A DNA stretch of 64,000 nt from the NCBI GenBank assembly GCA_945870025.1, contig CAMBQN010000003.1, positions 1 through 64,000 of the forward strand, written 5' to 3'. This DNA is from Akkermansia muciniphila (GTDB lineage: Bacteria; Verrucomicrobiota; Kiritimatiellia; RFP12; JAAYNR01). Shown one piece after another: positions 1-64,000 of the stretch (positions are counted from its first letter, which is position 1; every line of letters begins with the position of its first letter). The notes below the pieces were generated by a model. The model worked only from the letters and a program-made list of their open reading frames with translations. It was not told the DNA's origin and searched no databases. The translations under genes and the position numbers were made by a program.

Positions 1-307
1 CAAATCGACTGAAGCGACGACGGATTCTAATGTTGGTGCATACAAGTGCTGTTAACCCCGGAGCAAAAACATGAAAATGAAAACCACCCCTAACGGGCGG
101 ATCGGGAGAATGTTGTCTCTTGACTCCGGCACTGGAATGAGTGTCCCCGAGATCCTGCCGGTCCCCGAGATCCTGTGTTCAGTGTTCAGTGTTCAGGTTT
201 CATAGACACAGATTCACTGTCCCCGCGGCCCCCTAGTCCCCGCGGCCCCCTAAAAGCAAAAACCCTCGCATTTCGTAGGAAATACGAGGGTTTTATCGAC
301 CAAGAAC
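1..307. other. Intergenic start of window with short tandem duplications
   Basis: No convincing gene is seen. A short ATG frame at 71-202 runs through duplicated DNA and has no recognisable features. The stretch holds a tandem duplication of GTCCCCGAGATCCTG (143-157 and 161-175), three copies of TGTTCAG (176-196) and a tandem duplication of TCCCCGCGGCCCCCTA (220-235 and 237-252), followed by the tRNA terminator hairpin. Confidence 0.6.
252..294 (-). terminator. Rho-independent terminator downstream of tRNA-Pro
   Basis: A perfect stem pairs AAAACCCTCG with CGAGGGTTTT around a short loop, and on the minus strand it is followed by T-rich sequence. It lies about 14 bases beyond the CCA end of the tRNA gene, as expected for its terminator. 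Confidence 0.75.
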
Positions 308-384
308 TGGTCGGGGAGGGGGGATTTGAACCCCCGACTTTTTGGTCCCGAACCAAACGCGCTACCAGGCTGCGCTACTCCCCG
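308..384 (-). tRNA. tRNA-Pro (anticodon CGG)
   Basis: On the minus strand a complete 77-nt cloverleaf can be folded. The 7-bp acceptor stem pairs CGGGGAG with CTCCCCG. The D-loop contains AGCCTGGTAGC. The anticodon stem-loop is TTTGG-TTCGGGA-CCAAA, which places CGG as anticodon. The T-arm carries GGTTCAAATCC, and the discriminator A is followed by an encoded CCA (308-310). The loop sequence matches bacterial tRNA-Pro. It reads CCG codons, which suits this GC-rich genome. Confidence 0.95.
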
Positions 385-497
385 ATGACCGTGTGAGGTC
401 AAGAAGTCATGTACAATAGCCGAAACCGGCGGTTACGTCAAAAAGAATCTTTAACTCGTTGACCCGCTCGCCTTCTGCCTTTACAATCATCGGCGTC

Positions 498-1478
498 ATG
501 GATTTCCCCGTTTATTCGCTGATTTTCAAACCGGTCTACAAGAACTATGTCTGGGGCGGCGCCCGCATCGGGTCGGCGTTCGGCCGCCGGGACGTGCCGC
601 CGGTCTGTGCCGAATCGTGGGAGCTGTCGGCGCATGCCGACGGTCTGAGCCGCGTCACCACCGGCCCGCTCGCCGGACTCTCCCTCGCGGATCTGACCCT
701 GTGCCACGGTGCCGCGCTGGTCGGTGCCCGCGCCCCCAATCCCACCCGCTTCCCCTTACTCTTCAAGCTGATCGATGCCCGTGAACGGCTCAGCGTGCAG
801 GTCCACCCCACGGCCGCGAACGCGGCACGGCTGGGCGGCGACCCCAAGACAGAGATGTGGATGGTTCTGGACAGCACACCCGGCGCGTCGATTCATGTCG
901 GACTGAAACCCGGCGTCGGCCCGGACGATCTGCGCCACGCCCTCGAAACGAAACAGGCGGGCGGCTGCCTGAACACGCTGGCCGTCCGCGCCGGCGATGC
1001 CATCCTGATTCCCGGCGGACAGGTCCACGCGATCGGCGCCGGCTGTCTGATCTATGAGGTCCAACAAAATTCAAACACCACCTACCGCCTCTATGACTGG
1101 GACCGCCTCGGCAGCGACGGCCAACCCCGTCCTCTCCATATCGCGGAGGCGCTGGCGGTGATTGACTGGACGCTCCCCGCGCCGAAACTGATCCGCACGG
1201 GTGCCGACGGGACGGCGATCAACGTCTGGCACGACGTCCTGTCCAGCCCGTTCTTCCGCATGCGCCGCATCCGCCTCGAAAAAACCGAGACGGTGATCCG
1301 CGACAGCGGGAGCTTTCAGGCGCTTTTTGTCAGCTCCGGCACGGCCTCCGCCACCGTCGAAGGCGTGACCGCCGCCCTCCCGTGTGGCACGAGCTGCCTG
1401 ATTCCGGCGGCGGCTTCCGGCTGCACGATCACTCCCCATGACACCGCAACCCTGTTACTGACTACGTTACCCTTATGA
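498..1478 (+). CDS. manA: Mannose-6-phosphate isomerase, class I
   Basis: Interconverts mannose-6-phosphate and fructose-6-phosphate in the cytosol, feeding GDP-mannose and other sugar nucleotides. At 326 residues it matches the short Bacillus-type class I family. Visible family motifs are YVWGG near the N-terminus, the zinc-site segment VQVHP (Gln and His ligands), KTEMW (Glu ligand) and PGGQVHAIG (His ligand), followed by EVQQNSNTTYRLYDWDR. The ORF could start upstream at 459, but the family N-terminus begins at the ATG at 498. It overlaps the following protease gene by four bases (ATGA), so the two are translationally coupled. With the downstream GT4 gene this suggests an operon partly concerned with glycan synthesis. 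Confidence 0.9.
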   Translation: MDFPVYSLIFKPVYKNYVWGGARIGSAFGRRDVPPVCAESWELSAHADGLSRVTTGPLAGLSLADLTLCHGAALVGARAPNPTRFPLLFKLIDARERLSVQVHPTAANAARLGGDPKTEMWMVLDSTPGASIHVGLKPGVGPDDLRHALETKQAGGCLNTLAVRAGDAILIPGGQVHAIGAGCLIYEVQQNSNTTYRLYDWDRLGSDGQPRPLHIAEALAVIDWTLPAPKLIRTGADGTAINVWHDVLSSPFFRMRRIRLEKTETVIRDSGSFQALFVSSGTASATVEGVTAALPCGTSCLIPAAASGCTITPHDTATLLLTTLPL

Positions 1479-2263
1479 TCAAATCATCCTATGAAATCGC
1501 GCGGCCGTTCGGCATTCCGATCCGGCTGGATATGTCGCTAATCATTCTGCTGTTCTTTTTCGTCAGCGACTCGGGTTCTCCGTTTTACGGACTGGCCGCA
1601 GGTGTCGCGCTGCTGCTTTCGATCACGCTGCATGAACTGGGCCACAGCCTCGTGGCCATGGCCTTCGGGTGCCGGGTGCGCGACATCACGCTGATGATGA
1701 TGGGCGGCTGCGCGACGCTCCTGAACATGCCGCGCAAAGCCTGGCAAGAGTTTCTGGTCGCCGCAGCCGGGCCAGCGGTCAGCCTGTCGCTAGGCTTCTC
1801 CGGATTGTGGATGGTCCACCACATCCCCTTTTCTGATTCTGTGGCTGGCTTCATCTACAACCAGATCGGATGGCTCAACATCGTGCTCGGCATTTTCAAC
1901 CTGCTGCCCGCCTTTCCGATGGACGGCGGACGAATCTTGCGCGCGATCTTGCAGCAATTTTTCATGTCGCGCCTCAAGGCCACATGGATCGCCGTGCGCG
2001 TCGGCCAGCTCGTGGCGTTGCTGATGGCGGTTTCGGTGGGGTATTCCTTTCTGAGCGGGAACGCACATGGGTTCATGCTGATTCGTCTGCTCATCGCCTA
2101 TTTCATCTACCGCGCGGCGGGGCAGGAGTATCAAGCGGTTCTCGCCGAGTCGCGGCAGAATGGCCCGTTCGACGGCTTCAACGGGCCGCCCGGCGACGAG
2201 GTGCGCATCTCGCCGCCGCCCTACCGCTCAGGCCGCGAATGGACCGATATCAAACGACTGTGA
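1475..2263 (+). CDS. Site-2 protease family (M50) membrane metalloprotease
   Basis: An intramembrane zinc metalloprotease of the M50/SpoIVFB-like group, 262 aa, expected in the inner membrane and likely cleaving a membrane-bound substrate. The zinc-binding motif LHELGHSL lies near residue 55. The third-ligand motif FPMDGGRIL is near residue 148. Several hydrophobic segments surround both motifs, and no PDZ or CBS domain is visible, unlike the RseP orthologue elsewhere in this window. It starts inside the stop codon of manA and ends 4 bases before the glycosyltransferase start. The substrate cannot be predicted from the sequence. Confidence 0.85.
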   Translation: MIKSSYEIARPFGIPIRLDMSLIILLFFFVSDSGSPFYGLAAGVALLLSITLHELGHSLVAMAFGCRVRDITLMMMGGCATLLNMPRKAWQEFLVAAAGPAVSLSLGFSGLWMVHHIPFSDSVAGFIYNQIGWLNIVLGIFNLLPAFPMDGGRILRAILQQFFMSRLKATWIAVRVGQLVALLMAVSVGYSFLSGNAHGFMLIRLLIAYFIYRAAGQEYQAVLAESRQNGPFDGFNGPPGDEVRISPPPYRSGREWTDIKRL

Positions 2264-2267
2264 TGAA

Positions 2268-3410
2268 ATGCCGCACCCCCGATTTGCATATAACGCGCTG
2301 ACCCTGCGCAAAGCCTACTCGGGCGTGGAAAACACGATTCACGGGTTTATCCGCGCGTGGGCGGCGCACGGTCCTGAGGTGTTGCGTGTCTACGCGCCTG
2401 TCCGGACGCCGTTGCCCGTGCCGGAGTCGTCGCAGGTTGACGTGTGCGCGGTCCGCCTTCCGACCTCCTCGCGGCTGGCGCGGATCGTCTGGGAACATAC
2501 GCGGCTGCCGCGCCGTCTGCGGCAGGACCAGGCCGCGCTGCTGCACGCGCCCGCCTATATCGCGCCGATGGCCTCGCCGTGTCCGGTGGTGCTAACCGTT
2601 CACGATCTTCACGTGTTAACCCATCCAGACTGCTGCACTTTCGAAAACCGACTTTACTACCGTCTCTTCCTCCCCCGCTCGATTCGCCGGGCCGCAGCGA
2701 TCATCGTCTACTCGGAACACATCCGCCGGATCGTCGCGGCGCGCTATCCGGAGCAGGCGAATCGCATCGCGCTGATCCCGCCCGGCGTCGATCCCGATCT
2801 GGCGCCCGTCAGCGACCCGGCACGACTCGATGCCGTGCGCGCCGCCTGGCGTCTGCCCGGCCGGTTCATCCTGTTTGTCGGCGATCTCGCCCCACGCAAA
2901 AACCTCCCCCGTCTGCTGGAGGCCTTCGCGCGCCTGATCGCCGAACAGCCTGACCGGAGCGATCTGCATCTGGTGCTCGCCGGGGAGGGGGGACGGAACC
3001 GTGTCCCGATGGACGCCCTGTGTGCGCGGCTTGGAGTGGCTGATCGCGTTCACGCGCTCGGCTATGTGCCGCGCGCCGATCTCCCGGCGCTGTACAGCCT
3101 GGCGGCGGTGCTGGCGTTTCCTTCGCTCGACGAGGGATTCGGACTCCCCGCGCTCGAAGCGCTGGCCTGCGGCTGTCCCGTGGTTTGCACGCCGGGCGGC
3201 GCGTCCGAGATTTGCGGTCCGGCGGCGGCGTGCTGCGATCCGCTCGACACCGCCTCGATCACCCGCGCGCTGGCGAGGCAACTGGATGATCCCCTGCCCC
3301 GTCCGGCTCGCGCCGAAGCCGGGTTCGCCCGGCTCGCCCGTTACGCGTGGCCCACCTGCGTGGCCGCAACAGCCGCACTGTATCGCGACGTGTGTGCGCG
3401 CAACGGTTAG
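2268..3410 (+). CDS. Glycosyltransferase family 4 (GT-B fold)
   Basis: A retaining GT-B glycosyltransferase of 380 aa that probably transfers a sugar from a nucleotide sugar to a glycan or lipid acceptor on the cytosolic face of the membrane. The C-terminal half has the GT4 signature: FVGDLAPRKNLPRLLEAF near residues 203-220, then DLPALYSLAAVLAFPSLDEGFGLPALEALACG with the nucleotide-sugar-binding E-x7-E around residue 290. The start at 2268 follows the upstream stop by 4 bases. The longer ORF from 2160 only reads through the upstream gene in another frame. It forms a three-gene operon with manA and the site-2 protease. Acceptor and donor are unknown. Confidence 0.85.
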   Translation: MPHPRFAYNALTLRKAYSGVENTIHGFIRAWAAHGPEVLRVYAPVRTPLPVPESSQVDVCAVRLPTSSRLARIVWEHTRLPRRLRQDQAALLHAPAYIAPMASPCPVVLTVHDLHVLTHPDCCTFENRLYYRLFLPRSIRRAAAIIVYSEHIRRIVAARYPEQANRIALIPPGVDPDLAPVSDPARLDAVRAAWRLPGRFILFVGDLAPRKNLPRLLEAFARLIAEQPDRSDLHLVLAGEGGRNRVPMDALCARLGVADRVHALGYVPRADLPALYSLAAVLAFPSLDEGFGLPALEALACGCPVVCTPGGASEICGPAAACCDPLDTASITRALARQLDDPLPRPARAEAGFARLARYAWPTCVAATAALYRDVCARNG

Positions 3411-3577
3411 GCGTTGTCAATAAATAACATTTACAAGATGAAGTCTCTTGCAGAATGGCCGCGAAAGAACGCAAAGAACGCAAAACAGGGAGTTTCTTTG
3501 TGTTCCTTGCGTTCTTTTGCGGCAACTCCGGGGGGGTGCACGAGGTTCAACTGTATAGGTTATTTGTTAACAGCGCC
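3410..3577. repeat. Palindromic intergenic element (MITE/REP-like) with GCAAAGAACGC core
   Basis: A large imperfect palindrome starts at the stop codon of the glycosyltransferase gene. The inner arms (3458-3523) pair GCCGCGAAAGAACGCAAAG with a near-perfect complement ending TTCTTTTGCGGC. The outer arms are also similar: TTGTCAATAAATAAC near 3414 is matched by the reverse complement TGTTAACAAATAACC of the right end. No transposase is present. It could be a non-autonomous mobile element or a bidirectional transcription-stopping hairpin. Confidence 0.6.
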
Positions 3578-3595
3578 TTAGCGCATGCAGCGGCG

Positions 3596-3801
3596 AATGA
3601 CACTTGCTTAAGGGGCTGTTTTCGGGGTCGGGGTCGGTATCGGTATCGGGGTCGATTTCTCCCGTCCTGTATTCACCATGGTCCTCATGCACAGCATACC
3701 CTCGCTGGCCGAGTTTCGTGAGCATCTGTCCAGTTTCTCGTGGCCAAACGCCATTCCGATCTTTTTTTCGACCCCGATACCGATACCGACCCCGACCCCG
3801 A
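3596..3801. repeat. Hexamer-arm hairpin element A
   Basis: Two 34-base arms (3622-3655 and 3768-3801) are perfect reverse complements of each other. Each consists of 6-bp words (GGGGTC, GGGGTC, GGTATC, GGTATC, GGGGTC). The 112-base centre (with GCATACCCTCGCTGGCCGAG) is shared with element B near 8.4 kb. The left edge carries AATGACACTTGCTTAAGG (3596-3613), which is also found in element D near 60.6 kb. ORF-track entries here are translations of the repeat. The rest of 3802-3946 holds a weak AGGCTAAA...TTTAGCCT hairpin (about 3850-3882) and no gene. Confidence 0.75.
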
Positions 3802-3946
3802 TTTTATCCGCTTTTCTTTGTCTTTCTCTTTCCGGCCAACGCCGGCAATCAGGCTAAAAATACGCGCGTGTTATTTAGCCTGCATTGCCTTGTTTGGCTT
3901 CTTTCACTCAACGCCTCAAAGCAAGCATTTTGAATCGATCTTCATA

Positions 3947-4894
3947 TCAGGTGAAGAAATAGCGAGTAAGGTGAAAAAAGACAGGGGCCGCAAAACAAAT
4001 AGAATCAATCCGATCCATGACGCCACCGTGTCCTTCAATGACCGTGCCATAGTCCTTAACGCCACGGTCGCGTTTGATGGCTGACATAACCAAGCCTCCA
4101 GCAAAGCCCATCAATGTGATCGCCAGCGACATTCCTGCGGATTGAAGAGGCGTAAAGGGCGTCGCCCACCATAGCCCGGCGCCTATCAAGGTTGCTGTCG
4201 TAATGCCGCCCAAGAACCCTTCCCATGTCTTGTTCGGGCTAATGTTCGGCGCAATCTTATTCCGGCCAAGCGTCTTCCCCCAGACGTATTGCAGGACATC
4301 GCTGATCTGGACCACCAGAACGAAAAAGAAGAGCAGTTTGCCGTTTTGCCCCTCGTATCCGGGAATCCCGAGAAAAATGATAGCCGGCGCGTGACTTACA
4401 CAGTACACACATACCATCAAACCCCATTGGATTTTTGCCGTACGCTCTAGGAAACGGTCACAATCGCCGCCTAACACACTCCGAATCGGCACGAACAGAA
4501 AAGCGTAGACTGGAATCATGATGGCAAAAAGCCCATACCAACCGGTCGCCACGAGCCAGTATTGCAGGGGCGTGATAACAAAAAAGACCCAGAACAACGT
4601 CCGGTGATCGCCGGCCTTGGTCGGCGTGAGCGTGATGAACTCCCTCAACGCCAGGAATGACGTCAGTCCGAACAGGATGACTGAGCCAATGCCCCCGGTC
4701 ATCATGGCCAACCCGAAAACGGCCACCATCATCCACCATGCCTTAATCCGAGCGTTCAGGTTTTGAACGGTCTTCAAGCCCTCGCCGCCCCGCATCCGTG
4801 TCCGCAAAAATTGGCCAACCACCGTGGCGCCAACCAGCAACGCCAGCACGCCGCCCACCAACCAAAGAGTCTCGGTATCGATTTTCATGTTCAT
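3947..4894 (-). CDS. Phosphatidate cytidylyltransferase (CdsA family), first copy
   Basis: Predicted to make CDP-diacylglycerol from phosphatidate and CTP at the inner membrane. The 315-aa protein has multiple hydrophobic segments and the C-terminal signature of the family: SPNKTWEGFLGG near residue 213, then SAIKRDRGVKDYGTVIEGHGGVMDRIDS near residue 270. Its start overlaps the acyltransferase stop by four bases (4891-4894), placing it third in an operon with a CDP-alcohol phosphatidyltransferase and a PlsC-like acyltransferase. A second CdsA lies at 24942-25823 among housekeeping genes, so this copy may serve a specialised phospholipid. This form pairs CdsA with its immediate upstream and downstream pathway enzymes. 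Confidence 0.9.
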   Translation of the reverse strand: MNMKIDTETLWLVGGVLALLVGATVVGQFLRTRMRGGEGLKTVQNLNARIKAWWMMVAVFGLAMMTGGIGSVILFGLTSFLALREFITLTPTKAGDHRTLFWVFFVITPLQYWLVATGWYGLFAIMIPVYAFLFVPIRSVLGGDCDRFLERTAKIQWGLMVCVYCVSHAPAIIFLGIPGYEGQNGKLLFFFVLVVQISDVLQYVWGKTLGRNKIAPNISPNKTWEGFLGGITTATLIGAGLWWATPFTPLQSAGMSLAITLMGFAGGLVMSAIKRDRGVKDYGTVIEGHGGVMDRIDSICFAAPVFFHLTRYFFT

Positions 4895-5493
4895 AGATCA
4901 CGCAGTTTCACGATATTTCGCCACGCTCGTTTAAGGAAAGCCGGCTTCGACTCCCCGTCCAGCAACTGAATCGGCGTGCCAAACGTCACACTGCCCAGCA
5001 GCGGGACCGGCAATACCTCACCCTTTGGCAAGATGCGATTGAGACTCTCCATGAAAACCGGCACCAATTCAACAGCCGGGCGCTTCAGCGCCAAATGGTA
5101 CAGTCCGCTCTTGAACGGCATGGGATCCGGCCCGGAGAAGCGTCCGCCCTCTGGAAAGATGATGATTGAACCCGTCTCATCCATGGCTTCAATAATCTGG
5201 CGGATGGGATTGTCATGGGCCGTCGGCCTCTTCCGCTCGATAAGAATCGCATGAAACACCTTCTCCGCTAGGTGCCGCCGAAGCCTTCCTGCCGCCCAAT
5301 AATCACGCGCGGCCACCGGTCTGGTCAACACTCGGACCTCAGGCGGCAGAACGGCCCACAGCACCAGAGCGTCCAGATTACTGGTGTGATTTGCAAAGTA
5401 GATCCTCTGCTTTGTGTCGGGCTCACAGTCCACCCACCGGACGTTCGCCCCACTGATCGTTCTCGCCAATAGCGCCAGCAGCTCCGCCGTCAT
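4891..5493 (-). CDS. 1-acyl-glycerol-3-phosphate acyltransferase-like (PlsC family)
   Basis: Likely acylates lysophosphatidate to phosphatidate, the substrate of the CdsA encoded next to it. The 200-aa protein has the two acyltransferase motifs: NHTSNLDAL (the NHx4D catalytic motif, near residue 33) and FPEGGRFSG (near residue 103). The ORF track extends to 5757, but the ATG at 5493 overlaps the upstream stop by four bases (ATGA), and the extension is only the phosphatidyltransferase gene in another frame. The protein is slightly shorter than typical PlsC and lacks an obvious N-terminal membrane helix. The assignment to the family is firm; the exact acceptor is inferred from context. Confidence 0.85.
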   Translation of the reverse strand: MTAELLALLARTISGANVRWVDCEPDTKQRIYFANHTSNLDALVLWAVLPPEVRVLTRPVAARDYWAAGRLRRHLAEKVFHAILIERKRPTAHDNPIRQIIEAMDETGSIIIFPEGGRFSGPDPMPFKSGLYHLALKRPAVELVPVFMESLNRILPKGEVLPVPLLGSVTFGTPIQLLDGESKPAFLKRAWRNIVKLRDL

Positions 5494-6149
5494 TTGGACT
5501 CTAACTCCTTCGCAATTCGACGAATACGTCGTGCGATCGTAACCAAGCATCCGGCGCTGATGACGCCCAGCGACGGATGGACGAGGTTGACTGGAGTGCT
5601 CGAAAATTCCAGCACTGCCATAACCACGCAGACTAATGTCAAAAGCGCCATGCGTTGGGGTTTCGCCATGGGTCCGATGAAATATTGAGCGGCTCCGGCC
5701 GATCCACCGAGTGCGCGGACATAGGCGGTAATAATGCTCAGCACCGCCGCCAGCCATCCCAGTGCATGCAGATACGCCGAGACTGGCAGGGCATAACTCG
5801 CGCCAACCAAGATCACGGCGTCGGAAAATCGATCCGGAAGTTCGTTGTATAGTTCGCCGGACTTCGTCTTGAAGCCGCCTTCGACGGCTACCATGCCATC
5901 GAAGAGATTACAAAGCAGGCGCAATTGAATAAAAACCCCAGCAGCAAGAAACAGCAGTCCCCTCCCAGAATGTTGTGTCATTAATCCTGCCACGACGAAT
6001 GCAACGCAAGCCATGCATGCGCTCACGAAACTCAGGATAGAAATCACGTTGGGCCGCAATCCGCACATCGCCAGCCACCGTGCCGTGGATTGTGCCCATT
6101 TCGTATCCCGAGAACTCAGCGGACGTCGCGTTATGTGCGCTTTTGTCAT
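5490..6149 (-). CDS. CDP-alcohol phosphatidyltransferase family protein
   Basis: Integral membrane enzyme, 219 aa, that would transfer a phosphatidyl group from CDP-diacylglycerol to an alcohol. The family motif is present in a modified form: LFDGMVA...GELYNELPDRFSD, keeping the DG and the final D-x3-D pattern. The longer insertion and absence of the usual AR after DG suggest a subgroup rather than classical PgsA or PssA. It heads an operon with the PlsC-like and CdsA genes. Together the three could convert lysophosphatidate to a head-group phospholipid. The alcohol substrate is not predictable here. Confidence 0.8.
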   Translation of the reverse strand: MTKAHITRRPLSSRDTKWAQSTARWLAMCGLRPNVISILSFVSACMACVAFVVAGLMTQHSGRGLLFLAAGVFIQLRLLCNLFDGMVAVEGGFKTKSGELYNELPDRFSDAVILVGASYALPVSAYLHALGWLAAVLSIITAYVRALGGSAGAAQYFIGPMAKPQRMALLTLVCVVMAVLEFSSTPVNLVHPSLGVISAGCLVTIARRIRRIAKELESK

Positions 6150-6176
6150 AATTAATGCCTGGCTAACGTTCGCCCC

Positions 6177-7148
6177 TCATATTGATTTCAAGGCTTCAAA
6201 AACCGCAATCACAACCTTAGACATCCGCTTGTAGTCCAGGCGATCGGCCGTGTCGCCACTCGTATGATACTCCCTGTTTCTGTAGAACGCCGTATCGGTG
6301 ATCATGAGCGCATCGAGGCCGAGAGGCCAGTAGTTGCTATGATCCGAGAAATCAATGCCCGGAAAGAAGGCTGGAGCCCGAATGGAGTACACGGGAAGGT
6401 CTGTCGCTCCCTTCATTCCCATCTTCACGTTCTTGACCCACCGGCCTTGGTCCCAGCGCCCGACGACGGCGATGAAGTTTCCTCTGCTTGGGTAGATCAG
6501 CTTTAGCAACAGTGAGGGGTATGACTGTGAACCCTTCGTGTTGTTAAAGTACCCGACCATCTCCAGCACGATCACGCCAACGATCTCATCCTTCTCGGCG
6601 GAGATGCTTTCTGCATGGACAGCGCTCCCCATCAGTGGCGTTCGGAAGAATGGTGGTTCCTCAAGAACATACGCGACAAGCTCTATCTCCCTTTCCGGGG
6701 GGGTTCTCCCCAGCAGATAACTGAGTTCTATAAGAGCAGCCACGCCACTTGCATTGTCATCCGCACCTGGTGTATCGCCACAGGCGTCGTAGTGCGCGCC
6801 TACAACAAGCTTGGATCCGTTCCCAACTCCGAATCGCGCGATCACATTGCGGTACTGTCGCCCGTGGGCTGGGACGGTTTGGAACTGTACAACAGCGCCG
6901 GCTTTCGTGAAGTGATCGCCGATATAGTCTGCACAGGTGCTCAGGTTGGCCTCGTTCTCCCAGTCTCTTGGATAGAACGTCTCGCTAAGCATTATCACGT
7001 GTGACCGCAACCGATCTGGAGCTACGGACGCCGACGAAAGTCGATTATTGCGGAACGAAGGCTGGGATATGAGACACCCAGTCACAGTGACGACGATCGC
7101 AACGGTGAACAGGATTCGCGTGGTAGATAGTAGGATGCGTCTTTTCAT
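6177..7148 (-). CDS. M28 family zinc aminopeptidase, predicted lipoprotein
   Basis: Predicted secreted zinc peptidase of the M28 type, 323 aa. Starting at 7148 gives MKRRILLST and a hydrophobic stretch ending VTVTGC, a good lipoprotein signal with Cys as the acylation site. An in-frame start at 7202 would add 18 residues before it. Metal-site motifs are GAHYDACGD (first His), PGADDNASGVAAL (bridging Asp), the EEPP segment (Glu pair) and DFSDHSNYWPLG (C-terminal His). It is probably anchored in the envelope and trims peptides from nutrients or surface proteins. It lies 27 bases upstream of the CDP-alcohol phosphatidyltransferase but is functionally unrelated. Confidence 0.85.
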   Translation of the reverse strand: MKRRILLSTTRILFTVAIVVTVTGCLISQPSFRNNRLSSASVAPDRLRSHVIMLSETFYPRDWENEANLSTCADYIGDHFTKAGAVVQFQTVPAHGRQYRNVIARFGVGNGSKLVVGAHYDACGDTPGADDNASGVAALIELSYLLGRTPPEREIELVAYVLEEPPFFRTPLMGSAVHAESISAEKDEIVGVIVLEMVGYFNNTKGSQSYPSLLLKLIYPSRGNFIAVVGRWDQGRWVKNVKMGMKGATDLPVYSIRAPAFFPGIDFSDHSNYWPLGLDALMITDTAFYRNREYHTSGDTADRLDYKRMSKVVIAVFEALKSI

Positions 7149-7219
7149 TTCTTTCGGGCGAACGTCAGCCGTCATGTTGAGGCGCGTTAGCGCCGATAAC
7201 ATGGACGGCTTGGTTCGGA

Positions 7220-7507
7220 CTATGCAGTCTTCGCGTGGGCATGTCGAAGTTCTTCCTCAACCTTCTCGGCGAGGAAGACCTTGAGCAGCGATTGGTAGGG
7301 CACGTCTCGCTTGTTTGCCAGCATCTTCAGGCCGACGAGGATGGACTCCGGCAGCCGCAGGGAGATCGACTTGGTAGATGGTTTCAGATTCGGGAAGACG
7401 GCCCGTTTTGCCTTGGACCAGTCGAGATACTCCGTGGAATCGTGCGTCGCCCAGAAATCCCGCTCTTCGTCCTCGTTCTTAAATGCTGGAATTCGCTTCT
7501 TGGTCAT
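7220..7507 (-). CDS. brnA: BrnA-type antitoxin
   Basis: The 95-aa protein matches BrnA antitoxins: an N-terminal toxin-contact part (PAFKNEDEERDFWATHDSTEYLDW) and a C-terminal ribbon-helix-helix part (STKSISLRLPESILVGLKMLANKRDVPYQSLLKVFL). It should neutralise the BrnT ribonuclease and repress their shared promoter as a dimer or tetramer. It overlaps the toxin gene by four bases and is translated second, the usual brnTA order. Family assignment is from pattern recognition and context. The symbol is assigned by family. Confidence 0.85.
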   Translation of the reverse strand: MTKKRIPAFKNEDEERDFWATHDSTEYLDWSKAKRAVFPNLKPSTKSISLRLPESILVGLKMLANKRDVPYQSLLKVFLAEKVEEELRHAHAKTA

Positions 7508-7803
7508 GATCTGTAAACCCTCCGTTCCTTGCGGCTCATGTCGCGAGCCGATACCACCCTCAGATGGCGGCCACGCATCGTGAATGCAACGAACAACTCT
7601 CGACCGTCGTTCGTTTGCCCCAGCGCATAGAACCGCCTTTCTGTGCCGGAATGACCCTGATCGTCACCCCAGAGAAGCGGGGTGTTGAAGAACACCTGCT
7701 CCGCCTCCAGAGGCGCTACGCCATGCCGCTTCCAGTTCTTCTCGCCGTTTCCTCCCGTCCAGTCGAAGCCTTCGAAGTCCGAAGCCGACACCATGTCTTT
7801 CAT
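7504..7803 (-). CDS. brnT: BrnT-type ribonuclease toxin
   Basis: The 99-aa protein fits the BrnT family of RelE-like ribonuclease toxins. The N-terminal FDWTGGNGEKNWKRHGV corresponds to the conserved W-D-x-x-K-x-x-x-N-x-x-KHGV region. The C-terminus has GQTNDGRELFVAFTMRG and RVVSARDMSRKERRVYRS, matching the typical ISAR-x-A-x-x-x-ER-x-x-Y end. BrnT cleaves mRNA and slows growth under stress. The pair sits between palindromic repeats and a decayed gene, typical of accessory DNA. A start at the Met of MVSASDF (9 bases later) is also possible. Confidence 0.85.
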   Translation of the reverse strand: MKDMVSASDFEGFDWTGGNGEKNWKRHGVAPLEAEQVFFNTPLLWGDDQGHSGTERRFYALGQTNDGRELFVAFTMRGRHLRVVSARDMSRKERRVYRS

Positions 7804-7962
7804 GGGAATATCGTATATGATGTCTGTATACGCGTCAAGATCGATTCAGACCCGTCGCCATGCGTTCTGTGTCGGCCGAATCGGGAATAGGGGGGAGCCC
7901 CGCAAGGGACGGGCCTTCCATCAGTCCAAGGGACGGGCCTTCCATCAGTCTCGACAAAGTCT
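7804..7962. repeat. Upstream region of brnT with 24-bp tandem duplication
   Basis: The unit beginning AAGGGACGGGCCTTCCATCA occurs twice in direct tandem (7904-7927 and 7928-7951). AT-richer DNA just upstream of brnT (about 7805-7835, ATCGTATATGATGTCTGTAT) is the likely toxin-antitoxin promoter, and TATATGATGTCTGTATA is partly palindromic, as expected for a BrnA operator. No gene is seen. Confidence 0.5.
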
Positions 7963-8233
7963 TGCGACGAAGCGTAGACGACAACGCGTGGGACGAAGAA
8001 AGCGATGAAGGGTGGCGTGGCAGGGATAGGAGCAGCAGGTATGGCAGAGTACTTGGGCCACGAGAGACTGAACGTCTACCAGAAAGGCATGCCGTTCGCG
8101 TCCATGCGCAAGACGCTGCTGGACGACCTGCCCCGGTGGGTTGCGGCATGCTCAGACAACTCTCAAAGGCGGTCAGGGATGACATCTAGTTCCCACACGT
8201 CGTCGCACGCTTTGTCGTCTACGCTTCGTCGCA
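7963..8233. mobile_element. Small cassette with 22-bp terminal inverted repeats around an S23-type gene remnant
   Basis: Perfect inverted arms beginning TGCGACGAAGCGTAGACGAC lie at 7963-7984 and 8212-8233. A second weaker match (CGCGTGGGA versus the complement of TCCCACACG) lies just inside. The enclosed DNA holds the start of a four-helix-bundle gene and nothing else. Whether this is mobile is inferred from the inverted repeats alone; no transposase is encoded. Confidence 0.45.
8041..8189 (+). pseudogene. Truncated four-helix-bundle protein (S23/IVP type)
   Basis: The frame from the ATG at 8041 reads MAEYLGHERLNVYQKGMPFA then MRKTLLDDLPRWVAAC. This matches the N-terminal helix region of four-helix-bundle proteins related to the 23S rRNA intervening-sequence protein. 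Intact members are about 115-130 residues. Here homology shifts frame near 8150, where the neighbouring frame reads LRQLSKAVRDDI and then stops, so the gene is frameshifted and has lost the second half. A good AGGAG lies just upstream of the ATG. Confidence 0.6.
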
Positions 8234-8348
8234 CACGTTGACTTGCACCCCACTCGTTACGTGCCATGCCCGGCACACACGGCGGCACTGAGGCGCGGTA
8301 TTCCATCGCCTTCCGCCGGTGGTTGGCGGTTGCCGGTCACTGCTTCTT

Positions 8349-8633
8349 TCGGGGTCGGGGTCGGAATCGGTATCGGGGTCGATTTCTGCCGTTCTCTATT
8401 CGCCCGGTTCCTCGCAAACTGCATACCCTAGCTGGCCGAGTTTCTCGTGGCCAAACGCCATTCCGATCTTTTTTTCGACCCCGATACCGATACCGACCCC
8501 GATTTTATCCGCTTTCTTTGTCTTTCTCTTTCCGCCAATCCTAATCCTAATCCTAATCCTAATCCTAATCTACTGGTGTAGAATGGATTACGATTACGAT
8601 TATGATCGGAAACATCGCCAAAGTAAGCGCCAT
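8349..8633. repeat. Compound hexamer-arm hairpin element B
   Basis: Arms at 8349-8382 and 8475-8502 are built from GGGGTC/GGTATC words and pair with each other. The intervening DNA is homologous to the centre of element A. Immediately after comes a second hairpin: five CCTAAT words (about 8536-8565), the centre CTACTGGTG, then ATTACG words, ending ATGATCGGAAACATCGC and AAGTAAGCGCCAT at 8633, which touches the stop codon of the FabG-like gene. The second part is homologous to element D at 60.6 kb. 8234-8348 holds no gene. Confidence 0.7.
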
Positions 8634-9364
8634 TACATGCAGAGTCCGCCATCCACGGAGAGCACCTGGCCCGTGATGTAGGCGGCGTGCGGCGACAGGA
8701 AGAAGCGGATGACCGCGGCGACCTCGGCGGGTTCGCCGAAGCGGCTCAGGGGAATGGCGACGAGCTGTTTGGCGCGGCGGGTTTCGGGCGTGTCGGCGGT
8801 CATATCGGTCGCGATGACCCCGGGCGCCACGGCGTTGACGGTGATGCCGGACGGGGCCAGCTCGCGGGCGACGGACTTGGTCAGGCCGAGCAGTCCAGCC
8901 TTCGATGCACTGTAAGCCGCGCGCATGAGGTCGCCGAGGAGGGCGGCGTCGGACGAGACATAGACGATGCGTCCGCTCCGCTGGCGCATCATGCCACGGA
9001 TCACGGCCTTGGTGCAATAGAAGGCGCCGTCGAGATTGGTCGCGAGGACGGCGCGCCAATCCTCCGCCGCCGTCATGGCGGTGAACTGCGTGCGGATCAC
9101 GCCGGCGTTGCAGACCAGCCCGGTGATCGGGCCGAGCGCGGTTTCGACGGTCTTGACCAGCGCGGCGGCCTGTGCGGCGTCGGAGACATCGGCACAGAAG
9201 GTCTGGGCGCTACCGCCCATGGCGCGAATCCCGACCGCAACCGCCTCGGCCTCTTCGGCGCGCGACCGGTAATGGACGGCCACGGTCCATCCATCGGCGG
9301 CCAGGGCCAAAGCTGTGGCGCGGCCGATGCCGCGGGATGAACCGGTAATGAGGCAGAGTGGCAT
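8633..9364 (-). CDS. SDR family oxidoreductase, FabG-like 3-oxoacyl-ACP reductase
   Basis: NADPH-dependent short-chain dehydrogenase of 243 aa, closest in pattern to FabG. The cofactor motif is TGSSRGIGRA (near residue 7), the NAG motif is CNAGV, and the catalytic Ser-Tyr-Lys appear as VSSDAA and YSASKAG, followed by VNAVAPGVI and the C-terminal GQVLSVDGGLCM. The ATG at 9364 is preferred over a TTG at 9385. It is last in a run after a lipoyl-domain protein and a giant secreted protein. That odd context leaves open whether it acts in fatty-acid synthesis or on another ketone. Confidence 0.85.
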   Translation of the reverse strand: MPLCLITGSSRGIGRATALALAADGWTVAVHYRSRAEEAEAVAVGIRAMGGSAQTFCADVSDAAQAAALVKTVETALGPITGLVCNAGVIRTQFTAMTAAEDWRAVLATNLDGAFYCTKAVIRGMMRQRSGRIVYVSSDAALLGDLMRAAYSASKAGLLGLTKSVARELAPSGITVNAVAPGVIATDMTADTPETRRAKQLVAIPLSRFGEPAEVAAVIRFFLSPHAAYITGQVLSVDGGLCM

Positions 9365-9393
9365 AACGGGTCCGGGTTTTGGCAATGCGGGTG

Positions 9394-9879
9394 TCAGGTT
9401 TTGAGATAAGGCGCCAGTGCGGCCTCGTCCACGACCTCGACGCCGGTCTCGATCTGGACGCGGGCGAGGTCGATGCCGTGCTGCTGCGCCAAGCGGCGGG
9501 CCTTGGGGGTTGCCCGCACGCGCCCTGCAGCAGGTTCGGCGGCGGCAGCGGCGGCAGCGGCGGCGGGCGACGCGCCGGTGGAGGCCCGGTACGCGGCGAG
9601 GAGGGCGGCGTTATCGGCCTCGGCATCCGGATCGGAATCACCCGGGTCGCCGATGACCCCGATGACATAGCCCGCAGGGACCACGCTTCGGGGGGCCGCC
9701 AGGATGGCGAGCAGGGTTCCGGAGGCGGGCGCCTCCAAGTCAAAGGCGGCCTTGTCGGTGGTCAGTTCGCCAATCGTCTCACCCGCAACAACGCCCTCGC
9801 CAGGCTGCTTATGCCAAGCGGTGACGGTTACATCAATGGTGTTGGCGTCTAGCTGCGGAACCCGGATGCGCGTGGTCAT
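9394..9879 (-). CDS. Lipoyl-domain plus E3-binding-domain protein without E2 catalytic domain
   Basis: The 161-aa protein begins with a lipoyl domain (residues 1-80) carrying the lipoyl-lysine motif ELTTDKAAFDLE. An Ala-rich linker (about 103-115) follows. Then comes a peripheral-subunit-binding domain, RVRATPKARRLAQQHGIDL, which in 2-oxoacid dehydrogenases docks E3 or E1. It stops where a normal E2 would continue into its roughly 230-residue acyltransferase domain. The stop is immediately followed by the FabG-like gene, so no catalytic domain remains nearby. It starts 11 bases after the giant protein gene, with a good AAGGAAA ribosome site. It may be an acyl or electron carrier partner of an unlinked dehydrogenase complex. 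Confidence 0.8.
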   Translation of the reverse strand: MTTRIRVPQLDANTIDVTVTAWHKQPGEGVVAGETIGELTTDKAAFDLEAPASGTLLAILAAPRSVVPAGYVIGVIGDPGDSDPDAEADNAALLAAYRASTGASPAAAAAAAAAEPAAGRVRATPKARRLAQQHGIDLARVQIETGVEVVDEAALAPYLKT

Positions 9880-9890
9880 AGGCTATTTCC

Positions 9891-12800
9891 TTATTCGTCT
9901 TCCACTTCAGCAGGCAGTTTGTCAGAAAGCGGCACCGGCGGCACGGGAATCATGTAGATCGGCGAGCGGTTGCCGGCGCGGTCGCTGACGCGGACATCGA
10001 GCCACACGGTGTTGGGCGGCCGGGTCACGCGGGAGGGGCGGAATGCGAGGTGTGCCGACCGGCCCCCCTCCCAGCTCAGGCCCTCGATGCCCGACACGTC
10101 ATACGCGCGGAAGCGGACGACGTTCGTCTCGCCATACGGCGCGAGGACCGCCGCGCTCCGTATCTGGAACGTGCGTATGCTCTTTTCCGGAAACGCGAGC
10201 ACGATCTCGCGGAGGTCCGGAACGGTGTCGACACCGGCCTCGGCCCGGAGGACGTCATGGATATTGACCAGCACATTCTGCCACTCGCCAGCCTTCCACG
10301 TGAGCGTGCCGCAGACGAAGGGATGGGGCGAGCCGGGCGCCGGGAGCTGCTGTATGTAGGCGCCCAGTGCTTTCGGCTTAGTCGCCTTTTCGGGCACGGC
10401 CCTCGGCACCAGGCGGATTTCAACTACGGGCGGCGGATTGGTATCGCCGACCAGCGTGCGGATGCTAAAGCCGAACCATCCCCGTTTGCTGGTATCCAAT
10501 CCGGGGTTGGTTCCGTAAGCACGGCGCAATTGAGTAGACCCGTTATTTTGGGTCTTGAATTCAAACACGACCGATCCGTCTTCGTTCGTCTTGCCCGGGC
10601 CTGCACCCACTTGATTGAAAAACTGGGAAAGGTTGACGAAGCTCGTCTGCCAGGACTCGATGTTTTCTGACGGGAGGAGACTGAGGACGGTGGGCGGCGT
10701 CTTGTCGTTGGTCGTGTCAATGGTGATCGGGATATCATAACGGGGAAGGGTGTTGCCCGCAACATCGCTGACGCCGCTGATGGATAGCGTGAGACTATCG
10801 CCCGGCTTGCTGGCCTGCACCTGGCGGCGCAGCAGCCAGGGCCAGTCAATCTCAAGCTGGACGCGCGCGGGAGAGAATGAAGCACGCCCGTTGTCCGTGG
10901 AGAGCGCAAGGTCCGCACCTTTGCTCGTAAGCTTCATATTGCGCAGGAAAGGCGTGGCGCTTCCACCCTCGATGGTGACGTTCAGACAGGTCTTGTTGTA
11001 ACGGTCGGTGGCAACGACGGCATGGGTGATCACGGGGGGCGTGCGATCCAGCAGGAACGGCATGTCGGCGACAGGTGAGACCTGTCCCGCCGCGTCACGC
11101 CCCCGAATCACGAGGTGGTGGATGCCTTCGGGCAGCACGTCCGTAGCGGGGGTTGTCACCATAGCGTTCGTGGCGTTCAGCCAGCGGACGGCCGCCTGTT
11201 CGGCGGCATCGCGCAGCGCCCACGGTTGCGGGCCTTGTGCGAGCGCGTACTGGACGGTCGAAAAATCGTCATCCGCGTCGTCGTACACCGCGCGGAAAGC
11301 CAGAATTCGCCCGGGGCCGACGGCCGGCCCGAACGCGAGGTCGTCGATCAGCAGCGATGTGTAAAGTCCGGTCTGATCCCGACCGTGACGTGACCCGACA
11401 CGCAGGTCGCCAGCGCGGAAGTCCAGTCCCGCCGTCAGGGGCACCTCGTTGGATACGACCAGCGGCGAACCGAGCCACGTCTGCCAGGTGTCATTCGTTG
11501 CGGCCAGGCCGCCGAGGGTGACGGGAAGCCCCCAGTTTTCGGTGAAGCGCATCTGGCTCCGTCCCGCCACGAGCGAGACGCGGGCCATCGCTTCGGCGCG
11601 ATACGTCAATTGGATCAGCGGAGTGACAAGCGGGTCGTAGGCAGGCGCGAGGCTGGTATCGAGTCGCGCCGCGGTGCCGCGGTTGGCGATCTTGAGCACC
11701 GTGCCATGGCCGGCGCCGCCACGCATCAGGCTCACAGCGGCGCTCCCCGCGAAGGGCGCGATATCACAGGGGCGGTCGTCAAAGGTGGTCAGCCGGCCCT
11801 CAGGCAATTCCAATGCGAGGAGGACGGGCGGGGTTCCGGGGGTTGGCGGTGGAGCGAGTGTCTGTCGGAACGTACGGCCGTCGGCCAGTTCGACGCGCAC
11901 GACCGGTTGCCGGTTCTTCAGGTTACGCGGCAGAAAAATGCGGGTGACGGCATTTCCAAACGTAAAGGTCGTCGCCTGGTCGTCGATCCAGACCGCACGG
12001 GGCGGCAGGAGGGGGCTGTTCCAAGGCGTGGGCGCGGCCAGCGTGACGGTGTCGGGTTCGTCGGGATCGCGCTGCGCGATGAGATCAAACGAGGCGTCGG
12101 ACGGAACCGCCCATTCGAGGCTCGCCACCGCCGGGGAAACCTCCCGTGGCAGCGCGAGGACGTTGAGCTGTCCCGGAGGGAAATCGGCGATGGTGGCGGC
12201 CAGTTGATCCGAGACATCGCGCGCGGCGATTCCGCTCACATCGGGCCGGCCACGGAAGACCGGACGGAAATTGCGCACGGCATACCAGGCGCCCGGGGCG
12301 TTGCCCAGCAACCCCTGTTGCACATCGCTGGGCTGGAGATTGCCGAGACCGTCGAGGCGGACGTCGAGTCCTGAGCTCAGCACCTCACAAGGAAGCCACG
12401 CATAGACGGACGTCCAGACCGGCCCGTCGGGCGACGGCGACGGAGGGACCGCTCCGGACCGACCAGCGATCCGCCGCGGGCCGCGGGTCTCGTCGGAACC
12501 GGTGATCACGAAAGACCAAGGCTGAGTGACCGCAAAACTGTTGCTCGTTCCTTTTCCGGAGCTGAATTCGAGATTGAAGGCGGCATCGGCCGAACGGGCC
12601 AAATCGAAGCGCCACCCCAGCAGCCGGCTCGCCGCAATCGACGGGAGGGCGTTGGAGACCAGGAAGGTTCCGCCGCCGTGGTGCGCGGTGACGCGCATCT
12701 CGGAACCCTTCGCTCCGCGGCGGAAACGGACCACGGGGCGTGAAACCGGATCATCCGCGATCCAATAGGCTTCGGTAAGCGCATCGGGAGGCAGGCCGCA

Positions 12801-15638
12801 TACGGCGGTCCGGGACGGTGGCACCTCATCCGTGCCGTTGGAGACAACATCAACCGGAACCGCGCGCGGATCGATCTCGCGGCAGGCGAACGGCCGCGGC
12901 CGGATCGTTTCGGCCGCGATGCGGACCCGGGCGACCATCATCGAATTACGAAAAGTCCAAAGGCCGAACGACCCGCTGAGCAGGGGTTCGGGATCGGTAA
13001 ACTCGAGGGCAGGAAGATTGTCAAAAATCAACTGCACCCGGTCGGCCACGCGGCGGAGGCGCACGCCGTACCACGCGCCATGGACATCGCGCCCATTGCC
13101 GAGATTCTTCAACAACGGCTCGTAACCGCCCAGTCTGAGATTGCCGTCGCGGATTCGAGGCACCAGATAGCTGGCGCTGTTGGTGACCATCACGCCGTTG
13201 CGGAAGAGGCGCGTGTTATTTTGCGAGCTGTCGGGATTCCACCCCGTGACCGTTGCCGTGTAGCCATCGCCCGTGGCGCCCCGTTTGGAGAGGACGGTCA
13301 GGTTGATGTCACCGCACCGGTCATACCAGTTATGCCGCAGGCCCGCATAGATTTCGGCGCAGAAGTCGCCCGAAAAATCGTATTTCGACCACAGTGCCGC
13401 GAGCGAATCGCCATTCTCGCCGTTCATGTGGGACCAAGTGGGTTCGCACTGGAAGCGATTGACCACCTCCCATACGCCGCCATTGATCGTCCAGTTCTGG
13501 AGCGATTCGTTGAAGAGGGTGTCAAAGACGTTTTCACGACGGACGAGGGATTGGTGAAGCGCGGCCTCGTCAAAGCCCTCGCTACGGACGCGGCGTCCCC
13601 CGTCGGCAGGCTGCGGGAGATGGGCGGTTGCCAGCAAGCGAGAGTCGTCTCCGAGCCAGAACACATGGTCTTCAAGTCCCACGGTGTAGAGCCGGTTCGA
13701 GACATTGCCGTCGCCGCTTTGAAGCGGGACATTCGTGACCGAGACGCTGAACTGCGGCTCATCACCCAGAGCGGGGATGATGCCCAGAATCTGACCGTCT
13801 CGGATTTCGAGCCGGCAGACGGCATTGGACCCCGACTCGTCGGTTGCCAAATGGATCACCGATGGCGCGGCGGTGACAGGCATGCGGAGGCGGAGGCGGC
13901 GAATCATGTCGCCGCGCAGCCACGTGACCTGTTCACGCGAGGTGTGCCATTGCCCCTCGGGGGACGCCCAGTGCCGCATGAAGGGATCCTTGACATACTG
14001 CATGTTCTTTTCAAACCGATCCGCGAAGGCGGTCGAGCGGGTCGTATATTCCGGGAGGGTAGTCGAAACCCCGCGACCGCCCGACACGGTAATCGCGCCC
14101 AATCCGCCGAGCGGCAGGTCGGTACGGTGAAAGAGAACCTGGCGGTCGTCGGCAAAGGCCCGCAACTCCCCCGTTTGCAGGGCATCGAGCGTGAGGCGGA
14201 TGTCTCGTCCGCGATTCAGAGGTTGCGTCATGCGGTCCACGGCGACGGCGTTGGTCCCCTCTTGCCGCAGCAGGGTGAACACCCGGTTCGTGGCGGTCAC
14301 CAGACAGGTGAAGCGCCAGGCCGGTGCCGTGGGGGTGCCGTTGCCGACCATCAGTCCGAGGATTGCGGGCTCGGCGCGCGCCTCGCACAGGAATCGGACG
14401 GAGAGGCGGTGCGGTGCGTCAGTGTCGGATCCAAAGAGCGACATCCGTTCGCCGCGGCCCGCGAAGTCGAGGTTTGCGGGGCGCGGCAGGCGGCCTTCGG
14501 CGCCCCTTCCGCGCAATTTGACCTCGCCGACGGTCTGGCGGGTGGCGGCGGCGAAAGCCTCGGCGCAGTCAAAGGGATACTCCTCGTGGGATACGGCTGA
14601 AAAATCGTCAAACCGCGTGCCTTCCTCCGTACACGCGATGAGGCCGTAGCGTCCTCCCGGCGGCAGATCGGGGCACGGGCGGCGCAACAGCTCAATCCCG
14701 TCGGCGAAGATCTGCAGACGGTCGTCAAATATCACGGCCTCGAGTTGGAGCCACTGACCCGGCGTCAGGTCGGTCTGGAACGCATTGAGCACCCGCCGCG
14801 CCGACCCGCGGGCGATTGATCCGCGCCACAGTTCGATCACCAGATGCTCACTCACGGGATCGGTGCGCGCGGTGAGTCCGTGGCAATCGCCCGCTTCAGT
14901 CGCGAGAAAAACGATGCCGTTGACCCCGGCGTTGTGCTGCACCGAGGCCCGCACCGAATACGAATCGCGGAACGTCTCGCCCGCGAGGATCACGGCGGAG
15001 GTGCCGGTTCCGAGGAGACTGTAGAAGTTCGGACTGCGGACGGGCGTAGGCATGCGCCCGCCACGAAGTTTACCGACCTGCGAGGCCAGATGGTTGGTCA
15101 CGGCGTGAAGCGACCACGTTCCTTGGATCGTCTCCCACATCCCCGAAAGTTTCTCCCCCTCGGGAACCATGAAGGCGTCGTCAAAGCGAAACGCACCCAG
15201 CCGCTGGGTGTAGCTGTCACGTTCAGCCTCGACGGGTAATGCCGATGCCTCGACGGCGAGTGACACGCTGTTCGTCCCGCGTTCGCGAAAACGGGCGACC
15301 GGCGCATCCGCCACATAAAGCGTCCACGCGCGCGGCTGGCGCTTGAAGGAAAGCCAGACGAGGTTGGTGGCGATCGGCGGCGGCGGTTGAAGAAACAGAA
15401 CATCGGCCGACTTGTCCGCGCGGGTCGCGCCAGGGGTGATCCGCACCACGTTGGTCACCCCGTCATGCGCAATCTGCACCGCCAGACCCGCATTCGACCA
15501 GCGGCACAGCACCGCTCCCAGTTCCTTGCGATCGGCCAGCGTGAACTGGGTCTCAAACGCGACGGCATTGGCCATCGCACAGCAAAGAACGGCGACAATG
15601 GCAACGACATACCTAGTGCTTACAAAAAATGTACGCAT
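9891..15638 (-). CDS. Giant secreted LamG-like multidomain protein (1915 aa)
   Basis: Not assigned to a named family. A signal peptide is visible (MRTFFVSTRYVVAIVAVLCCAMANA). The mature protein contains several concanavalin/LamG-like beta-sandwich segments with recurring patterns such as RLQIFADGIELL, RAFADDRQVLFH and RVQLIFDNLPALEF (about residues 150-350, 390-540, 700-920). The C-terminal third has fibronectin/Ig-like features (LDRTPPVIT, ISGVSDVAGNTLP, VRVSDRAGNRSP). There is no transmembrane anchor or sorting motif at the C-terminus (ends EVEDE). Such architectures usually bind glycans at the cell surface or outside it. The ATG at 15638 is used; an upstream TTG is in frame. Codon use looks like that of neighbouring genes. 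Confidence 0.75.
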   Translation of the reverse strand: MRTFFVSTRYVVAIVAVLCCAMANAVAFETQFTLADRKELGAVLCRWSNAGLAVQIAHDGVTNVVRITPGATRADKSADVLFLQPPPPIATNLVWLSFKRQPRAWTLYVADAPVARFRERGTNSVSLAVEASALPVEAERDSYTQRLGAFRFDDAFMVPEGEKLSGMWETIQGTWSLHAVTNHLASQVGKLRGGRMPTPVRSPNFYSLLGTGTSAVILAGETFRDSYSVRASVQHNAGVNGIVFLATEAGDCHGLTARTDPVSEHLVIELWRGSIARGSARRVLNAFQTDLTPGQWLQLEAVIFDDRLQIFADGIELLRRPCPDLPPGGRYGLIACTEEGTRFDDFSAVSHEEYPFDCAEAFAAATRQTVGEVKLRGRGAEGRLPRPANLDFAGRGERMSLFGSDTDAPHRLSVRFLCEARAEPAILGLMVGNGTPTAPAWRFTCLVTATNRVFTLLRQEGTNAVAVDRMTQPLNRGRDIRLTLDALQTGELRAFADDRQVLFHRTDLPLGGLGAITVSGGRGVSTTLPEYTTRSTAFADRFEKNMQYVKDPFMRHWASPEGQWHTSREQVTWLRGDMIRRLRLRMPVTAAPSVIHLATDESGSNAVCRLEIRDGQILGIIPALGDEPQFSVSVTNVPLQSGDGNVSNRLYTVGLEDHVFWLGDDSRLLATAHLPQPADGGRRVRSEGFDEAALHQSLVRRENVFDTLFNESLQNWTINGGVWEVVNRFQCEPTWSHMNGENGDSLAALWSKYDFSGDFCAEIYAGLRHNWYDRCGDINLTVLSKRGATGDGYTATVTGWNPDSSQNNTRLFRNGVMVTNSASYLVPRIRDGNLRLGGYEPLLKNLGNGRDVHGAWYGVRLRRVADRVQLIFDNLPALEFTDPEPLLSGSFGLWTFRNSMMVARVRIAAETIRPRPFACREIDPRAVPVDVVSNGTDEVPPSRTAVCGLPPDALTEAYWIADDPVSRPVVRFRRGAKGSEMRVTAHHGGGTFLVSNALPSIAASRLLGWRFDLARSADAAFNLEFSSGKGTSNSFAVTQPWSFVITGSDETRGPRRIAGRSGAVPPSPSPDGPVWTSVYAWLPCEVLSSGLDVRLDGLGNLQPSDVQQGLLGNAPGAWYAVRNFRPVFRGRPDVSGIAARDVSDQLAATIADFPPGQLNVLALPREVSPAVASLEWAVPSDASFDLIAQRDPDEPDTVTLAAPTPWNSPLLPPRAVWIDDQATTFTFGNAVTRIFLPRNLKNRQPVVRVELADGRTFRQTLAPPPTPGTPPVLLALELPEGRLTTFDDRPCDIAPFAGSAAVSLMRGGAGHGTVLKIANRGTAARLDTSLAPAYDPLVTPLIQLTYRAEAMARVSLVAGRSQMRFTENWGLPVTLGGLAATNDTWQTWLGSPLVVSNEVPLTAGLDFRAGDLRVGSRHGRDQTGLYTSLLIDDLAFGPAVGPGRILAFRAVYDDADDDFSTVQYALAQGPQPWALRDAAEQAAVRWLNATNAMVTTPATDVLPEGIHHLVIRGRDAAGQVSPVADMPFLLDRTPPVITHAVVATDRYNKTCLNVTIEGGSATPFLRNMKLTSKGADLALSTDNGRASFSPARVQLEIDWPWLLRRQVQASKPGDSLTLSISGVSDVAGNTLPRYDIPITIDTTNDKTPPTVLSLLPSENIESWQTSFVNLSQFFNQVGAGPGKTNEDGSVVFEFKTQNNGSTQLRRAYGTNPGLDTSKRGWFGFSIRTLVGDTNPPPVVEIRLVPRAVPEKATKPKALGAYIQQLPAPGSPHPFVCGTLTWKAGEWQNVLVNIHDVLRAEAGVDTVPDLREIVLAFPEKSIRTFQIRSAAVLAPYGETNVVRFRAYDVSGIEGLSWEGGRSAHLAFRPSRVTRPPNTVWLDVRVSDRAGNRSPIYMIPVPPVPLSDKLPAEVEDE

Positions 15639-15651
15639 CAAAAGCCCCCTG

Positions 15652-15677
15652 GGCGCTTGCAGAACCCCTGCAAGCGC
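15652..15677. repeat. 10-bp perfect hairpin upstream of the giant protein gene
   Basis: GCGCTTGCAG pairs perfectly with CTGCAAGCGC across a short loop. It lies within the leader of the 1915-aa protein gene, so it could affect its transcription or translation. Function is inference only. Confidence 0.5.
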
Positions 15678-15680
15678 GGA

Positions 15681-15770
15681 TTTCAGGTTTCAGGTTTCAG
15701 GTTTCAGTGTTCAGGCTTCAGGAAGACGCAACAACGTGTGTTTCTTCCTGAAACCCGAAACCTGAACACT
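15681..15770. repeat. Seven-base-period repeat array with inverted second half
   Basis: The first half reads GTTTCAG three times, then TGTTCAG and GCTTCAG, a strict 7-bp period. The second half (15748-15770) reads CTGAAAC, CCGAAAC, CTGAACA, the same words in reverse complement, so the whole can fold as a hairpin. It lies between the giant protein gene and the upstream esterase gene and contains no gene. Confidence 0.7.
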
Positions 15771-15845
15771 CCGCTTACAAAAATTGTGACCGCGTATAGC
15801 ATAGCAAAAAACGTGCCACCGGGGGAAGGCTGTTCAGCCATCGCC

Positions 15846-15992
15846 CAGCCATTCTAATAATGATGAGGCGATTGAGTCATCGGGATCGGGGTCGGTATCG
15901 GAATCGGGGTCGAATTTCCGTTGGTTTTATCGATACCGATACCGATACCGACCCCGACGCCGATGGGCCCCTCTCCATAATTAGAATTGCTG
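15846..15992. repeat. Hexamer-arm hairpin element C with 22-bp terminal inverted repeats
   Basis: The outer ends, CAGCCATTCTAATAATGATG on the left and the complement of CATAATTAGAATTGCTG on the right, match at about 18 of 22 positions. Inside are arms of GGGGTC/GGTATC words pairing with GATACC/GACCCC words around a short TTTCCGTTGG centre. It ends 14 bases past the end of the esterase gene, so it may also act as its transcription stop. Confidence 0.7.
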
Positions 15993-16006
15993 GCCATCGC
16001 CATTCA

Positions 16007-17647
16007 TCACTTCGTCTCGTAGAAATCGAATAACACGGGCTTCGGCTTGATCGCGGGGGTAGTGGCGGGCTCGGACCATGCGATGGTGCCATCCGCGCCG
16101 ACAAAGCCCGCGCCGACCGCCAGGTTGGCGCCATAAAAGTCCGGTTCGGCCGTATAGACCATCACATCAGGGATCCGGTCGTAGCGGTGGTTGTCGGAGA
16201 TAGTCGCGCCCCACGGAATGCCGCACTGGACCACTGCGGTGCGGTTGGTGTTGAATGGGTTGGGGGCGGTGAACCAAAGTCCATGGTCCGCGCGGGGGAA
16301 GACGCGCGCGCCGATTCGGAAAGTCTCGGGTGTCCAGGAAACGCCGTTTTTCCTGAAGATGCGGCGGATCAGAAAACTTGACTCCGGCTCGCCGAAGACA
16401 AAGAGATTCAGATCGTCGGTCTGCTGAGCGCTCAGAAGCGGTTCCAGCGCCGTGCGGGGCTTGCCATGCGCGAAACGCAGCCATTCATCAGCCCGGGCAT
16501 CCAGACGGCGTTGAGCATAGAAATCCATCGCGCCATCGGTCCCGCCGACCAAGATAAAGGGCTGCTGCAACGCATTCTGCAAACGGCTGCCCGTTTCGCC
16601 CACGCGCACGCGGGAAACCACCGTGCGGGCGTTGGTGACCGTAAGGTTGAGATCCAACCAGGCCGTGCCAACGGCGTTGGTCAGCATCTCCACCGGCGTG
16701 CCGTGGTCGCCCAAGGGATCAGCAATGAAGCGGGCATTTGGATTGTGCGGCGCAACCTTGTCAAAAATCGCCTGGCCCTGGTCAAAGCTGACCAAACTGT
16801 CATCCTGGCCATGAACCGCCAGGATGGGCGTTGTTTTCAACTGATGCGTCCACGCGGAAGCAAACTGAACATCGACCAACCGGCGCTGCCACGGTGGCAG
16901 TTCTTCGGGTTTCAGCTTGTGCCACACGTAGAAATCACCGCGTCCCGCGAGCACCATCACCGCGTTGAAACGTTGCGGATGTCGGGCGGCGATACACCAC
17001 GCGCCCAGTCCGCCCATCGAATAGCCGATGAGCACGACGCGGCTGGGATCGGTGCCGTAACGCACCTGCATCTCGTCCATCACGCGCAGCACGTCCTGCT
17101 CGCCGATCCCCTGAAAATCGGTGTTTCCTCGCCCGAAGGGGGCCACGATGCACGCGCCCGTTCGATCTGCAACACGAATCAAGGTTTCAGGAAAAAAAGG
17201 AAGGTTGAAACGGTCGGAAACCGGGGAGTAGCCGTGAAGAAAGATCAGCAGCGGAGCGGCTTTTCCCGGCGTCCAGTTTGGGGGCAGATAGCGGACGAAT
17301 GGCTGGGCCGAATCGTCAACCGAACTGATATAGGCGTCGACTTGGATTCCCAGAGGCCACGCGGGAGCATCGTTCCCGGACAGATTCCGCAGCGCATCGT
17401 TGAGGGTGGCGTTTTCGTTGGCGCTCGCGATCGACAGGTCTCGCCAGGAATTGTGATAGACGCGCTCCAGCAGCTCGATCCGGGCGACATGGAGGCGGAC
17501 TCGCGCCGCCTCCCACGCGCGCCAGTCCGATGCGGCCTGAAGGGGCAAGGCCCCCAGCAACAGCACGCCCAGCCGCGCCGCCACGAAGGCCGCGCAGAGG
17601 CGGCTCGTGCGCGCGTGCACCACAGGCCTAGTAGGTCCACCGGTCAT
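16007..17647 (-). CDS. Secreted alpha/beta-hydrolase esterase (PHB-depolymerase/feruloyl-esterase-like)
   Basis: Predicted secreted carboxylesterase of 546 aa. A signal sequence (AAFVAARLGVLLLGALPLQAAS) follows an Arg-containing N-terminus. The alpha/beta-hydrolase core (about residues 110-330) shows PLLIFLHGYSP for the oxyanion region, VVLIGYSMGGLGAW with the nucleophile Ser, the acid-residue region PILAVHGQDDSLV and a candidate catalytic His in DPLGDHGTP. The C-terminal about 200 residues form a second region of unknown fold. Possible substrates are esters on plant or algal polysaccharides; this is inference from the family. It is transcribed away from speA. Confidence 0.75.
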   Translation of the reverse strand: MTGGPTRPVVHARTSRLCAAFVAARLGVLLLGALPLQAASDWRAWEAARVRLHVARIELLERVYHNSWRDLSIASANENATLNDALRNLSGNDAPAWPLGIQVDAYISSVDDSAQPFVRYLPPNWTPGKAAPLLIFLHGYSPVSDRFNLPFFPETLIRVADRTGACIVAPFGRGNTDFQGIGEQDVLRVMDEMQVRYGTDPSRVVLIGYSMGGLGAWCIAARHPQRFNAVMVLAGRGDFYVWHKLKPEELPPWQRRLVDVQFASAWTHQLKTTPILAVHGQDDSLVSFDQGQAIFDKVAPHNPNARFIADPLGDHGTPVEMLTNAVGTAWLDLNLTVTNARTVVSRVRVGETGSRLQNALQQPFILVGGTDGAMDFYAQRRLDARADEWLRFAHGKPRTALEPLLSAQQTDDLNLFVFGEPESSFLIRRIFRKNGVSWTPETFRIGARVFPRADHGLWFTAPNPFNTNRTAVVQCGIPWGATISDNHRYDRIPDVMVYTAEPDFYGANLAVGAGFVGADGTIAWSEPATTPAIKPKPVLFDFYETK

Positions 17648-17883
17648 TGGACGACGATGGCCTTGTCCGACTCCAACTCGCCTAACTTATTCATGCGGAG
17701 TTCTCCCTTTTACCCGGTTGCCCTGCGATGCATGAATGATCCGCAACGCTGCGGACATCCGTTGCGTTGAAGTATACCACGCCGGAACCGCGCGCTAAAA
17801 CCGTTTTTATTTTTTGATTGTTTTTTTGTCCGTATGATGGCATGTTTCTCTCTGGCGAATCCCAGAGGAGAACGAATCATACG
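17648..17883. promoter_or_regulatory. Divergent intergenic region of esterase and speA with dyads
   Basis: The spacer carries nested inverted repeats: TCCGCA-ACGC-TGCGGA and CGCAACG paired with CGTTGCG (about 17741-17766). An AT-rich stretch follows, with a possible -10 TATGAT at 17833 just upstream of the speA ribosome site. No gene is seen. Promoter positions are tentative. Confidence 0.35.
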
Positions 17884-19809
17884 ATGTCAACGAACGTAGC
17901 CGACGCGCTTGAGGGGTGGAACAGTGTCCGGAGTGCCGAACTGTATTCGGTGGCGGCCTGGGGCAATGGCTATTTCAGTGTCACGCCAGACGGCTTTGCC
18001 GCCGTCCGCCTGCGGAATTCCTCGGGCGAGGTGTCGGTGAAGCTCTATGACGTCGTGCAGGGGCTGACCGAGCGCGGCCTCACCTGTCCCTTGCTGCTCC
18101 GCTTTTCCGACCTGCTGGGTGATCGCATCCGTATCCTGAACGAGTCATTCGCCAAAGCCATCGCCGACTACGGCTACAAGGGGTGTTACCGCGGCGTCTA
18201 TCCGATCAAGGTCAATCAGCAGCAGCAGGCGGTCTCGGATGTGACGACCTTCGGACGCCCATGGCATCACGGCCTCGAAGCGGGATCCAAGGCTGAGTTG
18301 TGCGCCGCGCTGGCCTTCATGCGAGACCCCGAAGCCTATATCATCTGCAATGGGTACAAGGATACCGAATTCATTGATCTGGCCCTCTCCTCCCTCAAGA
18401 TGGGGCTGCAGACGATCCTCGTCCTCGAAACCCCCGGCGAGCTGGATCTGATCCGTGACCGAGCCGCCGAACTCGGCGTCCGCCCCCGCATCGGCGTGCG
18501 CGTCAAGCTCTCGGCCCGCGTCGGCGGCAAATGGGCCGAATCGGGCGGCGACCGTTCGGTTTTTGGCTTGAGTCCCTCCCAGGTGATCGAGGTGGTTGAC
18601 GCCCTCCGCAGCCACGACATGCTCGACTGCCTCGAAATGCTCCATTATCATCTCGGTTCGCAGGTGCCCAACATCCGCGACATCCGCGCCTCCATCGCCG
18701 AGGCCGCCCGGTTCTACGTCGGACTCGTTGCCGAGGGCGCCCGCATGGGCATCCTCGACATCGGCGGCGGTCTGGCGATCGATTACGACGGCTCGCACAC
18801 CAATTTTCCGTCGTCGGCCAATTACGACATTCAGGAATATTGCGCCGATGTGGTCGAGGGGGCGATGCACGCCTGCAACGAAGCCAGCATCCCCCACCCC
18901 ATCCTGATCTCCGAATCGGGGCGCGCGCTGGTCGGCTATTACTCCGTCCTGTTGATCAATGTGATCGATACCGCCCGGTTCGAAGTTCCCGAACTGCCCC
19001 AGACCCTTCCCGATGTGATTCCCGAACCCCTGGCCAACCTCCTCGAGGTCGCCCGCTCGCTGCGCGCCAAGAACCTTCAGGAGTACTTCCATGATGCGGT
19101 CTTCTACCGCGACGAGATCCACTCCGCCTTCCAGCACGGCGACATCTCCCTGCGCACCCGCGCCCTCGCCGACCAGATCTTCTGGCACATCCTCACGCGC
19201 ATCGCGGCGGAAGTCCGGAAGATGAAGGCCGTGCCCCAGGAGTTGCGCGGTCTCGAAGCGGCGCTGGCCGATGTCTATTACTGCAACTTCTCGGTCTTCC
19301 AGTCGGTGCCCGACGCCTGGGCCGTCGATCAGCTCTTCCCCATCATGCCGATCCACCGCCTGCGCGAGAAGCCGACGCGCCTCGGGTTCATCTCCGACAT
19401 CACCTGCGACTGCGATGGCAAGATCGATGCCTTCATCGATCCGCACGATGTCAAGAGCGCCTTGCCCCTCCATGCCGTCTCCCGCGGCGAGGAGTATCTC
19501 CTGGGCATCTTCCTCGTCGGCGCGTATCAAGAGACCCTCGGCGACCTCCACAACCTCTTCGGCGACACCAATGTCGTCTCCATCCGCGTCGACGAGGATG
19601 GCGAGATCGAATACACTCAGGAATTGCGCGGCGATTCCGTGGGCGATGTGCTCTCCTACGTCGAATACAATCCCGGCACGCTGATGGAGCAATTCCGCGC
19701 CCTGGCCGAGGACGCGGTCAAACAGAAGAAGATCTCCCCCGCCGACCGCCGCACCATCCTCACCGCCTACGAAAACTCGATCCGGGGCTACACGTATTTC
19801 GAGAGCTGA
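17884..19809 (+). CDS. speA: Biosynthetic arginine decarboxylase
   Basis: PLP- and magnesium-dependent enzyme that converts arginine to agmatine, the first step of polyamine synthesis. The 641-aa length matches the SpeA family (E. coli about 658). PLP-lysine motif: RGVYPIKVNQQQ near residue 106. Others: GLEAGSKAEL, LEMLHYHLGSQVPN, DIGGGLAIDYDG and SESGRALVGYYS, with the C-terminal NFSVFQSVPDAW and DSDG-like region DITCDCDGKIDAFI. The ATG at 17884 follows an excellent AGAGGAGAA. The ORF-track start at 17818 lacks one. The following nucleotidyltransferase frame begins at its stop codon, so they are probably co-transcribed. Confidence 0.95.
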   Translation: MSTNVADALEGWNSVRSAELYSVAAWGNGYFSVTPDGFAAVRLRNSSGEVSVKLYDVVQGLTERGLTCPLLLRFSDLLGDRIRILNESFAKAIADYGYKGCYRGVYPIKVNQQQQAVSDVTTFGRPWHHGLEAGSKAELCAALAFMRDPEAYIICNGYKDTEFIDLALSSLKMGLQTILVLETPGELDLIRDRAAELGVRPRIGVRVKLSARVGGKWAESGGDRSVFGLSPSQVIEVVDALRSHDMLDCLEMLHYHLGSQVPNIRDIRASIAEAARFYVGLVAEGARMGILDIGGGLAIDYDGSHTNFPSSANYDIQEYCADVVEGAMHACNEASIPHPILISESGRALVGYYSVLLINVIDTARFEVPELPQTLPDVIPEPLANLLEVARSLRAKNLQEYFHDAVFYRDEIHSAFQHGDISLRTRALADQIFWHILTRIAAEVRKMKAVPQELRGLEAALADVYYCNFSVFQSVPDAWAVDQLFPIMPIHRLREKPTRLGFISDITCDCDGKIDAFIDPHDVKSALPLHAVSRGEEYLLGIFLVGAYQETLGDLHNLFGDTNVVSIRVDEDGEIEYTQELRGDSVGDVLSYVEYNPGTLMEQFRALAEDAVKQKKISPADRRTILTAYENSIRGYTYFES

Positions 19810-19868
19810 TGGCGCGCTCCGGAGCCCGGGGTCCCGGCCCGCCCGGCAGCCCCTGCGGGAGTTACGCT

Positions 19869-21221
19869 ATGTTTGATGCCGATTCGCCGCTCTATCGCGC
19901 CGCCATCGCCGTCGCCGCCCGCCTCCGCGAGGCGGGCTGGCCGACCCTCTTTGCCGGCGGCTGTGTGCGCGACGCTCTGCTGGGCCGGGCGATCAAGGAT
20001 ATCGACATCGCCACCGCCGCGCCGCCCGATACGGTCGAGACGCTCTTCCCCAGAACCGTCGCCGTGGGCAAGTCGTTCGGCGTGATTGTCGTACTCACCG
20101 ACACCGCCGCATTCGAGGTCGCCACCTTCCGTTCCGATGGCGCGTATTCCGACGGACGCCGGCCCGACGCGATCCGCTTCACCACCGCCGCCGAGGACGC
20201 CTCCCGTCGTGATTTCACGATCAACGGACTCTTCTACGATCCCGCCGATGGCACGGTCTCGGACTTCGTCAACGGCCGCGCCGACCTCGCCGCGCGCGTG
20301 ATCCGCGCCATCGGCGATCCCTCCGCGCGCTTCCGCGAAGACCACCTCCGGCTGCTGCGCGCCGTCCGCTTTGCCGCCGTCCTCGATTTTGCCATTGAAC
20401 CGGCCACGGCGGTCGCCCTCCGCGCCTGCGCTCCTCTGCTCGCCTCGGTCAGCGGTGAACGGGTCGGCGTCGAACTCACACGCATCCTGTGCGAAGCCTC
20501 CCGGCCGTCACGGGCGCTCGACCTGCTGCGTGAGACCGGCCTCCTCGGCGTCGTGCTCCCCGAAGTCGCCGCCTATCACGGCTGCCCGCAACCGCCCCGG
20601 TACCATCCCGAAGGCGACGTCTGGGCGCACACCTGCCTGATGCTCGACGCCCTGCCCACACCGCGCGATGCCGATCTGGCCTGGGCCGTTCTGCTTCACG
20701 ATGTGGGCAAGCCGCCCACTCGCCAAAGCCTCCCCGATCCCGCGATGGACGGCGCTCTGTGCCACCGCTTCCCCTGCCACGCGCCGCACGGCGCCGGCGT
20801 GGCCGCCGCGATCCTCGCGCGGTTACGGCAGCCGACCGCGCGCGTCGAGGCCGTTTCCGACGCGGTCCGCCGCCACATGGCCTTCGTGGATATTGGCGCG
20901 ATGCGCCCTGCGACCCGGCGGCGCCTGATCGGTTCGCCCGGTTTTGACCTGCTGCTCGAACTTCACCGCCTCGACCTGACCTTCAGCACCGGCGATCTGA
21001 CAACCCATGAATTGGCCCGCGCCTCCCGCGACGCCTTCGTCAACGAACCGGTCCTTCCCGAACCGTGGATTCGCGGTCGCGACCTGATCGCCCGCGGCCA
21101 CCGCCCCGGACCGGAACTCGGCCAGTTGCTGGAACGTCTCTACGACGCCCAGCTTGAGGGCGCCTATCCCGACCGCGAGTCGCTCTTGGCATCGGCACCC
21201 GCCCCGATCGCCTACTCCTGA
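19869..21221 (+). CDS. CCA-adding/poly(A) polymerase family tRNA nucleotidyltransferase with HD domain
   Basis: Class II nucleotidyltransferase of 450 aa that adds or repairs the CCA end of tRNA, or acts as poly(A) polymerase. The head domain has AGGCVRDALLGR, DIDIAT (catalytic aspartates) and the RRDFTINGLFYDP motif. RFREDHLRLLRAVRFA marks the neck domain. A C-terminal HD domain shows LLHDVGKP and the downstream HG region. The ATG at 19869 has GCGGGAG upstream. An alternative ATG at 19809 overlaps the speA stop and would add 20 low-complexity residues. Its 3' end overlaps the convergent SUMF1 gene by ten bases. Confidence 0.9.
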   Translation: MFDADSPLYRAAIAVAARLREAGWPTLFAGGCVRDALLGRAIKDIDIATAAPPDTVETLFPRTVAVGKSFGVIVVLTDTAAFEVATFRSDGAYSDGRRPDAIRFTTAAEDASRRDFTINGLFYDPADGTVSDFVNGRADLAARVIRAIGDPSARFREDHLRLLRAVRFAAVLDFAIEPATAVALRACAPLLASVSGERVGVELTRILCEASRPSRALDLLRETGLLGVVLPEVAAYHGCPQPPRYHPEGDVWAHTCLMLDALPTPRDADLAWAVLLHDVGKPPTRQSLPDPAMDGALCHRFPCHAPHGAGVAAAILARLRQPTARVEAVSDAVRRHMAFVDIGAMRPATRRRLIGSPGFDLLLELHRLDLTFSTGDLTTHELARASRDAFVNEPVLPEPWIRGRDLIARGHRPGPELGQLLERLYDAQLEGAYPDRESLLASAPAPIAYS

Positions 21222-22282
21222 GCCCGGCGTACGGTGCGAAAGCCGATGGCGGCGAAGGTTTCTTCCGGATTGGACCAACCACGTCTCGCTACTCGGACGT
21301 CGGATTCCTCCCATGAACCCCCACGGAGTACGCGCCCTTTCCCTTCCCAACTGGATGTCGGTCCGTACGGGTTGGATGCGTAGTCCGACAAATAGGGGCC
21401 ATAATAATCCCAGCACCACTCCCACACATTGCCAGACACATCGTAAAGCCCGTATCCGTTCGCGCCAAACACAGCAACTGGGCAAGTGTTCGTACCCGCG
21501 TAGTTGGCGTTTGTGGAAGCAATGATGTCTCCCCAGGGATACTGCCGACCGGCAGGACCTCCCCGTGCCGCCCGCTCCCACTCCGCCTCGGTCGGCAACC
21601 GATAGCCATTCGCTGACCAGTCGCAAACGGCTTCCGGTCCATACGTCGCCTCGCGATACACGGCTCCGCCGACGGTGTGGTAGCAGGGCGTGAGCCCCGC
21701 CTGTTCACTCCGCGCATTGCACCACGCGACCGCCTCATACCAGGTGACCGTGTGAACCGGCTGGTTAGTCGCATTGCCGTCTCCTTTTGGAGGATAGAGG
21801 TCGTAGCCGTTTGTAATCGCCCAGTTTCGCACATTCTGCCACAGTGCCCAGGTCACCTCGGTCTGATCCATGTAGAGCGCGCTCGTGTAGACCATGTGGA
21901 CCGGCACCTCATCGTTTCCACCTTCTGCGAACGCATCCCCCATCTGGAAAACCCCGGCTGGGATAAAAGCCATGCCTGCGGGCGTCGCGGGGTCGAACAC
22001 GCGGAGGGAGACCGCAGTGTTGGTTGCCGTGTGCCGGACGAAATCGACCCAGTTGCTGGATCCTGTGAGTGTCACCGCTCGTTGCACGGTGCAGGTCACT
22101 CCTGCCGTCGCGGCGTTGCTCCAGACGAGTGTCCCGCCGGCGGAAAGAGCCGTGATCGCCGTGTTGGTCGGCGAGACCATACGGAAGAAGACCGCGCCGC
22201 CGACCGCCACCCGCGCACACGCGAATGTCACACAGACGAATAGCGCCGCCTGCCGCAAGCGTCGTCCTTTCGTTGTCGTCAT
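21212..22282 (-). CDS. SUMF1/FGE-sulfatase-domain protein, secreted, lacking catalytic cysteines
   Basis: The 356-aa protein has a signal peptide (RQAALFVCVTFACARVAVGG), a beta-rich N-terminal part (about 25-110) and a SUMF1 domain from about residue 115 (MAFIPAGVFQMGD, VTWALWQNV, RLPTEAEWERAARGG, YDVSGNVWEWCWDYYG, GRVLRGGSWEESDVRVARRG, IGFRTVRR). In true formylglycine-generating enzymes the segment after RGGSW carries the two active-site Cys. Here it is EESDVRVARR with no Cys. It therefore probably does not activate sulfatases and may be a structural or binding protein. The start is fixed by AAAGGAGGAAG upstream of 22282. It is the last gene after rseP. Confidence 0.85.
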   Translation of the reverse strand: MTTTKGRRLRQAALFVCVTFACARVAVGGAVFFRMVSPTNTAITALSAGGTLVWSNAATAGVTCTVQRAVTLTGSSNWVDFVRHTATNTAVSLRVFDPATPAGMAFIPAGVFQMGDAFAEGGNDEVPVHMVYTSALYMDQTEVTWALWQNVRNWAITNGYDLYPPKGDGNATNQPVHTVTWYEAVAWCNARSEQAGLTPCYHTVGGAVYREATYGPEAVCDWSANGYRLPTEAEWERAARGGPAGRQYPWGDIIASTNANYAGTNTCPVAVFGANGYGLYDVSGNVWEWCWDYYGPYLSDYASNPYGPTSSWEGKGRVLRGGSWEESDVRVARRGWSNPEETFAAIGFRTVRRAQE

Positions 22283-22331
22283 GGCTTCCTCCTTTGCGGA
22301 ACGGGGACCCTGCAAGGGATGCGATGGCGGT

Positions 22332-23723
22332 TCAGGGCTGCCGCGCCGCGCGCTCCTGCTGCGCATTGCGGCGGAGATGCAGCACGTCCTTAAACACCAG
22401 CAGCACCATCAGCCCGATCAGCAGCACGGCAAAACCGGTGACCAGCACGTTGATCACCCGGGGGTGAGGCTTGCGCCGGGTGATCATCTCCCAGAGCGAA
22501 AAGACGATATGCCCGCCGTCGAGCACCGGCAGCGGCAGCAGGTTGATGATCGCGAGGTTAATGCAGATCATCCGCAGGAAGCCCATGCTGCTGAGCACAC
22601 TCTCTTGCACAATCCGCCACATCATCGCCATGATGATCACCGGCCCGCCGATCGCGCCAGCCACCCGTTTCCGCTCGCCGCTGACCTTGGGTGCAATCAG
22701 CGCCTTCAACACGCGAACCACCTGCATCGCGTCACTGCGGATCTGCCGCCACGGCGCGCGGTATTGCATCCACATCGCCGACTCGGCGGCGTTATCGACG
22801 CTGACGCCGATCAGACTCAAGCCTGCCGCGTTCAGTATGGGTGTGACCGTGAGGGTCAGGTCTCGTCCGCCGCGCAGCACGCCCAATTGCACCGGCCGCG
22901 CACCGGCGGCCCCCATCCGCATGACGAAATCAGAGCTGTTATGCACCGGTGCCCCGTCCAAGGTCACCACCACATCCTTGGCAAGCATCCCAGCCGCCTG
23001 CGCGGGGCTGTCGGCCAGCACCTCCTGGATCTGGCATTTGCCATCCCAGTACACACCGGCAATTCCGCGGATATCGGGCGATAGGTTGGTCACCGCGACG
23101 CGGACCTTTCGCACGGCGCCGTCGGCGGCAGCCCGGACCGAGAGTTCAACGCCGGTATCCATACCGCCCACTAGGTGACACTCGACGAGGTAATCACTCC
23201 ACGTGGTCACGCGTTGGCCACCGACCTGCTCGATCACATCACCCGGTCGCAGCCCGGCAACCCAAGCGGACGTTTCCGGTTCGACCGTGCCGATCCGCGT
23301 GCTGACCACGCCCGTCACCGATCCCGGCGCAAACCAGATGATCCACGCGAGCACAATCGCCAGCAGCACGTTGCCCGCCGGACCGGCGACCGACACGACG
23401 ATCCGCTTCCACGGCGGCATGTCGGTCAACTTTTCCGCAGCCACCCCGTCGCCCCCCTGAATCGCCTCCATGCCCGACGGATCGAGCTGCGGCAGCGCCA
23501 CGTAACCGCCGACCGGGAAAACGTTGATGCGGTACTCGGTTTGCCCGACCCGCCGCTTCCACAACGCGGGGCCGAACCCGATCGCAAAGGCATCCACACG
23601 GAAACCCAGCAACTTGGCCGACAAGAAATGGCCGAATTCGTGGATGAAAATCGCGAGCCCAAAGAGAAGCGCCACGATCACCCCTGCCCAAACGCCCTGC
23701 ACCACCATCAGAAAAGTGTCCAT
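22332..23723 (-). CDS. rseP: RIP metalloprotease RseP
   Basis: Inner-membrane site-2 protease of 463 aa that cuts membrane-anchored anti-sigma factors or leftover signal peptides. Zinc motif FIHEFGHFLSAKLLGF lies near residue 27. VFPVGGYV follows, then AGPAGNVLLA. Two PDZ-like regions fall around 130-300 (GLRPGDVIEQVGGQRV and GMLAKDVVVTLDGAPV). The second metal motif is NLLPLPVLDGGHIVF near residue 400. It lies 13 bases downstream of dxr. The dxr-rseP order after cdsA is widespread in bacteria and supports the assignment. Confidence 0.95.
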   Translation of the reverse strand: MDTFLMVVQGVWAGVIVALLFGLAIFIHEFGHFLSAKLLGFRVDAFAIGFGPALWKRRVGQTEYRINVFPVGGYVALPQLDPSGMEAIQGGDGVAAEKLTDMPPWKRIVVSVAGPAGNVLLAIVLAWIIWFAPGSVTGVVSTRIGTVEPETSAWVAGLRPGDVIEQVGGQRVTTWSDYLVECHLVGGMDTGVELSVRAAADGAVRKVRVAVTNLSPDIRGIAGVYWDGKCQIQEVLADSPAQAAGMLAKDVVVTLDGAPVHNSSDFVMRMGAAGARPVQLGVLRGGRDLTLTVTPILNAAGLSLIGVSVDNAAESAMWMQYRAPWRQIRSDAMQVVRVLKALIAPKVSGERKRVAGAIGGPVIIMAMMWRIVQESVLSSMGFLRMICINLAIINLLPLPVLDGGHIVFSLWEMITRRKPHPRVINVLVTGFAVLLIGLMVLLVFKDVLHLRRNAQQERAARQP

Positions 23724-23736
23724 GTGTGTATCCGTT

Positions 23737-24945
23737 TCACTGTTCGGTCATTGCTGCAATCACCCCTGCGGACTCCCGACGCGCCCAGGCGTCGGCGGCG
23801 AGCACCGCATCCAACGTGTCGTCGGGGGCGGCGTCATGCCGTCCCAAAACCTCTTCAACTGTTCTGGCGATTCCGCTGAAGGAAATCCGCCCCTCTAGAA
23901 AAGCGGCCACCGCCACCTCGTTGGCGCCATTCAGAACCGCGGGGCAGGTGCCTCCGCGCAGCGCCGCCTGGCGCGCCAGCGCCAGACAACGAAACCGATT
24001 CTCATCCGGGCCGTGGAAGGTCAGGCCCCCCAGCGCCGTTAAATCCAGTTCGGGCAGATCGGTGGCGACCCGATCGGGCCAGGTGAGCGCGTACTGGATG
24101 GCAAAACGCATGTCGGGCGGCGAAAGTTGCGCCAGCACCGAGCGGTCGGCGAACTCCACCAGCGAATGGACGATGCTCTGCGGATGCACGAGCACCTCCA
24201 CCCGATCCACGGGGATGTTGAAAAGCCAGTGCGCCTCGATCACTTCCAGCCCCTTGTTCATCATCGTCGCCGAATCGATCGTCACCTTCCGCCCCATGCG
24301 CCAGCGGGGATGGTTGAGCGCGTCGGCCACCGTGACCCGGTCAAAATCAATTTCCGGCGAGGCGGCGAACGGGCCGCCCGACGCGGTCAGGACCAGCCGC
24401 CGCACCCGCGTCTCGGCGAACCGCGACGGATCGGCGCCTGCTGCTCGGACGCACGCCGCCTCGCCGCTCACCGACTGCAGACACTGAAAAACGGCGCTGT
24501 GTTCGCTGTCGATCGGCAGCAGCCGCACGCCGCACGCCTCCCGGCGGCGCATCACGAGCGCCCCCGCCGCGACCAGCACCTCCTTGGTCGCCAAAGCCAC
24601 ATCCTTGCCCGATTCCATGGCCGCGAGCGTCGGACGGAGTCCGGCCATCCCTACCAGCGCGCACAGCGCGATGTCGGCCTCGGCGGTGCGCGCCAGCTCC
24701 TCGACGCCCGCCTCGCCGTCGATCACGTCCAGTTCCGGCGCCAGACGCCGCGCCGTGATCGCCGCAACCGGATCGGCCAGGGCCACCCGCCGCACGCCGA
24801 ACTCCCGCGCCTGCGCCACCAACCGCGCCGCATTGGAACGCGCGGCCAGTCCCGTCACACGCACACAGCCGGGGAGCGCCGCCGCCACCCGCAGCGCGCT
24901 CTCGCCAATCGATCCCGTGCTTCCCAATAGGACTATTGACTTCAT
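23737..24945 (-). CDS. dxr: 1-deoxy-D-xylulose-5-phosphate reductoisomerase
   Basis: Second enzyme of the MEP isoprenoid pathway: NADPH-dependent conversion of DXP to MEP. The 402-aa protein has the N-terminal nucleotide fold LLGSTGSIGESALRV, the LATKEVLVAAG segment, the metal/substrate site DSEHSAVFQ, the loop LTASGGPF, and MNKGLEVIEAHWLF with VHPQSIVHS. All are standard. It overlaps cdsA by four bases. Supplying isoprenoids, it sits next to uppS, which makes the undecaprenyl carrier from them. Confidence 0.95.
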   Translation of the reverse strand: MKSIVLLGSTGSIGESALRVAAALPGCVRVTGLAARSNAARLVAQAREFGVRRVALADPVAAITARRLAPELDVIDGEAGVEELARTAEADIALCALVGMAGLRPTLAAMESGKDVALATKEVLVAAGALVMRRREACGVRLLPIDSEHSAVFQCLQSVSGEAACVRAAGADPSRFAETRVRRLVLTASGGPFAASPEIDFDRVTVADALNHPRWRMGRKVTIDSATMMNKGLEVIEAHWLFNIPVDRVEVLVHPQSIVHSLVEFADRSVLAQLSPPDMRFAIQYALTWPDRVATDLPELDLTALGGLTFHGPDENRFRCLALARQAALRGGTCPAVLNGANEVAVAAFLEGRISFSGIARTVEEVLGRHDAAPDDTLDAVLAADAWARRESAGVIAAMTEQ

Positions 24946-25823
24946 GCGTGGAACCAGGAGAAATAGAAGAACACGACGGCGGGGGCGAACACGAGGCTGT
25001 CAAACACATCCAGCACGCCGCCGATCCCCGGCAGATAGCCCCCGGAGTCCTTGGCGTCAACGGCCCGCTTGAACAGCGACTCGATCAGATCGCCCAACAC
25101 CCCCACCACGCCCAGCACCAGTCCGAGCACCACGGCATGACACAGGGAGACCTGAGCGAACGGGCCAGCCGGTATGGATGAAAAATGTTTGGCCGCCTCA
25201 ACTGCACCCACGCTGCTGGCGACGGCAACGACCATGCCGCCCACGAACCCTTCCCACGACTTTTTGGGCGAGACCCGCGGAAACATCCGGTGCCGCCCGA
25301 ATGCGATGCCGCACGCATAGGCACCCGCATCGCACATTTTCAGCACCAGCGCCGTGTAAAACGCCAGAAAAACACCCTCCCGCGTGATCTCAAAAGGCCC
25401 CGTGGATCCCCATTGCGCCAGCCTCAGAAAAAACGAGAGCATGAACGGGAGGTAACAAAACCCCAGCGCCGTCACCGCTGCATTGCGCAACGGGTCCTTG
25501 GCCTTGGGATCCAGCAGAAGCTGCGTCAGCAGTCCGAAGAACATCAGCGCCAAAAGGAGGCTTTCGTAGGGAAAGCCGCGAGGCAGGCCATTCTCGATGT
25601 GCAGCGGCAAGGCATACAGCACGCCGATCCAGACCATTCCGCCTAAAATCCCCAGCGTCTTCGAAACCGCCATCCCGCCACGCTCGCACAGCCGGTAAAA
25701 CTCATAGAGCGTCAGTCCGGCAAAAAGCTGGAGCACGACGAACAACGCCCAGCCGGGTAGGTAACGCAACACGCCGACCCAGAAACAGGCTACGGCCACA
25801 CCGGTAATAATTCGTTTGATCAT
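24942..25823 (-). CDS. cdsA: Phosphatidate cytidylyltransferase (housekeeping copy)
   Basis: Makes CDP-diacylglycerol for membrane phospholipids. Of 293 residues, with about eight hydrophobic segments, it ends with the CdsA signature: SPKKSWEGFVGGM near residue 188 and LIESLFKRAVDAKDSGGYLPGIGGVLDVFDS near residue 245. It overlaps uppS and dxr by four bases each, so the three are translationally coupled. The uppS-cdsA-dxr-rseP order is the conserved bacterial arrangement, which marks this copy as the general one and the copy at 3947 as additional. Confidence 0.95.
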   Translation of the reverse strand: MIKRIITGVAVACFWVGVLRYLPGWALFVVLQLFAGLTLYEFYRLCERGGMAVSKTLGILGGMVWIGVLYALPLHIENGLPRGFPYESLLLALMFFGLLTQLLLDPKAKDPLRNAAVTALGFCYLPFMLSFFLRLAQWGSTGPFEITREGVFLAFYTALVLKMCDAGAYACGIAFGRHRMFPRVSPKKSWEGFVGGMVVAVASSVGAVEAAKHFSSIPAGPFAQVSLCHAVVLGLVLGVVGVLGDLIESLFKRAVDAKDSGGYLPGIGGVLDVFDSLVFAPAVVFFYFSWFHA

Positions 25824-26569
25824 GTGTTTCTACCCTCTGGAAGCGCGTCGCCTCCGCCAATTCCACCGAAGCGCCGATCCCGCTCCGCATAAGCCTCCAG
25901 AGCAGCGCGAAAATCGTCCGCGCCAAAATCGGGCCACAGCACCGGCGTCACCACCAGCTCGCTGTAGGCCGCCTGCCACAGCAGAAAATTGCTCAGCCGG
26001 AACTCACCGCTCGTGCGGACGATCAAGTCGGGATCGGGGATGTCCGGCGCATAGAGATGCGCCGCGACTGTCGCCTCGCTGATCGAATCGGGCTTGAGCG
26101 TCCCGGCAGCGACCTCCTCGGCGATCCGCCGTGCCGCCTGCGCCAGCTCCGACCGGCCGCTGTAGCTCAGCGCCAGGATCAGGGTGCCACCGTCATAGCC
26201 CGCCGTCGCCGCCTCGACCCGTGTAATCTGTCGAACGACTGCCGCCGGCAAGTCGGCCCGGCGTCCGATCACCCGCAGCCGCACCCGATGCTCGTGCAGC
26301 TCGCGTTCGTTATTTCTGAGGAACACCATCAGCAGTTTCATCAGCCCGGCCACCTCGAGCGCCGGCCGGCTCCAGTTTTCGGTGCTGAAGGCATACAGCG
26401 TGAGGTAGCGGATGCCCCAGTCGCGACAGTAGCCCATCACGCGGCGGACCGCATCCGCGCCCGCCTCATGGCCTTTCAGCCGCGGCAAGCCGCGGGCCCG
26501 CGCCCATCGGCCGTTGCCGTCCATGATGAACGCCACATGGAGCGGGATTTTAGGTAGTTTCTCGGCCAT
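25820..26569 (-). CDS. uppS: Isoprenyl (undecaprenyl) diphosphate synthase
   Basis: cis-Prenyltransferase of 249 aa that builds the C55 lipid carrier for peptidoglycan and polysaccharide export. Family motifs: HVAFIMDGNGRWA with the catalytic Asp near residue 17, GHEAGADAVRRV, YAFSTENWSRP, LALSYSGRSEL and DPDLIVRTSGEFRLSNFLLWQ, ending in ELVVTPVLWPDF. It begins 9 bases after the purA stop and overlaps cdsA by four bases. Confidence 0.95.
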   Translation of the reverse strand: MAEKLPKIPLHVAFIMDGNGRWARARGLPRLKGHEAGADAVRRVMGYCRDWGIRYLTLYAFSTENWSRPALEVAGLMKLLMVFLRNNERELHEHRVRLRVIGRRADLPAAVVRQITRVEAATAGYDGGTLILALSYSGRSELAQAARRIAEEVAAGTLKPDSISEATVAAHLYAPDIPDPDLIVRTSGEFRLSNFLLWQAAYSELVVTPVLWPDFGADDFRAALEAYAERDRRFGGIGGGDALPEGRNT

Positions 26570-26578
26570 GCTCCGCCT

Positions 26579-28012
<1,434 letters not shown>

Positions 28013-29395
28013 TTAGAGGCCGAGCTTGCCCATCTTGTAGCGAAGGATGCGGCGGGTGGTGCCAAGGCTTTCAGCGGCGCGCGTCTGCACGCCGTCGGCC
28101 CGGCGCAGGGCCTCGGTGATGATCCGGCGTTCGCAGGCGCTGACAGCCTCTTCGAGTTTCAACCCGCCTGCATCCGACGGCGCGGCGGCGGCGGCTGTCT
28201 CTGCGGCGGGCTCCGGTTGCGGCTCTCCGGCGTGGAACTCCTCCGGCAGCCGACGCACGGCGATCTCCGGCTCGCGGCCGTGGAGGACCAGCGCCCGTTC
28301 GACGACGTTGCGCAGCTCGCGCACATTCCCGGGCCAGTCGTAGGCGCACAACCGGCGCAGGGCCTCCGCGTCGAATCCACGGGTTTCGGCATGCAGGGCG
28401 GGGCCGAGCCGGGCCAGGAAATGCGCGAGGAGCAGCGGAATGTCGTCGCGCCGTTCGCGCAGCGGCGGCAGCCGCACCTGCACCACGTTGAGGCGGTAGA
28501 AGAGATCTTCGCGAAAGCGTCCCGTGGCAGCTTCCCGCCTCAGGTCGCGGGCCGTGGCCGCGACGATGCGGGCGTTGGTGCGGAGCAGCCGGGTTCCGCC
28601 GACACGCATGAATTCCCGTTCCTGCAGTACGCGCAGCAGCTTCACCTGCGTGACGGTCGTCATCTCCCCGATCTCGTCAAAAAACAGCGTCCCCGAGCCG
28701 GCCAGGTCGAACCGGCCCGGCTTCTGACGGTCGGCGCCCGTGAAGGCCCCCTTCTCGTGTCCGAACAGCTCACTCTCCAGCAGGTTTTCGGGAAGGGCGG
28801 CGCAATGGACGGCGACGAACGGCTCATCCCGGCGGGGGCTTTGCGCGTGCAGCAGACGGGCGGCGAGTTCCTTGCCCGTCCCGCTCTCCCCCTGGATCAG
28901 CACTGTGGCGTCGGTCACCGCCGCCTGTCGCAATTGCTCAATGGAGACGGCAAAGGCGGGGCTGCAGCCGATGATCTCCTGTGTCGGAAAGGCGGCCGAC
29001 AGCTCGGTCTCCAGGACGGCGACCTGGCGGTGGAGCCGCTTGGTTTCGATCGCCCGCCGCACCACATGGCGGATGTTCGCCACGTCGAAGGGCTTGCCGA
29101 CGAAATCAACGGCCCCCTGGCGGATGGCCTCGACGACGGGTGGGATGGCGGTCGAGGCGCTGACCATGATGACGGGCATCTCGGGATGGTCGGCGTGTAT
29201 CTGGCGCAGGAAGTCGAGCCCGGAACGGCCGGGCATCACGACATCCAGCAGGACCAGATCCACGTGTTCGCGCGACAAAATCGCCTGCGCCTCTTCCGCC
29301 GTTTCGGCCGGCAGCACGGCATAGTCGTTCGCAAAGATCAGCCGCAACGCCTCGCGGCTGCCCCGTTCGTCGTCAACGATCAGCAGTTTCAGCAT
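28013..29395 (-). CDS. NtrC-family sigma-54-dependent response regulator
   Basis: A 460-aa activator with receiver domain (residues 1-120; phospho-acceptor region VLLDVVMPG, Lys in FVGKPFD), AAA+ domain (about 145-375) with Walker A GESGTGKE, sigma-54-contact loop [15 protein letters not shown] and Walker [12 protein letters not shown], and a C-terminal Fis-type helix-turn-helix ending [19 protein letters not shown]. It should bind upstream enhancers and activate sigma-54 promoters when phosphorylated. It overlaps the upstream kinase gene by 23 bases. A near-consensus sigma-54 promoter about 6 kb away, in front of the FadL gene (35427-35442), is a candidate target. Confidence 0.95.
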
Positions 29396-31379
29396 GGCTA
29401 ATGCGTCCCTCCAGCGGCAGGGTGATCGTCACGGTGGTCCCGTTTTCATTGGTATCCACGTCAACCCAGCCGCCGTGATCGACGACGGCCCGCCGCGCCA
29501 GCGGCAATCCCAGCCCCAGCCCGCGTGGCTTGGTCGTGCAGAACGGCGAAAAGAGTTTGTCCCGCACCTCCGCAGCGACGCCCGGGCCGTTGTCGGACAC
29601 GGCGAAGATCAGGGTTCGGGTCGGGTCGGCGCCGTTGCAGCGAACCTGCAGGGAGATGCGGGGCGAGGCGCGGCCGCCGACCGCCTCGTGCGCATTGATC
29701 AGCACGTGGGCCAGACCGTCGATCAGCGCCTCGGCGTCGGCGTCTATCAACGGCAATCCCGCCTCTACCTCCCGGATCCCTTCGAACGTGCCGGGCGCGG
29801 CCCGCTGCGTGGCAAGCGCACAGGCGCGCGTCGCAATCTCGCCCGGCGCAATTTTGCGGAAGACCAGTTGGGGCGGATGGGCGAATGTATTGATCTGGGT
29901 GATGATGGCGTTCAGTCGGCCGACTTCACCGGTCACGATGCTGAAAAACTGCTGGCGGAATTCGGGGTCTGTGTAGCGGTCCGGGAGGAGCTGCGCGAAG
30001 GTGCTGATGGCGACGAGCGGATTGCGCACCTCATGCGACATGGCGGCGGCGAGGTCGTTCCAGAAAGCGTGACGTTCCAGCTCCTCCTGCTTTTCGCGCA
30101 GCAGGCGCTCGTGGGTGATGTCCGTCAGCAGCAGCATGGCGCCCCAGCATGCGTCATTCGCGCCGATGCGCTGGGCGACGGCCCGCAGGGTGCGGCGGCT
30201 CGCGGGATCGGTCCAGATGGCGGGCGCGGCGTCTGCGCCGTTCCGGATCGTCCGCAGGGCCAGATCGGCGATGCGGCTGCCCGATTGCTCCACGGGGCGG
30301 TTGACCGTCTCCGCAGCGGTCACGCCCAGCAGGTGCTCGGCCTCACGGTTGAACCAGCGCACCGTTCCATCCCCAGCAACGGCCAGAATGCCCACGGGAA
30401 GGGCTTCCAGCAGATTTTCGGCCAGCGTTTTCTGGACGGCCAGTTCCTCGACCAGCAGCGCGTTTTCAAGCAGGGTGGCGACCTGCTCGCCGATGACGGC
30501 CAGGTCGGAGAAATCGTGCGACGCAAACGGGATGCCGGTGACGCGGTGGCCGACCGCGATCCAGCCCAGCAGACCCCGTTTACCGATCAGCGGCACGATC
30601 ACCTCCGCGCCGGCGCTGTCGAGCGCGCGCCGCAGCATCTGCTGGTCGCGCAGGTCGGCGACATGGTCGAGATTGGCACGGCAGACCAGATGCGCGTGCC
30701 GGTCCAGCCAGCGCACGAGCGGATCGGCGGGGTCAAACGCGGGCGCATCGGCTCCATCCGGGCAGCGGATGCCCGCCCTCAGACGATAGGACGAATCTTC
30801 GTCCAGCCGGACCACGACGCCCACCCGGGCGAATCGGCCGACGACGGCGATGCCTTCGACCAACTGTTCCAGAAGCTTCTGATGATCGCGGAAATGACGC
30901 GAGGCGCGCCACAATTCATGGAGCGGCGCGAGGTTCAGCGCCGGCTCGGCGGCGGCAGGATACGGGTCCGGCGGGCGGCCGGCGCGCGGTTGCCGCTCCA
31001 AGGCCAGATCCTCGCGGGCCTGACGCAGGAGGATGGCGTGGCGCAAGGTTCGCCGCAACTGGGCCGCAGGCGCGTCGAGCGGCTCCGCAGCAAAGATGTC
31101 GGCATCGCGACAGGTCAGGAACGCCTCGGAATCCGGCAGGCCGATGGCGATCATGCACCCGCGTGATTCCGGGAGGGCGGCGGCGAGCACCGCCTCGGTC
31201 TCGGGGTGCCTCAGATCGAGCACCAGAACCGTGGGGCCGATCCGCTGTTCGGCACGCGTCAGCTCGGAACGGTCCGCCACGGCGAGAATGTTGGCCAATC
31301 CGCCCGCAGCTCGTGCGAGACGGTCGGCCAGATTCGGGGCGCGCGTGAGTAGCAAGCACACGGGGGCAGGTGTCGTCAT
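29373..31379 (-). CDS. Sensor histidine kinase (receiver-like, GAF and PAS domains)
   Basis: A soluble-looking 668-aa kinase without membrane segments. Residues 1-125 resemble a receiver domain (VLVLDLRHPE), possibly no longer phosphorylated. A GAF-like domain (about 170-320) precedes a PAS domain (about 325-440; ILAVAGDGTVRWFNREAEHLLG). The kinase core has the H-box MSHEVRNPLVAISTF near residue 463 and ATPase motifs VLINAHEAVGG, VSDNGPGV and KPRGLGLGLPLARR. It is coupled on both sides: ATGA overlap with the membrane kinase gene and 23-base overlap with the NtrC-type regulator, which is its probable phosphotransfer partner. Confidence 0.9.
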   Translation of the reverse strand: MTTPAPVCLLLTRAPNLADRLARAAGGLANILAVADRSELTRAEQRIGPTVLVLDLRHPETEAVLAAALPESRGCMIAIGLPDSEAFLTCRDADIFAAEPLDAPAAQLRRTLRHAILLRQAREDLALERQPRAGRPPDPYPAAAEPALNLAPLHELWRASRHFRDHQKLLEQLVEGIAVVGRFARVGVVVRLDEDSSYRLRAGIRCPDGADAPAFDPADPLVRWLDRHAHLVCRANLDHVADLRDQQMLRRALDSAGAEVIVPLIGKRGLLGWIAVGHRVTGIPFASHDFSDLAVIGEQVATLLENALLVEELAVQKTLAENLLEALPVGILAVAGDGTVRWFNREAEHLLGVTAAETVNRPVEQSGSRIADLALRTIRNGADAAPAIWTDPASRRTLRAVAQRIGANDACWGAMLLLTDITHERLLREKQEELERHAFWNDLAAAMSHEVRNPLVAISTFAQLLPDRYTDPEFRQQFFSIVTGEVGRLNAIITQINTFAHPPQLVFRKIAPGEIATRACALATQRAAPGTFEGIREVEAGLPLIDADAEALIDGLAHVLINAHEAVGGRASPRISLQVRCNGADPTRTLIFAVSDNGPGVAAEVRDKLFSPFCTTKPRGLGLGLPLARRAVVDHGGWVDVDTNENGTTVTITLPLEGRISHAETADR

Positions 31380-33907
31380 GCCTTTCCTTTCGCTTCAGTA
31401 TCGCCACTGAGGGGGCCTGAGCCAAGCAGGGGCAGCAGCACGTGGAAGCAGGCGCCTGCACCGGGTATGCTCTCCACGTCGATCATGCCCTGGTGTTCGA
31501 TCACGATTCCGTGAGCGACCGACAGACCCAGACCGGTACCGGTGGGCTTGGTCGTGAAGAACGGATCAAAAATCTGCGCCTTGTCCTCCGGTGAAATGCC
31601 GCGGCCGGTGTCCTGCACCCGCACCTCGATCCACGCATCCGCCCGTGTCCCGGCGTGATCCCAGCGAGGATCGGGTCTTGTGACGACCTGCGTAGTCACC
31701 GTCAGCGTGCCGCCACGCTCCATCGCGTCCATGCCATTCAGGAACAAGTTGATGAACACCTGGCTCAGCAGCCCCTGATCGCCCAGCAAATGGTCGTTTT
31801 CGGCCTCGTAACGGCGTACGAACACCAGTCCTCGCGCCTTAATCTGCTGGGCGACCAGCGTGCCGGCTGCATCGAGCATGGCGTGCAGCGTGAGCGGATT
31901 CAGCGTCGGCTTGACCGGTCGGGAGAAGTTGAGAAGCTGCGAGACGATCGCGTTGATCCGTTCGACCTCGTTGCCGAGCAGCGGCACGAAGGTGTTGCGA
32001 AAGTCCGGGTCGTCGTAATGGTCGGGAAGGAGCTGGATGAACGTCTTGAGTCCGACGAGCGGGTTCTTGATCTCGTGGGCCATGCCGGCCGCCATCGTGC
32101 CGATGCTCGCCAGCCGGTCGCTGCGCCGGATCTGTTCTTCCAGCTTCCGGATGGCGGAGGTGTCTTGAACGACCAGCAACGCGCCCGCCGAGGACCCGGC
32201 GGGGCCGCTGAAAACGGCGGTGGAGAAGCGAATCGCCTGTTCGCGGGGCGACTGCGGATACAGCCGTATATCCTGATCGCGCACACCCCGGCCCGAATCG
32301 AGGCAGGCGCGCAGATGGTCCCAGATCGGCGCGGGCAGAACGTCAGCGGCGGATCTGCCGATGACCTCCCCGTCCGGGGCCAGTCGCAGAATGCGTTGCG
32401 CCTCGCGGTTGCAGACGGTGACCTGCCGGTCGGCGCCGACGGCGACGACGCCGGTCACCAGGTTGTCGAGCAGCACCTCGTTGTAGATGCGTGCGTCCTG
32501 AAGCCGCGTGTACAGCGTGGCGTTCTCGATCGCGAACCCCAACTGATCCCCGAGGAACGCCATCGCGTCCTCTTCGCGCTGGCCGAAAATCCGGCCGTTC
32601 TGACGACGGCCGAGGAGGAGAAATCCCGCCAGGCCGTTCTTGGATTTGAGCGCGACCGCCACCTCGACGTCCAACCGGGCGAGGACGCGTTCGGCCTGCA
32701 TCTCCAACGACGTGTTGCCGCCGCGCCGCAGCACGTCGCGGATCAGGGGGTAGCGCTCCGCCCGCAAGGCGTGCACCAGCGGATCGGTTTCGCCGATGAA
32801 CTCATCCCAATCCCCGCCTCGGCTCGGATGCTGCACGTAGCGTGAACCATCATGGAGGTACACGCAAATACGGGAGACGCCGAGCGCGTTCTGCAGCAAC
32901 CGGCTGAAATCGGCGAACAATGCGTCAACCGTGGTAATGGACCGGGCCAGATCACCCCCCTCGCGCACCAGTTGGGACAACGCATCATGGTCTCTCTCGA
33001 ACAATAGACTGGCCTGGCGCCTGAGGAACGCATTCGCCGGCGTGAGACTCAGCGCGACGGCGATGGCGGCAACCACATGGGCCGCATTACGCAGCGACTC
33101 ATCAGTTCCATAAAAGGGGAGGATCCGAACCAGGCGGAACACCACGGTGTACAAGACCGCCAGAGCACACGCCACCAGTGCCCAGATGATCGCGCGCCGC
33201 AGAAATTCGCCCACGCCCATGATGTGACGGGTGGCGATCCCGTAGGCCATCGCGCTGTGCCAGATGACCACGGTGAAGGGCGTGAACCGCGCACTTTGCG
33301 ACGATCCGGTGAACAGGGGAATCACAAGCACCAGCAAGACGCCGGGAACAAACGAAAACAGCGATCCATACGCCAGGATCTGCATTTCCATCCGGTACAC
33401 GCCTTCTGCCCGAGCCAGCGACCGGAAGAAACTCCAGACCAGCGCCACCACGGCGACTATCCATAAACCGACAAAGAGGCCGAACCCCGGCCCGTAGAGA
33501 GGCTCTCCGATCGCGTTTCCGCCGACCGACAACCGCGCGCCAGCCAGAAAGAAGCGGGTCTGGGACAAGACGGCGGCGCCAACTACCGTCGCCGCCAACA
33601 GCCACGAACGGCGCAGCAAACGGACGAGCGTTGTCGTGGGCTGGGCAGCGGCTGCACGCAACAGATGGAACAACAAGGGGATGAAAACGCTCGTGGCGCA
33701 GGCCTGGCGGATCCAGAACTCCAGCCACGCCTCGCTTGTCGTGATAGAGCCAAAGTACTGACAGGACAACCAGAGGGCGAACACCAGGGAGAGAATGAGG
33801 AAAACACGGTTGGCCAGTCGGCCCACATTGGTCATGAACACGATCACGCCGATCAGCAGGTTGATCGCGATCACGACAGGCAGCGCAATGATGAACAGGT
33901 TCGTCAT
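31376..33907 (-). CDS. Membrane histidine kinase with 7TM-like, GAF and PAS domains
   Basis: An 843-aa inner-membrane kinase. The first about 290 residues contain 7-8 hydrophobic helices starting MTNLFIIALPVVIAINLLIG, resembling HisKA_7TM-type sensor regions. A GAF-like domain follows (about 320-500), then PAS (about 505-620; GVVAVGADRQVTVCNREAQ), and the kinase core with H-box MAHEIKNPLVGLKTF and FFTTKPTGTGLGLSVAHG. The layout recalls PrsK-type kinases of exosortase/EPS systems, but no exosortase or PEP-CTERM sequence is seen here. The ATG at 33907 overlaps the stop of the ketosynthase-like gene, so the two are translationally coupled. The longer ORF to 34063 is a shadow. Confidence 0.9.
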   Translation of the reverse strand: MTNLFIIALPVVIAINLLIGVIVFMTNVGRLANRVFLILSLVFALWLSCQYFGSITTSEAWLEFWIRQACATSVFIPLLFHLLRAAAAQPTTTLVRLLRRSWLLAATVVGAAVLSQTRFFLAGARLSVGGNAIGEPLYGPGFGLFVGLWIVAVVALVWSFFRSLARAEGVYRMEMQILAYGSLFSFVPGVLLVLVIPLFTGSSQSARFTPFTVVIWHSAMAYGIATRHIMGVGEFLRRAIIWALVACALAVLYTVVFRLVRILPFYGTDESLRNAAHVVAAIAVALSLTPANAFLRRQASLLFERDHDALSQLVREGGDLARSITTVDALFADFSRLLQNALGVSRICVYLHDGSRYVQHPSRGGDWDEFIGETDPLVHALRAERYPLIRDVLRRGGNTSLEMQAERVLARLDVEVAVALKSKNGLAGFLLLGRRQNGRIFGQREEDAMAFLGDQLGFAIENATLYTRLQDARIYNEVLLDNLVTGVVAVGADRQVTVCNREAQRILRLAPDGEVIGRSAADVLPAPIWDHLRACLDSGRGVRDQDIRLYPQSPREQAIRFSTAVFSGPAGSSAGALLVVQDTSAIRKLEEQIRRSDRLASIGTMAAGMAHEIKNPLVGLKTFIQLLPDHYDDPDFRNTFVPLLGNEVERINAIVSQLLNFSRPVKPTLNPLTLHAMLDAAGTLVAQQIKARGLVFVRRYEAENDHLLGDQGLLSQVFINLFLNGMDAMERGGTLTVTTQVVTRPDPRWDHAGTRADAWIEVRVQDTGRGISPEDKAQIFDPFFTTKPTGTGLGLSVAHGIVIEHQGMIDVESIPGAGACFHVLLPLLGSGPLSGDTEAKGKA

Positions 33908-35160
33908 GGCGGCGGTCTCCTCACCACGAGCGTGGTGTTGCCGCCTCCCATGCCATGGACGTTGATCAACGCGTGTTCGATCCGCATCCGCCGCGCCTGG
34001 GGCACGTAGTCGAGATCGCAGGCCGGATCGGGCGTCCGGTAATTCGCCGTCGGCGGGACCCAATTGTCGCGCATCGCGAGCGCGCAGGCGATGATCTCCA
34101 GCGGACCGGCCGACGCCAGCGGGTTGCCGGTGACGCCCTTGATGGATGAAACCGGAATGTGGTAGGCGCGGGATCCCAGCACGTTGCGGATCATGGCTGT
34201 CTCGACGCGATCAATCACGACATCGCTCGGCCCATGCGCACACACGTAATCAATCGCCCCGGCATCGAGCCGCGCATTGGCCATAGCCAGAGACATGCAC
34301 ACCCCCAGGCCCTCAGCCGTCGGCGCGCCAAACGTATCGGCATACGATGCCCCGCCGCAGATCTCCATCCACGCGCGAGCGCCACGCCCACGCGCGTGGG
34401 CCAGACTCTCCAGCACCAGGATGCCTGAACCTTCGCCCAACACACCGCCATCACGATCACGGTCAAAGGGCCGGCTGGCGCGCTGGGGGTCCTCGTTGCG
34501 GCAGGAGAGCATCTTGCTCGTGCAGAATGCGGAACAGGTGGTCGCGCAGATCGACGCATCCGTGCCTCCTGCGATCGCAATGTCCGTTCGCCCCGTGCGA
34601 ATCGCCTCGACTGCGTTCGAGACCGCATCCGCACCGGCCTTGCACGCTGCCGCCACGGTCTGATACGAAATCCGTGTGCCAATATATTCCGCCAATGTTG
34701 TGGCGACGCAATGGGGTTGTGTCGCCCAAACCACCCAGGGGCGCACGTGGTTCGGATGACCCTTGTACACGTTGTGCGCCGCCTCCTCGACCACCTCGAT
34801 TGCACTTGTGCTGACCCCAATGCACACGTTCACCTGACGTATGGACTTCGCCAGACTTCCGGTGCTTAGTCCCGCATCGGTCAGCGCCATATCCAAAGCC
34901 GCCAATGCAAAATGCGCTTGCCGTGGTATGCGCTTCCACTTGATGCCCGCCGGCAAATGGATGCTCGGGTCAAACCCCTTCACCTCTGCCGCGATGCGAA
35001 TGGGCAAGTGGGAGGCATCGAACAAGGTGATGGGACCGACTCCCGATCGACCTTCGACGAGCGTTTGCCAGAACGCATCGACACCGATGCCATTGGCGGC
35101 CACCACTCCGATTCCGGTGACAACGACACGTCGATCATCATTGTGATACACATTGCTCAT
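33904..35160 (-). CDS. Beta-ketoacyl synthase-like protein (KAS I/II fold) with altered catalytic triad
   Basis: Thiolase-fold protein of 418 aa resembling FabF. The N-terminus is RRVVVTGIGVVAANG. The nucleophile Cys is present (VAAACKAGADAV), the first His is present (VCAHGPSDVVIDR), Lys is present (SSIKGVTG), but the second catalytic His of the usual TGHLLGAAG motif is Asn (GVTGNPLASAG). That makes a Cys-His-Asn set as in KAS III-type enzymes. The gene overlaps a membrane histidine kinase gene by ATGA and begins a four-gene signalling operon. It may condense or merely bind acyl thioesters as part of a sensing pathway; this is inference. The ATG at 35160 is chosen over the longer ORF. Confidence 0.85.
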   Translation of the reverse strand: MSNVYHNDDRRVVVTGIGVVAANGIGVDAFWQTLVEGRSGVGPITLFDASHLPIRIAAEVKGFDPSIHLPAGIKWKRIPRQAHFALAALDMALTDAGLSTGSLAKSIRQVNVCIGVSTSAIEVVEEAAHNVYKGHPNHVRPWVVWATQPHCVATTLAEYIGTRISYQTVAAACKAGADAVSNAVEAIRTGRTDIAIAGGTDASICATTCSAFCTSKMLSCRNEDPQRASRPFDRDRDGGVLGEGSGILVLESLAHARGRGARAWMEICGGASYADTFGAPTAEGLGVCMSLAMANARLDAGAIDYVCAHGPSDVVIDRVETAMIRNVLGSRAYHIPVSSIKGVTGNPLASAGPLEIIACALAMRDNWVPPTANYRTPDPACDLDYVPQARRMRIEHALINVHGMGGGNTTLVVRRPPP

Positions 35161-35208
35161 GAAAGGATGGGGAGTAGTTTCGCACCAAAGCCTGGCGATT
35201 GTCCAATA

Positions 35209-35267
35209 CAATATTGTACACGTTTGGAGATGATTTCCCGTGGTAAGCTCAAGCGTGTACATTATTG
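35209..35267. promoter_or_regulatory. Operator-like dyad in the ketosynthase promoter
   Basis: Arms CAATATTGTACACG (35209-35222) and CGTGTACATTATTG (35254-35267) are reverse complements at 13 of 14 positions and are separated by 31 bases. The left arm overlaps a perfect 10-bp palindrome ACAATATTGT. It lies 49-107 bases upstream of the ketosynthase-like start, the position expected for operator pairs. AT-rich sequence in the arms may also include the -10 element. Confidence 0.45.
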
Positions 35268-35292
35268 AACACCGCGCGTCTCGTTCTCATTA

Positions 35293-35391
35293 TGGCATCC
35301 GCTATCGGAATCCAAATCGGGATCGGGACCGAAATCGATGAAAAATCGATGAAATCGGCCCCGATAGCGATTTCGACGGTACGGATGCGCT
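35293..35391. repeat. Degenerate hairpin element E upstream of the FadL gene
   Basis: GCATCCG near the left end matches the complement of CGGATGC at the right end. Between them are ATCGGGATCGGGACCG-like words and AATCGATGAAAAATCGATG. It resembles a diverged GGGGTC/GGTATC hairpin (elements A-C). It lies directly upstream of the sigma-54 promoter, so it could overlap enhancer sites. Confidence 0.45.
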
Positions 35392-35426
35392 CATATAGAG
35401 AATTGCTGCCCACCCGCAGACGCCGG

Positions 35427-35442
35427 TGGCACGAATGGTGCT
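35427..35442 (+). promoter_or_regulatory. Sigma-54 (-24/-12) promoter of the FadL-type gene
   Basis: The sequence TGGCACGAATGGTGCT matches the sigma-54 consensus TGGCACG-N4-TTGCW at 11 of 12 defined positions, including the invariant GG and GC with correct spacing. It predicts a transcript start near 35453 and a 59-base leader before the ATG at 35512. It is unique among the intergenic regions I checked, and an NtrC-type activator is encoded in the adjacent divergent operon. Confidence 0.7.
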
Positions 35443-35511
35443 AAGCGTTCATGCGTCGGCAATCGGATTCAGAAGTTTTATAGCAAGCCAAGCGAATGGA
35501 GGATGACCTTA

Positions 35512-36747
35512 ATGAAACGGTATTCTGTGATCTACTTCGCACTGGCCCTGATAGGGCTTGGGGTTCTGAGCGTTCGGGCGGATGGTTTCCGCAATCCGCC
35601 CGACACGGCGGCGGCGCTTGGAAAATCGGGCAAGCACATCGTCTGGGTTGACGATGCCTCGGCGATCTTTTACAACCCGGCCAATCTCACTGAGGTCGCG
35701 TCACGGCAGGTGCAGATCTCGTCCCTGCTCGGCTATAGCCACGCCGACTATAGCGGTCAACTCGGACAAACCGAAACCGAGTCGCCGTGGTGCGTGTTAC
35801 CCGGATTCGCCATCGCCTGGCCGCTGCCGAAAAACAGCGATCTGACGCTGGGATTCGGCGTCCACGTCCCCTTCGGACGCCAGACACGGTGGGATGCCGA
35901 CGGTGATCTCCGTTACGCGGCGCCCGTATTCAGCAGCATGTCCGTGATGGATTTCTCGCCCGCCCTGGCCTGGCGCGTCTCCGACTCCGTCTCGATCGGC
36001 GCCGGTCTCGATCTGTACTACGGGCGTCTGCAATTGCGCCAATTGCTCCCGTTCAGCCCCGGTAGCCGCATCGCCGCCGAGGCGGACGGACTCGCCGCAG
36101 GCGCCAATGCCGGCATCACTTGGCGCATCACGCCCAGCCAACGCCTCGCCCTAACCTGCCGCTCGCCGTTCGACTTGAAATTCAGGGGCGAAATGAAGAC
36201 GGACGAAATCCCCGTTTTTTTGCCGTCGGTCCCCACAAGCGACATCGAGACCACATTCAAGTACCCGACCATCGTGGCGCTCGGTTATGGCGTGCGCCTC
36301 ACAGACACCCTGCGTGTCGAGGCGAACGCCGAGTGGCTGCAGTTCTCGCGTTTCAAGACGATGGCGATTGACGCGGGCGCCAATAACCCGCTGGCTGGCA
36401 TTCTGGGACTCTCCAGCACCCCGCAAAATTGGAATGACACGTGGACGTTCGGCGTGGGCGCCGACTGGCGCTTCGTTCCCGACTGGACGCTGCGCGCGGG
36501 CTACCTCCACCTGCAAAGCCCGATACCGAACCAGACGTTCGCGCCGATGGCGCTGGACGTTGACCAGTCGATCGTCAGCATCGGTCTCGGCTACCAGACC
36601 GGACGCCATGCCATTGATATCGCCTACGCCCTCGGCCTTTTCAATAAGCGCCGGATCGGCGACGACAATCAGAACCCACTCTATAGGCAGGGCACGTATA
36701 CCTTTGAAGGCCATCTCGCCGCGTTGACCTACACGTATGCCTTTTGA
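35512..36747 (+). CDS. OmpP1/FadL-family outer membrane porin
   Basis: Predicted outer-membrane beta-barrel of 411 aa for hydrophobic compounds such as long-chain fatty acids. It has a signal peptide (YFALALIGLGVLSVRA), then the FadL-type N-terminus ADGFRNPPDTAAALGKSG with DDASAIFYNPANLTEV, which is the conserved NPA segment. Alternating beta-strands end with the aromatic C-terminus LTYTYAF. The start at 35512 follows TGGAGGATG. It is expressed from a sigma-54-type promoter and is followed 76 bases later by a receiver-kinase gene. With the divergent ketosynthase-kinase operon this suggests acyl-compound uptake and sensing, an inference from context. Confidence 0.85.
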   Translation: MKRYSVIYFALALIGLGVLSVRADGFRNPPDTAAALGKSGKHIVWVDDASAIFYNPANLTEVASRQVQISSLLGYSHADYSGQLGQTETESPWCVLPGFAIAWPLPKNSDLTLGFGVHVPFGRQTRWDADGDLRYAAPVFSSMSVMDFSPALAWRVSDSVSIGAGLDLYYGRLQLRQLLPFSPGSRIAAEADGLAAGANAGITWRITPSQRLALTCRSPFDLKFRGEMKTDEIPVFLPSVPTSDIETTFKYPTIVALGYGVRLTDTLRVEANAEWLQFSRFKTMAIDAGANNPLAGILGLSSTPQNWNDTWTFGVGADWRFVPDWTLRAGYLHLQSPIPNQTFAPMALDVDQSIVSIGLGYQTGRHAIDIAYALGLFNKRRIGDDNQNPLYRQGTYTFEGHLAALTYTYAF

Positions 36748-36823
36748 CCTCCAATCCGGAAACTGGCATGCTCGACCCTTCGAGATTTTGTTGCGTTCTT
36801 TTGGATATAATCAGGAGGCCCAC

Positions 36824-38011
36824 ATGAATCACGACGAACCTGTTCAGAATGATGATGCGCGTCCGACCATTCTCGTGATTGACGACGAGCTCGGACCGCG
36901 CGAGAGCCTGCGCTTCCTGCTCAAGGACGCTTACCACGTGTGGTGCGCGGATTCGGTCGAACGCGGTCTGGCTCTCTTGCGCCAACACACGCCGGATACC
37001 GTGATCATGGACATCCGCATGCCCGGCTGCAACGGAATCGAAGGGCTCCGCGAAATCCGCAAGCTGGATTCCGATCTAGCCGTGATCCTGCTCACCGGCT
37101 TCGCAGCCCTCGGCACGGCGCAGGAAGCAATCCGCCACGAGGCGAACGACTACATGGAGAAACCCTTTGACGCGGCGGAAATGCGCCGTGCGGTTCAGCG
37201 CCATGTCGAACAGACCCGGCTGCGCCGCAAACGCGACAAGCTTCTGAGTGATGCGGACGCATTGGAGCGGCGCATCCGCGAACTCGAGGGCAAGGGCTGG
37301 CTGGCCGAATTGGGGCAGGTCTCCGCTGAGTTTGTCCATGACCTGCGTAACACCCTCACCGTGGCCAGCGGGTCCTCAAGCCTGCTGCGGATGGAGTTCG
37401 AAGGTTTGCCGCAACAGCAGGCCGACGCGCAGCCGGAGACCGGCCACTATCTGGACAAGCTGGAGAATTCGATGAAGCAGTGCGTCGACATGCTCGACTC
37501 GTGGCAGCGCCTGATCCGCCAGACCCCCCAGCAGCAGACACCGTTTCCTTTTCACGAGTTCGTCGGCGCCTGTGTCGAAAACGCCCGACCCGCCGCAGAC
37601 GCCGCCCATGCCAAGATTGCGTGCGAGACTTCGGGATGCGACACCCCCATCATCGGCGACCGCGTGCAACTTGCGCGCGTGCTGGCCAATCTCATCTTTA
37701 ATGCGATCCACGCCCTGCCGCCCGACCACGGGCTGATCCGCGTCCGCTCGGAAATCCTCGACACCTCCGTCCGCGTCAGCGTGGCGGACAACGGATGCGG
37801 TATTTCCGAGCAGAACCTGCAGCACATCTTCACGGCGAACTTCACCACCCGCCACGCCCTGGGCGGCATGGGGCTGGGCTTGTTCATCGCACAAAAGGTC
37901 GCCCAAGCGCACAACGGCACGCTAACCGTCGAAAGCGCCGTCAACCGGGGGACGACGTTCACCCTGGTTCTCCCGCGTGCCGCGCAGGTCAAGGACGACG
38001 GCGCGGCCTGA
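36824..38011 (+). CDS. Receiver domain - histidine kinase fusion
   Basis: A 395-aa soluble protein whose receiver domain comes first (residues 12-130; IDDELGPRE, VIMDIRMPG, EKPFD), then a coiled linker, then a kinase core with H-box-like FVHDLRNTLTVAS near residue 187 and ATPase motifs NLIFNAIHAL, VADNGCGI and LGGMGLGLFIAQKV. It has no sensory or membrane domain, so it probably relays signals from another kinase. AGGAGG precedes the ATG at 36824. It is likely co-transcribed with the FadL gene. Its 3' end overlaps the convergent methyltransferase gene by 23 bases. Confidence 0.9.
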   Translation: MNHDEPVQNDDARPTILVIDDELGPRESLRFLLKDAYHVWCADSVERGLALLRQHTPDTVIMDIRMPGCNGIEGLREIRKLDSDLAVILLTGFAALGTAQEAIRHEANDYMEKPFDAAEMRRAVQRHVEQTRLRRKRDKLLSDADALERRIRELEGKGWLAELGQVSAEFVHDLRNTLTVASGSSSLLRMEFEGLPQQQADAQPETGHYLDKLENSMKQCVDMLDSWQRLIRQTPQQQTPFPFHEFVGACVENARPAADAAHAKIACETSGCDTPIIGDRVQLARVLANLIFNAIHALPPDHGLIRVRSEILDTSVRVSVADNGCGISEQNLQHIFTANFTTRHALGGMGLGLFIAQKVAQAHNGTLTVESAVNRGTTFTLVLPRAAQVKDDGAA

Positions 38012-38720
38012 AGGGCAACGGAAAAAGTGCCCAGACGTCGTCCGCATACCGCCGGTAGTCCGCGCCGAACAATTCGCGCAGGAAGCGTTCCTCGTAATAC
38101 CCACGCGCCACCTCCAGCGGGATGAAAACCAGCACGCCGAAGAGCAGGGCGCCCCAGGCGCCCAGAAACAGTGGTATCCCGACGATCTCCAGACAGGCTC
38201 CGAAATAGAGCGGATGCCGCATGAGCCGGTAGGGGCCCTCGCGCACCAGATGCCGTTCGCCTTCGGTATCCGAGACATCTACATGCCACTGGTGCCGCAA
38301 CATGTGGAACGCCCAATACCGCCATGTAACCCCCGCCACGTAAATCGCCAGGCCGGTCGCGAAGAGACCGGGAGGCGGCGCATGCTGACGCAGCAGAAAC
38401 TCGGCAACCGCTCCGCCCAGCGTCAGCGGGTACGCATAGCCCACGGCAATCGCCGTCCAGTCCCGCCCCGCTCCGTCCCGGACTCGCCCAAGCCCCTGCC
38501 GCACGTACATGGCCCAGACGCGCTCCGCACACACCGCGATGAAAAGGAGCACGCCCACCGCTTTGCCCGAAAACCCCGGTGTGACCGGAAACAGCGCCAC
38601 CGGCAACAGCACCACCAGAGCGACCAGAACCGTCACACCGTGAAACAGGAGCACACAATGTCGGGGCGCCCGGACCGCATCCACAGTAGCCGCCACAGGA
38701 CTTGTTTCGGTGTGTTTCAT
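37989..38720 (-). CDS. Isoprenylcysteine carboxyl methyltransferase-like membrane protein
   Basis: A 243-aa protein with about five to six hydrophobic helices and the ICMT/PEMT C-terminal signature: HLVREGPYRLMRHPLYFG then EERFLRELFGADYRRYADDVWAL. Bacterial members are poorly characterised SAM-dependent methyltransferases of small or lipid-like substrates. The ATG at 38720 is used; the ORF track starts at a GTG at 38744. No operon partner is evident. Confidence 0.8.
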   Translation of the reverse strand: MKHTETSPVAATVDAVRAPRHCVLLFHGVTVLVALVVLLPVALFPVTPGFSGKAVGVLLFIAVCAERVWAMYVRQGLGRVRDGAGRDWTAIAVGYAYPLTLGGAVAEFLLRQHAPPPGLFATGLAIYVAGVTWRYWAFHMLRHQWHVDVSDTEGERHLVREGPYRLMRHPLYFGACLEIVGIPLFLGAWGALLFGVLVFIPLEVARGYYEERFLRELFGADYRRYADDVWALFPLPFRPRRRP

Positions 38721-39025
38721 CCACTTCTCTTTCGTGCGTGTCACCCAGTCGCCGTTGCATTCGCGCAGACCGTTCCGGCAGACGCCGTCGGACTGCCGGA
38801 CATTCCCCTGTGTTCAAATGCAACTGTGTTCAGATCATCGCTCATTCTGCCGTCGCTGTCAAACGATCTTGACGCAGGCTGCATCGCAGGCATCCGTATC
38901 TGTCGGGCATCCGTATCTGTCGAGGCATCCGTATCTTGACGGCTTCAATCCCTTCTGATAAGTTTCATCTCACACGATCTATTTCGGAGTCACTCATGGA
39001 CGCGCGTTCGGGAGAATAAAGTCCG
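38721..39025. repeat. Intergenic region with three tandem 17-19-bp repeats
   Basis: The unit GGCATCCGTATCTGTCG occurs at 38889-38905 and 38906-38922, with a third diverged copy from 38924 (GGCATCCGTATCTTGACGG). They lie about 85-140 bases upstream of the radical SAM gene and could be regulator sites. Nothing else is visible. Confidence 0.55.
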
Positions 39026-40441
39026 ATGAAATCATACAGACTGCAGTTGATCAAGCCCGCCCAATTGGTGAACGGCAAACCCCTCAAACTTGAAAAAGCC
39101 CTCACCCCGACGCGCGCCCTCCCCTACCTGGCCGCCTTGACGCCCGGAAACTTCGACATCCTCATCACGGATGATAGCCTCGATGAGATCGACTACGATG
39201 CTAAGGTGGATCTCGTCGGCATCACGACGCTCATTTCGCAGGTGCCGCGGGCGATCCAGATCGCCGATCAATTCCGTTCACGCGGGGTGAAGGTGATCAT
39301 GGGCGGCGTCGGCGCGAGCGCCGTGCCAGACCTCGTGCTGCCGCATGTGGACTGCCTCGTCATCGGCGAAGCCGAGAACGTCTGGGATGGCGTCCTGGCC
39401 GATTTCGCCGCAGGACGCCTGCAGCACCGCTATCAGGCAGCCGCGTTCTGCTCCATGGATAACCTCCCTGTGTCGCGCTTCGATCTGCTGAAGACCTCGG
39501 CGTTTGTCCGCCCCGGTCGCGCCATTTCAAAAAGCGCCCTGCCGCGCATCCCCATCGAGACGTCGCGCGGATGTCCGCATGGGTGCGCCTTTTGTTCCGT
39601 CACCCAATATTTCGGCCGCACGATGCGCTTCCGGCCGATCGAACACGTCATCGCCGAAATGCGCCACTATCCCGGTGCCTATTTCTTTCTTGTCGACGAC
39701 AACGTCGCCGCCGACCGGCCGCGCGCCAAGGAGCTGTTCCGGGCCATGATTCCGCTGAAAAACCGCTGGATCGGCCAGTTCAGCTCGCTCGCCGCAGCAG
39801 ACCCCGAGCTGCTCGATCTCGCCCGGCAATCGGGGTGCATCAACGCATTCGTAGGGGTGGAGAGCTTTCACGCCGACAGCCTCAACTCGGTGGGCAAACG
39901 GCACAACGTCGGCAAGGATTTCGGCAAGATGCTGGCCGCCTTCCGTTCGGCCGGGATCGACCTGAACGTCAGCCTGATCGTGGGCTTCGACACCGACACG
40001 CCCCAGACCATCCGCGAAACCACGGACATCGCCATCGCGTTGAAGGTGCACCTGATGACCCTGTTTATTCTGACCCCGATCCCGGGCACCCAGCTTCACG
40101 CGCAGCTCGATCAGGAGGGGCGCATCCTGCACCGGGACTACTCCCTCTACGACGGCACGCACGCCGTCTTCAGACCGCGGAACATGGATGCCGCTGAACT
40201 GGAAACCCTCTACTGGGAGTCGTTCGCCCGCTTTTATTCGATTGGCAATATCGCCCGGCGCTTTTCGAACGTGGTGCGCTGGCCCCTGAATCATCCGGTG
40301 ACACCGGTCATCTACACCGGCATGGGCAACCGGTTTTACCGGAAGACGATTCAACAGCGCATGCATCCCCTGTGCGGCGGCAGCGTGGTCCGTGCGCCGC
40401 TCGCACACAAAGCCAATCCGCAGGCCGGAATTCCCCGTTAA
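39026..40441 (+). CDS. B12-binding radical SAM protein (DUF4070-type C-terminus)
   Basis: A 471-aa enzyme combining a cobalamin-binding Rossmann domain (residues 1-150; VDLVGITTLISQ, VIMGGVGASAVPD) with a radical SAM domain whose Cx3Cx2C cluster motif is SRGCPHGCAFCSVTQYFG near residue 187. FLVDDNVAADR, FVGVESFHADSLNSVGK and SLIVGFDTDTPQTI are typical of the class. Members methylate or rearrange unreactive carbons, for example in hopanoid or lipid modification. The substrate is unknown. A CGGGAG lies upstream of the ATG. It stands alone and is convergent with the glycosidase gene. Confidence 0.9.
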   Translation: MKSYRLQLIKPAQLVNGKPLKLEKALTPTRALPYLAALTPGNFDILITDDSLDEIDYDAKVDLVGITTLISQVPRAIQIADQFRSRGVKVIMGGVGASAVPDLVLPHVDCLVIGEAENVWDGVLADFAAGRLQHRYQAAAFCSMDNLPVSRFDLLKTSAFVRPGRAISKSALPRIPIETSRGCPHGCAFCSVTQYFGRTMRFRPIEHVIAEMRHYPGAYFFLVDDNVAADRPRAKELFRAMIPLKNRWIGQFSSLAAADPELLDLARQSGCINAFVGVESFHADSLNSVGKRHNVGKDFGKMLAAFRSAGIDLNVSLIVGFDTDTPQTIRETTDIAIALKVHLMTLFILTPIPGTQLHAQLDQEGRILHRDYSLYDGTHAVFRPRNMDAAELETLYWESFARFYSIGNIARRFSNVVRWPLNHPVTPVIYTGMGNRFYRKTIQQRMHPLCGGSVVRAPLAHKANPQAGIPR

Positions 40442-40490
40442 TTTCCCCGCCGGGCGAAGCGCGTGAAAAAACTCCGTTTTGCGCGCGACG

Positions 40491-40521
40491 GATTCAGGGT
40501 TCAGCGTTCCGGGTTCAGCGG
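40491..40521. repeat. Short 7-bp-period array between convergent genes
   Basis: GGTTCAG, CGTTCCG, GGTTCAG follow each other with period seven in the gap between the radical SAM and glycosidase genes. The rest of this 124-base gap holds no gene. Confidence 0.5.
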
Positions 40522-40565
40522 GCTCATTATTCTGGGGCACGAACAATTAGGCCATGTGCCCGCTT

Positions 40566-42905
40566 TTACGGCCCGAGTCGCAGCGGCGGAAGGATGCGGC
40601 CGAGGAGTTCGTCGTCGACGGCGAAACAGGCAAACCCCTTGAGGGGGCGGGCGCGCACGGCCAGAATCTGTTCGGCAGTGGCGAAAGCGTCGAGTTGGCT
40701 TTCGTCGGCCCCGGTGCCGATGCCGGCGATCAGGTGCGTGGCGGGATCGGGGGTTTCGCGGATGCAGGCGTCGAGCATTTCGGCGAATGCGGCCGCGCTT
40801 TCGGTGTAGGCCATGGGGCAGACGGTGTCGAGGGTGTTGTCGCGCAGCCAGCCCGGCCAGTCCTGGCCGCGCATCCGGGCGGCGGCGGGCGATGGGAAGA
40901 CCGCTGCCGAGAGGATGATGGCGGGATTGATCGCGCGGACGGTTTCGGCTGCGGCTCGGACGAAACGGGTTATTTCCTGTTGGCGGAACGTCTGGAAGGC
41001 GTCGGCCAGCGAGCCGCCGGCCAGTACGTCGTTTGGCCAGTTCGTGACGCGCGCGCCGGTCTGTTTCTCAAAGGCCTTCCGGGTTGCGGGCGCGAAGCAC
41101 CCCTGCATCTCGGGATAACGGACGTAGTCGAGGTGGATGCCCGCGATCCCCTGCCGGGCGAGTTCGGCGAGACCCGTGAGGAGCAGCGCGTGGTTCTCGG
41201 GGAGCGAGGGGCAGAGCCAAGGCAGTTCGCGGCCCTGCGCATCGCGCATGAGCCGGCCTGCGGCGGAGAGATCGGCCCGGCGGGACTCGTCGATGCCGTC
41301 GAGCGCCCAGCAGGTGACCCAGGCGTGCAGGGCGATGCCGTGCCGCCTGGCAGCGGCCGAGAGAGACGCCACGGCGTCGGCTCCCGCCGTTCGTCCGGAT
41401 GACGACACTGGCGCGGCGACGTTCGGGTTGATCTGTGTCTGACCGGCGCGCTGCATGTGCGAATAGACCGTGTTGACGCCCCGCTGGGATAATTCCGTGA
41501 ACAGCCCGTCCCATCCCCGAGGATGGCGGCCGGAGCCGTTTTCCCACACGCCATGGACCTCGACGGCGCGGGGTGCCGGTCCGGACATAAGCGCGGCGGT
41601 GGCGCGCGCATCGCGGATCTCGGCTGCCAACTGAGCGACGCGGGCGGGTTGACGGGCGGCCCGCGCCGCCTGCATCCGAACGAGGGTTTGCGCCTGCTGG
41701 TCGGCGTCGGGATGGGGGGCGGTCTGGGCGGTGTGGATGGTCTCGGCGCTGCAGACATCGCCCAGAGCGGGGAGGAGTTCCATCACGAGTGCGCCGAGAA
41801 AGGCCGACGCGGCGGCGGAAGCGAGCGGCGGGGTATGAGCGAACCAAGCGCCCCGCTCGGAGAGCACGCAGGCGGGGAGGTCGGTGACACGTCCGGCGGC
41901 ATCGGTCCAAGTGGCGATGGTGCGGGCGGTGTGGAGATTGCCGGGAATGGGGTAGGGCGGCAGGATGCTGGTGGTCACATGCGGGACGCGCGCGGGGAGC
42001 GGCAGGCCGGCTGCGGGTGCAGGCGCCCAGGCGGTCCATTGACGGCCGCCATCGGCTCCGCGCCAGGGGTCGATGCGGATTCCAAGCGTACGGGCCAGAT
42101 CGGACGCCGCATTGTAAAACACGATCACTTTGCCGCCAGATGTGATAAACCGGTTGAGGGAGCGGATCTGACGCTCTTGCAGGGAGGGACTCCACGGCAG
42201 CAAGACGAGTTTGAACGGCACCAGCGCGTCGTCAAAACGGTCATTGATGATGGTATGCGGGATGCCGGCGCGGGTGAGCGCCGCCGTCGTGCGAGCGGTG
42301 AGGAGGCGGGCAAAGCCGCTCTCGCCCGGGGCGGTTGCGTCGCTCGCCTGTATGATGGCGACGACATCGCGCCGTGTCGAGACGGCGTGGAGGGTGAGCA
42401 ACACGGGGCGCGCCGCCTGTTTCCAGAGCGAAAGTCTGAGCGTCTGGGCCCGATTCCACGCGCCCGGGGAGGACTCGGCGCAGAACGCCTCACGCGGGAA
42501 AGCCAGCGTGAGGCGGTTGGTCGATGAAGGAGGGGATCCCTCGGCGGAAAACCACCCGGCGCCGCTCTTGAGGTGCATCGAGACGGCGCGAAGGGCGCCT
42601 GGGTCGGCGCAGGTCAGATCGACGAGGAGCGTGGTGGGTTCACCGCGGATGCGTGGCAGCGGGATATCCCAATAGATGCGGTCGACACCGGTTTGGAACG
42701 GCGCGGCGAAGAGGATGCCGGTCGGGGTCATGACGGGGGCGGGGGCTTCGGGGGTGTTTCCCGATATGACGGGAAGGGCGGGATAAGGGGGCAGGAGGGG
42801 GATGACGACGGGTAGGTCGGCGGCTGGGGCGGGGCCAGCGGATAGTAGGATCGCGACCGCCAGAGCGGCGAGGCGTGTGAACCTAGAAAGAGCAGATAAT
42901 CGCAA
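40566..42905 (-). CDS. Secreted family-10-like glycosylhydrolase (GHL10 type)
   Basis: Predicted secreted glycoside hydrolase of about 780 aa. The C-terminal half (from about residue 420) has the GHL10-type TIM barrel: VEVHGVWENG, GVNTVYSHMQRAGQT, HAWVTCWALDG, GIAGIHLDYVRYPEM (likely catalytic Asp), AIILSAAVFPSP and VCPMAYTESA. The N-terminal half resembles glutamine-amidotransferase-like and beta-sandwich regions. The ORF reaches 43085 by GTG, but its first about 60 residues translate a heptamer repeat array, and a signal peptide (RLAALAVAILLSAGPAPAA) begins near a TTG at 42905. The true start is therefore uncertain. It is downstream of the ATPase/receiver genes and may process the polysaccharide made by the neighbouring locus. 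Confidence 0.75.
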   Translation of the reverse strand: MRLSALSRFTRLAALAVAILLSAGPAPAADLPVVIPLLPPYPALPVISGNTPEAPAPVMTPTGILFAAPFQTGVDRIYWDIPLPRIRGEPTTLLVDLTCADPGALRAVSMHLKSGAGWFSAEGSPPSSTNRLTLAFPREAFCAESSPGAWNRAQTLRLSLWKQAARPVLLTLHAVSTRRDVVAIIQASDATAPGESGFARLLTARTTAALTRAGIPHTIINDRFDDALVPFKLVLLPWSPSLQERQIRSLNRFITSGGKVIVFYNAASDLARTLGIRIDPWRGADGGRQWTAWAPAPAAGLPLPARVPHVTTSILPPYPIPGNLHTARTIATWTDAAGRVTDLPACVLSERGAWFAHTPPLASAAASAFLGALVMELLPALGDVCSAETIHTAQTAPHPDADQQAQTLVRMQAARAARQPARVAQLAAEIRDARATAALMSGPAPRAVEVHGVWENGSGRHPRGWDGLFTELSQRGVNTVYSHMQRAGQTQINPNVAAPVSSSGRTAGADAVASLSAAARRHGIALHAWVTCWALDGIDESRRADLSAAGRLMRDAQGRELPWLCPSLPENHALLLTGLAELARQGIAGIHLDYVRYPEMQGCFAPATRKAFEKQTGARVTNWPNDVLAGGSLADAFQTFRQQEITRFVRAAAETVRAINPAIILSAAVFPSPAAARMRGQDWPGWLRDNTLDTVCPMAYTESAAAFAEMLDACIRETPDPATHLIAGIGTGADESQLDAFATAEQILAVRARPLKGFACFAVDDELLGRILPPLRLGP

Positions 42906-42954
42906 AGCACGCAGAGGCGCCTGCAAAACCTCCTTCGTCGGTTCTGCCAGCGCA

Positions 42955-43068
42955 GGTTTCAGAAGCCAGTATTCAGTATTCAGAATGGGAACCCTCTCAC
43001 TGGCAACGCGTACTATTATTCTGACTCCTGACTTCTGACTGCTGACTGCTGGCTTCTGACTTCTCTCT
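42955..43068. repeat. Two 7-bp-period arrays upstream of the GHL10 gene
   Basis: The first (42955-42985) contains GGTTTCA, GAAGCCA, GTATTCA, GTATTCA. The second (43020-43068) reads CTGACTT/CTGACTG-type heptamers about six times. They lie between the small TM gene and the likely signal peptide of the glycosidase. The ORF-track N-terminus of the glycosidase is a translation of this DNA. Confidence 0.6.
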
Positions 43069-43075
43069 TCCGATC

Positions 43076-43396
43076 CTATTCCCACACATAAGCGGCGGCG
43101 TCTTTGGGCGTCGGGATTTCGCCTTCCTTGCGCGGCGTGAACTGACGGAACGCGGGGACATACGGCGCTTCCTCCAGTTTAGGAGTCGGATTGGGGGCGG
43201 GCGGCGACAACGGCACGAACGGGTCATTGATGCGGATCGGCCGGTTGTCGTCTATCTCCACGCTGTCCGGGTTCAACAAGGTGGTTGGCGGGCGGCGCCG
43301 GTGGAAGATGCTTTTATAAAAAGCGGCTAGAAGAAAAAACATCCCCAGCACACCGGCGATAATGCTGACGTCTGAGAAGGGAATGGCTCCGATCAT
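43076..43396 (-). CDS. Small single-TM protein of the EPS-associated ATPase operon
   Basis: A 106-aa protein of unknown family. One hydrophobic helix (IIAGVLGMFFLLAAFY, residues 12-27) is followed by a basic stretch (HRRRP) and a Pro-rich cytoplasmic tail ending AAAYVWE. It overlaps the ExeA-like ATPase gene by ATGA, so it is likely a partner, perhaps anchoring the ATPase at the membrane. Function is inferred only from coupling. Confidence 0.7.
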   Translation of the reverse strand: MIGAIPFSDVSIIAGVLGMFFLLAAFYKSIFHRRRPPTTLLNPDSVEIDDNRPIRINDPFVPLSPPAPNPTPKLEEAPYVPAFRQFTPRKEGEIPTPKDAAAYVWE

Positions 43397-44259
43397 GGAG
43401 TTGCCTCCGGTGTGTCGGTTGTCTGTTGGGCGAATGCGGCCAGACCGGTGTCGTGCGAGGCCTGTTCGGCGATCTCGGGGTTGATTTGCGACGCTTGGGC
43501 GGCAAAGCCGAGCATCAAGGCGGTATCGCAGATGTTGTTGATGCTGCGGGGGATTCCCATGGAATAGCGGTAGATCGTGTCAAGCGCTTCGCGCGAGAAC
43601 GACCAGATATCGCCGCCGACGGCGCGCATGTGGTGTTGCACATACTCGGTGGTTTGTTCGGGTGAAAGCGGCGTGAGTTTCCAGTCGAGCTGGATGCGGC
43701 GGCGGAGGGATTCAAAGCCCTTGATGGATTCACGCAGTGCTTCGGTGCCGGCCAGAATGGTGGTAAAGAGGGGCGTTTCGGTACGGTTCCCCGTGGCGGG
43801 GATGCGGAGGTTGCTCAGGTAGTGAGCGAGATAAAACCCGTCGCCCGATGCCAGGAAATGGGCTTCATCGATCATCAGCAGGTGGCGTGAGAGGTTGCGG
43901 CTGTTGTTGGACTGGCAGTATGACTGCAGGAGCATGAGCGCCTCGGGCAGGGTCTGGACCGGATCTGCGATGCTCAGACTGCGGAGGATGTGGCGGGCCA
44001 TCGGCAGGGCGCCGTCCGGAATCGCGTCGATGCGGATCGTGGGAATCTTGATATTCTGGGCGTGTCGGAACAGTTGCTCGAGTGTGAGTGACTTGCCGAT
44101 GCCGTACGGGCCTGTGAGCATGCCGGCCATGTGTCCCTGGTCGACGAGGTAGAGAAGGCGTGCCAACCCCTCCTGATGCTGCTCGGTCAGGAACATCAGG
44201 CGGTCATTAACCACGTTGAGGAACGGCGCTTCGCGCAGATTCCAGTATTGTGTATACAT
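43393..44259 (-). CDS. ExeA/GspA-like AAA ATPase
   Basis: A 288-aa AAA+ ATPase with N-terminal YTQYWNLREAPFLNVVNDRLMF, typical of the ExeA/GspA and XrtA-associated ATPase group. Walker A is GPYGIGKS (about 51-58), Walker B LLMIDEAHFL, and sensor region TTILAGTEALRE. The C-terminal lid contains SMGIPRSINNICDTAL. It lacks the periplasmic peptidoglycan-binding half of ExeA. Relatives are found in exopolysaccharide/exosortase loci. It begins 6 bases after the KaiC-like gene and overlaps the small TM gene, forming a compact module divergent from the polysaccharide synthase genes. Confidence 0.85.
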   Translation of the reverse strand: MYTQYWNLREAPFLNVVNDRLMFLTEQHQEGLARLLYLVDQGHMAGMLTGPYGIGKSLTLEQLFRHAQNIKIPTIRIDAIPDGALPMARHILRSLSIADPVQTLPEALMLLQSYCQSNNSRNLSRHLLMIDEAHFLASGDGFYLAHYLSNLRIPATGNRTETPLFTTILAGTEALRESIKGFESLRRRIQLDWKLTPLSPEQTTEYVQHHMRAVGGDIWSFSREALDTIYRYSMGIPRSINNICDTALMLGFAAQASQINPEIAEQASHDTGLAAFAQQTTDTPEATP

Positions 44260-44265
44260 GGCGGG

Positions 44266-45102
44266 TTACCTTTGATCGGGCATTCGCACGACCGATGAGA
44301 ACGCGATTGGCTTTTTAGGGGAGGCCGGTGCCGCTGGCTTGGCCGGCGGCTGCGTCGAAGCCCGGTTGCCGACCGATGCCGCCGGGCCGGGGGGGGGTAC
44401 CGGGGAAGAGGTCTGGTCCGCCGGGAGGACAAACCCCTTGCCGCTGTGGATTGCGAACGGCATCGGTGTTGACAGGTTCTGAATTTCCCCGAGATACTTG
44501 GAAACGCGCATGACCCGGTCGGCCTGGTTGGTATGGTCGAGGGTGATCGAGACGGGGCAGAGATCGTCGAGTTTGTTTTTCAACAGAAAAGCGGCGTTGG
44601 AGACCGGCTTGGGGAGGGTCAGCAGAACCGTGGCGCCGATCCGGTCGAGGGCATGGACAAACGAGTAGAGGTGTTGGACGAGACGCGAGATCGGTTGGAT
44701 TGCCAGCCAGGGAAGAACGGTGTCGAGAACCACACGCCGGATCGATTGCGACTCGATTGTTTCCTGCAGTTCCTCGAAGGCCTGCGGGGGGAGCAGGATA
44801 TTGTGGCTGGAGGCATTCTCGGTGATCAACGAGGCGTATTCCAGCAGCACAAGCTGTCCGGATGCGACGGCGTCGGCGAAGGGCATGCCGAAGCTCTCCG
44901 AGACAATCAGCGCATCCGCCGCGCGGTAGCCCGACAGCAGCAAGGCCCGGTCACCTTCGACAAGCGCCTGATGGATAAAGTGCAGACCGAGGATGGACTT
45001 GCCGCTTCCGGCTCGTCCGCAACACAAGACTTGCCGGTTGCGGTAAACGCCACCGAACACGTCATCGAACAACGGTATGCCCAACCGGGTTTTATCAATC
45101 AC
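44266..45102 (-). CDS. KaiC/RecA-like ATPase
   Basis: A P-loop ATPase of the RecA/KaiC superfamily, about 278 aa. Near the N-terminus is GIPLFDDVFGGVYRNRQVLCCGRAGSGKSILGLHFIHQAL with Walker A GRAGSGKS; the Walker B-like strand is IRRVVLDTVLPWL. The C-terminal 60 residues are Pro/Ala-rich linker. The start is unclear because a tandem CAAACCTCATG repeat straddles it. GTG at 45102 with TGAGG upstream is favoured, and TTG at 45117 is the ORF-track choice. Located between a receiver gene and an ExeA-like ATPase gene, it may be a switch or targeting ATPase for the polysaccharide machine. Confidence 0.8.
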   Translation of the reverse strand: MIDKTRLGIPLFDDVFGGVYRNRQVLCCGRAGSGKSILGLHFIHQALVEGDRALLLSGYRAADALIVSESFGMPFADAVASGQLVLLEYASLITENASSHNILLPPQAFEELQETIESQSIRRVVLDTVLPWLAIQPISRLVQHLYSFVHALDRIGATVLLTLPKPVSNAAFLLKNKLDDLCPVSITLDHTNQADRVMRVSKYLGEIQNLSTPMPFAIHSGKGFVLPADQTSSPVPPPGPAASVGNRASTQPPAKPAAPASPKKPIAFSSVVRMPDQR

Positions 45103-45120
45103 GCAAACCTCATGCAAACC

Positions 45121-45513
45121 TCATGCAACGCTTCCGAACGTACGGGCTTCAGTTTCACAAAACGCCTTTTTAAGAATGCTGCGGATGAAGGCCAACTCGA
45201 AGGGTTTGGACAGAAAGGTAGTGATGCCGCAGGCGGTCGCGCACTCGCTCCACGCCTGTGAGTGGTTGCCGGAGATCAGCACGACCGGACGGGTGCCGGC
45301 TGTCTGAGCGAGTTGACGGATCCACTCCTCGGCCGACGGGGAATCGGGGAGGAGGATGTCGGCGATGACAAGCTGGCAGTCGGGTCTGGCGAGCTTTTCA
45401 ATGCCTTCGGCGCTCGTTGCCGCAGTCACGGTTTCGTGACCCAGCCGCTGTATGAGCGCCGTCAGATAATCGCGAATGCCGGGTTCATCATCAATAATCA
45501 AAACGGTTCCCAT
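45121..45513 (-). CDS. Single-domain response regulator
   Basis: A 130-aa stand-alone receiver: VLIIDDEPGIRDY at the N-terminus (acidic pocket), phospho-acceptor in LVIADILLPD, Thr/Ser switch in VVLISGNH and Lys in TFLSKPFE. No output domain is present, so it must act by protein contact, plausibly with the KaiC-like ATPase encoded directly after it. It is divergent from the GT2 gene and separated from it by about 160 bases. Confidence 0.85.
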   Translation of the reverse strand: MGTVLIIDDEPGIRDYLTALIQRLGHETVTAATSAEGIEKLARPDCQLVIADILLPDSPSAEEWIRQLAQTAGTRPVVLISGNHSQAWSECATACGITTFLSKPFELAFIRSILKKAFCETEARTFGSVA

Positions 45514-45674
45514 TTGGACACACCCTTCGTTCTCGCCTCATTTACACAATGCCGGAGCCGCGCATGCGGCACCCCGTCCTCCCCGAGCAGTGGCGTCATT
45601 ATGGCAAACTAAGCCCTTGCGGTCAAAGTAAAAAAATGGCATACTTCGGGCTACGGTTTGACGGCGGTCGTACT

Positions 45675-47165
45675 ATGCAACCCAACGAAGCGAATAAAGC
45701 GAATACAACGTGGATATCGGACCGGCGTGTAGGCGGCAGACGGTGTCGGTGCCCTCCGTGCGCGCTCTCCGTGTATGTGGTTGACACGCCGGCCCCGGTG
45801 ACATGCCCCTATTGTCAGACGAGCTTGACAGTCGAGGAGGTGGGCAGGCCGCTGGCCGCCGAATCGCCGGTGCCGACGGCGGACGAGGTGCGCGCGCGGT
45901 TGACGAACCTGTACCATCAGCCGCCCAAGCTGGCCGTCGTTCTGATCAGTCTTGTGGCCGTGTTTCTGCTGGCGGCGGCGGTTTTCCTGCAGATTCGGAA
46001 CGCCGAGAACTACTGGTATCAGCCGCTGGTCAGCATTTACTCGATGCTGGCGGGGATCTTTGTCGTGTCGCGGTTTATCATCGCCGCCTTCTACGTGCCG
46101 CCGCAGGATGTCGGCTACGAGCCGACGATCACCGTGCTGATCCCCTGCATGAACGAGGAGGCGGTGATCCGGCAGACGATCGAGCGGATTTTCTCCTCGG
46201 GCTATCCCTCTGGCAAGTTGGAGGTCGTGTGTGTCAACGACGGGTCCAACGACGGCACCCTTAAGGAGATGCTGGATGCCCAGACGCGGCACCCGAATCT
46301 GGTGGTCGTTGACTTCGAGAAGAACCGCGGGTTGTGCCATGCGTGGGCGGTGTCGACGCTGATCGCCCGCGGGGAATTCATGGTGTGCGTCGATTCCGAC
46401 ACCTTTATTTTTCCGGGATCGCTGCGCAAGCTGGTTCAGGCGTTCGTGGATCCCTCCGTCGGCGGCGTTTCGGGGCACTGCGATGTGGAGAACGCGGGAA
46501 CCAACCTGCTCACGCAGATGCAGGATGTCCGCTATTACTTCTCCTACAAGATCATGAAGGCGGCCGAGAGCGTGTTTGGGGCGGTGAGCTGTCTGCCCGG
46601 CTGTTTCTCGGCCTATCGGCGGGTGTGCGTGTTGCACGTGCTGGATCCGTGGTTGAACGCCACGGTCTGGGGGATGCACGGCAATTATGCGGATGACCGG
46701 TCGCTGACGAACAAGATCCTGAAGGATTTCAAGATCATTTACGACGACGAAGCGCTGGCGACCACGATTGCGCCCGACAATTGGGGGCAGTACACGCGTC
46801 AGCAGTTGCGCTGGGTGCGTTCGTACTTGCGAGAGATCTGGGGCACGGGCAAATACATATGGCGCAAGCATCCGGTGCCGGCCCTGTCGTGGTACGCGAT
46901 GATGTGGATGCCCCTCGTGGAGCCGGTTGTCATGATCCAGGCGCTGGTGTTGGGCCCGATTCTGGCGGGCACGGTGACGGCGTCATACATGATCGGCGTG
47001 CTGGCCATCACGCTGGTGTGGTCGTTGCACTTCTGGGCGCAAACGGGGCGGCGCTGGTGGTGGGGGGGCATCGTCTTCACCCTCTCCTACATTTTGTTTT
47101 ACAGTTGGCAAATCTACTGGGCGTTTCTCACGCTCAGAGGAAAAAAGTGGGGGACGCGCGGATGA
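45675..47165 (+). CDS. Processive family 2 glycosyltransferase (PgaC/NodC/hyaluronan synthase-like) with Cys-rich N-terminus
   Basis: Inner-membrane polysaccharide synthase of 496 aa. After an N-terminal Cys-rich segment (RRCRCPPC and TCPYCQ, like a zinc ribbon, residues 20-45) come two TM helices (about 84-105 and 115-140), the GT-A domain (ITVLIPCMNEEAVI, VCVNDGSNDGT, CVDSDTFIFPG, CLPGCFSAYRR, DDRSLTN and the processivity motif QQLRWVRS) and C-terminal TM helices. It probably polymerises and exports a hexosamine polymer such as a GlcNAc chain; linkage and sugar are inferred from the neighbouring Pga-like genes. A start at 45636 is possible. It overlaps the next gene by ATGA. Confidence 0.85.
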   Translation: MQPNEANKANTTWISDRRVGGRRCRCPPCALSVYVVDTPAPVTCPYCQTSLTVEEVGRPLAAESPVPTADEVRARLTNLYHQPPKLAVVLISLVAVFLLAAAVFLQIRNAENYWYQPLVSIYSMLAGIFVVSRFIIAAFYVPPQDVGYEPTITVLIPCMNEEAVIRQTIERIFSSGYPSGKLEVVCVNDGSNDGTLKEMLDAQTRHPNLVVVDFEKNRGLCHAWAVSTLIARGEFMVCVDSDTFIFPGSLRKLVQAFVDPSVGGVSGHCDVENAGTNLLTQMQDVRYYFSYKIMKAAESVFGAVSCLPGCFSAYRRVCVLHVLDPWLNATVWGMHGNYADDRSLTNKILKDFKIIYDDEALATTIAPDNWGQYTRQQLRWVRSYLREIWGTGKYIWRKHPVPALSWYAMMWMPLVEPVVMIQALVLGPILAGTVTASYMIGVLAITLVWSLHFWAQTGRRWWWGGIVFTLSYILFYSWQIYWAFLTLRGKKWGTRG

Positions 47166-50100
47166 ACACACCGGAAACGAATACATCGGAACCGGGCAGG
47201 TCGGCGGCGCCCGTGCAACAGGCTGAGGGCGCCCGTGCAACAGGCTGGCGGCGCCCGGCCCCGATGTCGAAGGATTCCAACACGCGGGCGTGGCTGATCT
47301 TCCTCGCCGTCGTGTGCCTAGGCGCGGCACTGTGGGCGCCTCTGCGCGTGTTTTATTACCAGCATCGCTACCAGCCCATCGTGGACGCCCGGCCCCGAGA
47401 CGCGGCGTGTTTCGTGGCAGTCGCGTATCCGGGCGTTTCCGAGGACCCCCCTGCAGGCTCGCAGGACATCACGCCGGCCGCATTCGAAGCGCAGATCAAA
47501 ATCCTCCGCGACCGCGGCTACACCCCGATTGAACTGAAAGACGTGCAGGCGTTCTACGACGCGGGAAAGCCGTTGCCGCGCAAGGCAATCCTGACGACGT
47601 TCTCCCAGACGCGCAAGACCTCCTATTTCGAGGTTCGGCAATTGCTGCGCGTCCTCCGCTGGAAGGCGGTCATGGGGGTCTGCACATCGCCGATCCACGC
47701 CCGCGACCCGCAGTCGCTTCTCTGGCCCTATCTGCGGGATATGCTCAATCCGGGTCCCTGGGAACTGGCGGGCGAGTCTCAGAATGGGTATCATTTCGTG
47801 CCCGCGTTCTCGGACGGCAGTACGGGGCCGTTTTTCTCGACCCCCCAATGGCTGCCAGAATCCAATCGGCTTGAATACCCCGAGGAGTTTCGGGCGCGGA
47901 TCCGGGGTGACCATGAGGCCTTTCTCTCCGAATTTGCGCGCGAGACCCAGCAGAAGCCGCTGGCGTTCTTCTTCCCGTACGGCGACTACGGTCAATTTGA
48001 CGAGCGTGCCCAGTTCGTCAGGTTGAGCAACCTGTATCAGGTGGGTGAGAAGTATCCGCTGGGCTTTACGCTTGGCAATCTGGCCTTGAACACCCGGTTG
48101 ACCGACCGTCGCCGCCTGAACCGCCTGCTGGTCGATCCGCAGTGGACAGCCGAAGAGCTGGCCAACCGGCTTGATGCGTTCTGGCCCATGGAGATGACGA
48201 TCGATACCCGCCTGCATGTCTTTTCGCGCGAATCGGTGATCCGCGAATGGGGCGGGCTGAAACTCCTCGACCAAGGGTTTTCCCTGTATGCGATTCCGTC
48301 CGAAAACCCGGTGTACGATGAGCGTCTGGATGAGCGGAAGCGGACGGCGACAAGCGGATCGCGCGTCTGGCTCGCCGGAAGCGATACGTTCATGAACGGT
48401 CATTTCGTCGTGCGCTTCCATTTGGCGCACGGCCGGTTTGGCGTATACCTCCGCGCCGTTCCGGGGCATGAGCATCTTTATTTCCTGGTGGACGAAAACG
48501 GACAGGTGGGCGTGCGCCAAAAGCTGCCGGATCTGGATGAAGTCACGCTGGCATCGGAAGACGCCCCGATCGAGCAGGACACCAACCACGAGCTGGTTAT
48601 CACGCTCAAGGGCAACCTCCTGTACGCGCGCCTGGACGACAAATCCCTGTTTGACGGGCCCGTGCTGCTGCGCGAGACCCCGCGCCCTGGAATGCTGGGT
48701 TTGAGCGTCTGGGAACGGATCCCCGGTGTTGCGGCGGCCGACGTAATTGACGCGCGCATCCTCGCGCGCCGGGAGGCGATCGTGAACTGGACGCCCCATA
48801 CGGCGCGGGACGTCAGCTACCTGACCCGCTGGCTGAGCGAGCACTGTTTCCGCTTCTCGATCCTGTCGCCACCCTGGATCGACATCTTCGAGGGTTCGCC
48901 CCAGAAGTTTCCGATTTGGGATCAGGAGGCCCTCGATCTGCTGGCGCGCACCAATCAAACACGGATTTATCCGTATATCCAAATCCGGCAGTCTTCCGTG
49001 CTGATGCCGGCCTCGGCCGATGCGATCCTCGACGATCTGGTGATGCTCACGGGTGTGTCGGGTCTGTTCATCGACGCGACCGCCGTTCGGACTGAAGAGG
49101 TGAATGCGCTGGTAAACTGGCTGTTACGGTTGCAGGAGGGGATGGAAAAAGCGGGCTTCCGGTTGGCGATCAAACTGCCGCAGACGATCGAGTCGCTGCC
49201 GTCCGCCGGCAACATGCTCAAGCTGTTTCCCAACGCGCTGCTGGTCGGCGATTTCAAACAACCCCCATTCGGATTGACGGCCGACCGTGTGGTGAGCATC
49301 GACTCGGTCTCGCCGCCGACGAGCGATGAAACCCTGGCGCTCTACTACCAAATCTCAAATCTGGCGACGAACTACGAGGGCGTGTCCGCCGAAGTGACGC
49401 ACGAGGCGTTGCGCCAGAGTGGGTTTGATGCATTTGCCGCCGGTGATTATGAAGGCGCGATCGCGATCTGGGGCCAATGGTTTAAAGCGGACCCGCGGAG
49501 CGCCGAAGCGATCGGACTGATCGGCGACGCCCAGATGCGGATGAACGCCCTGGATCTGGCACTCCAGTCATACACGCGCAGTCTGGAACTCAACCCCGGC
49601 GAAATGAATCTGGTGGTGCGGCGGGCGCGGCTTTTGGAGACGATGAAGCGGATGGACGAGTCCGTGGCCGCGCTGAACATGTATTCCCGAACGTTTCCCG
49701 ACTCGCCGGCCATCATTGTCGCGCAGGCCCACTGGATGTCCCGCAACGGGCAACGCGATCGGGCGCGCGAGTTGATGCGCGATCTGGTCAAGCGGTTTCC
49801 CGACGAGATCGAATCCCGGCTGGTCTTGCAGACGTTGCTCGATCAGCCGGCGGAACGGTACGCCAACACCCGCGAACTGCTCGATATGTGCGAGGGCCAG
49901 GAAACCCAGCACTTCGCGTTCGGCAAGGAACTGGGCGCCGTCGAGTTGCTGGCGATTCCCGAGGCGAGCGTCTTCTTCAACTTCATCCGCCGCACGGCGG
50001 CCCACTCGCCCAACAAGCAGACGCGCGAGTTGTACCGGAGTTTTCTGCCGCTTACCAACAGCGTCGTGGAAGATTTCTCAACCGGAAAACTCTCCGATAA

Positions 50101-51424
50101 CTGGTTCTATCTCGGCGGCCTGCGGCCCCTCGACCGCGGGCGTTACGAACTGAAGGCGTCGACCGACCTGGCCGAGGCGTTTCTCCGACTCAAGAAATCG
50201 GAACTGCTGCGGGACGGGTTTCTGGAGGTGCAGTTGGACGAATCGGTGGGTTATTTCTGGATCTATGCCAGGCGCAGCACCCGGTCGATGGTCCGTTTCG
50301 GTTTTGACAATGAGGGCTTTATTCACATCCAAAGCTGGTTGAACGGGGCTTTGACCAGCTATGAAAACCGGCCGTGGATGCGGCCGCCGGGGATGCTTTC
50401 CCTGCGGTTGGAGGTGCACGGCGACGGGGCCATGGGTTATATCAACGATCAACCGACTTTTGCGACGCCGCTGATCATCCCGCCCGAGGTCGCTTACGGC
50501 TGGTGGAGCATCGCGCCGTTCTCGCCCGATTACGGGGTGGCGCGCGCCCGCATTTCGAGCATTCACTGCGGGCCGCTGGCACCGGTTCTGGTGATGCTGC
50601 CACCTCTGAACGACGCCCGGATGAACGACGCGCTGGACTGGGTCCGGCCCCGGGTGCGGAACATCTCGGCCTTGTGCCCGGTCACCTTCCTGCAAAACCC
50701 CGACGGCACGATCGGTTCCGTCCCGCAGACCGCATTCTCGCTGACGCGGATGTTCGCCACCTACCACCGCCTCCGCCTGATGCCGGTGCTGGACATGTCC
50801 TATTTTTCGGACATCGAACCGGCCAGGATCATTGAGCTGATCCAGAAACATCAGCTTGCCGGCCTGATCGTCCGCATCCGCATTCTCCCCGACGAAGCGT
50901 GGTTCAAGAAACTGGAGCGCGAGATGGAACGGACCACGGCCGATCTGATTGTGATCCGGAACGAGCGCACCTTCTGGCCCATACCGGGCACGGGCGAGGC
51001 GGAACTGCCCCTGGATGGCGAACGCAAGCGTCTGAAGAGGCTGCCAACCTCGCTGGTGCGGGAGATCCCGCGCGGCAGTCTACTGCTGCCCCCCATCGCG
51101 GCAACCTGGACGATTCGGGCGCAACCGTATCAGGACTGGATGACCGAGACCAACCGCATCGACGTGGTCGGGGCGGAACTGCGGCTCTTTGTCGTCCCGA
51201 ACTCGATCATCGGCACCAACACCGCACAGGTGGTCGCGGCCGCGCACAAAGCGTTGCAGGAGGAGGCGCTGGCCGACGCCCGGCAGCCGGTCCGGGAGGA
51301 GGATATCAAGAATGACACAACACCGACGATCCCGCAACGAATCGAAGTGCCGTCCGCCGTCCCGGAAGCGGCTGCGGAAGCCGGACTGCGGTTGAATGAT
51401 CCTAAAAGGAGCAGTGAGCAGTGA
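47162..51424 (+). CDS. PgaB-like multidomain protein with degenerate deacetylase, glycosidase-like, LamG and TPR domains
   Basis: A 1420-aa envelope protein anchored by one N-terminal TM helix (about 42-64). It has a NodB/PgaB-type deacetylase-like domain (about 75-300) in which the catalytic TFDDG motif reads TTFSQTR, so both Asp are lost, while FFFPYGDYG remains. A LamG-like sandwich follows (about 390-520), then a PgaB-type glycosidase-like barrel (about 545-750; GVSGLFIDATAV with a candidate Asp), TPR repeats (about 755-910), a second LamG-like domain (about 965-1135) and another barrel-like region (1140-1350). It probably guides or trims the nascent polymer across the periplasm. It is coupled to the GT2 by ATGA. 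Confidence 0.75.
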   Translation: MNTPETNTSEPGRSAAPVQQAEGARATGWRRPAPMSKDSNTRAWLIFLAVVCLGAALWAPLRVFYYQHRYQPIVDARPRDAACFVAVAYPGVSEDPPAGSQDITPAAFEAQIKILRDRGYTPIELKDVQAFYDAGKPLPRKAILTTFSQTRKTSYFEVRQLLRVLRWKAVMGVCTSPIHARDPQSLLWPYLRDMLNPGPWELAGESQNGYHFVPAFSDGSTGPFFSTPQWLPESNRLEYPEEFRARIRGDHEAFLSEFARETQQKPLAFFFPYGDYGQFDERAQFVRLSNLYQVGEKYPLGFTLGNLALNTRLTDRRRLNRLLVDPQWTAEELANRLDAFWPMEMTIDTRLHVFSRESVIREWGGLKLLDQGFSLYAIPSENPVYDERLDERKRTATSGSRVWLAGSDTFMNGHFVVRFHLAHGRFGVYLRAVPGHEHLYFLVDENGQVGVRQKLPDLDEVTLASEDAPIEQDTNHELVITLKGNLLYARLDDKSLFDGPVLLRETPRPGMLGLSVWERIPGVAAADVIDARILARREAIVNWTPHTARDVSYLTRWLSEHCFRFSILSPPWIDIFEGSPQKFPIWDQEALDLLARTNQTRIYPYIQIRQSSVLMPASADAILDDLVMLTGVSGLFIDATAVRTEEVNALVNWLLRLQEGMEKAGFRLAIKLPQTIESLPSAGNMLKLFPNALLVGDFKQPPFGLTADRVVSIDSVSPPTSDETLALYYQISNLATNYEGVSAEVTHEALRQSGFDAFAAGDYEGAIAIWGQWFKADPRSAEAIGLIGDAQMRMNALDLALQSYTRSLELNPGEMNLVVRRARLLETMKRMDESVAALNMYSRTFPDSPAIIVAQAHWMSRNGQRDRARELMRDLVKRFPDEIESRLVLQTLLDQPAERYANTRELLDMCEGQETQHFAFGKELGAVELLAIPEASVFFNFIRRTAAHSPNKQTRELYRSFLPLTNSVVEDFSTGKLSDNWFYLGGLRPLDRGRYELKASTDLAEAFLRLKKSELLRDGFLEVQLDESVGYFWIYARRSTRSMVRFGFDNEGFIHIQSWLNGALTSYENRPWMRPPGMLSLRLEVHGDGAMGYINDQPTFATPLIIPPEVAYGWWSIAPFSPDYGVARARISSIHCGPLAPVLVMLPPLNDARMNDALDWVRPRVRNISALCPVTFLQNPDGTIGSVPQTAFSLTRMFATYHRLRLMPVLDMSYFSDIEPARIIELIQKHQLAGLIVRIRILPDEAWFKKLEREMERTTADLIVIRNERTFWPIPGTGEAELPLDGERKRLKRLPTSLVREIPRGSLLLPPIAATWTIRAQPYQDWMTETNRIDVVGAELRLFVVPNSIIGTNTAQVVAAAHKALQEEALADARQPVREEDIKNDTTPTIPQRIEVPSAVPEAAAEAGLRLNDPKRSSEQ

Positions 51425-51571
51425 ACCGTGAACAGTGGGCTTCGCACCAAATGGTTATGCACATGTCATTGGCCTTCAACCGATCACCGACCACCGATCA
51501 CTGTTCACTGTTCACTGTTCACCGATCACTGTTCACCGATCACCGATCACCGATAACGGCTCCTTTTAGGT
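51401..51571. repeat. Large hairpin built of 7-bp repeats between PgaB-like and MBOAT genes
   Basis: The outer arms CCTAAAAGGAGC (51401-51412) and GCTCCTTTTAGG (51559-51570) are perfect complements. Inside, left heptamers (GCAGTGA, GCAGTGA, ACCGTGA) face right heptamers (TTCACTG, TTCACTG, TTCACCG, ATCACTG, ATCACCG). The left arm encodes the last residues of the PgaB-like protein. It could attenuate transcription within the EPS operon. Confidence 0.7.
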
Positions 51572-51595
51572 TTTAAGGACGAACGAGGACAAACC

Positions 51596-53071
51596 ATGCT
51601 GTTTCCCACAACCGTTTTTGCCGTTTTCTTTCTGATTGTCTGTTACACCCACTGGGCGCTGACCGAGCGGCCCAAGACCCGCAAAGTCTTTTTGTTGGCG
51701 GCCAGCCTCTTTTTTTACGGTTATTGGAGTTGGACGTTTGCGTTGATGCTGCTGGCCTCGGCGTGCATCAACCACGGGATGGCGGTTATGATTGACGCAT
51801 TGCAGGATCACAGGCTCCGGCGCCGGGTGATGATCGGCACGGTCGGTTTCAATCTCGGCATTCTGGCCCTCTTCAAGTACACCGGATTTCTGTACAAGCA
51901 GTTGTTCACGCCGCTGGCCGTGCCGTTGTGCCACTGGCTGGGGGCGACGGAGCATCTGGTCGAGATGCAGGAGCGCGTGCTGCCGTTCATTGACCAGATC
52001 GTCCTTCCCGTCGGGATCTCGTTTTACACCTTTCAAGCGCTCAGCTACGTGGTCGACGTGTACTGGCGAAAGGTCGAGATCGCCCGCTCGACCCTTGATT
52101 TCGCCAATTATCTGGCGTTTTTTCCGCAACTGGTCGCCGGACCCATTGTCCGGGCCAGCGATCTGCTCCCCCAGATGGGGGTGTTCCCCGGCCGGGAGAC
52201 CGGGATCGACACGGGGCGCGCAGCAATCCTGATCTTGGGCGGGTTGTTCAAAAAAATGGTGGTGGCGAACTGGCTGGCCGAGAATCTGGCCGACCCGGTG
52301 TTTGCGCAGCCCGATGCCTTCGCGTCGGGAGCGGACATCCTGATCGGCATTTATGCGTATGCCATCCAAATCTATTGCGACTTTTCAGCCTACTCCGACA
52401 TTGCCATCGGGTGTGCGATCTTGATGGGATTCCATTTCCCAATCAACTTCAACGCGCCGTATTTCGGCGTGACCCTGCAGGATTTCTGGCGACGGTGGCA
52501 CATCTCCCTGTCGACCTGGTTGCGGGATTACCTGTACATTCCCCTGGGAGGCTCGCGGGCGGGTGCGAGCCGCACCTGGTGCAACCTGCTGCTCACGTTC
52601 GTGCTGGGGGGTCTGTGGCACGGAGCCGCCTGGACGTTTGTGCTGTGGGGGGCGTTTCATGGCGGTTATCTGGCGCTGGAGCGCGTCGTGCGCCGCGCGT
52701 GCGGACTCTCCGAAAAGCCGGCGGAACACCCGCACCGGGTCTTGGCGTTCCTGGGGCGGATCTGGATCTTCCATGTCGTGTGCTTTTCGTGGATCCTGTT
52801 CCGATCACCGGACCTGACGGCGTGCGGCGAGATGGTGCGGGGCCTGGGCCGGTGGGAGGTCGCGCCCACCCTCTGGACGGCGCGCGCACTGCTGGTGCTG
52901 CTTGTGGGGTTCTCTCTCCAAGGCCTGGACGGCGACCGCATGCAAGGCGTGTGGCGGCGCTTCAACGCCCTGCCCGTCATCGCGCAGGGCGCGCTTGCCG
53001 CCGTTGCGCTGACGATCATCCTGGCTCTGGGGCCGGTCGGCGTGGCCCCGTTTATCTATTTTCAGTTCTAG
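51596..53071 (+). CDS. MBOAT family O-acyltransferase (AlgI-like)
   Basis: An inner-membrane acyl-transfer protein of 491 aa with about 11 hydrophobic helices. Signature segments are LPVGISFYTFQALSYVVDVY, FPQLVAGPIVRASDLLPQM, DFWRRWHISLSTWLRDYLYIPLGGSR and VLGGLWHGAAWTFVLWGAFHG with the catalytic His. In alginate, cellulose and D-alanyl-teichoic acid systems such proteins move an acyl group across the membrane to a periplasmic SGNH-type acceptor. Here the SGNH protein is two genes downstream, so polymer O-acetylation is likely. Confidence 0.9.
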   Translation: MLFPTTVFAVFFLIVCYTHWALTERPKTRKVFLLAASLFFYGYWSWTFALMLLASACINHGMAVMIDALQDHRLRRRVMIGTVGFNLGILALFKYTGFLYKQLFTPLAVPLCHWLGATEHLVEMQERVLPFIDQIVLPVGISFYTFQALSYVVDVYWRKVEIARSTLDFANYLAFFPQLVAGPIVRASDLLPQMGVFPGRETGIDTGRAAILILGGLFKKMVVANWLAENLADPVFAQPDAFASGADILIGIYAYAIQIYCDFSAYSDIAIGCAILMGFHFPINFNAPYFGVTLQDFWRRWHISLSTWLRDYLYIPLGGSRAGASRTWCNLLLTFVLGGLWHGAAWTFVLWGAFHGGYLALERVVRRACGLSEKPAEHPHRVLAFLGRIWIFHVVCFSWILFRSPDLTACGEMVRGLGRWEVAPTLWTARALLVLLVGFSLQGLDGDRMQGVWRRFNALPVIAQGALAAVALTIILALGPVGVAPFIYFQF

Positions 53072-53092
53072 GCGAAACAGGAAGGTGTGCGT

Positions 53093-53389
53093 ATGGATGT
53101 GCAGATTGAAGAAAAGGAAGGAGCCGGTGCGTCTCCCCGCCATTCGTCCGTCCCCCGGGCGTTGTTTTTTGTAGGTGTTTTCTATGGCGTTATGCTAATC
53201 TTGAACGGCGTTTCGATGCGGGAGAGTGCCGCATTGCTCGAATACGGCTGGCAGCGGGATGCACTGTGTCGGCTGAACCGTCCGTGCGAGGCGGTCTCAC
53301 GGAGCACGCGCGCGTTCCTTTTTCGCGAGGAATTGCGAAAAACGGTTGGTCGGTGGTTGAACACGGCTCACGCGAAAGAAGGAGAATAA
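53093..53389 (+). CDS. Small membrane protein of the O-acetylation module
   Basis: A 98-aa protein with no known family. A hydrophobic helix, ALFFVGVFYGVMLILNGVSM (about 22-41), is flanked by a polar N-terminus and a charged periplasmic C-terminus with two Cys (LCRLNRPC). It lies between the MBOAT and SGNH genes (21 and 2 bases away), so it is probably a partner that links them, comparable in position to accessory subunits of other acylation systems. ATG at 53093 is chosen; the ORF track uses GTG at 53087. Confidence 0.65.
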   Translation: MDVQIEEKEGAGASPRHSSVPRALFFVGVFYGVMLILNGVSMRESAALLEYGWQRDALCRLNRPCEAVSRSTRAFLFREELRKTVGRWLNTAHAKEGE

Positions 53390-53391
53390 GC

Positions 53392-54117
53392 ATGCAGACA
53401 GTCCGGATACTGGGGCTTTGGGCCATTCTGGCGGCATCCGGGGCGGGGGCGCAGCAGGCGGTGACGCCCGCCATGGCCGGCGCTGCGGAGCGAACGGCGC
53501 GCGCGCCGGTGCTGATGGTTGGCGATTCGATGATGCGACTGCTGTCCGTTGCGTTTGAAAAGGAATTCCGCAAGCAGGGCATCGAGGCGGCCTCATTCGC
53601 CTCGCTGGGGTCGGGATTGGTTCGGCTCGACGCCTTTGACTGGTATGCCAAGATCCGCGAGCTGATGGACACGCACAAGCCGGGCACGGTGATTGTGGTG
53701 TTGGGGACCAATGACGACCAGCCCCTGCTGGATGAGAATGACCAGACGATTAACAAAGGCACGGACGCGTGGAATCGGGAATATTCAAAGCGGTTGGGAA
53801 AAATCATGGACACTTTCCTCGAACACGGGGCGCTGCGAGTGATCTGGCTGTTGCAGCCCGACATGAAGCAGGCGACTCACCAGCGCTATGCCGACCGTCT
53901 CAATGCGCTGATCACCGCTGAGGCCGGCACGCGACCGGCGGTCCTCTTGTTTGATAGCCGCGCCGTTCTCTGCCGCAGGCCCGGTGCGCCGTATTCGGCG
54001 ACCTTGGTCGGGAAGGACGGGCAAATGATCCAGGTGCGCGACTCGGACGGTGTCCATCTCTCGCGCGACGGCGCCGAACGCCTGGCGGCGGCCGTTGTCG
54101 CAGCCCACTGGAAGTGA
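53392..54117 (+). CDS. SGNH/GDSL hydrolase (DUF459-like), putative polymer O-acetyltransferase
   Basis: A 241-aa secreted protein: signal sequence ILGLWAILAASGAGA, then GDSMMRLL with the nucleophile Ser (block I), VIVVLGTNDDQP (block III, GTND with Asn) and DSDGVHLSRDGAERLA with the Asp-x2-His pair. All catalytic residues of the fold are present. With the MBOAT gene it matches the AlgI/AlgX-J arrangement, where the SGNH protein moves acetyl groups to the chain in the periplasm; an esterase role is the alternative. AAGGAG precedes the ATG at 53392; the ORF-track start at 53266 is not supported. Confidence 0.85.
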   Translation: MQTVRILGLWAILAASGAGAQQAVTPAMAGAAERTARAPVLMVGDSMMRLLSVAFEKEFRKQGIEAASFASLGSGLVRLDAFDWYAKIRELMDTHKPGTVIVVLGTNDDQPLLDENDQTINKGTDAWNREYSKRLGKIMDTFLEHGALRVIWLLQPDMKQATHQRYADRLNALITAEAGTRPAVLLFDSRAVLCRRPGAPYSATLVGKDGQMIQVRDSDGVHLSRDGAERLAAAVVAAHWK

Positions 54118-54160
54118 GGGGTTACCGCGCGTTTTCAGGCAAGGATCATCTGGGGGCACA

Positions 54161-57100
54161 ATGGAACAAATAATTCTGCTTGCAGGAAGTCGGCGTGAGT
54201 GCGTCGTTTCCGGTCGCGCGATTCGGTGGCTGTGCTTGCTGTTCTGCCTGGGCGCGCGCGTGCTCGTGGCCAACGCGCCCTTCCTCGATCCGGTTATCGC
54301 ACCGGTCACGCGCGCGCTGATTGATGCGGCGATTAAAGAGGCCCAGACGTCGGGGGACGTCGACGTGTCGACCCCCCGCGCGCTTTTATACAAGGGCCTC
54401 ATGCTGTTTCAGAAGGAGGACTATCTCGCGGCCATCCCGTATCTCGAGGAAGCGCTGCGCCAGGATCCCACGTTGATGGGGGCCTGGGAGGCGCTGGGCT
54501 GGGCCTATTGGCGGACCGATCAGAAGGAAAAAGCGGTGCGGCATTTCGAGGCGTTCCGCCGCCTGATGCCGAATCAGGCGCTTCCATACAGTATGCTGGC
54601 TCAATACGGCATTCTGATACAGGACTGGAAGATGGCCGACGCGAACTTTCGCAAGGCGCTGGAGATCAATCCCGATCAGTATGACCTGCGAAACTGGTAT
54701 GCGCAGAATATGATGCGGATGGGCAGGGACTTGGAGGCCGAGCAGCTTTTGAAGCAGTTGATACAGGAAGATCCTGATCGCGTGGACATCATGATCACGC
54801 TGGCGCAATTGCTTTATTTTCAGCAACGATACGAAGACTCTGCCGAGTTGTGGACGCGTGTGTTAAAGCAACTCCCCGATAACGCCAATTTTATGGTCGA
54901 ACTGGCGCGGATCCAGATGGTTCTGGGCAATCTGGAAGAGGCGGATCAGCTTTGTATCGCTGCCCTGGAACGCGAACCCGATTTGTATCCGGCGCTCATG
55001 CTGCGGGCGGATCTTGCCGATATCGGCGACATGGCCGGAGCCAGCGTGGAACGGCTGGAGGCTGTGATCCGGGCCACTCGCGACGCGCCCATGCGCGCCA
55101 AATTGCGCGAACGGTTGGCCACACGTTGCCATGCGTTCAACGACCGGCAACCGGGTGCGTTCCCCCCCTCTTACATCCTCGACCAATTGGCCCAGGCGGT
55201 CCAGGAAGATCCGAAAAACATGTATTTGGCGCTCACCTATGCCGAGTATTGCCTGATTTTCAAGCAGTATCACGAGGCGCGCAAGTGGGCGCGGCTCGTG
55301 CTAGAGGCGTTCAACCGCCACAACGTGCGCGCCAAAGAGGTCTATTTTGAATGCGCACTGGGCGAGGGTCTTTACGACGAGGCGGAACAAATCCTGGATG
55401 ATCTGTATTCTGCCTATGACCCGAGCGACCCGATGCGAAAATATCACCAGGCGCGTGTGGACCTCTTCCGTGGGCGTTATGTGGAGGCGATGGCGTGCCT
55501 CGACGAGATGGAGGCACAAGCCGAGAAGGGGACGGTGCTCACCCTGTTGTACCACGGCCTCACCGAGAGCGACTGGCTGCCGCGCACGTCGGTGCGGCGG
55601 CTTTATGAGCACCTCTTCGCCCTCAAGCAGGCCGGGTTCACCTTTGTTTCTCCGACGGACATCCCTGCCCTTATCGGCGCGAAGAACGGCGTGTCGCCGG
55701 CCGAAGACGCGGCGCGGGATGAAGCGGATGACGCGAATGACGCGCGTGAGGCGGTGCCGCTGCCCGCGCGGCTCATCGACTCCCTCCGCTATTCATTTAC
55801 CGGTGAGCGGAAGTTCAAGCGCGTGTCGCCCCAGAAACAGATGCGCGAGAAATACCGGTCGCCGGGCAAGAACGTGGCCGTCACATTTGACGACGGTCTC
55901 CGCAGTTCGTTCGACCTGGGCACGCCGGTCGCCGAGGACTTGGGGGTTCCGTTCGGCATGTTTGTGATCACGTGGCGGGCGGACTATGATCCCTCCGTTA
56001 CGTCGTGGGATGAGATGCGGAAATATGCGGCTTCGGGCTCGTGGGTGATCGGCAGCCACTTGCATGACGCGCATGCGGATGTCGCCGTCTCGTCCGACAC
56101 CAACCACCTGGCCCGGGCCCTTCCCAACCGCATCTGGATGCCGGCCAAGAATCGGTTGGAATCGATGAACGAATGGGACAGGCGGATGCGTCAGAATTTC
56201 CGGATCAGCCGCAAAATCATCGACGAGAAGTTGGGGGACGCGGCCAGCACGCTGGCGATGGTCGCCTATCCGTACGGCGACATCGGGCAGGAAGGGACGT
56301 GCAACCTGTCGACGTTGCGCAACCCCGTGCAGACCCTATTGGCAGAAGCCGCCCGCAATTATCAGTTGGGGTTTGCCCTCGACCGCAACGGCTATACGAC
56401 TACCGGGGACAGCAGCCTGCTTGTGCGGCGGTATGAGCCGGCGTGGTACGACGAGGGGGCGGATGTCGTGCGCCATGCCTATCAGAACCATCCGTTGTTC
56501 ATGGCGCGCGCGCTGCGCATCGAGTTGGCCAAGGTGATGGGCAAGCCGCATGTCGCCGAGGCGATGCTGAAACTGCTCCGCCGCGACGGCTACCCCGAAG
56601 ATCTGATCCGCAAGATGGACTTCGCCAACACGGCCCATTTCCGAAATCGCTCGCAACGCGCCGAGAAGGCGTTGTACGGTTCGGCTGCCTTCCCCTCACC
56701 GGTTTCGGCCGGTTCCGTTCAGAGTTCCGTTCAGAGTTCCTCGGAGGGCGTTTACACGGTCGCTGCGGACGGCACGCGCTCCACGCCTGCTGATGACGGC
56801 TCGTGGTACAAGCCGTCTGACGTGTCCGTCGGCGCGCATGTTTACAATTCGCAGGCGAATAACGAATATGAAGTAACCCGGGAGGGCGTGCGCGGCGGGT
56901 TCAATCTCAACCCGCGCACCTGGCTGGGCGCCGAGTATACCCATAGCACGATCACGCAGCAGCCGAGGCCGATCCGCACGCTGACAGACCCCCTCGATCT
57001 GACTCTGGACTACACCTGGGAGAACAGCGCGATCAACCCCGATATCCTCATCGGCGCCAAAGCCAGCCGGGAAGACATTCGCCTGCGATCTTCTCACCGC

Positions 57101-57835
57101 TTTGATTCCGGCTCGACGCTGGCGGCTTCGATCGGTTTGGCGCGCTTCCGCCTGGAGCAGAACGAGGAGTGGGAGTATTCGGTGTATTATGGGGATTGGG
57201 AAGCGAGAGAGACCGATTCGAGCAAGCTGATTGGCGATCTGACGTATAGCTGGTTCCCTTCCGAAAAAGTGGCCATGAGCGCGTATTTTGCGCATGATAT
57301 TCTGCCGGTGGCCTATCGATTGGTGCCGTCCGACACCTTGGGGCTGAATGCAGGCTGGAAGGTGTCCGACACGTGGGACTCCCACTTGCGCAGCCAGTAT
57401 TCGTTGTATGGGGATGACAACGCGATGTACCAGTTTGCGGTCGATTCGTTCTGGGATGTCGCGCCCGAACTCAATCTCTCGTTCGGATTGGAATACGCGA
57501 TGGCCTCGACCAGCGATTACAACCCGTACTATTGGACGCCTTATTGGGACGAACGGGTGAGCGCGATCTTCCGGTACGCTCAGGCGTGGCCCGGTTATGC
57601 GTTCAACATTGACATGATCTTCGGACATCAGCGCGAAGGCGCGCGTCCGCAAGAGTACAATGAATGGGGCGTCTTCTACGGTGACGCGACCGAATGGGAG
57701 AACGCCTGGGGCATGGCATCGACTTACCGTCAGCAGCTCAAGAAACACTGGGACCTGATGCTCGACGTCCGGACGATGTTCCTGCGTAGCTACGCAGACC
57801 ACAGCTTCTACCTAAGCCTCGATTATACGTTCTGA
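54161..57835 (+). CDS. PgaA-like TPR/beta-barrel export porin with inserted active polysaccharide deacetylase
   Basis: A 1224-aa outer-membrane protein. A signal sequence (WLCLLFCLGARVLVANA) is followed by about ten TPR-like repeats (about 77-456; ALLYKGLMLFQKEDYLAAIPYLEEAL). A polysaccharide deacetylase domain (about 465-760) comes next with intact motifs: VAVTFDDGLRSSFD (near 575), GSHLHDAH (metal His pair, near 631) and VAYPYGDIGQEG (near 703). A C-terminal beta-barrel (about 863-1224) ends FYLSLDYTF with terminal Phe. E. coli PgaA has TPR and barrel only, with the deacetylase in PgaB, so here the activity sits on the exporter. The barrel part has the alternating aromatic pattern of PgaA-type porins. 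It is last in the operon. Confidence 0.8.
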   Translation: MEQIILLAGSRRECVVSGRAIRWLCLLFCLGARVLVANAPFLDPVIAPVTRALIDAAIKEAQTSGDVDVSTPRALLYKGLMLFQKEDYLAAIPYLEEALRQDPTLMGAWEALGWAYWRTDQKEKAVRHFEAFRRLMPNQALPYSMLAQYGILIQDWKMADANFRKALEINPDQYDLRNWYAQNMMRMGRDLEAEQLLKQLIQEDPDRVDIMITLAQLLYFQQRYEDSAELWTRVLKQLPDNANFMVELARIQMVLGNLEEADQLCIAALEREPDLYPALMLRADLADIGDMAGASVERLEAVIRATRDAPMRAKLRERLATRCHAFNDRQPGAFPPSYILDQLAQAVQEDPKNMYLALTYAEYCLIFKQYHEARKWARLVLEAFNRHNVRAKEVYFECALGEGLYDEAEQILDDLYSAYDPSDPMRKYHQARVDLFRGRYVEAMACLDEMEAQAEKGTVLTLLYHGLTESDWLPRTSVRRLYEHLFALKQAGFTFVSPTDIPALIGAKNGVSPAEDAARDEADDANDAREAVPLPARLIDSLRYSFTGERKFKRVSPQKQMREKYRSPGKNVAVTFDDGLRSSFDLGTPVAEDLGVPFGMFVITWRADYDPSVTSWDEMRKYAASGSWVIGSHLHDAHADVAVSSDTNHLARALPNRIWMPAKNRLESMNEWDRRMRQNFRISRKIIDEKLGDAASTLAMVAYPYGDIGQEGTCNLSTLRNPVQTLLAEAARNYQLGFALDRNGYTTTGDSSLLVRRYEPAWYDEGADVVRHAYQNHPLFMARALRIELAKVMGKPHVAEAMLKLLRRDGYPEDLIRKMDFANTAHFRNRSQRAEKALYGSAAFPSPVSAGSVQSSVQSSSEGVYTVAADGTRSTPADDGSWYKPSDVSVGAHVYNSQANNEYEVTREGVRGGFNLNPRTWLGAEYTHSTITQQPRPIRTLTDPLDLTLDYTWENSAINPDILIGAKASREDIRLRSSHRFDSGSTLAASIGLARFRLEQNEEWEYSVYYGDWEARETDSSKLIGDLTYSWFPSEKVAMSAYFAHDILPVAYRLVPSDTLGLNAGWKVSDTWDSHLRSQYSLYGDDNAMYQFAVDSFWDVAPELNLSFGLEYAMASTSDYNPYYWTPYWDERVSAIFRYAQAWPGYAFNIDMIFGHQREGARPQEYNEWGVFYGDATEWENAWGMASTYRQQLKKHWDLMLDVRTMFLRSYADHSFYLSLDYTF

Positions 57836-57930
57836 AGACGCTAACCGATTACGCCGATAACCTAGAGTCTCCTTGCCACACCCACCGTGAGTTGGTATCC
57901 TGAAAACCGTTACAACAACGAGGGGTTCCC

Positions 57931-58035
57931 ATGCGGTTGGGCTGGAATACAATCACACAGCGGGCGGTGCGATTTTCGCGGGAGTGGTCTGACGAGACCC
58001 GCGAGGGGGCCGAGGCCAAAAGGAAGCGCCGATGA
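57931..58035 (+). pseudogene. N-terminal fragment of a class I DNA methyltransferase (type IIG/MmeI-like)
   Basis: A 34-codon frame, MRLGWNTITQRAVRFSREW followed by SDETREGAEAKRKRR, strongly resembles the first residues of large class I SAM-dependent DNA methyltransferases, which begin with a TWNEIRxRAxxFxREW-like helix and continue DExxEdAEAKsFWdeFF. Here the frame diverges after EAK and stops at a TGA that overlaps the start of the MFS gene. It is preceded by a good GAGGGG. It is presumably the stump of a deleted restriction-modification gene. Confidence 0.5.
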
Positions 58036-60590
58036 TCTCCTGCGCCGACAGCATCAGCGACCGCGACATCAACCGCGGCTTGCGTCGCAGCATCATCGCC
58101 TCGTCCGTCTGCATGTTTTTCGCGGCGGTCTCCGGAGGCATTCCCTACGCGATGCTGCTGGATCGGCTGCAGGCCAGCGGCAAAGTCCAGGGCCTGGCGG
58201 CGATGGTCGGACAACTGGCCCTGGCCTCGATGCTGGTCAGCGCCATCTTCTCCGAGCGAATCAGCAGCCGTCGCGCCGTGTGGCGCTGGTGCCTGTTGGT
58301 CAGCCGCTGCCTGTGGTTCGTGCCACCCGTCCTCATCTGGCTTCGCCCGGAATCCTCGACCGCCGCCCTCATCATCGGCATCTCCTGCATCTCGGGGCTG
58401 ATCGGCAACATGGGAAGCGCCGTCTGGCAGAGCTGGATGGCCGATCTGATCCCGGAAAACGCCCGCAGCTCGTTCTGGAGCATGCGTCAGAGTTGGACGA
58501 TGCTCACCTTCCTCGTCAGCATGGGCCTCTCGGGCTGGATGCTCGATGCGTTTGATGCGGGCAATCCCAACGCCTCTACCCTGGGCTTTGCCTGTGTCTT
58601 TTTTCTGGCGGCTATTTCGGGCGTCGCCGACATTCTGATCCATTGGTCGGTCCCCGAGCGCCCGGCCAAGCCCTCCGCGAGCCCCATCCCGCTAGCGCGG
58701 CGTCTCCTCGTCCCGCTCCGCCACCCCAGTTTTCGCAACCTCGCCCTGGCTATGGGATTCTGGGCCCTCTCCTGCACCATCATCGGATCCTTCAGCGCGC
58801 TCTACCTGAAGCGCGTCATGCACGCCACCTACACCGAATTGTCGGTCGCCCCGATCGCCGGCGCCCTGAGTTGCATCCTCGCGGGAATCGTCGCCAGCTA
58901 CATCATTGATCGCGTGGGTCCCAAGACCATGGCGTCGGTGATGATCATCATCTGCCCCTGCTTCGGCCTCTTCTGGTTCCTGATCACGGATGATCCCGTC
59001 TCCTTCACGATCCCCCTGCTGCATCTGACCGTGGTCACCAAGCAGGCGATTGTGCTTCTGGGGTTTTCCACGTTTCTGTGCGCCGGCCTCTACTCGGTGA
59101 TCGGACTCTGCCATCTCAGCCTCGTCGCGGCGATCGCCCCCAAACGCGGACGCACCGTGGCGATGGCCGTGCAGTGGACGCTGATCGGGTTGATAGGCGC
59201 GATCGGTCCCTTGATCGGCGGATTCGTCATGGACGGCTGTGGCGACGGGTTCAACCTGCTGCTACGCGGTTCGACCCGGTTGAACTACATCCACATCCTC
59301 TGTTTGTGCCACGCAGCCGTCGCCTGGTTCATCGCGTTCCCTCTGTTCCGTTCGATCCGGGTTCGGCGCGAGCCGCTCAGTCTGCGCCGCGCCATCAGCC
59401 TGCTGGTCCCCGTCAATCCGCTCCGCTTCGCCTCCGGAATTTATTACGGCCGCATCATCAATCTCCCCGCGACACCCGAACGGCGGCTCCGGGCGGTCGA
59501 GGCGGTCGGCGACACCGGAGCCGAGATCGCCGTCACGGACCTCTGCGCCAAGCTCGACGATCCCTCGCTCGATGTCCGGGAGGCCGCCGTCGTGTCGCTC
59601 GGGCGCATCGGCTCGCGCGAGGCGATCACCCGCCTGCTGGCCGTGATCCGCGATCCGGAGAGCGATCTGACCGTCGGTGCCCTGCGGGCCTTGCGCGAGA
59701 CGCTGCGCGAGGCCCTCCGCGAAAAACCGATGTTCCATCCGATGGGCGCCCTGCTGCAGCAGCCCGACGACACGCCCGATTGGATTCCCATCGTTGCGGA
59801 TGGCGTTCGCCCGCTCCTTTTCCATCCGAACATCGAGGTCGTCCGCGAGGCATCCCGCGTCCTGGGCTGGACGCCCAATCCCGCCGCCCGCGACGCTCTG
59901 CTCGACATCCTACACACGACCCGCATCGAATCCATTGCGCTCGCCACTGCGGCCGCGCTCGGTCGGCAGGGCGATGTCACCGCCGTCTATGCGATCATCC
60001 CCCGCATGCGCGCCACCGCCAACGCCAACGCTGAAAAAGCCTTTGCCGTGGCCGCAGGCGACCTGCTCGGCGTGCCGGACGGCTTCTACAAAATGCTGAC
60101 CCGCGAGGAGCAGACCCATAATTCCGCGCTCGCCGACCTGGTCCGGCGCCTCACGGCAAACAGCGCCCGGCTGGAGGCTGACAAGCACGGCCGGTTCCTC
60201 TCCGAGATGGGACACGCCTTGGCCGGAATCGAAGATCACTACGAGGCGCGCAACCTGATGTCCTGCGCCGACACCGCCCTGCGCATCACCCGCCTCTTCG
60301 CCCAGCACCGGTATCAGATTGCCGAAAACCTGACCGTCTTCCGTTTCCTGCCCGAGCTTGAACGGCACGATACGCGTTTCGCGGCGGGCGCCTGGTTCAT
60401 CGCCCTGCTCTCCGGTGCCTTTGCCCGAGCCGACGCCCCGCCTGCGATGCACCCAGTCCGCTCGCTCGTCGAAATCCAGCTCGCCGTCTATGTCCTCTCC
60501 GCCTGGGCCGACGACCTCTTTCGAAAACCCCGGAGTACGTCGTCCCATATTATGACCATGCCAAACACCGAGGGAATGACACTTACTTAA
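58032..60590 (+). CDS. MFS transporter with C-terminal HEAT-repeat domain
   Basis: An 852-aa inner-membrane protein. Residues 1-460 form about 12 TM helices of a major-facilitator transporter (MFFAAVSGGIPYAMLLDRLQ; FYLKR-like YLKRVMHATYTEL; cytoplasmic arginines). Residues 470-660 are HEAT/armadillo-type repeats (RAVEAVGDTGAEIAVTDLCAKLDDPSLDVREAAVVSLGRIG), then a helical C-terminus. The fusion suggests transport linked to a docking platform. The C-terminus, TMPNTEGMTLT, is encoded within a 15-19-bp direct repeat and the edge of element D, which supplies the stop. AAGGAAGCG precedes the ATG. Confidence 0.8.
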   Translation: MISCADSISDRDINRGLRRSIIASSVCMFFAAVSGGIPYAMLLDRLQASGKVQGLAAMVGQLALASMLVSAIFSERISSRRAVWRWCLLVSRCLWFVPPVLIWLRPESSTAALIIGISCISGLIGNMGSAVWQSWMADLIPENARSSFWSMRQSWTMLTFLVSMGLSGWMLDAFDAGNPNASTLGFACVFFLAAISGVADILIHWSVPERPAKPSASPIPLARRLLVPLRHPSFRNLALAMGFWALSCTIIGSFSALYLKRVMHATYTELSVAPIAGALSCILAGIVASYIIDRVGPKTMASVMIIICPCFGLFWFLITDDPVSFTIPLLHLTVVTKQAIVLLGFSTFLCAGLYSVIGLCHLSLVAAIAPKRGRTVAMAVQWTLIGLIGAIGPLIGGFVMDGCGDGFNLLLRGSTRLNYIHILCLCHAAVAWFIAFPLFRSIRVRREPLSLRRAISLLVPVNPLRFASGIYYGRIINLPATPERRLRAVEAVGDTGAEIAVTDLCAKLDDPSLDVREAAVVSLGRIGSREAITRLLAVIRDPESDLTVGALRALRETLREALREKPMFHPMGALLQQPDDTPDWIPIVADGVRPLLFHPNIEVVREASRVLGWTPNPAARDALLDILHTTRIESIALATAAALGRQGDVTAVYAIIPRMRATANANAEKAFAVAAGDLLGVPDGFYKMLTREEQTHNSALADLVRRLTANSARLEADKHGRFLSEMGHALAGIEDHYEARNLMSCADTALRITRLFAQHRYQIAENLTVFRFLPELERHDTRFAAGAWFIALLSGAFARADAPPAMHPVRSLVEIQLAVYVLSAWADDLFRKPRSTSSHIMTMPNTEGMTLT

Positions 60591-60704
60591 GGAACTATTG
60601 CCTTCTTAATCGTAATCCTAATCTTGATCTTAATCTACTGGTGGAGAACGAATTACGATTAGGATTACGATTATGATCGGAAGCATCGCTTAAGTTAGCG
60701 CCAT
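60575..60704. mobile_element. Hexamer-arm hairpin element D flanked by direct repeats
   Basis: Ends are related inverted repeats: AATGACACTTACTTAAGG on the left, and a right end whose complement reads ATGGCGCTAACTTAAGC. The arms consist of TTAATC/CCTAAT words and ATTACG words around CTACTGGTG. GCCAAACACCGAGGG occurs immediately before (60560-60574) and after (60705-60719), extendable to CCATGCCAAACACCGAGGG, so it looks like a target-site duplication. The left end provides the stop codon of the MFS gene. No protein is encoded. Confidence 0.65.
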
Positions 60705-60728
60705 GCCAAACACCGAGGGCCAGCCGCC

Positions 60729-62099
60729 ATGAATCCACCCACCCACGATTATTTCTCAGCCAACCGCGACCGCATCCTCGCCGCGTGGTGCGATCTGTTG
60801 CGCATTGAATCGGTCAGCGCCGACGCGTCGGCGCTGGCGCATTGCGCGCGGGCCGCGGCTTGGCTGAGGCGCTGGCTCAAGTCTGCCGGGTTTCAGGTCG
60901 AAGTGGTCCTGCCTCCGGATGGACGGCCCATCGTCTGGGCCGAACGCCCCGGCGTCCCATCCGCGCCCACGGTCCTGTTTTACGGCCACTACGACGTCCA
61001 GCCCGCAGACCCCATCGCCGCTTGGACGCACCCCCCTTTCGACCCGGTCTGCGTGGACGGTCGCATCTACGCCCGCGGCGCGGAGGACAACAAGGGGCAA
61101 CTTTTTGCCTTCCTTCAGGGCGTGGCCGCGCGGATCGACGCCGGCCTGCCGCTGCCCACGCTGCGGGTGCTCATCGAGGGCGAAGAGGAGTGCGGCAGCT
61201 CGTCGCTGCTGGCCTGCGCCCATGACCCGGCGTGGCGCCAACGTCTCGCGGCCGACACCCTCCTCGTCTGCGATACCAGCATGCACCCCTGCGGTCAGCC
61301 CGCGATCGTCGCCGGCCTCCGCGGCATGCAGACGCTGACCATCACTCTCCGCGGCCCATCGCATGACCTCCATTCGGGCTCTCACGGCGGCCTTGCCCCC
61401 AACCCCGCCCAGGGAATGGCCCGGCTCCTCGCCTCGCTCCACGACCCGCAGGGCCGCATCGCCGTCGCCGGATTCTTCGACGGCTGGGCCGCCCCCACCA
61501 CGAACGAATGCCGCCTGGCCGAAGCCGTCCCGTTTGACGCAGCGGCCTACACCAGCGAAACGGGCGCACCGCCCGAGGGCGGCGAACGGGCGATCCCGCC
61601 CATCCACCGGACCGCCTTTCACCCCACCCTTGAAGTCAACGGGGTTCACGCCGGCTACGGCGGGCCGGGTTGCAAAACGATTATCCCGTCCGAGGCGGTG
61701 GCCAAACTCAGCGCCCGTCTCTGTCCCGGCCAGACCCCATCCCGGACGATGGACGCGCTCACCGCCCACCTGCGCGCCCACTGTCCGCCCGGACTGACGC
61801 TCGAACTCTCCGACGTCCGCAGCGGATCACGCGGCTTCCGGTTACCTGTCGATTCGCCCCTCATCCGTCTGGCCACGGACGTGCTGACGCGCATCGACCC
61901 GCGCGGTCCCCTCTTCCTCTGGGAGGGCGCCTCGATCCCGATCATCGCCACTCTGCAGGAGGTGTCCGGCGCCGCTCCGCTCCTCGTCGGCTTCGGCCGC
62001 GAGGAAGACCGCATCCACGCCCCCAACGAATCGTTTGGCCTGGACCAGTTTCAGCAGGTCATGACCTATGCCGACACCATGCTCGGCGCGCTGGTGTAG
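60729..62099 (+). CDS. M20 family dipeptidase/metallopeptidase
   Basis: A 456-aa cytosolic zinc exopeptidase of the M20 dipeptidase subgroup (CNDP-like). Metal ligands: VLFYGHYDVQPAD (His, Asp), ARGAEDNKGQ (bridging Asp), IEGEEECGSSSL (catalytic Glu), VCDTSMHP (Asp) and, at the C-terminus, EEDRIHAPNESFGL (His). A dimerisation or lid domain lies between about 200 and 310 (LRGPSHDLHSGSHGG). It is standard length. It lies directly after element D; the ATG follows a CCAGCCGCC without a strong ribosome site. Confidence 0.9.
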   Translation: MNPPTHDYFSANRDRILAAWCDLLRIESVSADASALAHCARAAAWLRRWLKSAGFQVEVVLPPDGRPIVWAERPGVPSAPTVLFYGHYDVQPADPIAAWTHPPFDPVCVDGRIYARGAEDNKGQLFAFLQGVAARIDAGLPLPTLRVLIEGEEECGSSSLLACAHDPAWRQRLAADTLLVCDTSMHPCGQPAIVAGLRGMQTLTITLRGPSHDLHSGSHGGLAPNPAQGMARLLASLHDPQGRIAVAGFFDGWAAPTTNECRLAEAVPFDAAAYTSETGAPPEGGERAIPPIHRTAFHPTLEVNGVHAGYGGPGCKTIIPSEAVAKLSARLCPGQTPSRTMDALTAHLRAHCPPGLTLELSDVRSGSRGFRLPVDSPLIRLATDVLTRIDPRGPLFLWEGASIPIIATLQEVSGAAPLLVGFGREEDRIHAPNESFGLDQFQQVMTYADTMLGALV

Positions 62100-62102
62100 G
62101 CC

Positions 62103-62210
62103 GATGACTCGCTTACGGCATCCCGCGGCGGGGCTTTGACCGTGGAGAGCGAAGTCGGGCAGTGGACGCGATTTCATCTCGACCTGCCGGTGGCGGAGAT
62201 GGTAAGCTGA
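62103..62210 (+). pseudogene. C-terminal remnant of a histidine kinase
   Basis: Directly after the peptidase stop a frame without start codon reads SRGGALTVESEVGQWTRFHL then DLPVAEMVS and stop. This is the conserved end of a HATPase domain (GGxLxVxSExGxGTxFxLxLP). The rest of the kinase is absent upstream, so it is the stump of a deleted gene. The following 62211-62337 holds nothing recognisable. Confidence 0.55.
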
Positions 62211-62337
62211 TCCACATTATCTTCGTCTTAAACGCCAACCGTCGGCCAAGCGGAAGGACTATCAATCGTATCACCGCTCTCGGCGATGAATTGCTGGGAG
62301 CCACGTGTGTTCTATACAACCGATTGAAATGGGCAAC

Positions 62338-64000
62338 ATGAAACCCAACATCGAACGTCCAACGTCAGGCATCGCGTGTCCAACGTCAAGCGTCAAGCGT
62401 CCAGCGTCCAGGGTCCTGGTCGTTGATGACGAAAAGAACATCCGTCTGATGTTCCGCGTCTTTCTTCAGGACGAGGGGTACGAGGTAGAGGTCGCCGAGG
62501 ACGCGAAGCAGGCCCAGGCGCTGCTGGCGAACGGCGTCTGGGATGTGGTCGTGGCCGACATCGTCCTGCCGGGGTTGTCCGGAGTGGAGTTGCTGAAAGC
62601 GATCCGCGCCGCGGCCCCGCCGGACGTGCAGGTGATCATGATAACCGGCGAGCCCACCGTGGAAACTGCGGCGGAAGCCATTCGGGCCGGTGCGTGTGAC
62701 TACCTGACCAAGCCCATTCCCAAGAATGCGATTCTGCGATCTGTGGCGACCGCCACGCATATCAAGCAGATTCTGGATGAGACGCGACTCCTTAAAGAAG
62801 CCAACCATCAGTATCAGCAGAATCTCGAGAAGTTGGTGGCCGAACGCACTCAGGCACTCCAGGAAGCGAATCAGCGGCTGGAAGTGGCCCTGGTCGAAAT
62901 TCAGCGATCCCAGGACGAGATCATCAAGCAGGAACGGCTCAACGCCCTCGGTCAGATGGTCAGCGGCATAGCCCACGACTTCAACAACGCCCTGACGCCG
63001 ATCGTGGGGATCTCGGAGATGCTTCTCACCGACCCCAACGTGCTGAGTGATCCCGATCAACTTCGGTCCGATATCAAGGTCATCCAGTCCGCCGCCGCCA
63101 CCGCCGTCGACATTGTGCGCCGGATACGCGAGTTCTACAGACCGGAAGACGCGCTGGGCACCACGAGCGTGAATCTGGGAAAATTGGTGAATCAAGTGAT
63201 CCTGCTCACCGAACCGGCCTGGAAGGTGCAGTCGCAAACCGAGGGCCACGAGATCCGCGTCGTAAACGACATCAAAGACTTTGCGTCCATCGCGGCCAAT
63301 GAACCCAGATTGCGCGAGGCGCTGGTCAACCTCGTGCTCAATGCCGTGGATGCCATGCCCCAAGGCGGAACGATTCGCTTCAGCGCCGAAGGCGATGCGG
63401 AGACCGTCACCCTGAGGGTCAGCGACACCGGCGTCGGCATGTCCGACGACGTGCGCAAGCGGTGCTTCGAGCCCTTTTTTACCACCAAGGGCAAGCGAGG
63501 CAGCGGCCTTGGACTGGCCGTGGTCTATGGCATTGTGATCCGGCACGGCGGCCAAATCACGGTTGAATCGGAGAAAAATAAGGGCACGAACTTTGCCATC
63601 CGGTTGCCGCTGGTGGCCCGGGAGACGGCCAAACCGGCGAACGCGACGAAGACCACCATTGGCGGGACCGCCCCGGTGCTCAAAGTGCTGGTGGTGGACG
63701 ACGAAGAGTGGGCGCGGGTGCTGGTCCAGCGATTCCTGACACTAAAAGGCCATACGGTACTGACCGCCGCATCGGGGCATGAAGCGCTGGAAACCCTCCG
63801 CCGGGAGCCGGTGGATCTGGTGATTACCGACCGCGCCATGCCCGATCTGAGCGGCGACCAGGTTGCCACGGAGATCAAACGACTCTCACCGGCAACGCCC
63901 GTCATCATGCTGACCGGCTTAGGCAACATCATGGACGTCCAGCGGGAGAAACCGGCCGGGGTGGACTATGTGATCGGGAAGCCCGTCACCCCCGATCAAC
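62338..64000 (+). CDS. Hybrid signalling protein: receiver - histidine kinase - receiver (runs off window end)
   Basis: An open frame not listed in the ORF track because it lacks a stop in the window. The first about 25 residues translate an array of 7-bp repeats (CGTCCAA, CGTCAAG). A receiver domain follows (VLVVDDEKNIRLMF; VVVADIVLPG; YLTKPI), then a coiled coil (EKLVAERTQALQEANQRL), a kinase core with H-box GIAHDFNNALTPIVG and ATPase motifs NLVLNAVDAM, VSDTGVGMS and GSGLGLAVVYG, and a second receiver (VLVVDDEEWARVLV; LVITDRAMPDLSG; GKPVTP). No sensor or membrane domain is seen. A later true start is possible because of the repeat-derived N-terminus. Confidence 0.85.
   Translation, partial: MKPNIERPTSGIACPTSSVKRPASRVLVVDDEKNIRLMFRVFLQDEGYEVEVAEDAKQAQALLANGVWDVVVADIVLPGLSGVELLKAIRAAAPPDVQVIMITGEPTVETAAEAIRAGACDYLTKPIPKNAILRSVATATHIKQILDETRLLKEANHQYQQNLEKLVAERTQALQEANQRLEVALVEIQRSQDEIIKQERLNALGQMVSGIAHDFNNALTPIVGISEMLLTDPNVLSDPDQLRSDIKVIQSAAATAVDIVRRIREFYRPEDALGTTSVNLGKLVNQVILLTEPAWKVQSQTEGHEIRVVNDIKDFASIAANEPRLREALVNLVLNAVDAMPQGGTIRFSAEGDAETVTLRVSDTGVGMSDDVRKRCFEPFFTTKGKRGSGLGLAVVYGIVIRHGGQITVESEKNKGTNFAIRLPLVARETAKPANATKTTIGGTAPVLKVLVVDDEEWARVLVQRFLTLKGHTVLTAASGHEALETLRREPVDLVITDRAMPDLSGDQVATEIKRLSPATPVIMLTGLGNIMDVQREKPAGVDYVIGKPVTPDQ
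62345..62413 (+). repeat. Seven-base-period array encoding the N-terminus of the hybrid kinase
   Basis: Successive heptamers CGTCCAA, CGTCAGG, TGTCCAA, CGTCAAG, CGTCAAG, CGTCCAG, CGTCCAG keep an exact period of seven. Because 21 bases equal three heptamers, the array stays open in the reading frame. It belongs to the same class as arrays at 176, 15681, 40491, 42955, 43020 and 51411. Confidence 0.65.

What the first reader, a model, noticed from the sequence alone, without database searches (positions are those of the whole stretch)
45675..57835. Rearranged Pga-like exopolysaccharide locus joined to an O-acetylation module
Seen: GT2 synthase, PgaB-like protein, MBOAT, small TM protein, SGNH hydrolase and PgaA-like porin in one strand-consistent run. 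Known: Pga systems have synthase, PgaB deacetylase/glycosidase and PgaA TPR-porin; alginate and cellulose systems use MBOAT plus SGNH for acetylation. Inference: this operon makes a polymer that is both de-N-acetylated and O-acetylated, a combination not usual in either textbook system.
Basis: partly seen in the sequence, partly recalled or inferred. Interest (0 to 1): 0.85.

Follow-up and report, generated by a model that had tools for sequence, protein, structure and literature searches.

The report
Exopolysaccharide exporter with built-in deacetylase
This is a gene cluster, shared across a whole class of little-studied bacteria, that appears to make, O-acetylate and secrete a sugar polymer through an outer-membrane channel that carries its own sugar-trimming enzyme, while the protein that resembles the usual trimming enzyme has lost its active site.

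Summary
In detail: GT2 synthase, PgaB-like protein, MBOAT, small membrane protein, SGNH protein and TPR/porin lie co-directionally at 45675-57835. Gene order recurs in other families of the class (14 loci with all six in order; SGNH beside the porin in 36 of 45). (1) The porin is a triple fusion: TPR, PgaB-type N-deacetylase, 16-strand barrel (AF2 pLDDT 83). Its catalytic residues are intact here, and it is the only Pfam PF01522 deacetylase domain found in the assembly. (2) The PgaB-like protein is a pseudo-deacetylase in every homologue readable there (0 of 27 intact) and shows no detectable PgaB glycosidase domain. (3) A divergent operon (response regulator, KaiC-like and ExeA-like ATPases, GHL10 hydrolase-like protein; 40566-45513) recurs with the cluster. 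O-acetylation residues are invariant wherever readable; the porin deacetylase is fully intact in only 15 of 56 and decayed repeatedly. The synthase has NodC/hyaluronan/chitin-synthase motifs, not PgaC ones, and no PgaD was seen, so 'Pga' is misleading. Best reading: a class-wide O-acetylated aminosugar polymer, de-N-acetylated at the exit channel in this genome. New variant of synthase-dependent exopolysaccharide export. Polymer chemistry is inferred.

The parts
45675..47165 (+). GT2 membrane synthase, 496 aa, N-terminal Cys-rich segment; motifs DSD, ADDRSLTN, QxxRW
47162..51424 (+). PgaB-like protein, 1420 aa: N-terminal TM segment, pseudo-deacetylase (about 47399-48196), unassigned globular regions, TPRs, further conserved region
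47603..47608 (+). codons of S148-Q149, where PgaB has catalytic D114-D115
51479..51554 (+). tandem repeat (period 14/28) in the gap between PgaB-like gene and MBOAT; role unknown
51596..53071 (+). MBOAT acyltransferase, 491 aa, DltB/AlgI-type; the only MBOAT found in the assembly
53051..53068 (+). MBOAT C-terminal FIYFQF, matching the FxYxxF acyl-shuttle motif
   Evidence: motif described in PMC12148441
53093..53389 (+). small single-TM protein, conserved family of the cluster
53392..54117 (+). periplasmic SGNH/DUF459 protein, PatB-like, catalytic blocks GDS, TND, DGVH intact
54161..57835 (+). TPR - deacetylase - 16-strand beta-barrel fusion, 1224 aa
55532..56434 (+). PgaB/IcaB-type deacetylase domain inside the porin; H465, D577, D578, H633, H638 intact
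56825..57829 (+). 16 predicted beta strands ending in a C-terminal Phe (outer-membrane barrel)
45121..45513 (-). stand-alone response-regulator receiver domain, first gene of the divergent operon
44266..45117 (-). KaiC-like ATPase
43393..44259 (-). ExeA-like AAA_22 ATPase (related to XrtA/PEP-CTERM ATPase TIGR03015, below its cut-off)
43076..43396 (-). small TM protein with proline-rich tail
40566..43085 (-). GHL10 glycosyl-hydrolase-like protein, 839 aa

Best explanation
A synthase-dependent exopolysaccharide system. A NodC/HAS/chitin-synthase-type GT2 polymerises and extrudes an N-acetylhexosamine polymer (inferred). The inner-membrane-anchored PgaB-like protein binds or guides it as a catalytically dead scaffold (inferred from loss of all active-site residues). 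The MBOAT passes acetyl groups via its C-terminal Tyr to the periplasmic PatB-like SGNH protein, which O-acetylates the polymer, with the small TM protein as a fixed partner (mechanism by analogy to PatAB). The polymer leaves through a TPR/barrel exporter whose periplasmic arm carries a deacetylase domain that in this genome can still remove N-acetyl groups at the exit. A divergent operon with a receiver, two ATPases and a GHL10 protein probably controls or assists secretion. Shown: genes, domains, predicted fold, residue conservation, synteny. Inferred: sugar, linkage, reaction order, role of the divergent operon.
For: Synteny in four families of the class, 14 loci with all six genes co-directional in order. 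SGNH blocks intact in every homologue aligned; MBOAT His region intact in 32 of 33 and FxYxxF tail in 32 of 33, the exceptions being fragments cut by contig ends. PgaB-like active site broken in 27 of 27 readable, and the His55-equivalent is absent in all readable. Porin deacetylase H465 + DDHH intact in 15 of 56 including the window; H465 kept in 15/15 DDHH against 3/21 broken, Fisher p=3e-7, not corrected for relatedness. AF2 model with 49 sequences: pLDDT 83, TPR, deacetylase, 16 strands; Foldseek matches to PgaB deacetylase domains, TM up to 0.78, and BcsC. Only PF01522 hit and only MBOAT in the assembly. PgaA TPRs bind PgaB's deacetylase domain and raise its activity (PMC9384988), so a fusion is mechanistically sensible. 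Fusion seen only within the class in a phylum sample.
Against: No chemistry. Synthase specificity unknown. Barrel not significantly matched to PgaA by sequence and the middle and C-terminal parts of the PgaB-like protein are unassigned. In 20 relatives one metal-binding His is replaced and in 21 the site is broken, so deacetylation is dispensable to the family. A same-genus genome (95% complete) lacks both large proteins. The assembly is 81% complete, so other deacetylases or MBOATs could be missing.
Confidence: 0.6

Rival explanations
1. The porin deacetylase is a structural relic in this genome too; the polymer is O-acetylated but never de-N-acetylated.
For: Broken or altered active sites in 41 of 56 homologues; at least 6-7 changes of state on the tree, so the activity is dispensable.
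Against: All five residues tested are intact in the window protein, its same-family homologue and two further order members; it is the sole PF01522 domain detected in the assembly.
Confidence: 0.2
2. A divergent true PNAG (beta-1,6-GlcNAc) system with an added acetylation module.
For: PgaB-type domains, TPR plus 16-strand barrel like PgaA, GT2 26% identical to PgaC.
Against: Synthase motif ADDRSLTN matches NodC/HAS types, not PgaC's TEDIDISW; scores far below the PgaC cut-off; no PgaD seen in the cluster; no detectable PgaB C-terminal hydrolase domain.
Confidence: 0.15
3. A hyaluronan- or glycosaminoglycan-like copolymer made by a HAS-type synthase.
For: Best PDB sequence hits are hyaluronan synthases; cultured Kiritimatiellae (Pontiella) make hexosamine-containing, sulfated GAG-like exopolymers (PMC7356697).
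Against: No UDP-glucose dehydrogenase noted in the cluster (genome not searched for it); NCBIfam favours NodC; the Pontiella paper points to a different, sulfotransferase-bearing cluster.
Confidence: 0.12
4. MBOAT and SGNH are a PatAB-type peptidoglycan O-acetylation pair that merely sits in the exopolysaccharide locus.
For: SGNH is closest to PatB in PDB and NCBIfam; no second MBOAT in the assembly.
Against: MBOAT-small-SGNH recurs beside the porin across the class; no cell-wall genes noted in the conserved neighbourhood.
Confidence: 0.08

Closest known systems
E. coli PgaABCD (PNAG) system
   Same: PgaB-type deacetylase fold, TPR plus 16-strand porin, GT2 synthase
   Different: deacetylase moved into the porin; PgaB-like protein catalytically dead and without a detectable GH153 domain; no PgaD seen; NodC/HAS-type synthase; added MBOAT/SGNH module
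PatA/PatB peptidoglycan O-acetylation and AlgI/AlgJ/AlgX alginate acetylation (MBOAT-SGNH pairs)
   Same: MBOAT with FxYxxF tail and SGNH/DUF459 partner with intact catalytic blocks
   Different: separate small TM partner with no detectable homology to the N-terminus of the two PatB-type proteins tested; tied to an exopolysaccharide exporter
BcsZ-BcsC fusion of cellulose systems (Zymomonas, PMC7112194)
   Same: modifying enzyme fused to the outer-membrane pore
   Different: there a hydrolase, here a deacetylase between TPRs and barrel, class-wide and repeatedly inactivated
Staphylococcal IcaADBC
   Same: de-N-acetylated polymer with proposed O-acylation (IcaC O-succinylation, PMC4432689)
   Different: Gram-positive, no porin, acyltransferase not an MBOAT/SGNH pair (IcaC family placement from own knowledge)
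XrtA/PEP-CTERM exopolysaccharide loci
   Same: related ATPase (TIGR03015) and NtrC/PrsK-like regulators nearby
   Different: all below curated cut-offs

Membership tests
PNAG (pga) system | PgaC-type synthase | tested here: not met
   116 bits against a cut-off of 422; motif ADDRSLTN, not TEDIDISW
PNAG (pga) system | PgaD subunit | tested here: inconclusive
   none seen in the cluster; no dedicated genome search was made
PNAG (pga) system | PgaB with active deacetylase | tested here: not met
   D-D-H-H and His55 equivalents lost in all readable homologues
PNAG (pga) system | PgaB C-terminal GH153 domain | tested here: not met
   hhalign probability 0.3% for the tested segment; a fold comparison was not possible
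PNAG (pga) system | PgaA: TPR plus 16-strand porin | tested here: met
   AF2 model architecture; TPR profile match E=2e-4; barrel sequence match not significant
PNAG (pga) system | beta-1,6-GlcNAc product | not testable with these tools
   needs chemical analysis
CE4 PgaB/IcaB-type deacetylase (porin domain) | fold and catalytic/metal residues | tested here: met
   Foldseek to 4u10, TM 0.78; H465, D577, D578, H633, H638 present
MBOAT-SGNH acyltransferase pair | MBOAT with catalytic His and FxYxxF tail | tested here: met
MBOAT-SGNH acyltransferase pair | SGNH/DUF459 partner with intact Ser-Asn-Asp-His blocks | tested here: met
MBOAT-SGNH acyltransferase pair | O-acetyl transfer activity | not testable with these tools
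   needs biochemistry
NodC/HAS/chitin-synthase-type GT2 | DSD, (G/A/E)DDR-LT and QxxRW motifs | tested here: met
   NodC model 152 bits, below its equivalog cut-off of 550

The most novel reading that the evidence does not exclude
A class-wide, previously undescribed exopolysaccharide secretion type, encoded by an 11-gene divergent cluster, that makes an O-acetylated, partly de-N-acetylated chitin-like polymer. PgaB's jobs are split between a dead scaffold, a porin-borne deacetylase and a separate GHL10 hydrolase, and secretion is tied to KaiC-like and ExeA-like ATPases.
Probability: 0.4. Interest if true: 0.75.

Novelty: new variant of a known kind. Interest (0 to 1): 0.62.

Why it matters
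It shows enzyme and export channel of an exopolysaccharide system merged in one protein, with a natural series of active and decayed versions. That makes a standing question directly testable: does the deacetylase domain in such systems matter for chemistry, for export, or as a structural gate? It also offers a candidate exopolymer locus for a bacterial class with very few cultures, and a marker (TPR-deacetylase-barrel) for finding it in metagenomes.

Tried and rejected
AF2 of the porin without an alignment was useless (pLDDT 37.8) and cost one of two jobs, so the PgaB-like protein was not modelled. The genome-contig scan returned one relative only. Tested and not supported: the small TM protein as a split-off PatB N-terminus; the middle of the PgaB-like protein as PgaB's hydrolase domain; the barrel as a PgaA relative by sequence. 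The GT2 tree with NodC, HAS-like and PgaC rows had very long branches and is not used; only the motifs are. The first run of the deacetylase tree read wrong columns because of trimming and was replaced. A viral-structure search returned mainly TPR matches. Literature searches for a deacetylase-porin fusion found none, but the library is partial.

Full report
OBSERVATION. ORF calling and translation give six + strand genes at the stated place. Likely starts are GT2 at 45675, the PgaB-like gene at 47162 (ATGA overlap with the GT2 stop), MBOAT 51596, small protein 53093, SGNH 53392 and porin 54161. Pfam and NCBIfam identify GT2, PgaB N-domain, MBOAT, DUF459/SGNH and TPR, and add a polysaccharide deacetylase domain inside the 'porin'. 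The nearest named record is a 'Lentisphaerae bacterium' MAG. The exact class name is not established here.

CONSERVATION. The PgaB-like protein has full-length homologues in the same order. Gene order is kept in relatives. The TPR-deacetylase-barrel protein is found in 79 of 288 genomes of the class and 47 of 113 genera. In a sample of 338 genomes of the phylum all 30 hits are from the same class. In 45 porin-bearing neighbourhoods, SGNH is present in 36, the small protein in 34, MBOAT in 33, the PgaB-like gene in 26 and GT2 in 24, many neighbourhoods being cut by contig ends. Reading the maps, 14 loci have all six in order and co-directional, from four families. In others the GT2/PgaB-like pair lies convergent to MBOAT-small-SGNH-porin. 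A 95%-complete genome of the same genus has neither large protein, so the locus is patchy.

THE PORIN. The window protein aligns with IcaB/PgaB deacetylases through VTFDDG and SHLHDAH. AF2 with 49 homologues gives mean pLDDT 83.4: TPR helices to about residue 420 of the model, an alpha/beta domain 422-722, and 16 strands from 853 to 1187 ending in Phe. Foldseek finds PgaB-type deacetylases (4u10 TM 0.78, 3vus 0.75) and BcsC. PgaA and BcsC porins are both 16-stranded (PMC9384988). Sequence search and hhalign do not by themselves link the barrel to PgaA.

ACTIVE SITES. Of 56 porin-type proteins, 15 keep D-D-H-H (the window included), 20 keep D-D-H but not the last His, and 21 are broken. A fifth residue, the equivalent of PgaB His55, is present in 15/15, 18/20 and 3/21 of these groups. 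The tree needs at least six to seven changes of state; this fits repeated loss, though direction cannot be read from an unrooted tree. In the PgaB-like protein, no homologue readable at these sites (27) keeps the four residues, and the His55 position is E, A, G, D and others. By contrast the SGNH catalytic blocks are kept in every homologue aligned, and the MBOAT His region and C-terminal FxYxxF motif in 32 of 33 each, the exceptions being fragments cut by contig ends. FxYxxF is the acyl-shuttle motif shown for PatA (PMC12148441). So O-acetylation is under steady constraint and de-N-acetylation is not. Within the assembly the porin domain is the only PF01522 hit and the MBOAT the only MBOAT; the assembly is 81% complete.

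THE PgaB-LIKE PROTEIN. Profile comparison aligns it to E. coli PgaB residues 43-302 (98.7%). The tested middle segment does not match PgaB's C-terminal hydrolase. It carries TPRs and an N-terminal hydrophobic segment without a conserved lipobox (read), which suggests inner-membrane anchoring.

THE SYNTHASE. Motifs DSD, (A/G)DDRSLTN and QxxRW are kept across the class. NodC has GEDRHLT, a HAS-like enzyme GDDRHLTN and PgaC TEDIDISW. A Paenibacillus relative lies between two polysaccharide deacetylases and a GH18 gene. This favours a GlcNAc polymer of chitin/NodC or hyaluronan type over beta-1,6 PNAG; a beta-1,4 polymer would leave C6 free for a PatB-like enzyme. That is inference.

THE DIVERGENT OPERON. 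Upstream on the - strand lie a receiver, a KaiC-like ATPase, an AAA_22 ATPase, a small TM protein and a GHL10 protein. At least two of receiver, KaiC-like, AAA_22 and GHL10 accompany the cluster in 17 loci, in f31 loci in the same divergent arrangement. GHL10 could supply the hydrolase role of PgaB; this is a guess.

SMALL PROTEIN. A single-TM family detected at E from 1e-37 to 1e-14 across the sampled loci, beside the MBOAT and SGNH genes, not detectably related to the N-terminus of two PatB-type proteins.

CONCLUSION. The cluster works like a Pga/Pel/Bcs-type synthase-dependent exporter with an AlgI/PatAB-type acetylation module, but fails the membership test for PNAG on synthase and PgaB activity. 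It is a new variant.

Noticed in passing
L032:1107-3323 and L033:183-2327: GT2 of the f6 relatives carries an in-frame insert of about 180 aa near residues 431-448 of the synthase, with only a weak DUF6336 match.
   Followed up: partly
L077, L079, L088: Three tandem copies of the TPR-deacetylase protein in one locus; some short copies (about 800-890 aa) lack the barrel.
   Followed up: partly
L030:10677-14885: PgaB-like gene interrupted by an in-frame TAG in one relative.
   Followed up: no
window 9891-15641 (-): Open frame of 1916 aa with no Pfam or NCBIfam match; may not be a gene.
   Followed up: no
window 28013-38011: NtrC-type regulator and three histidine kinases with PAS/GAF or receiver domains, a few kb left of the exopolysaccharide cluster; possible regulators.
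   Followed up: partly
window 51479-51554: Tandem repeat (ACCGATCACTGTTC units) between the PgaB-like gene and MBOAT.
   Followed up: no
window 58032-60590: MFS transporter fused to HEAT repeats just downstream.
   Followed up: no
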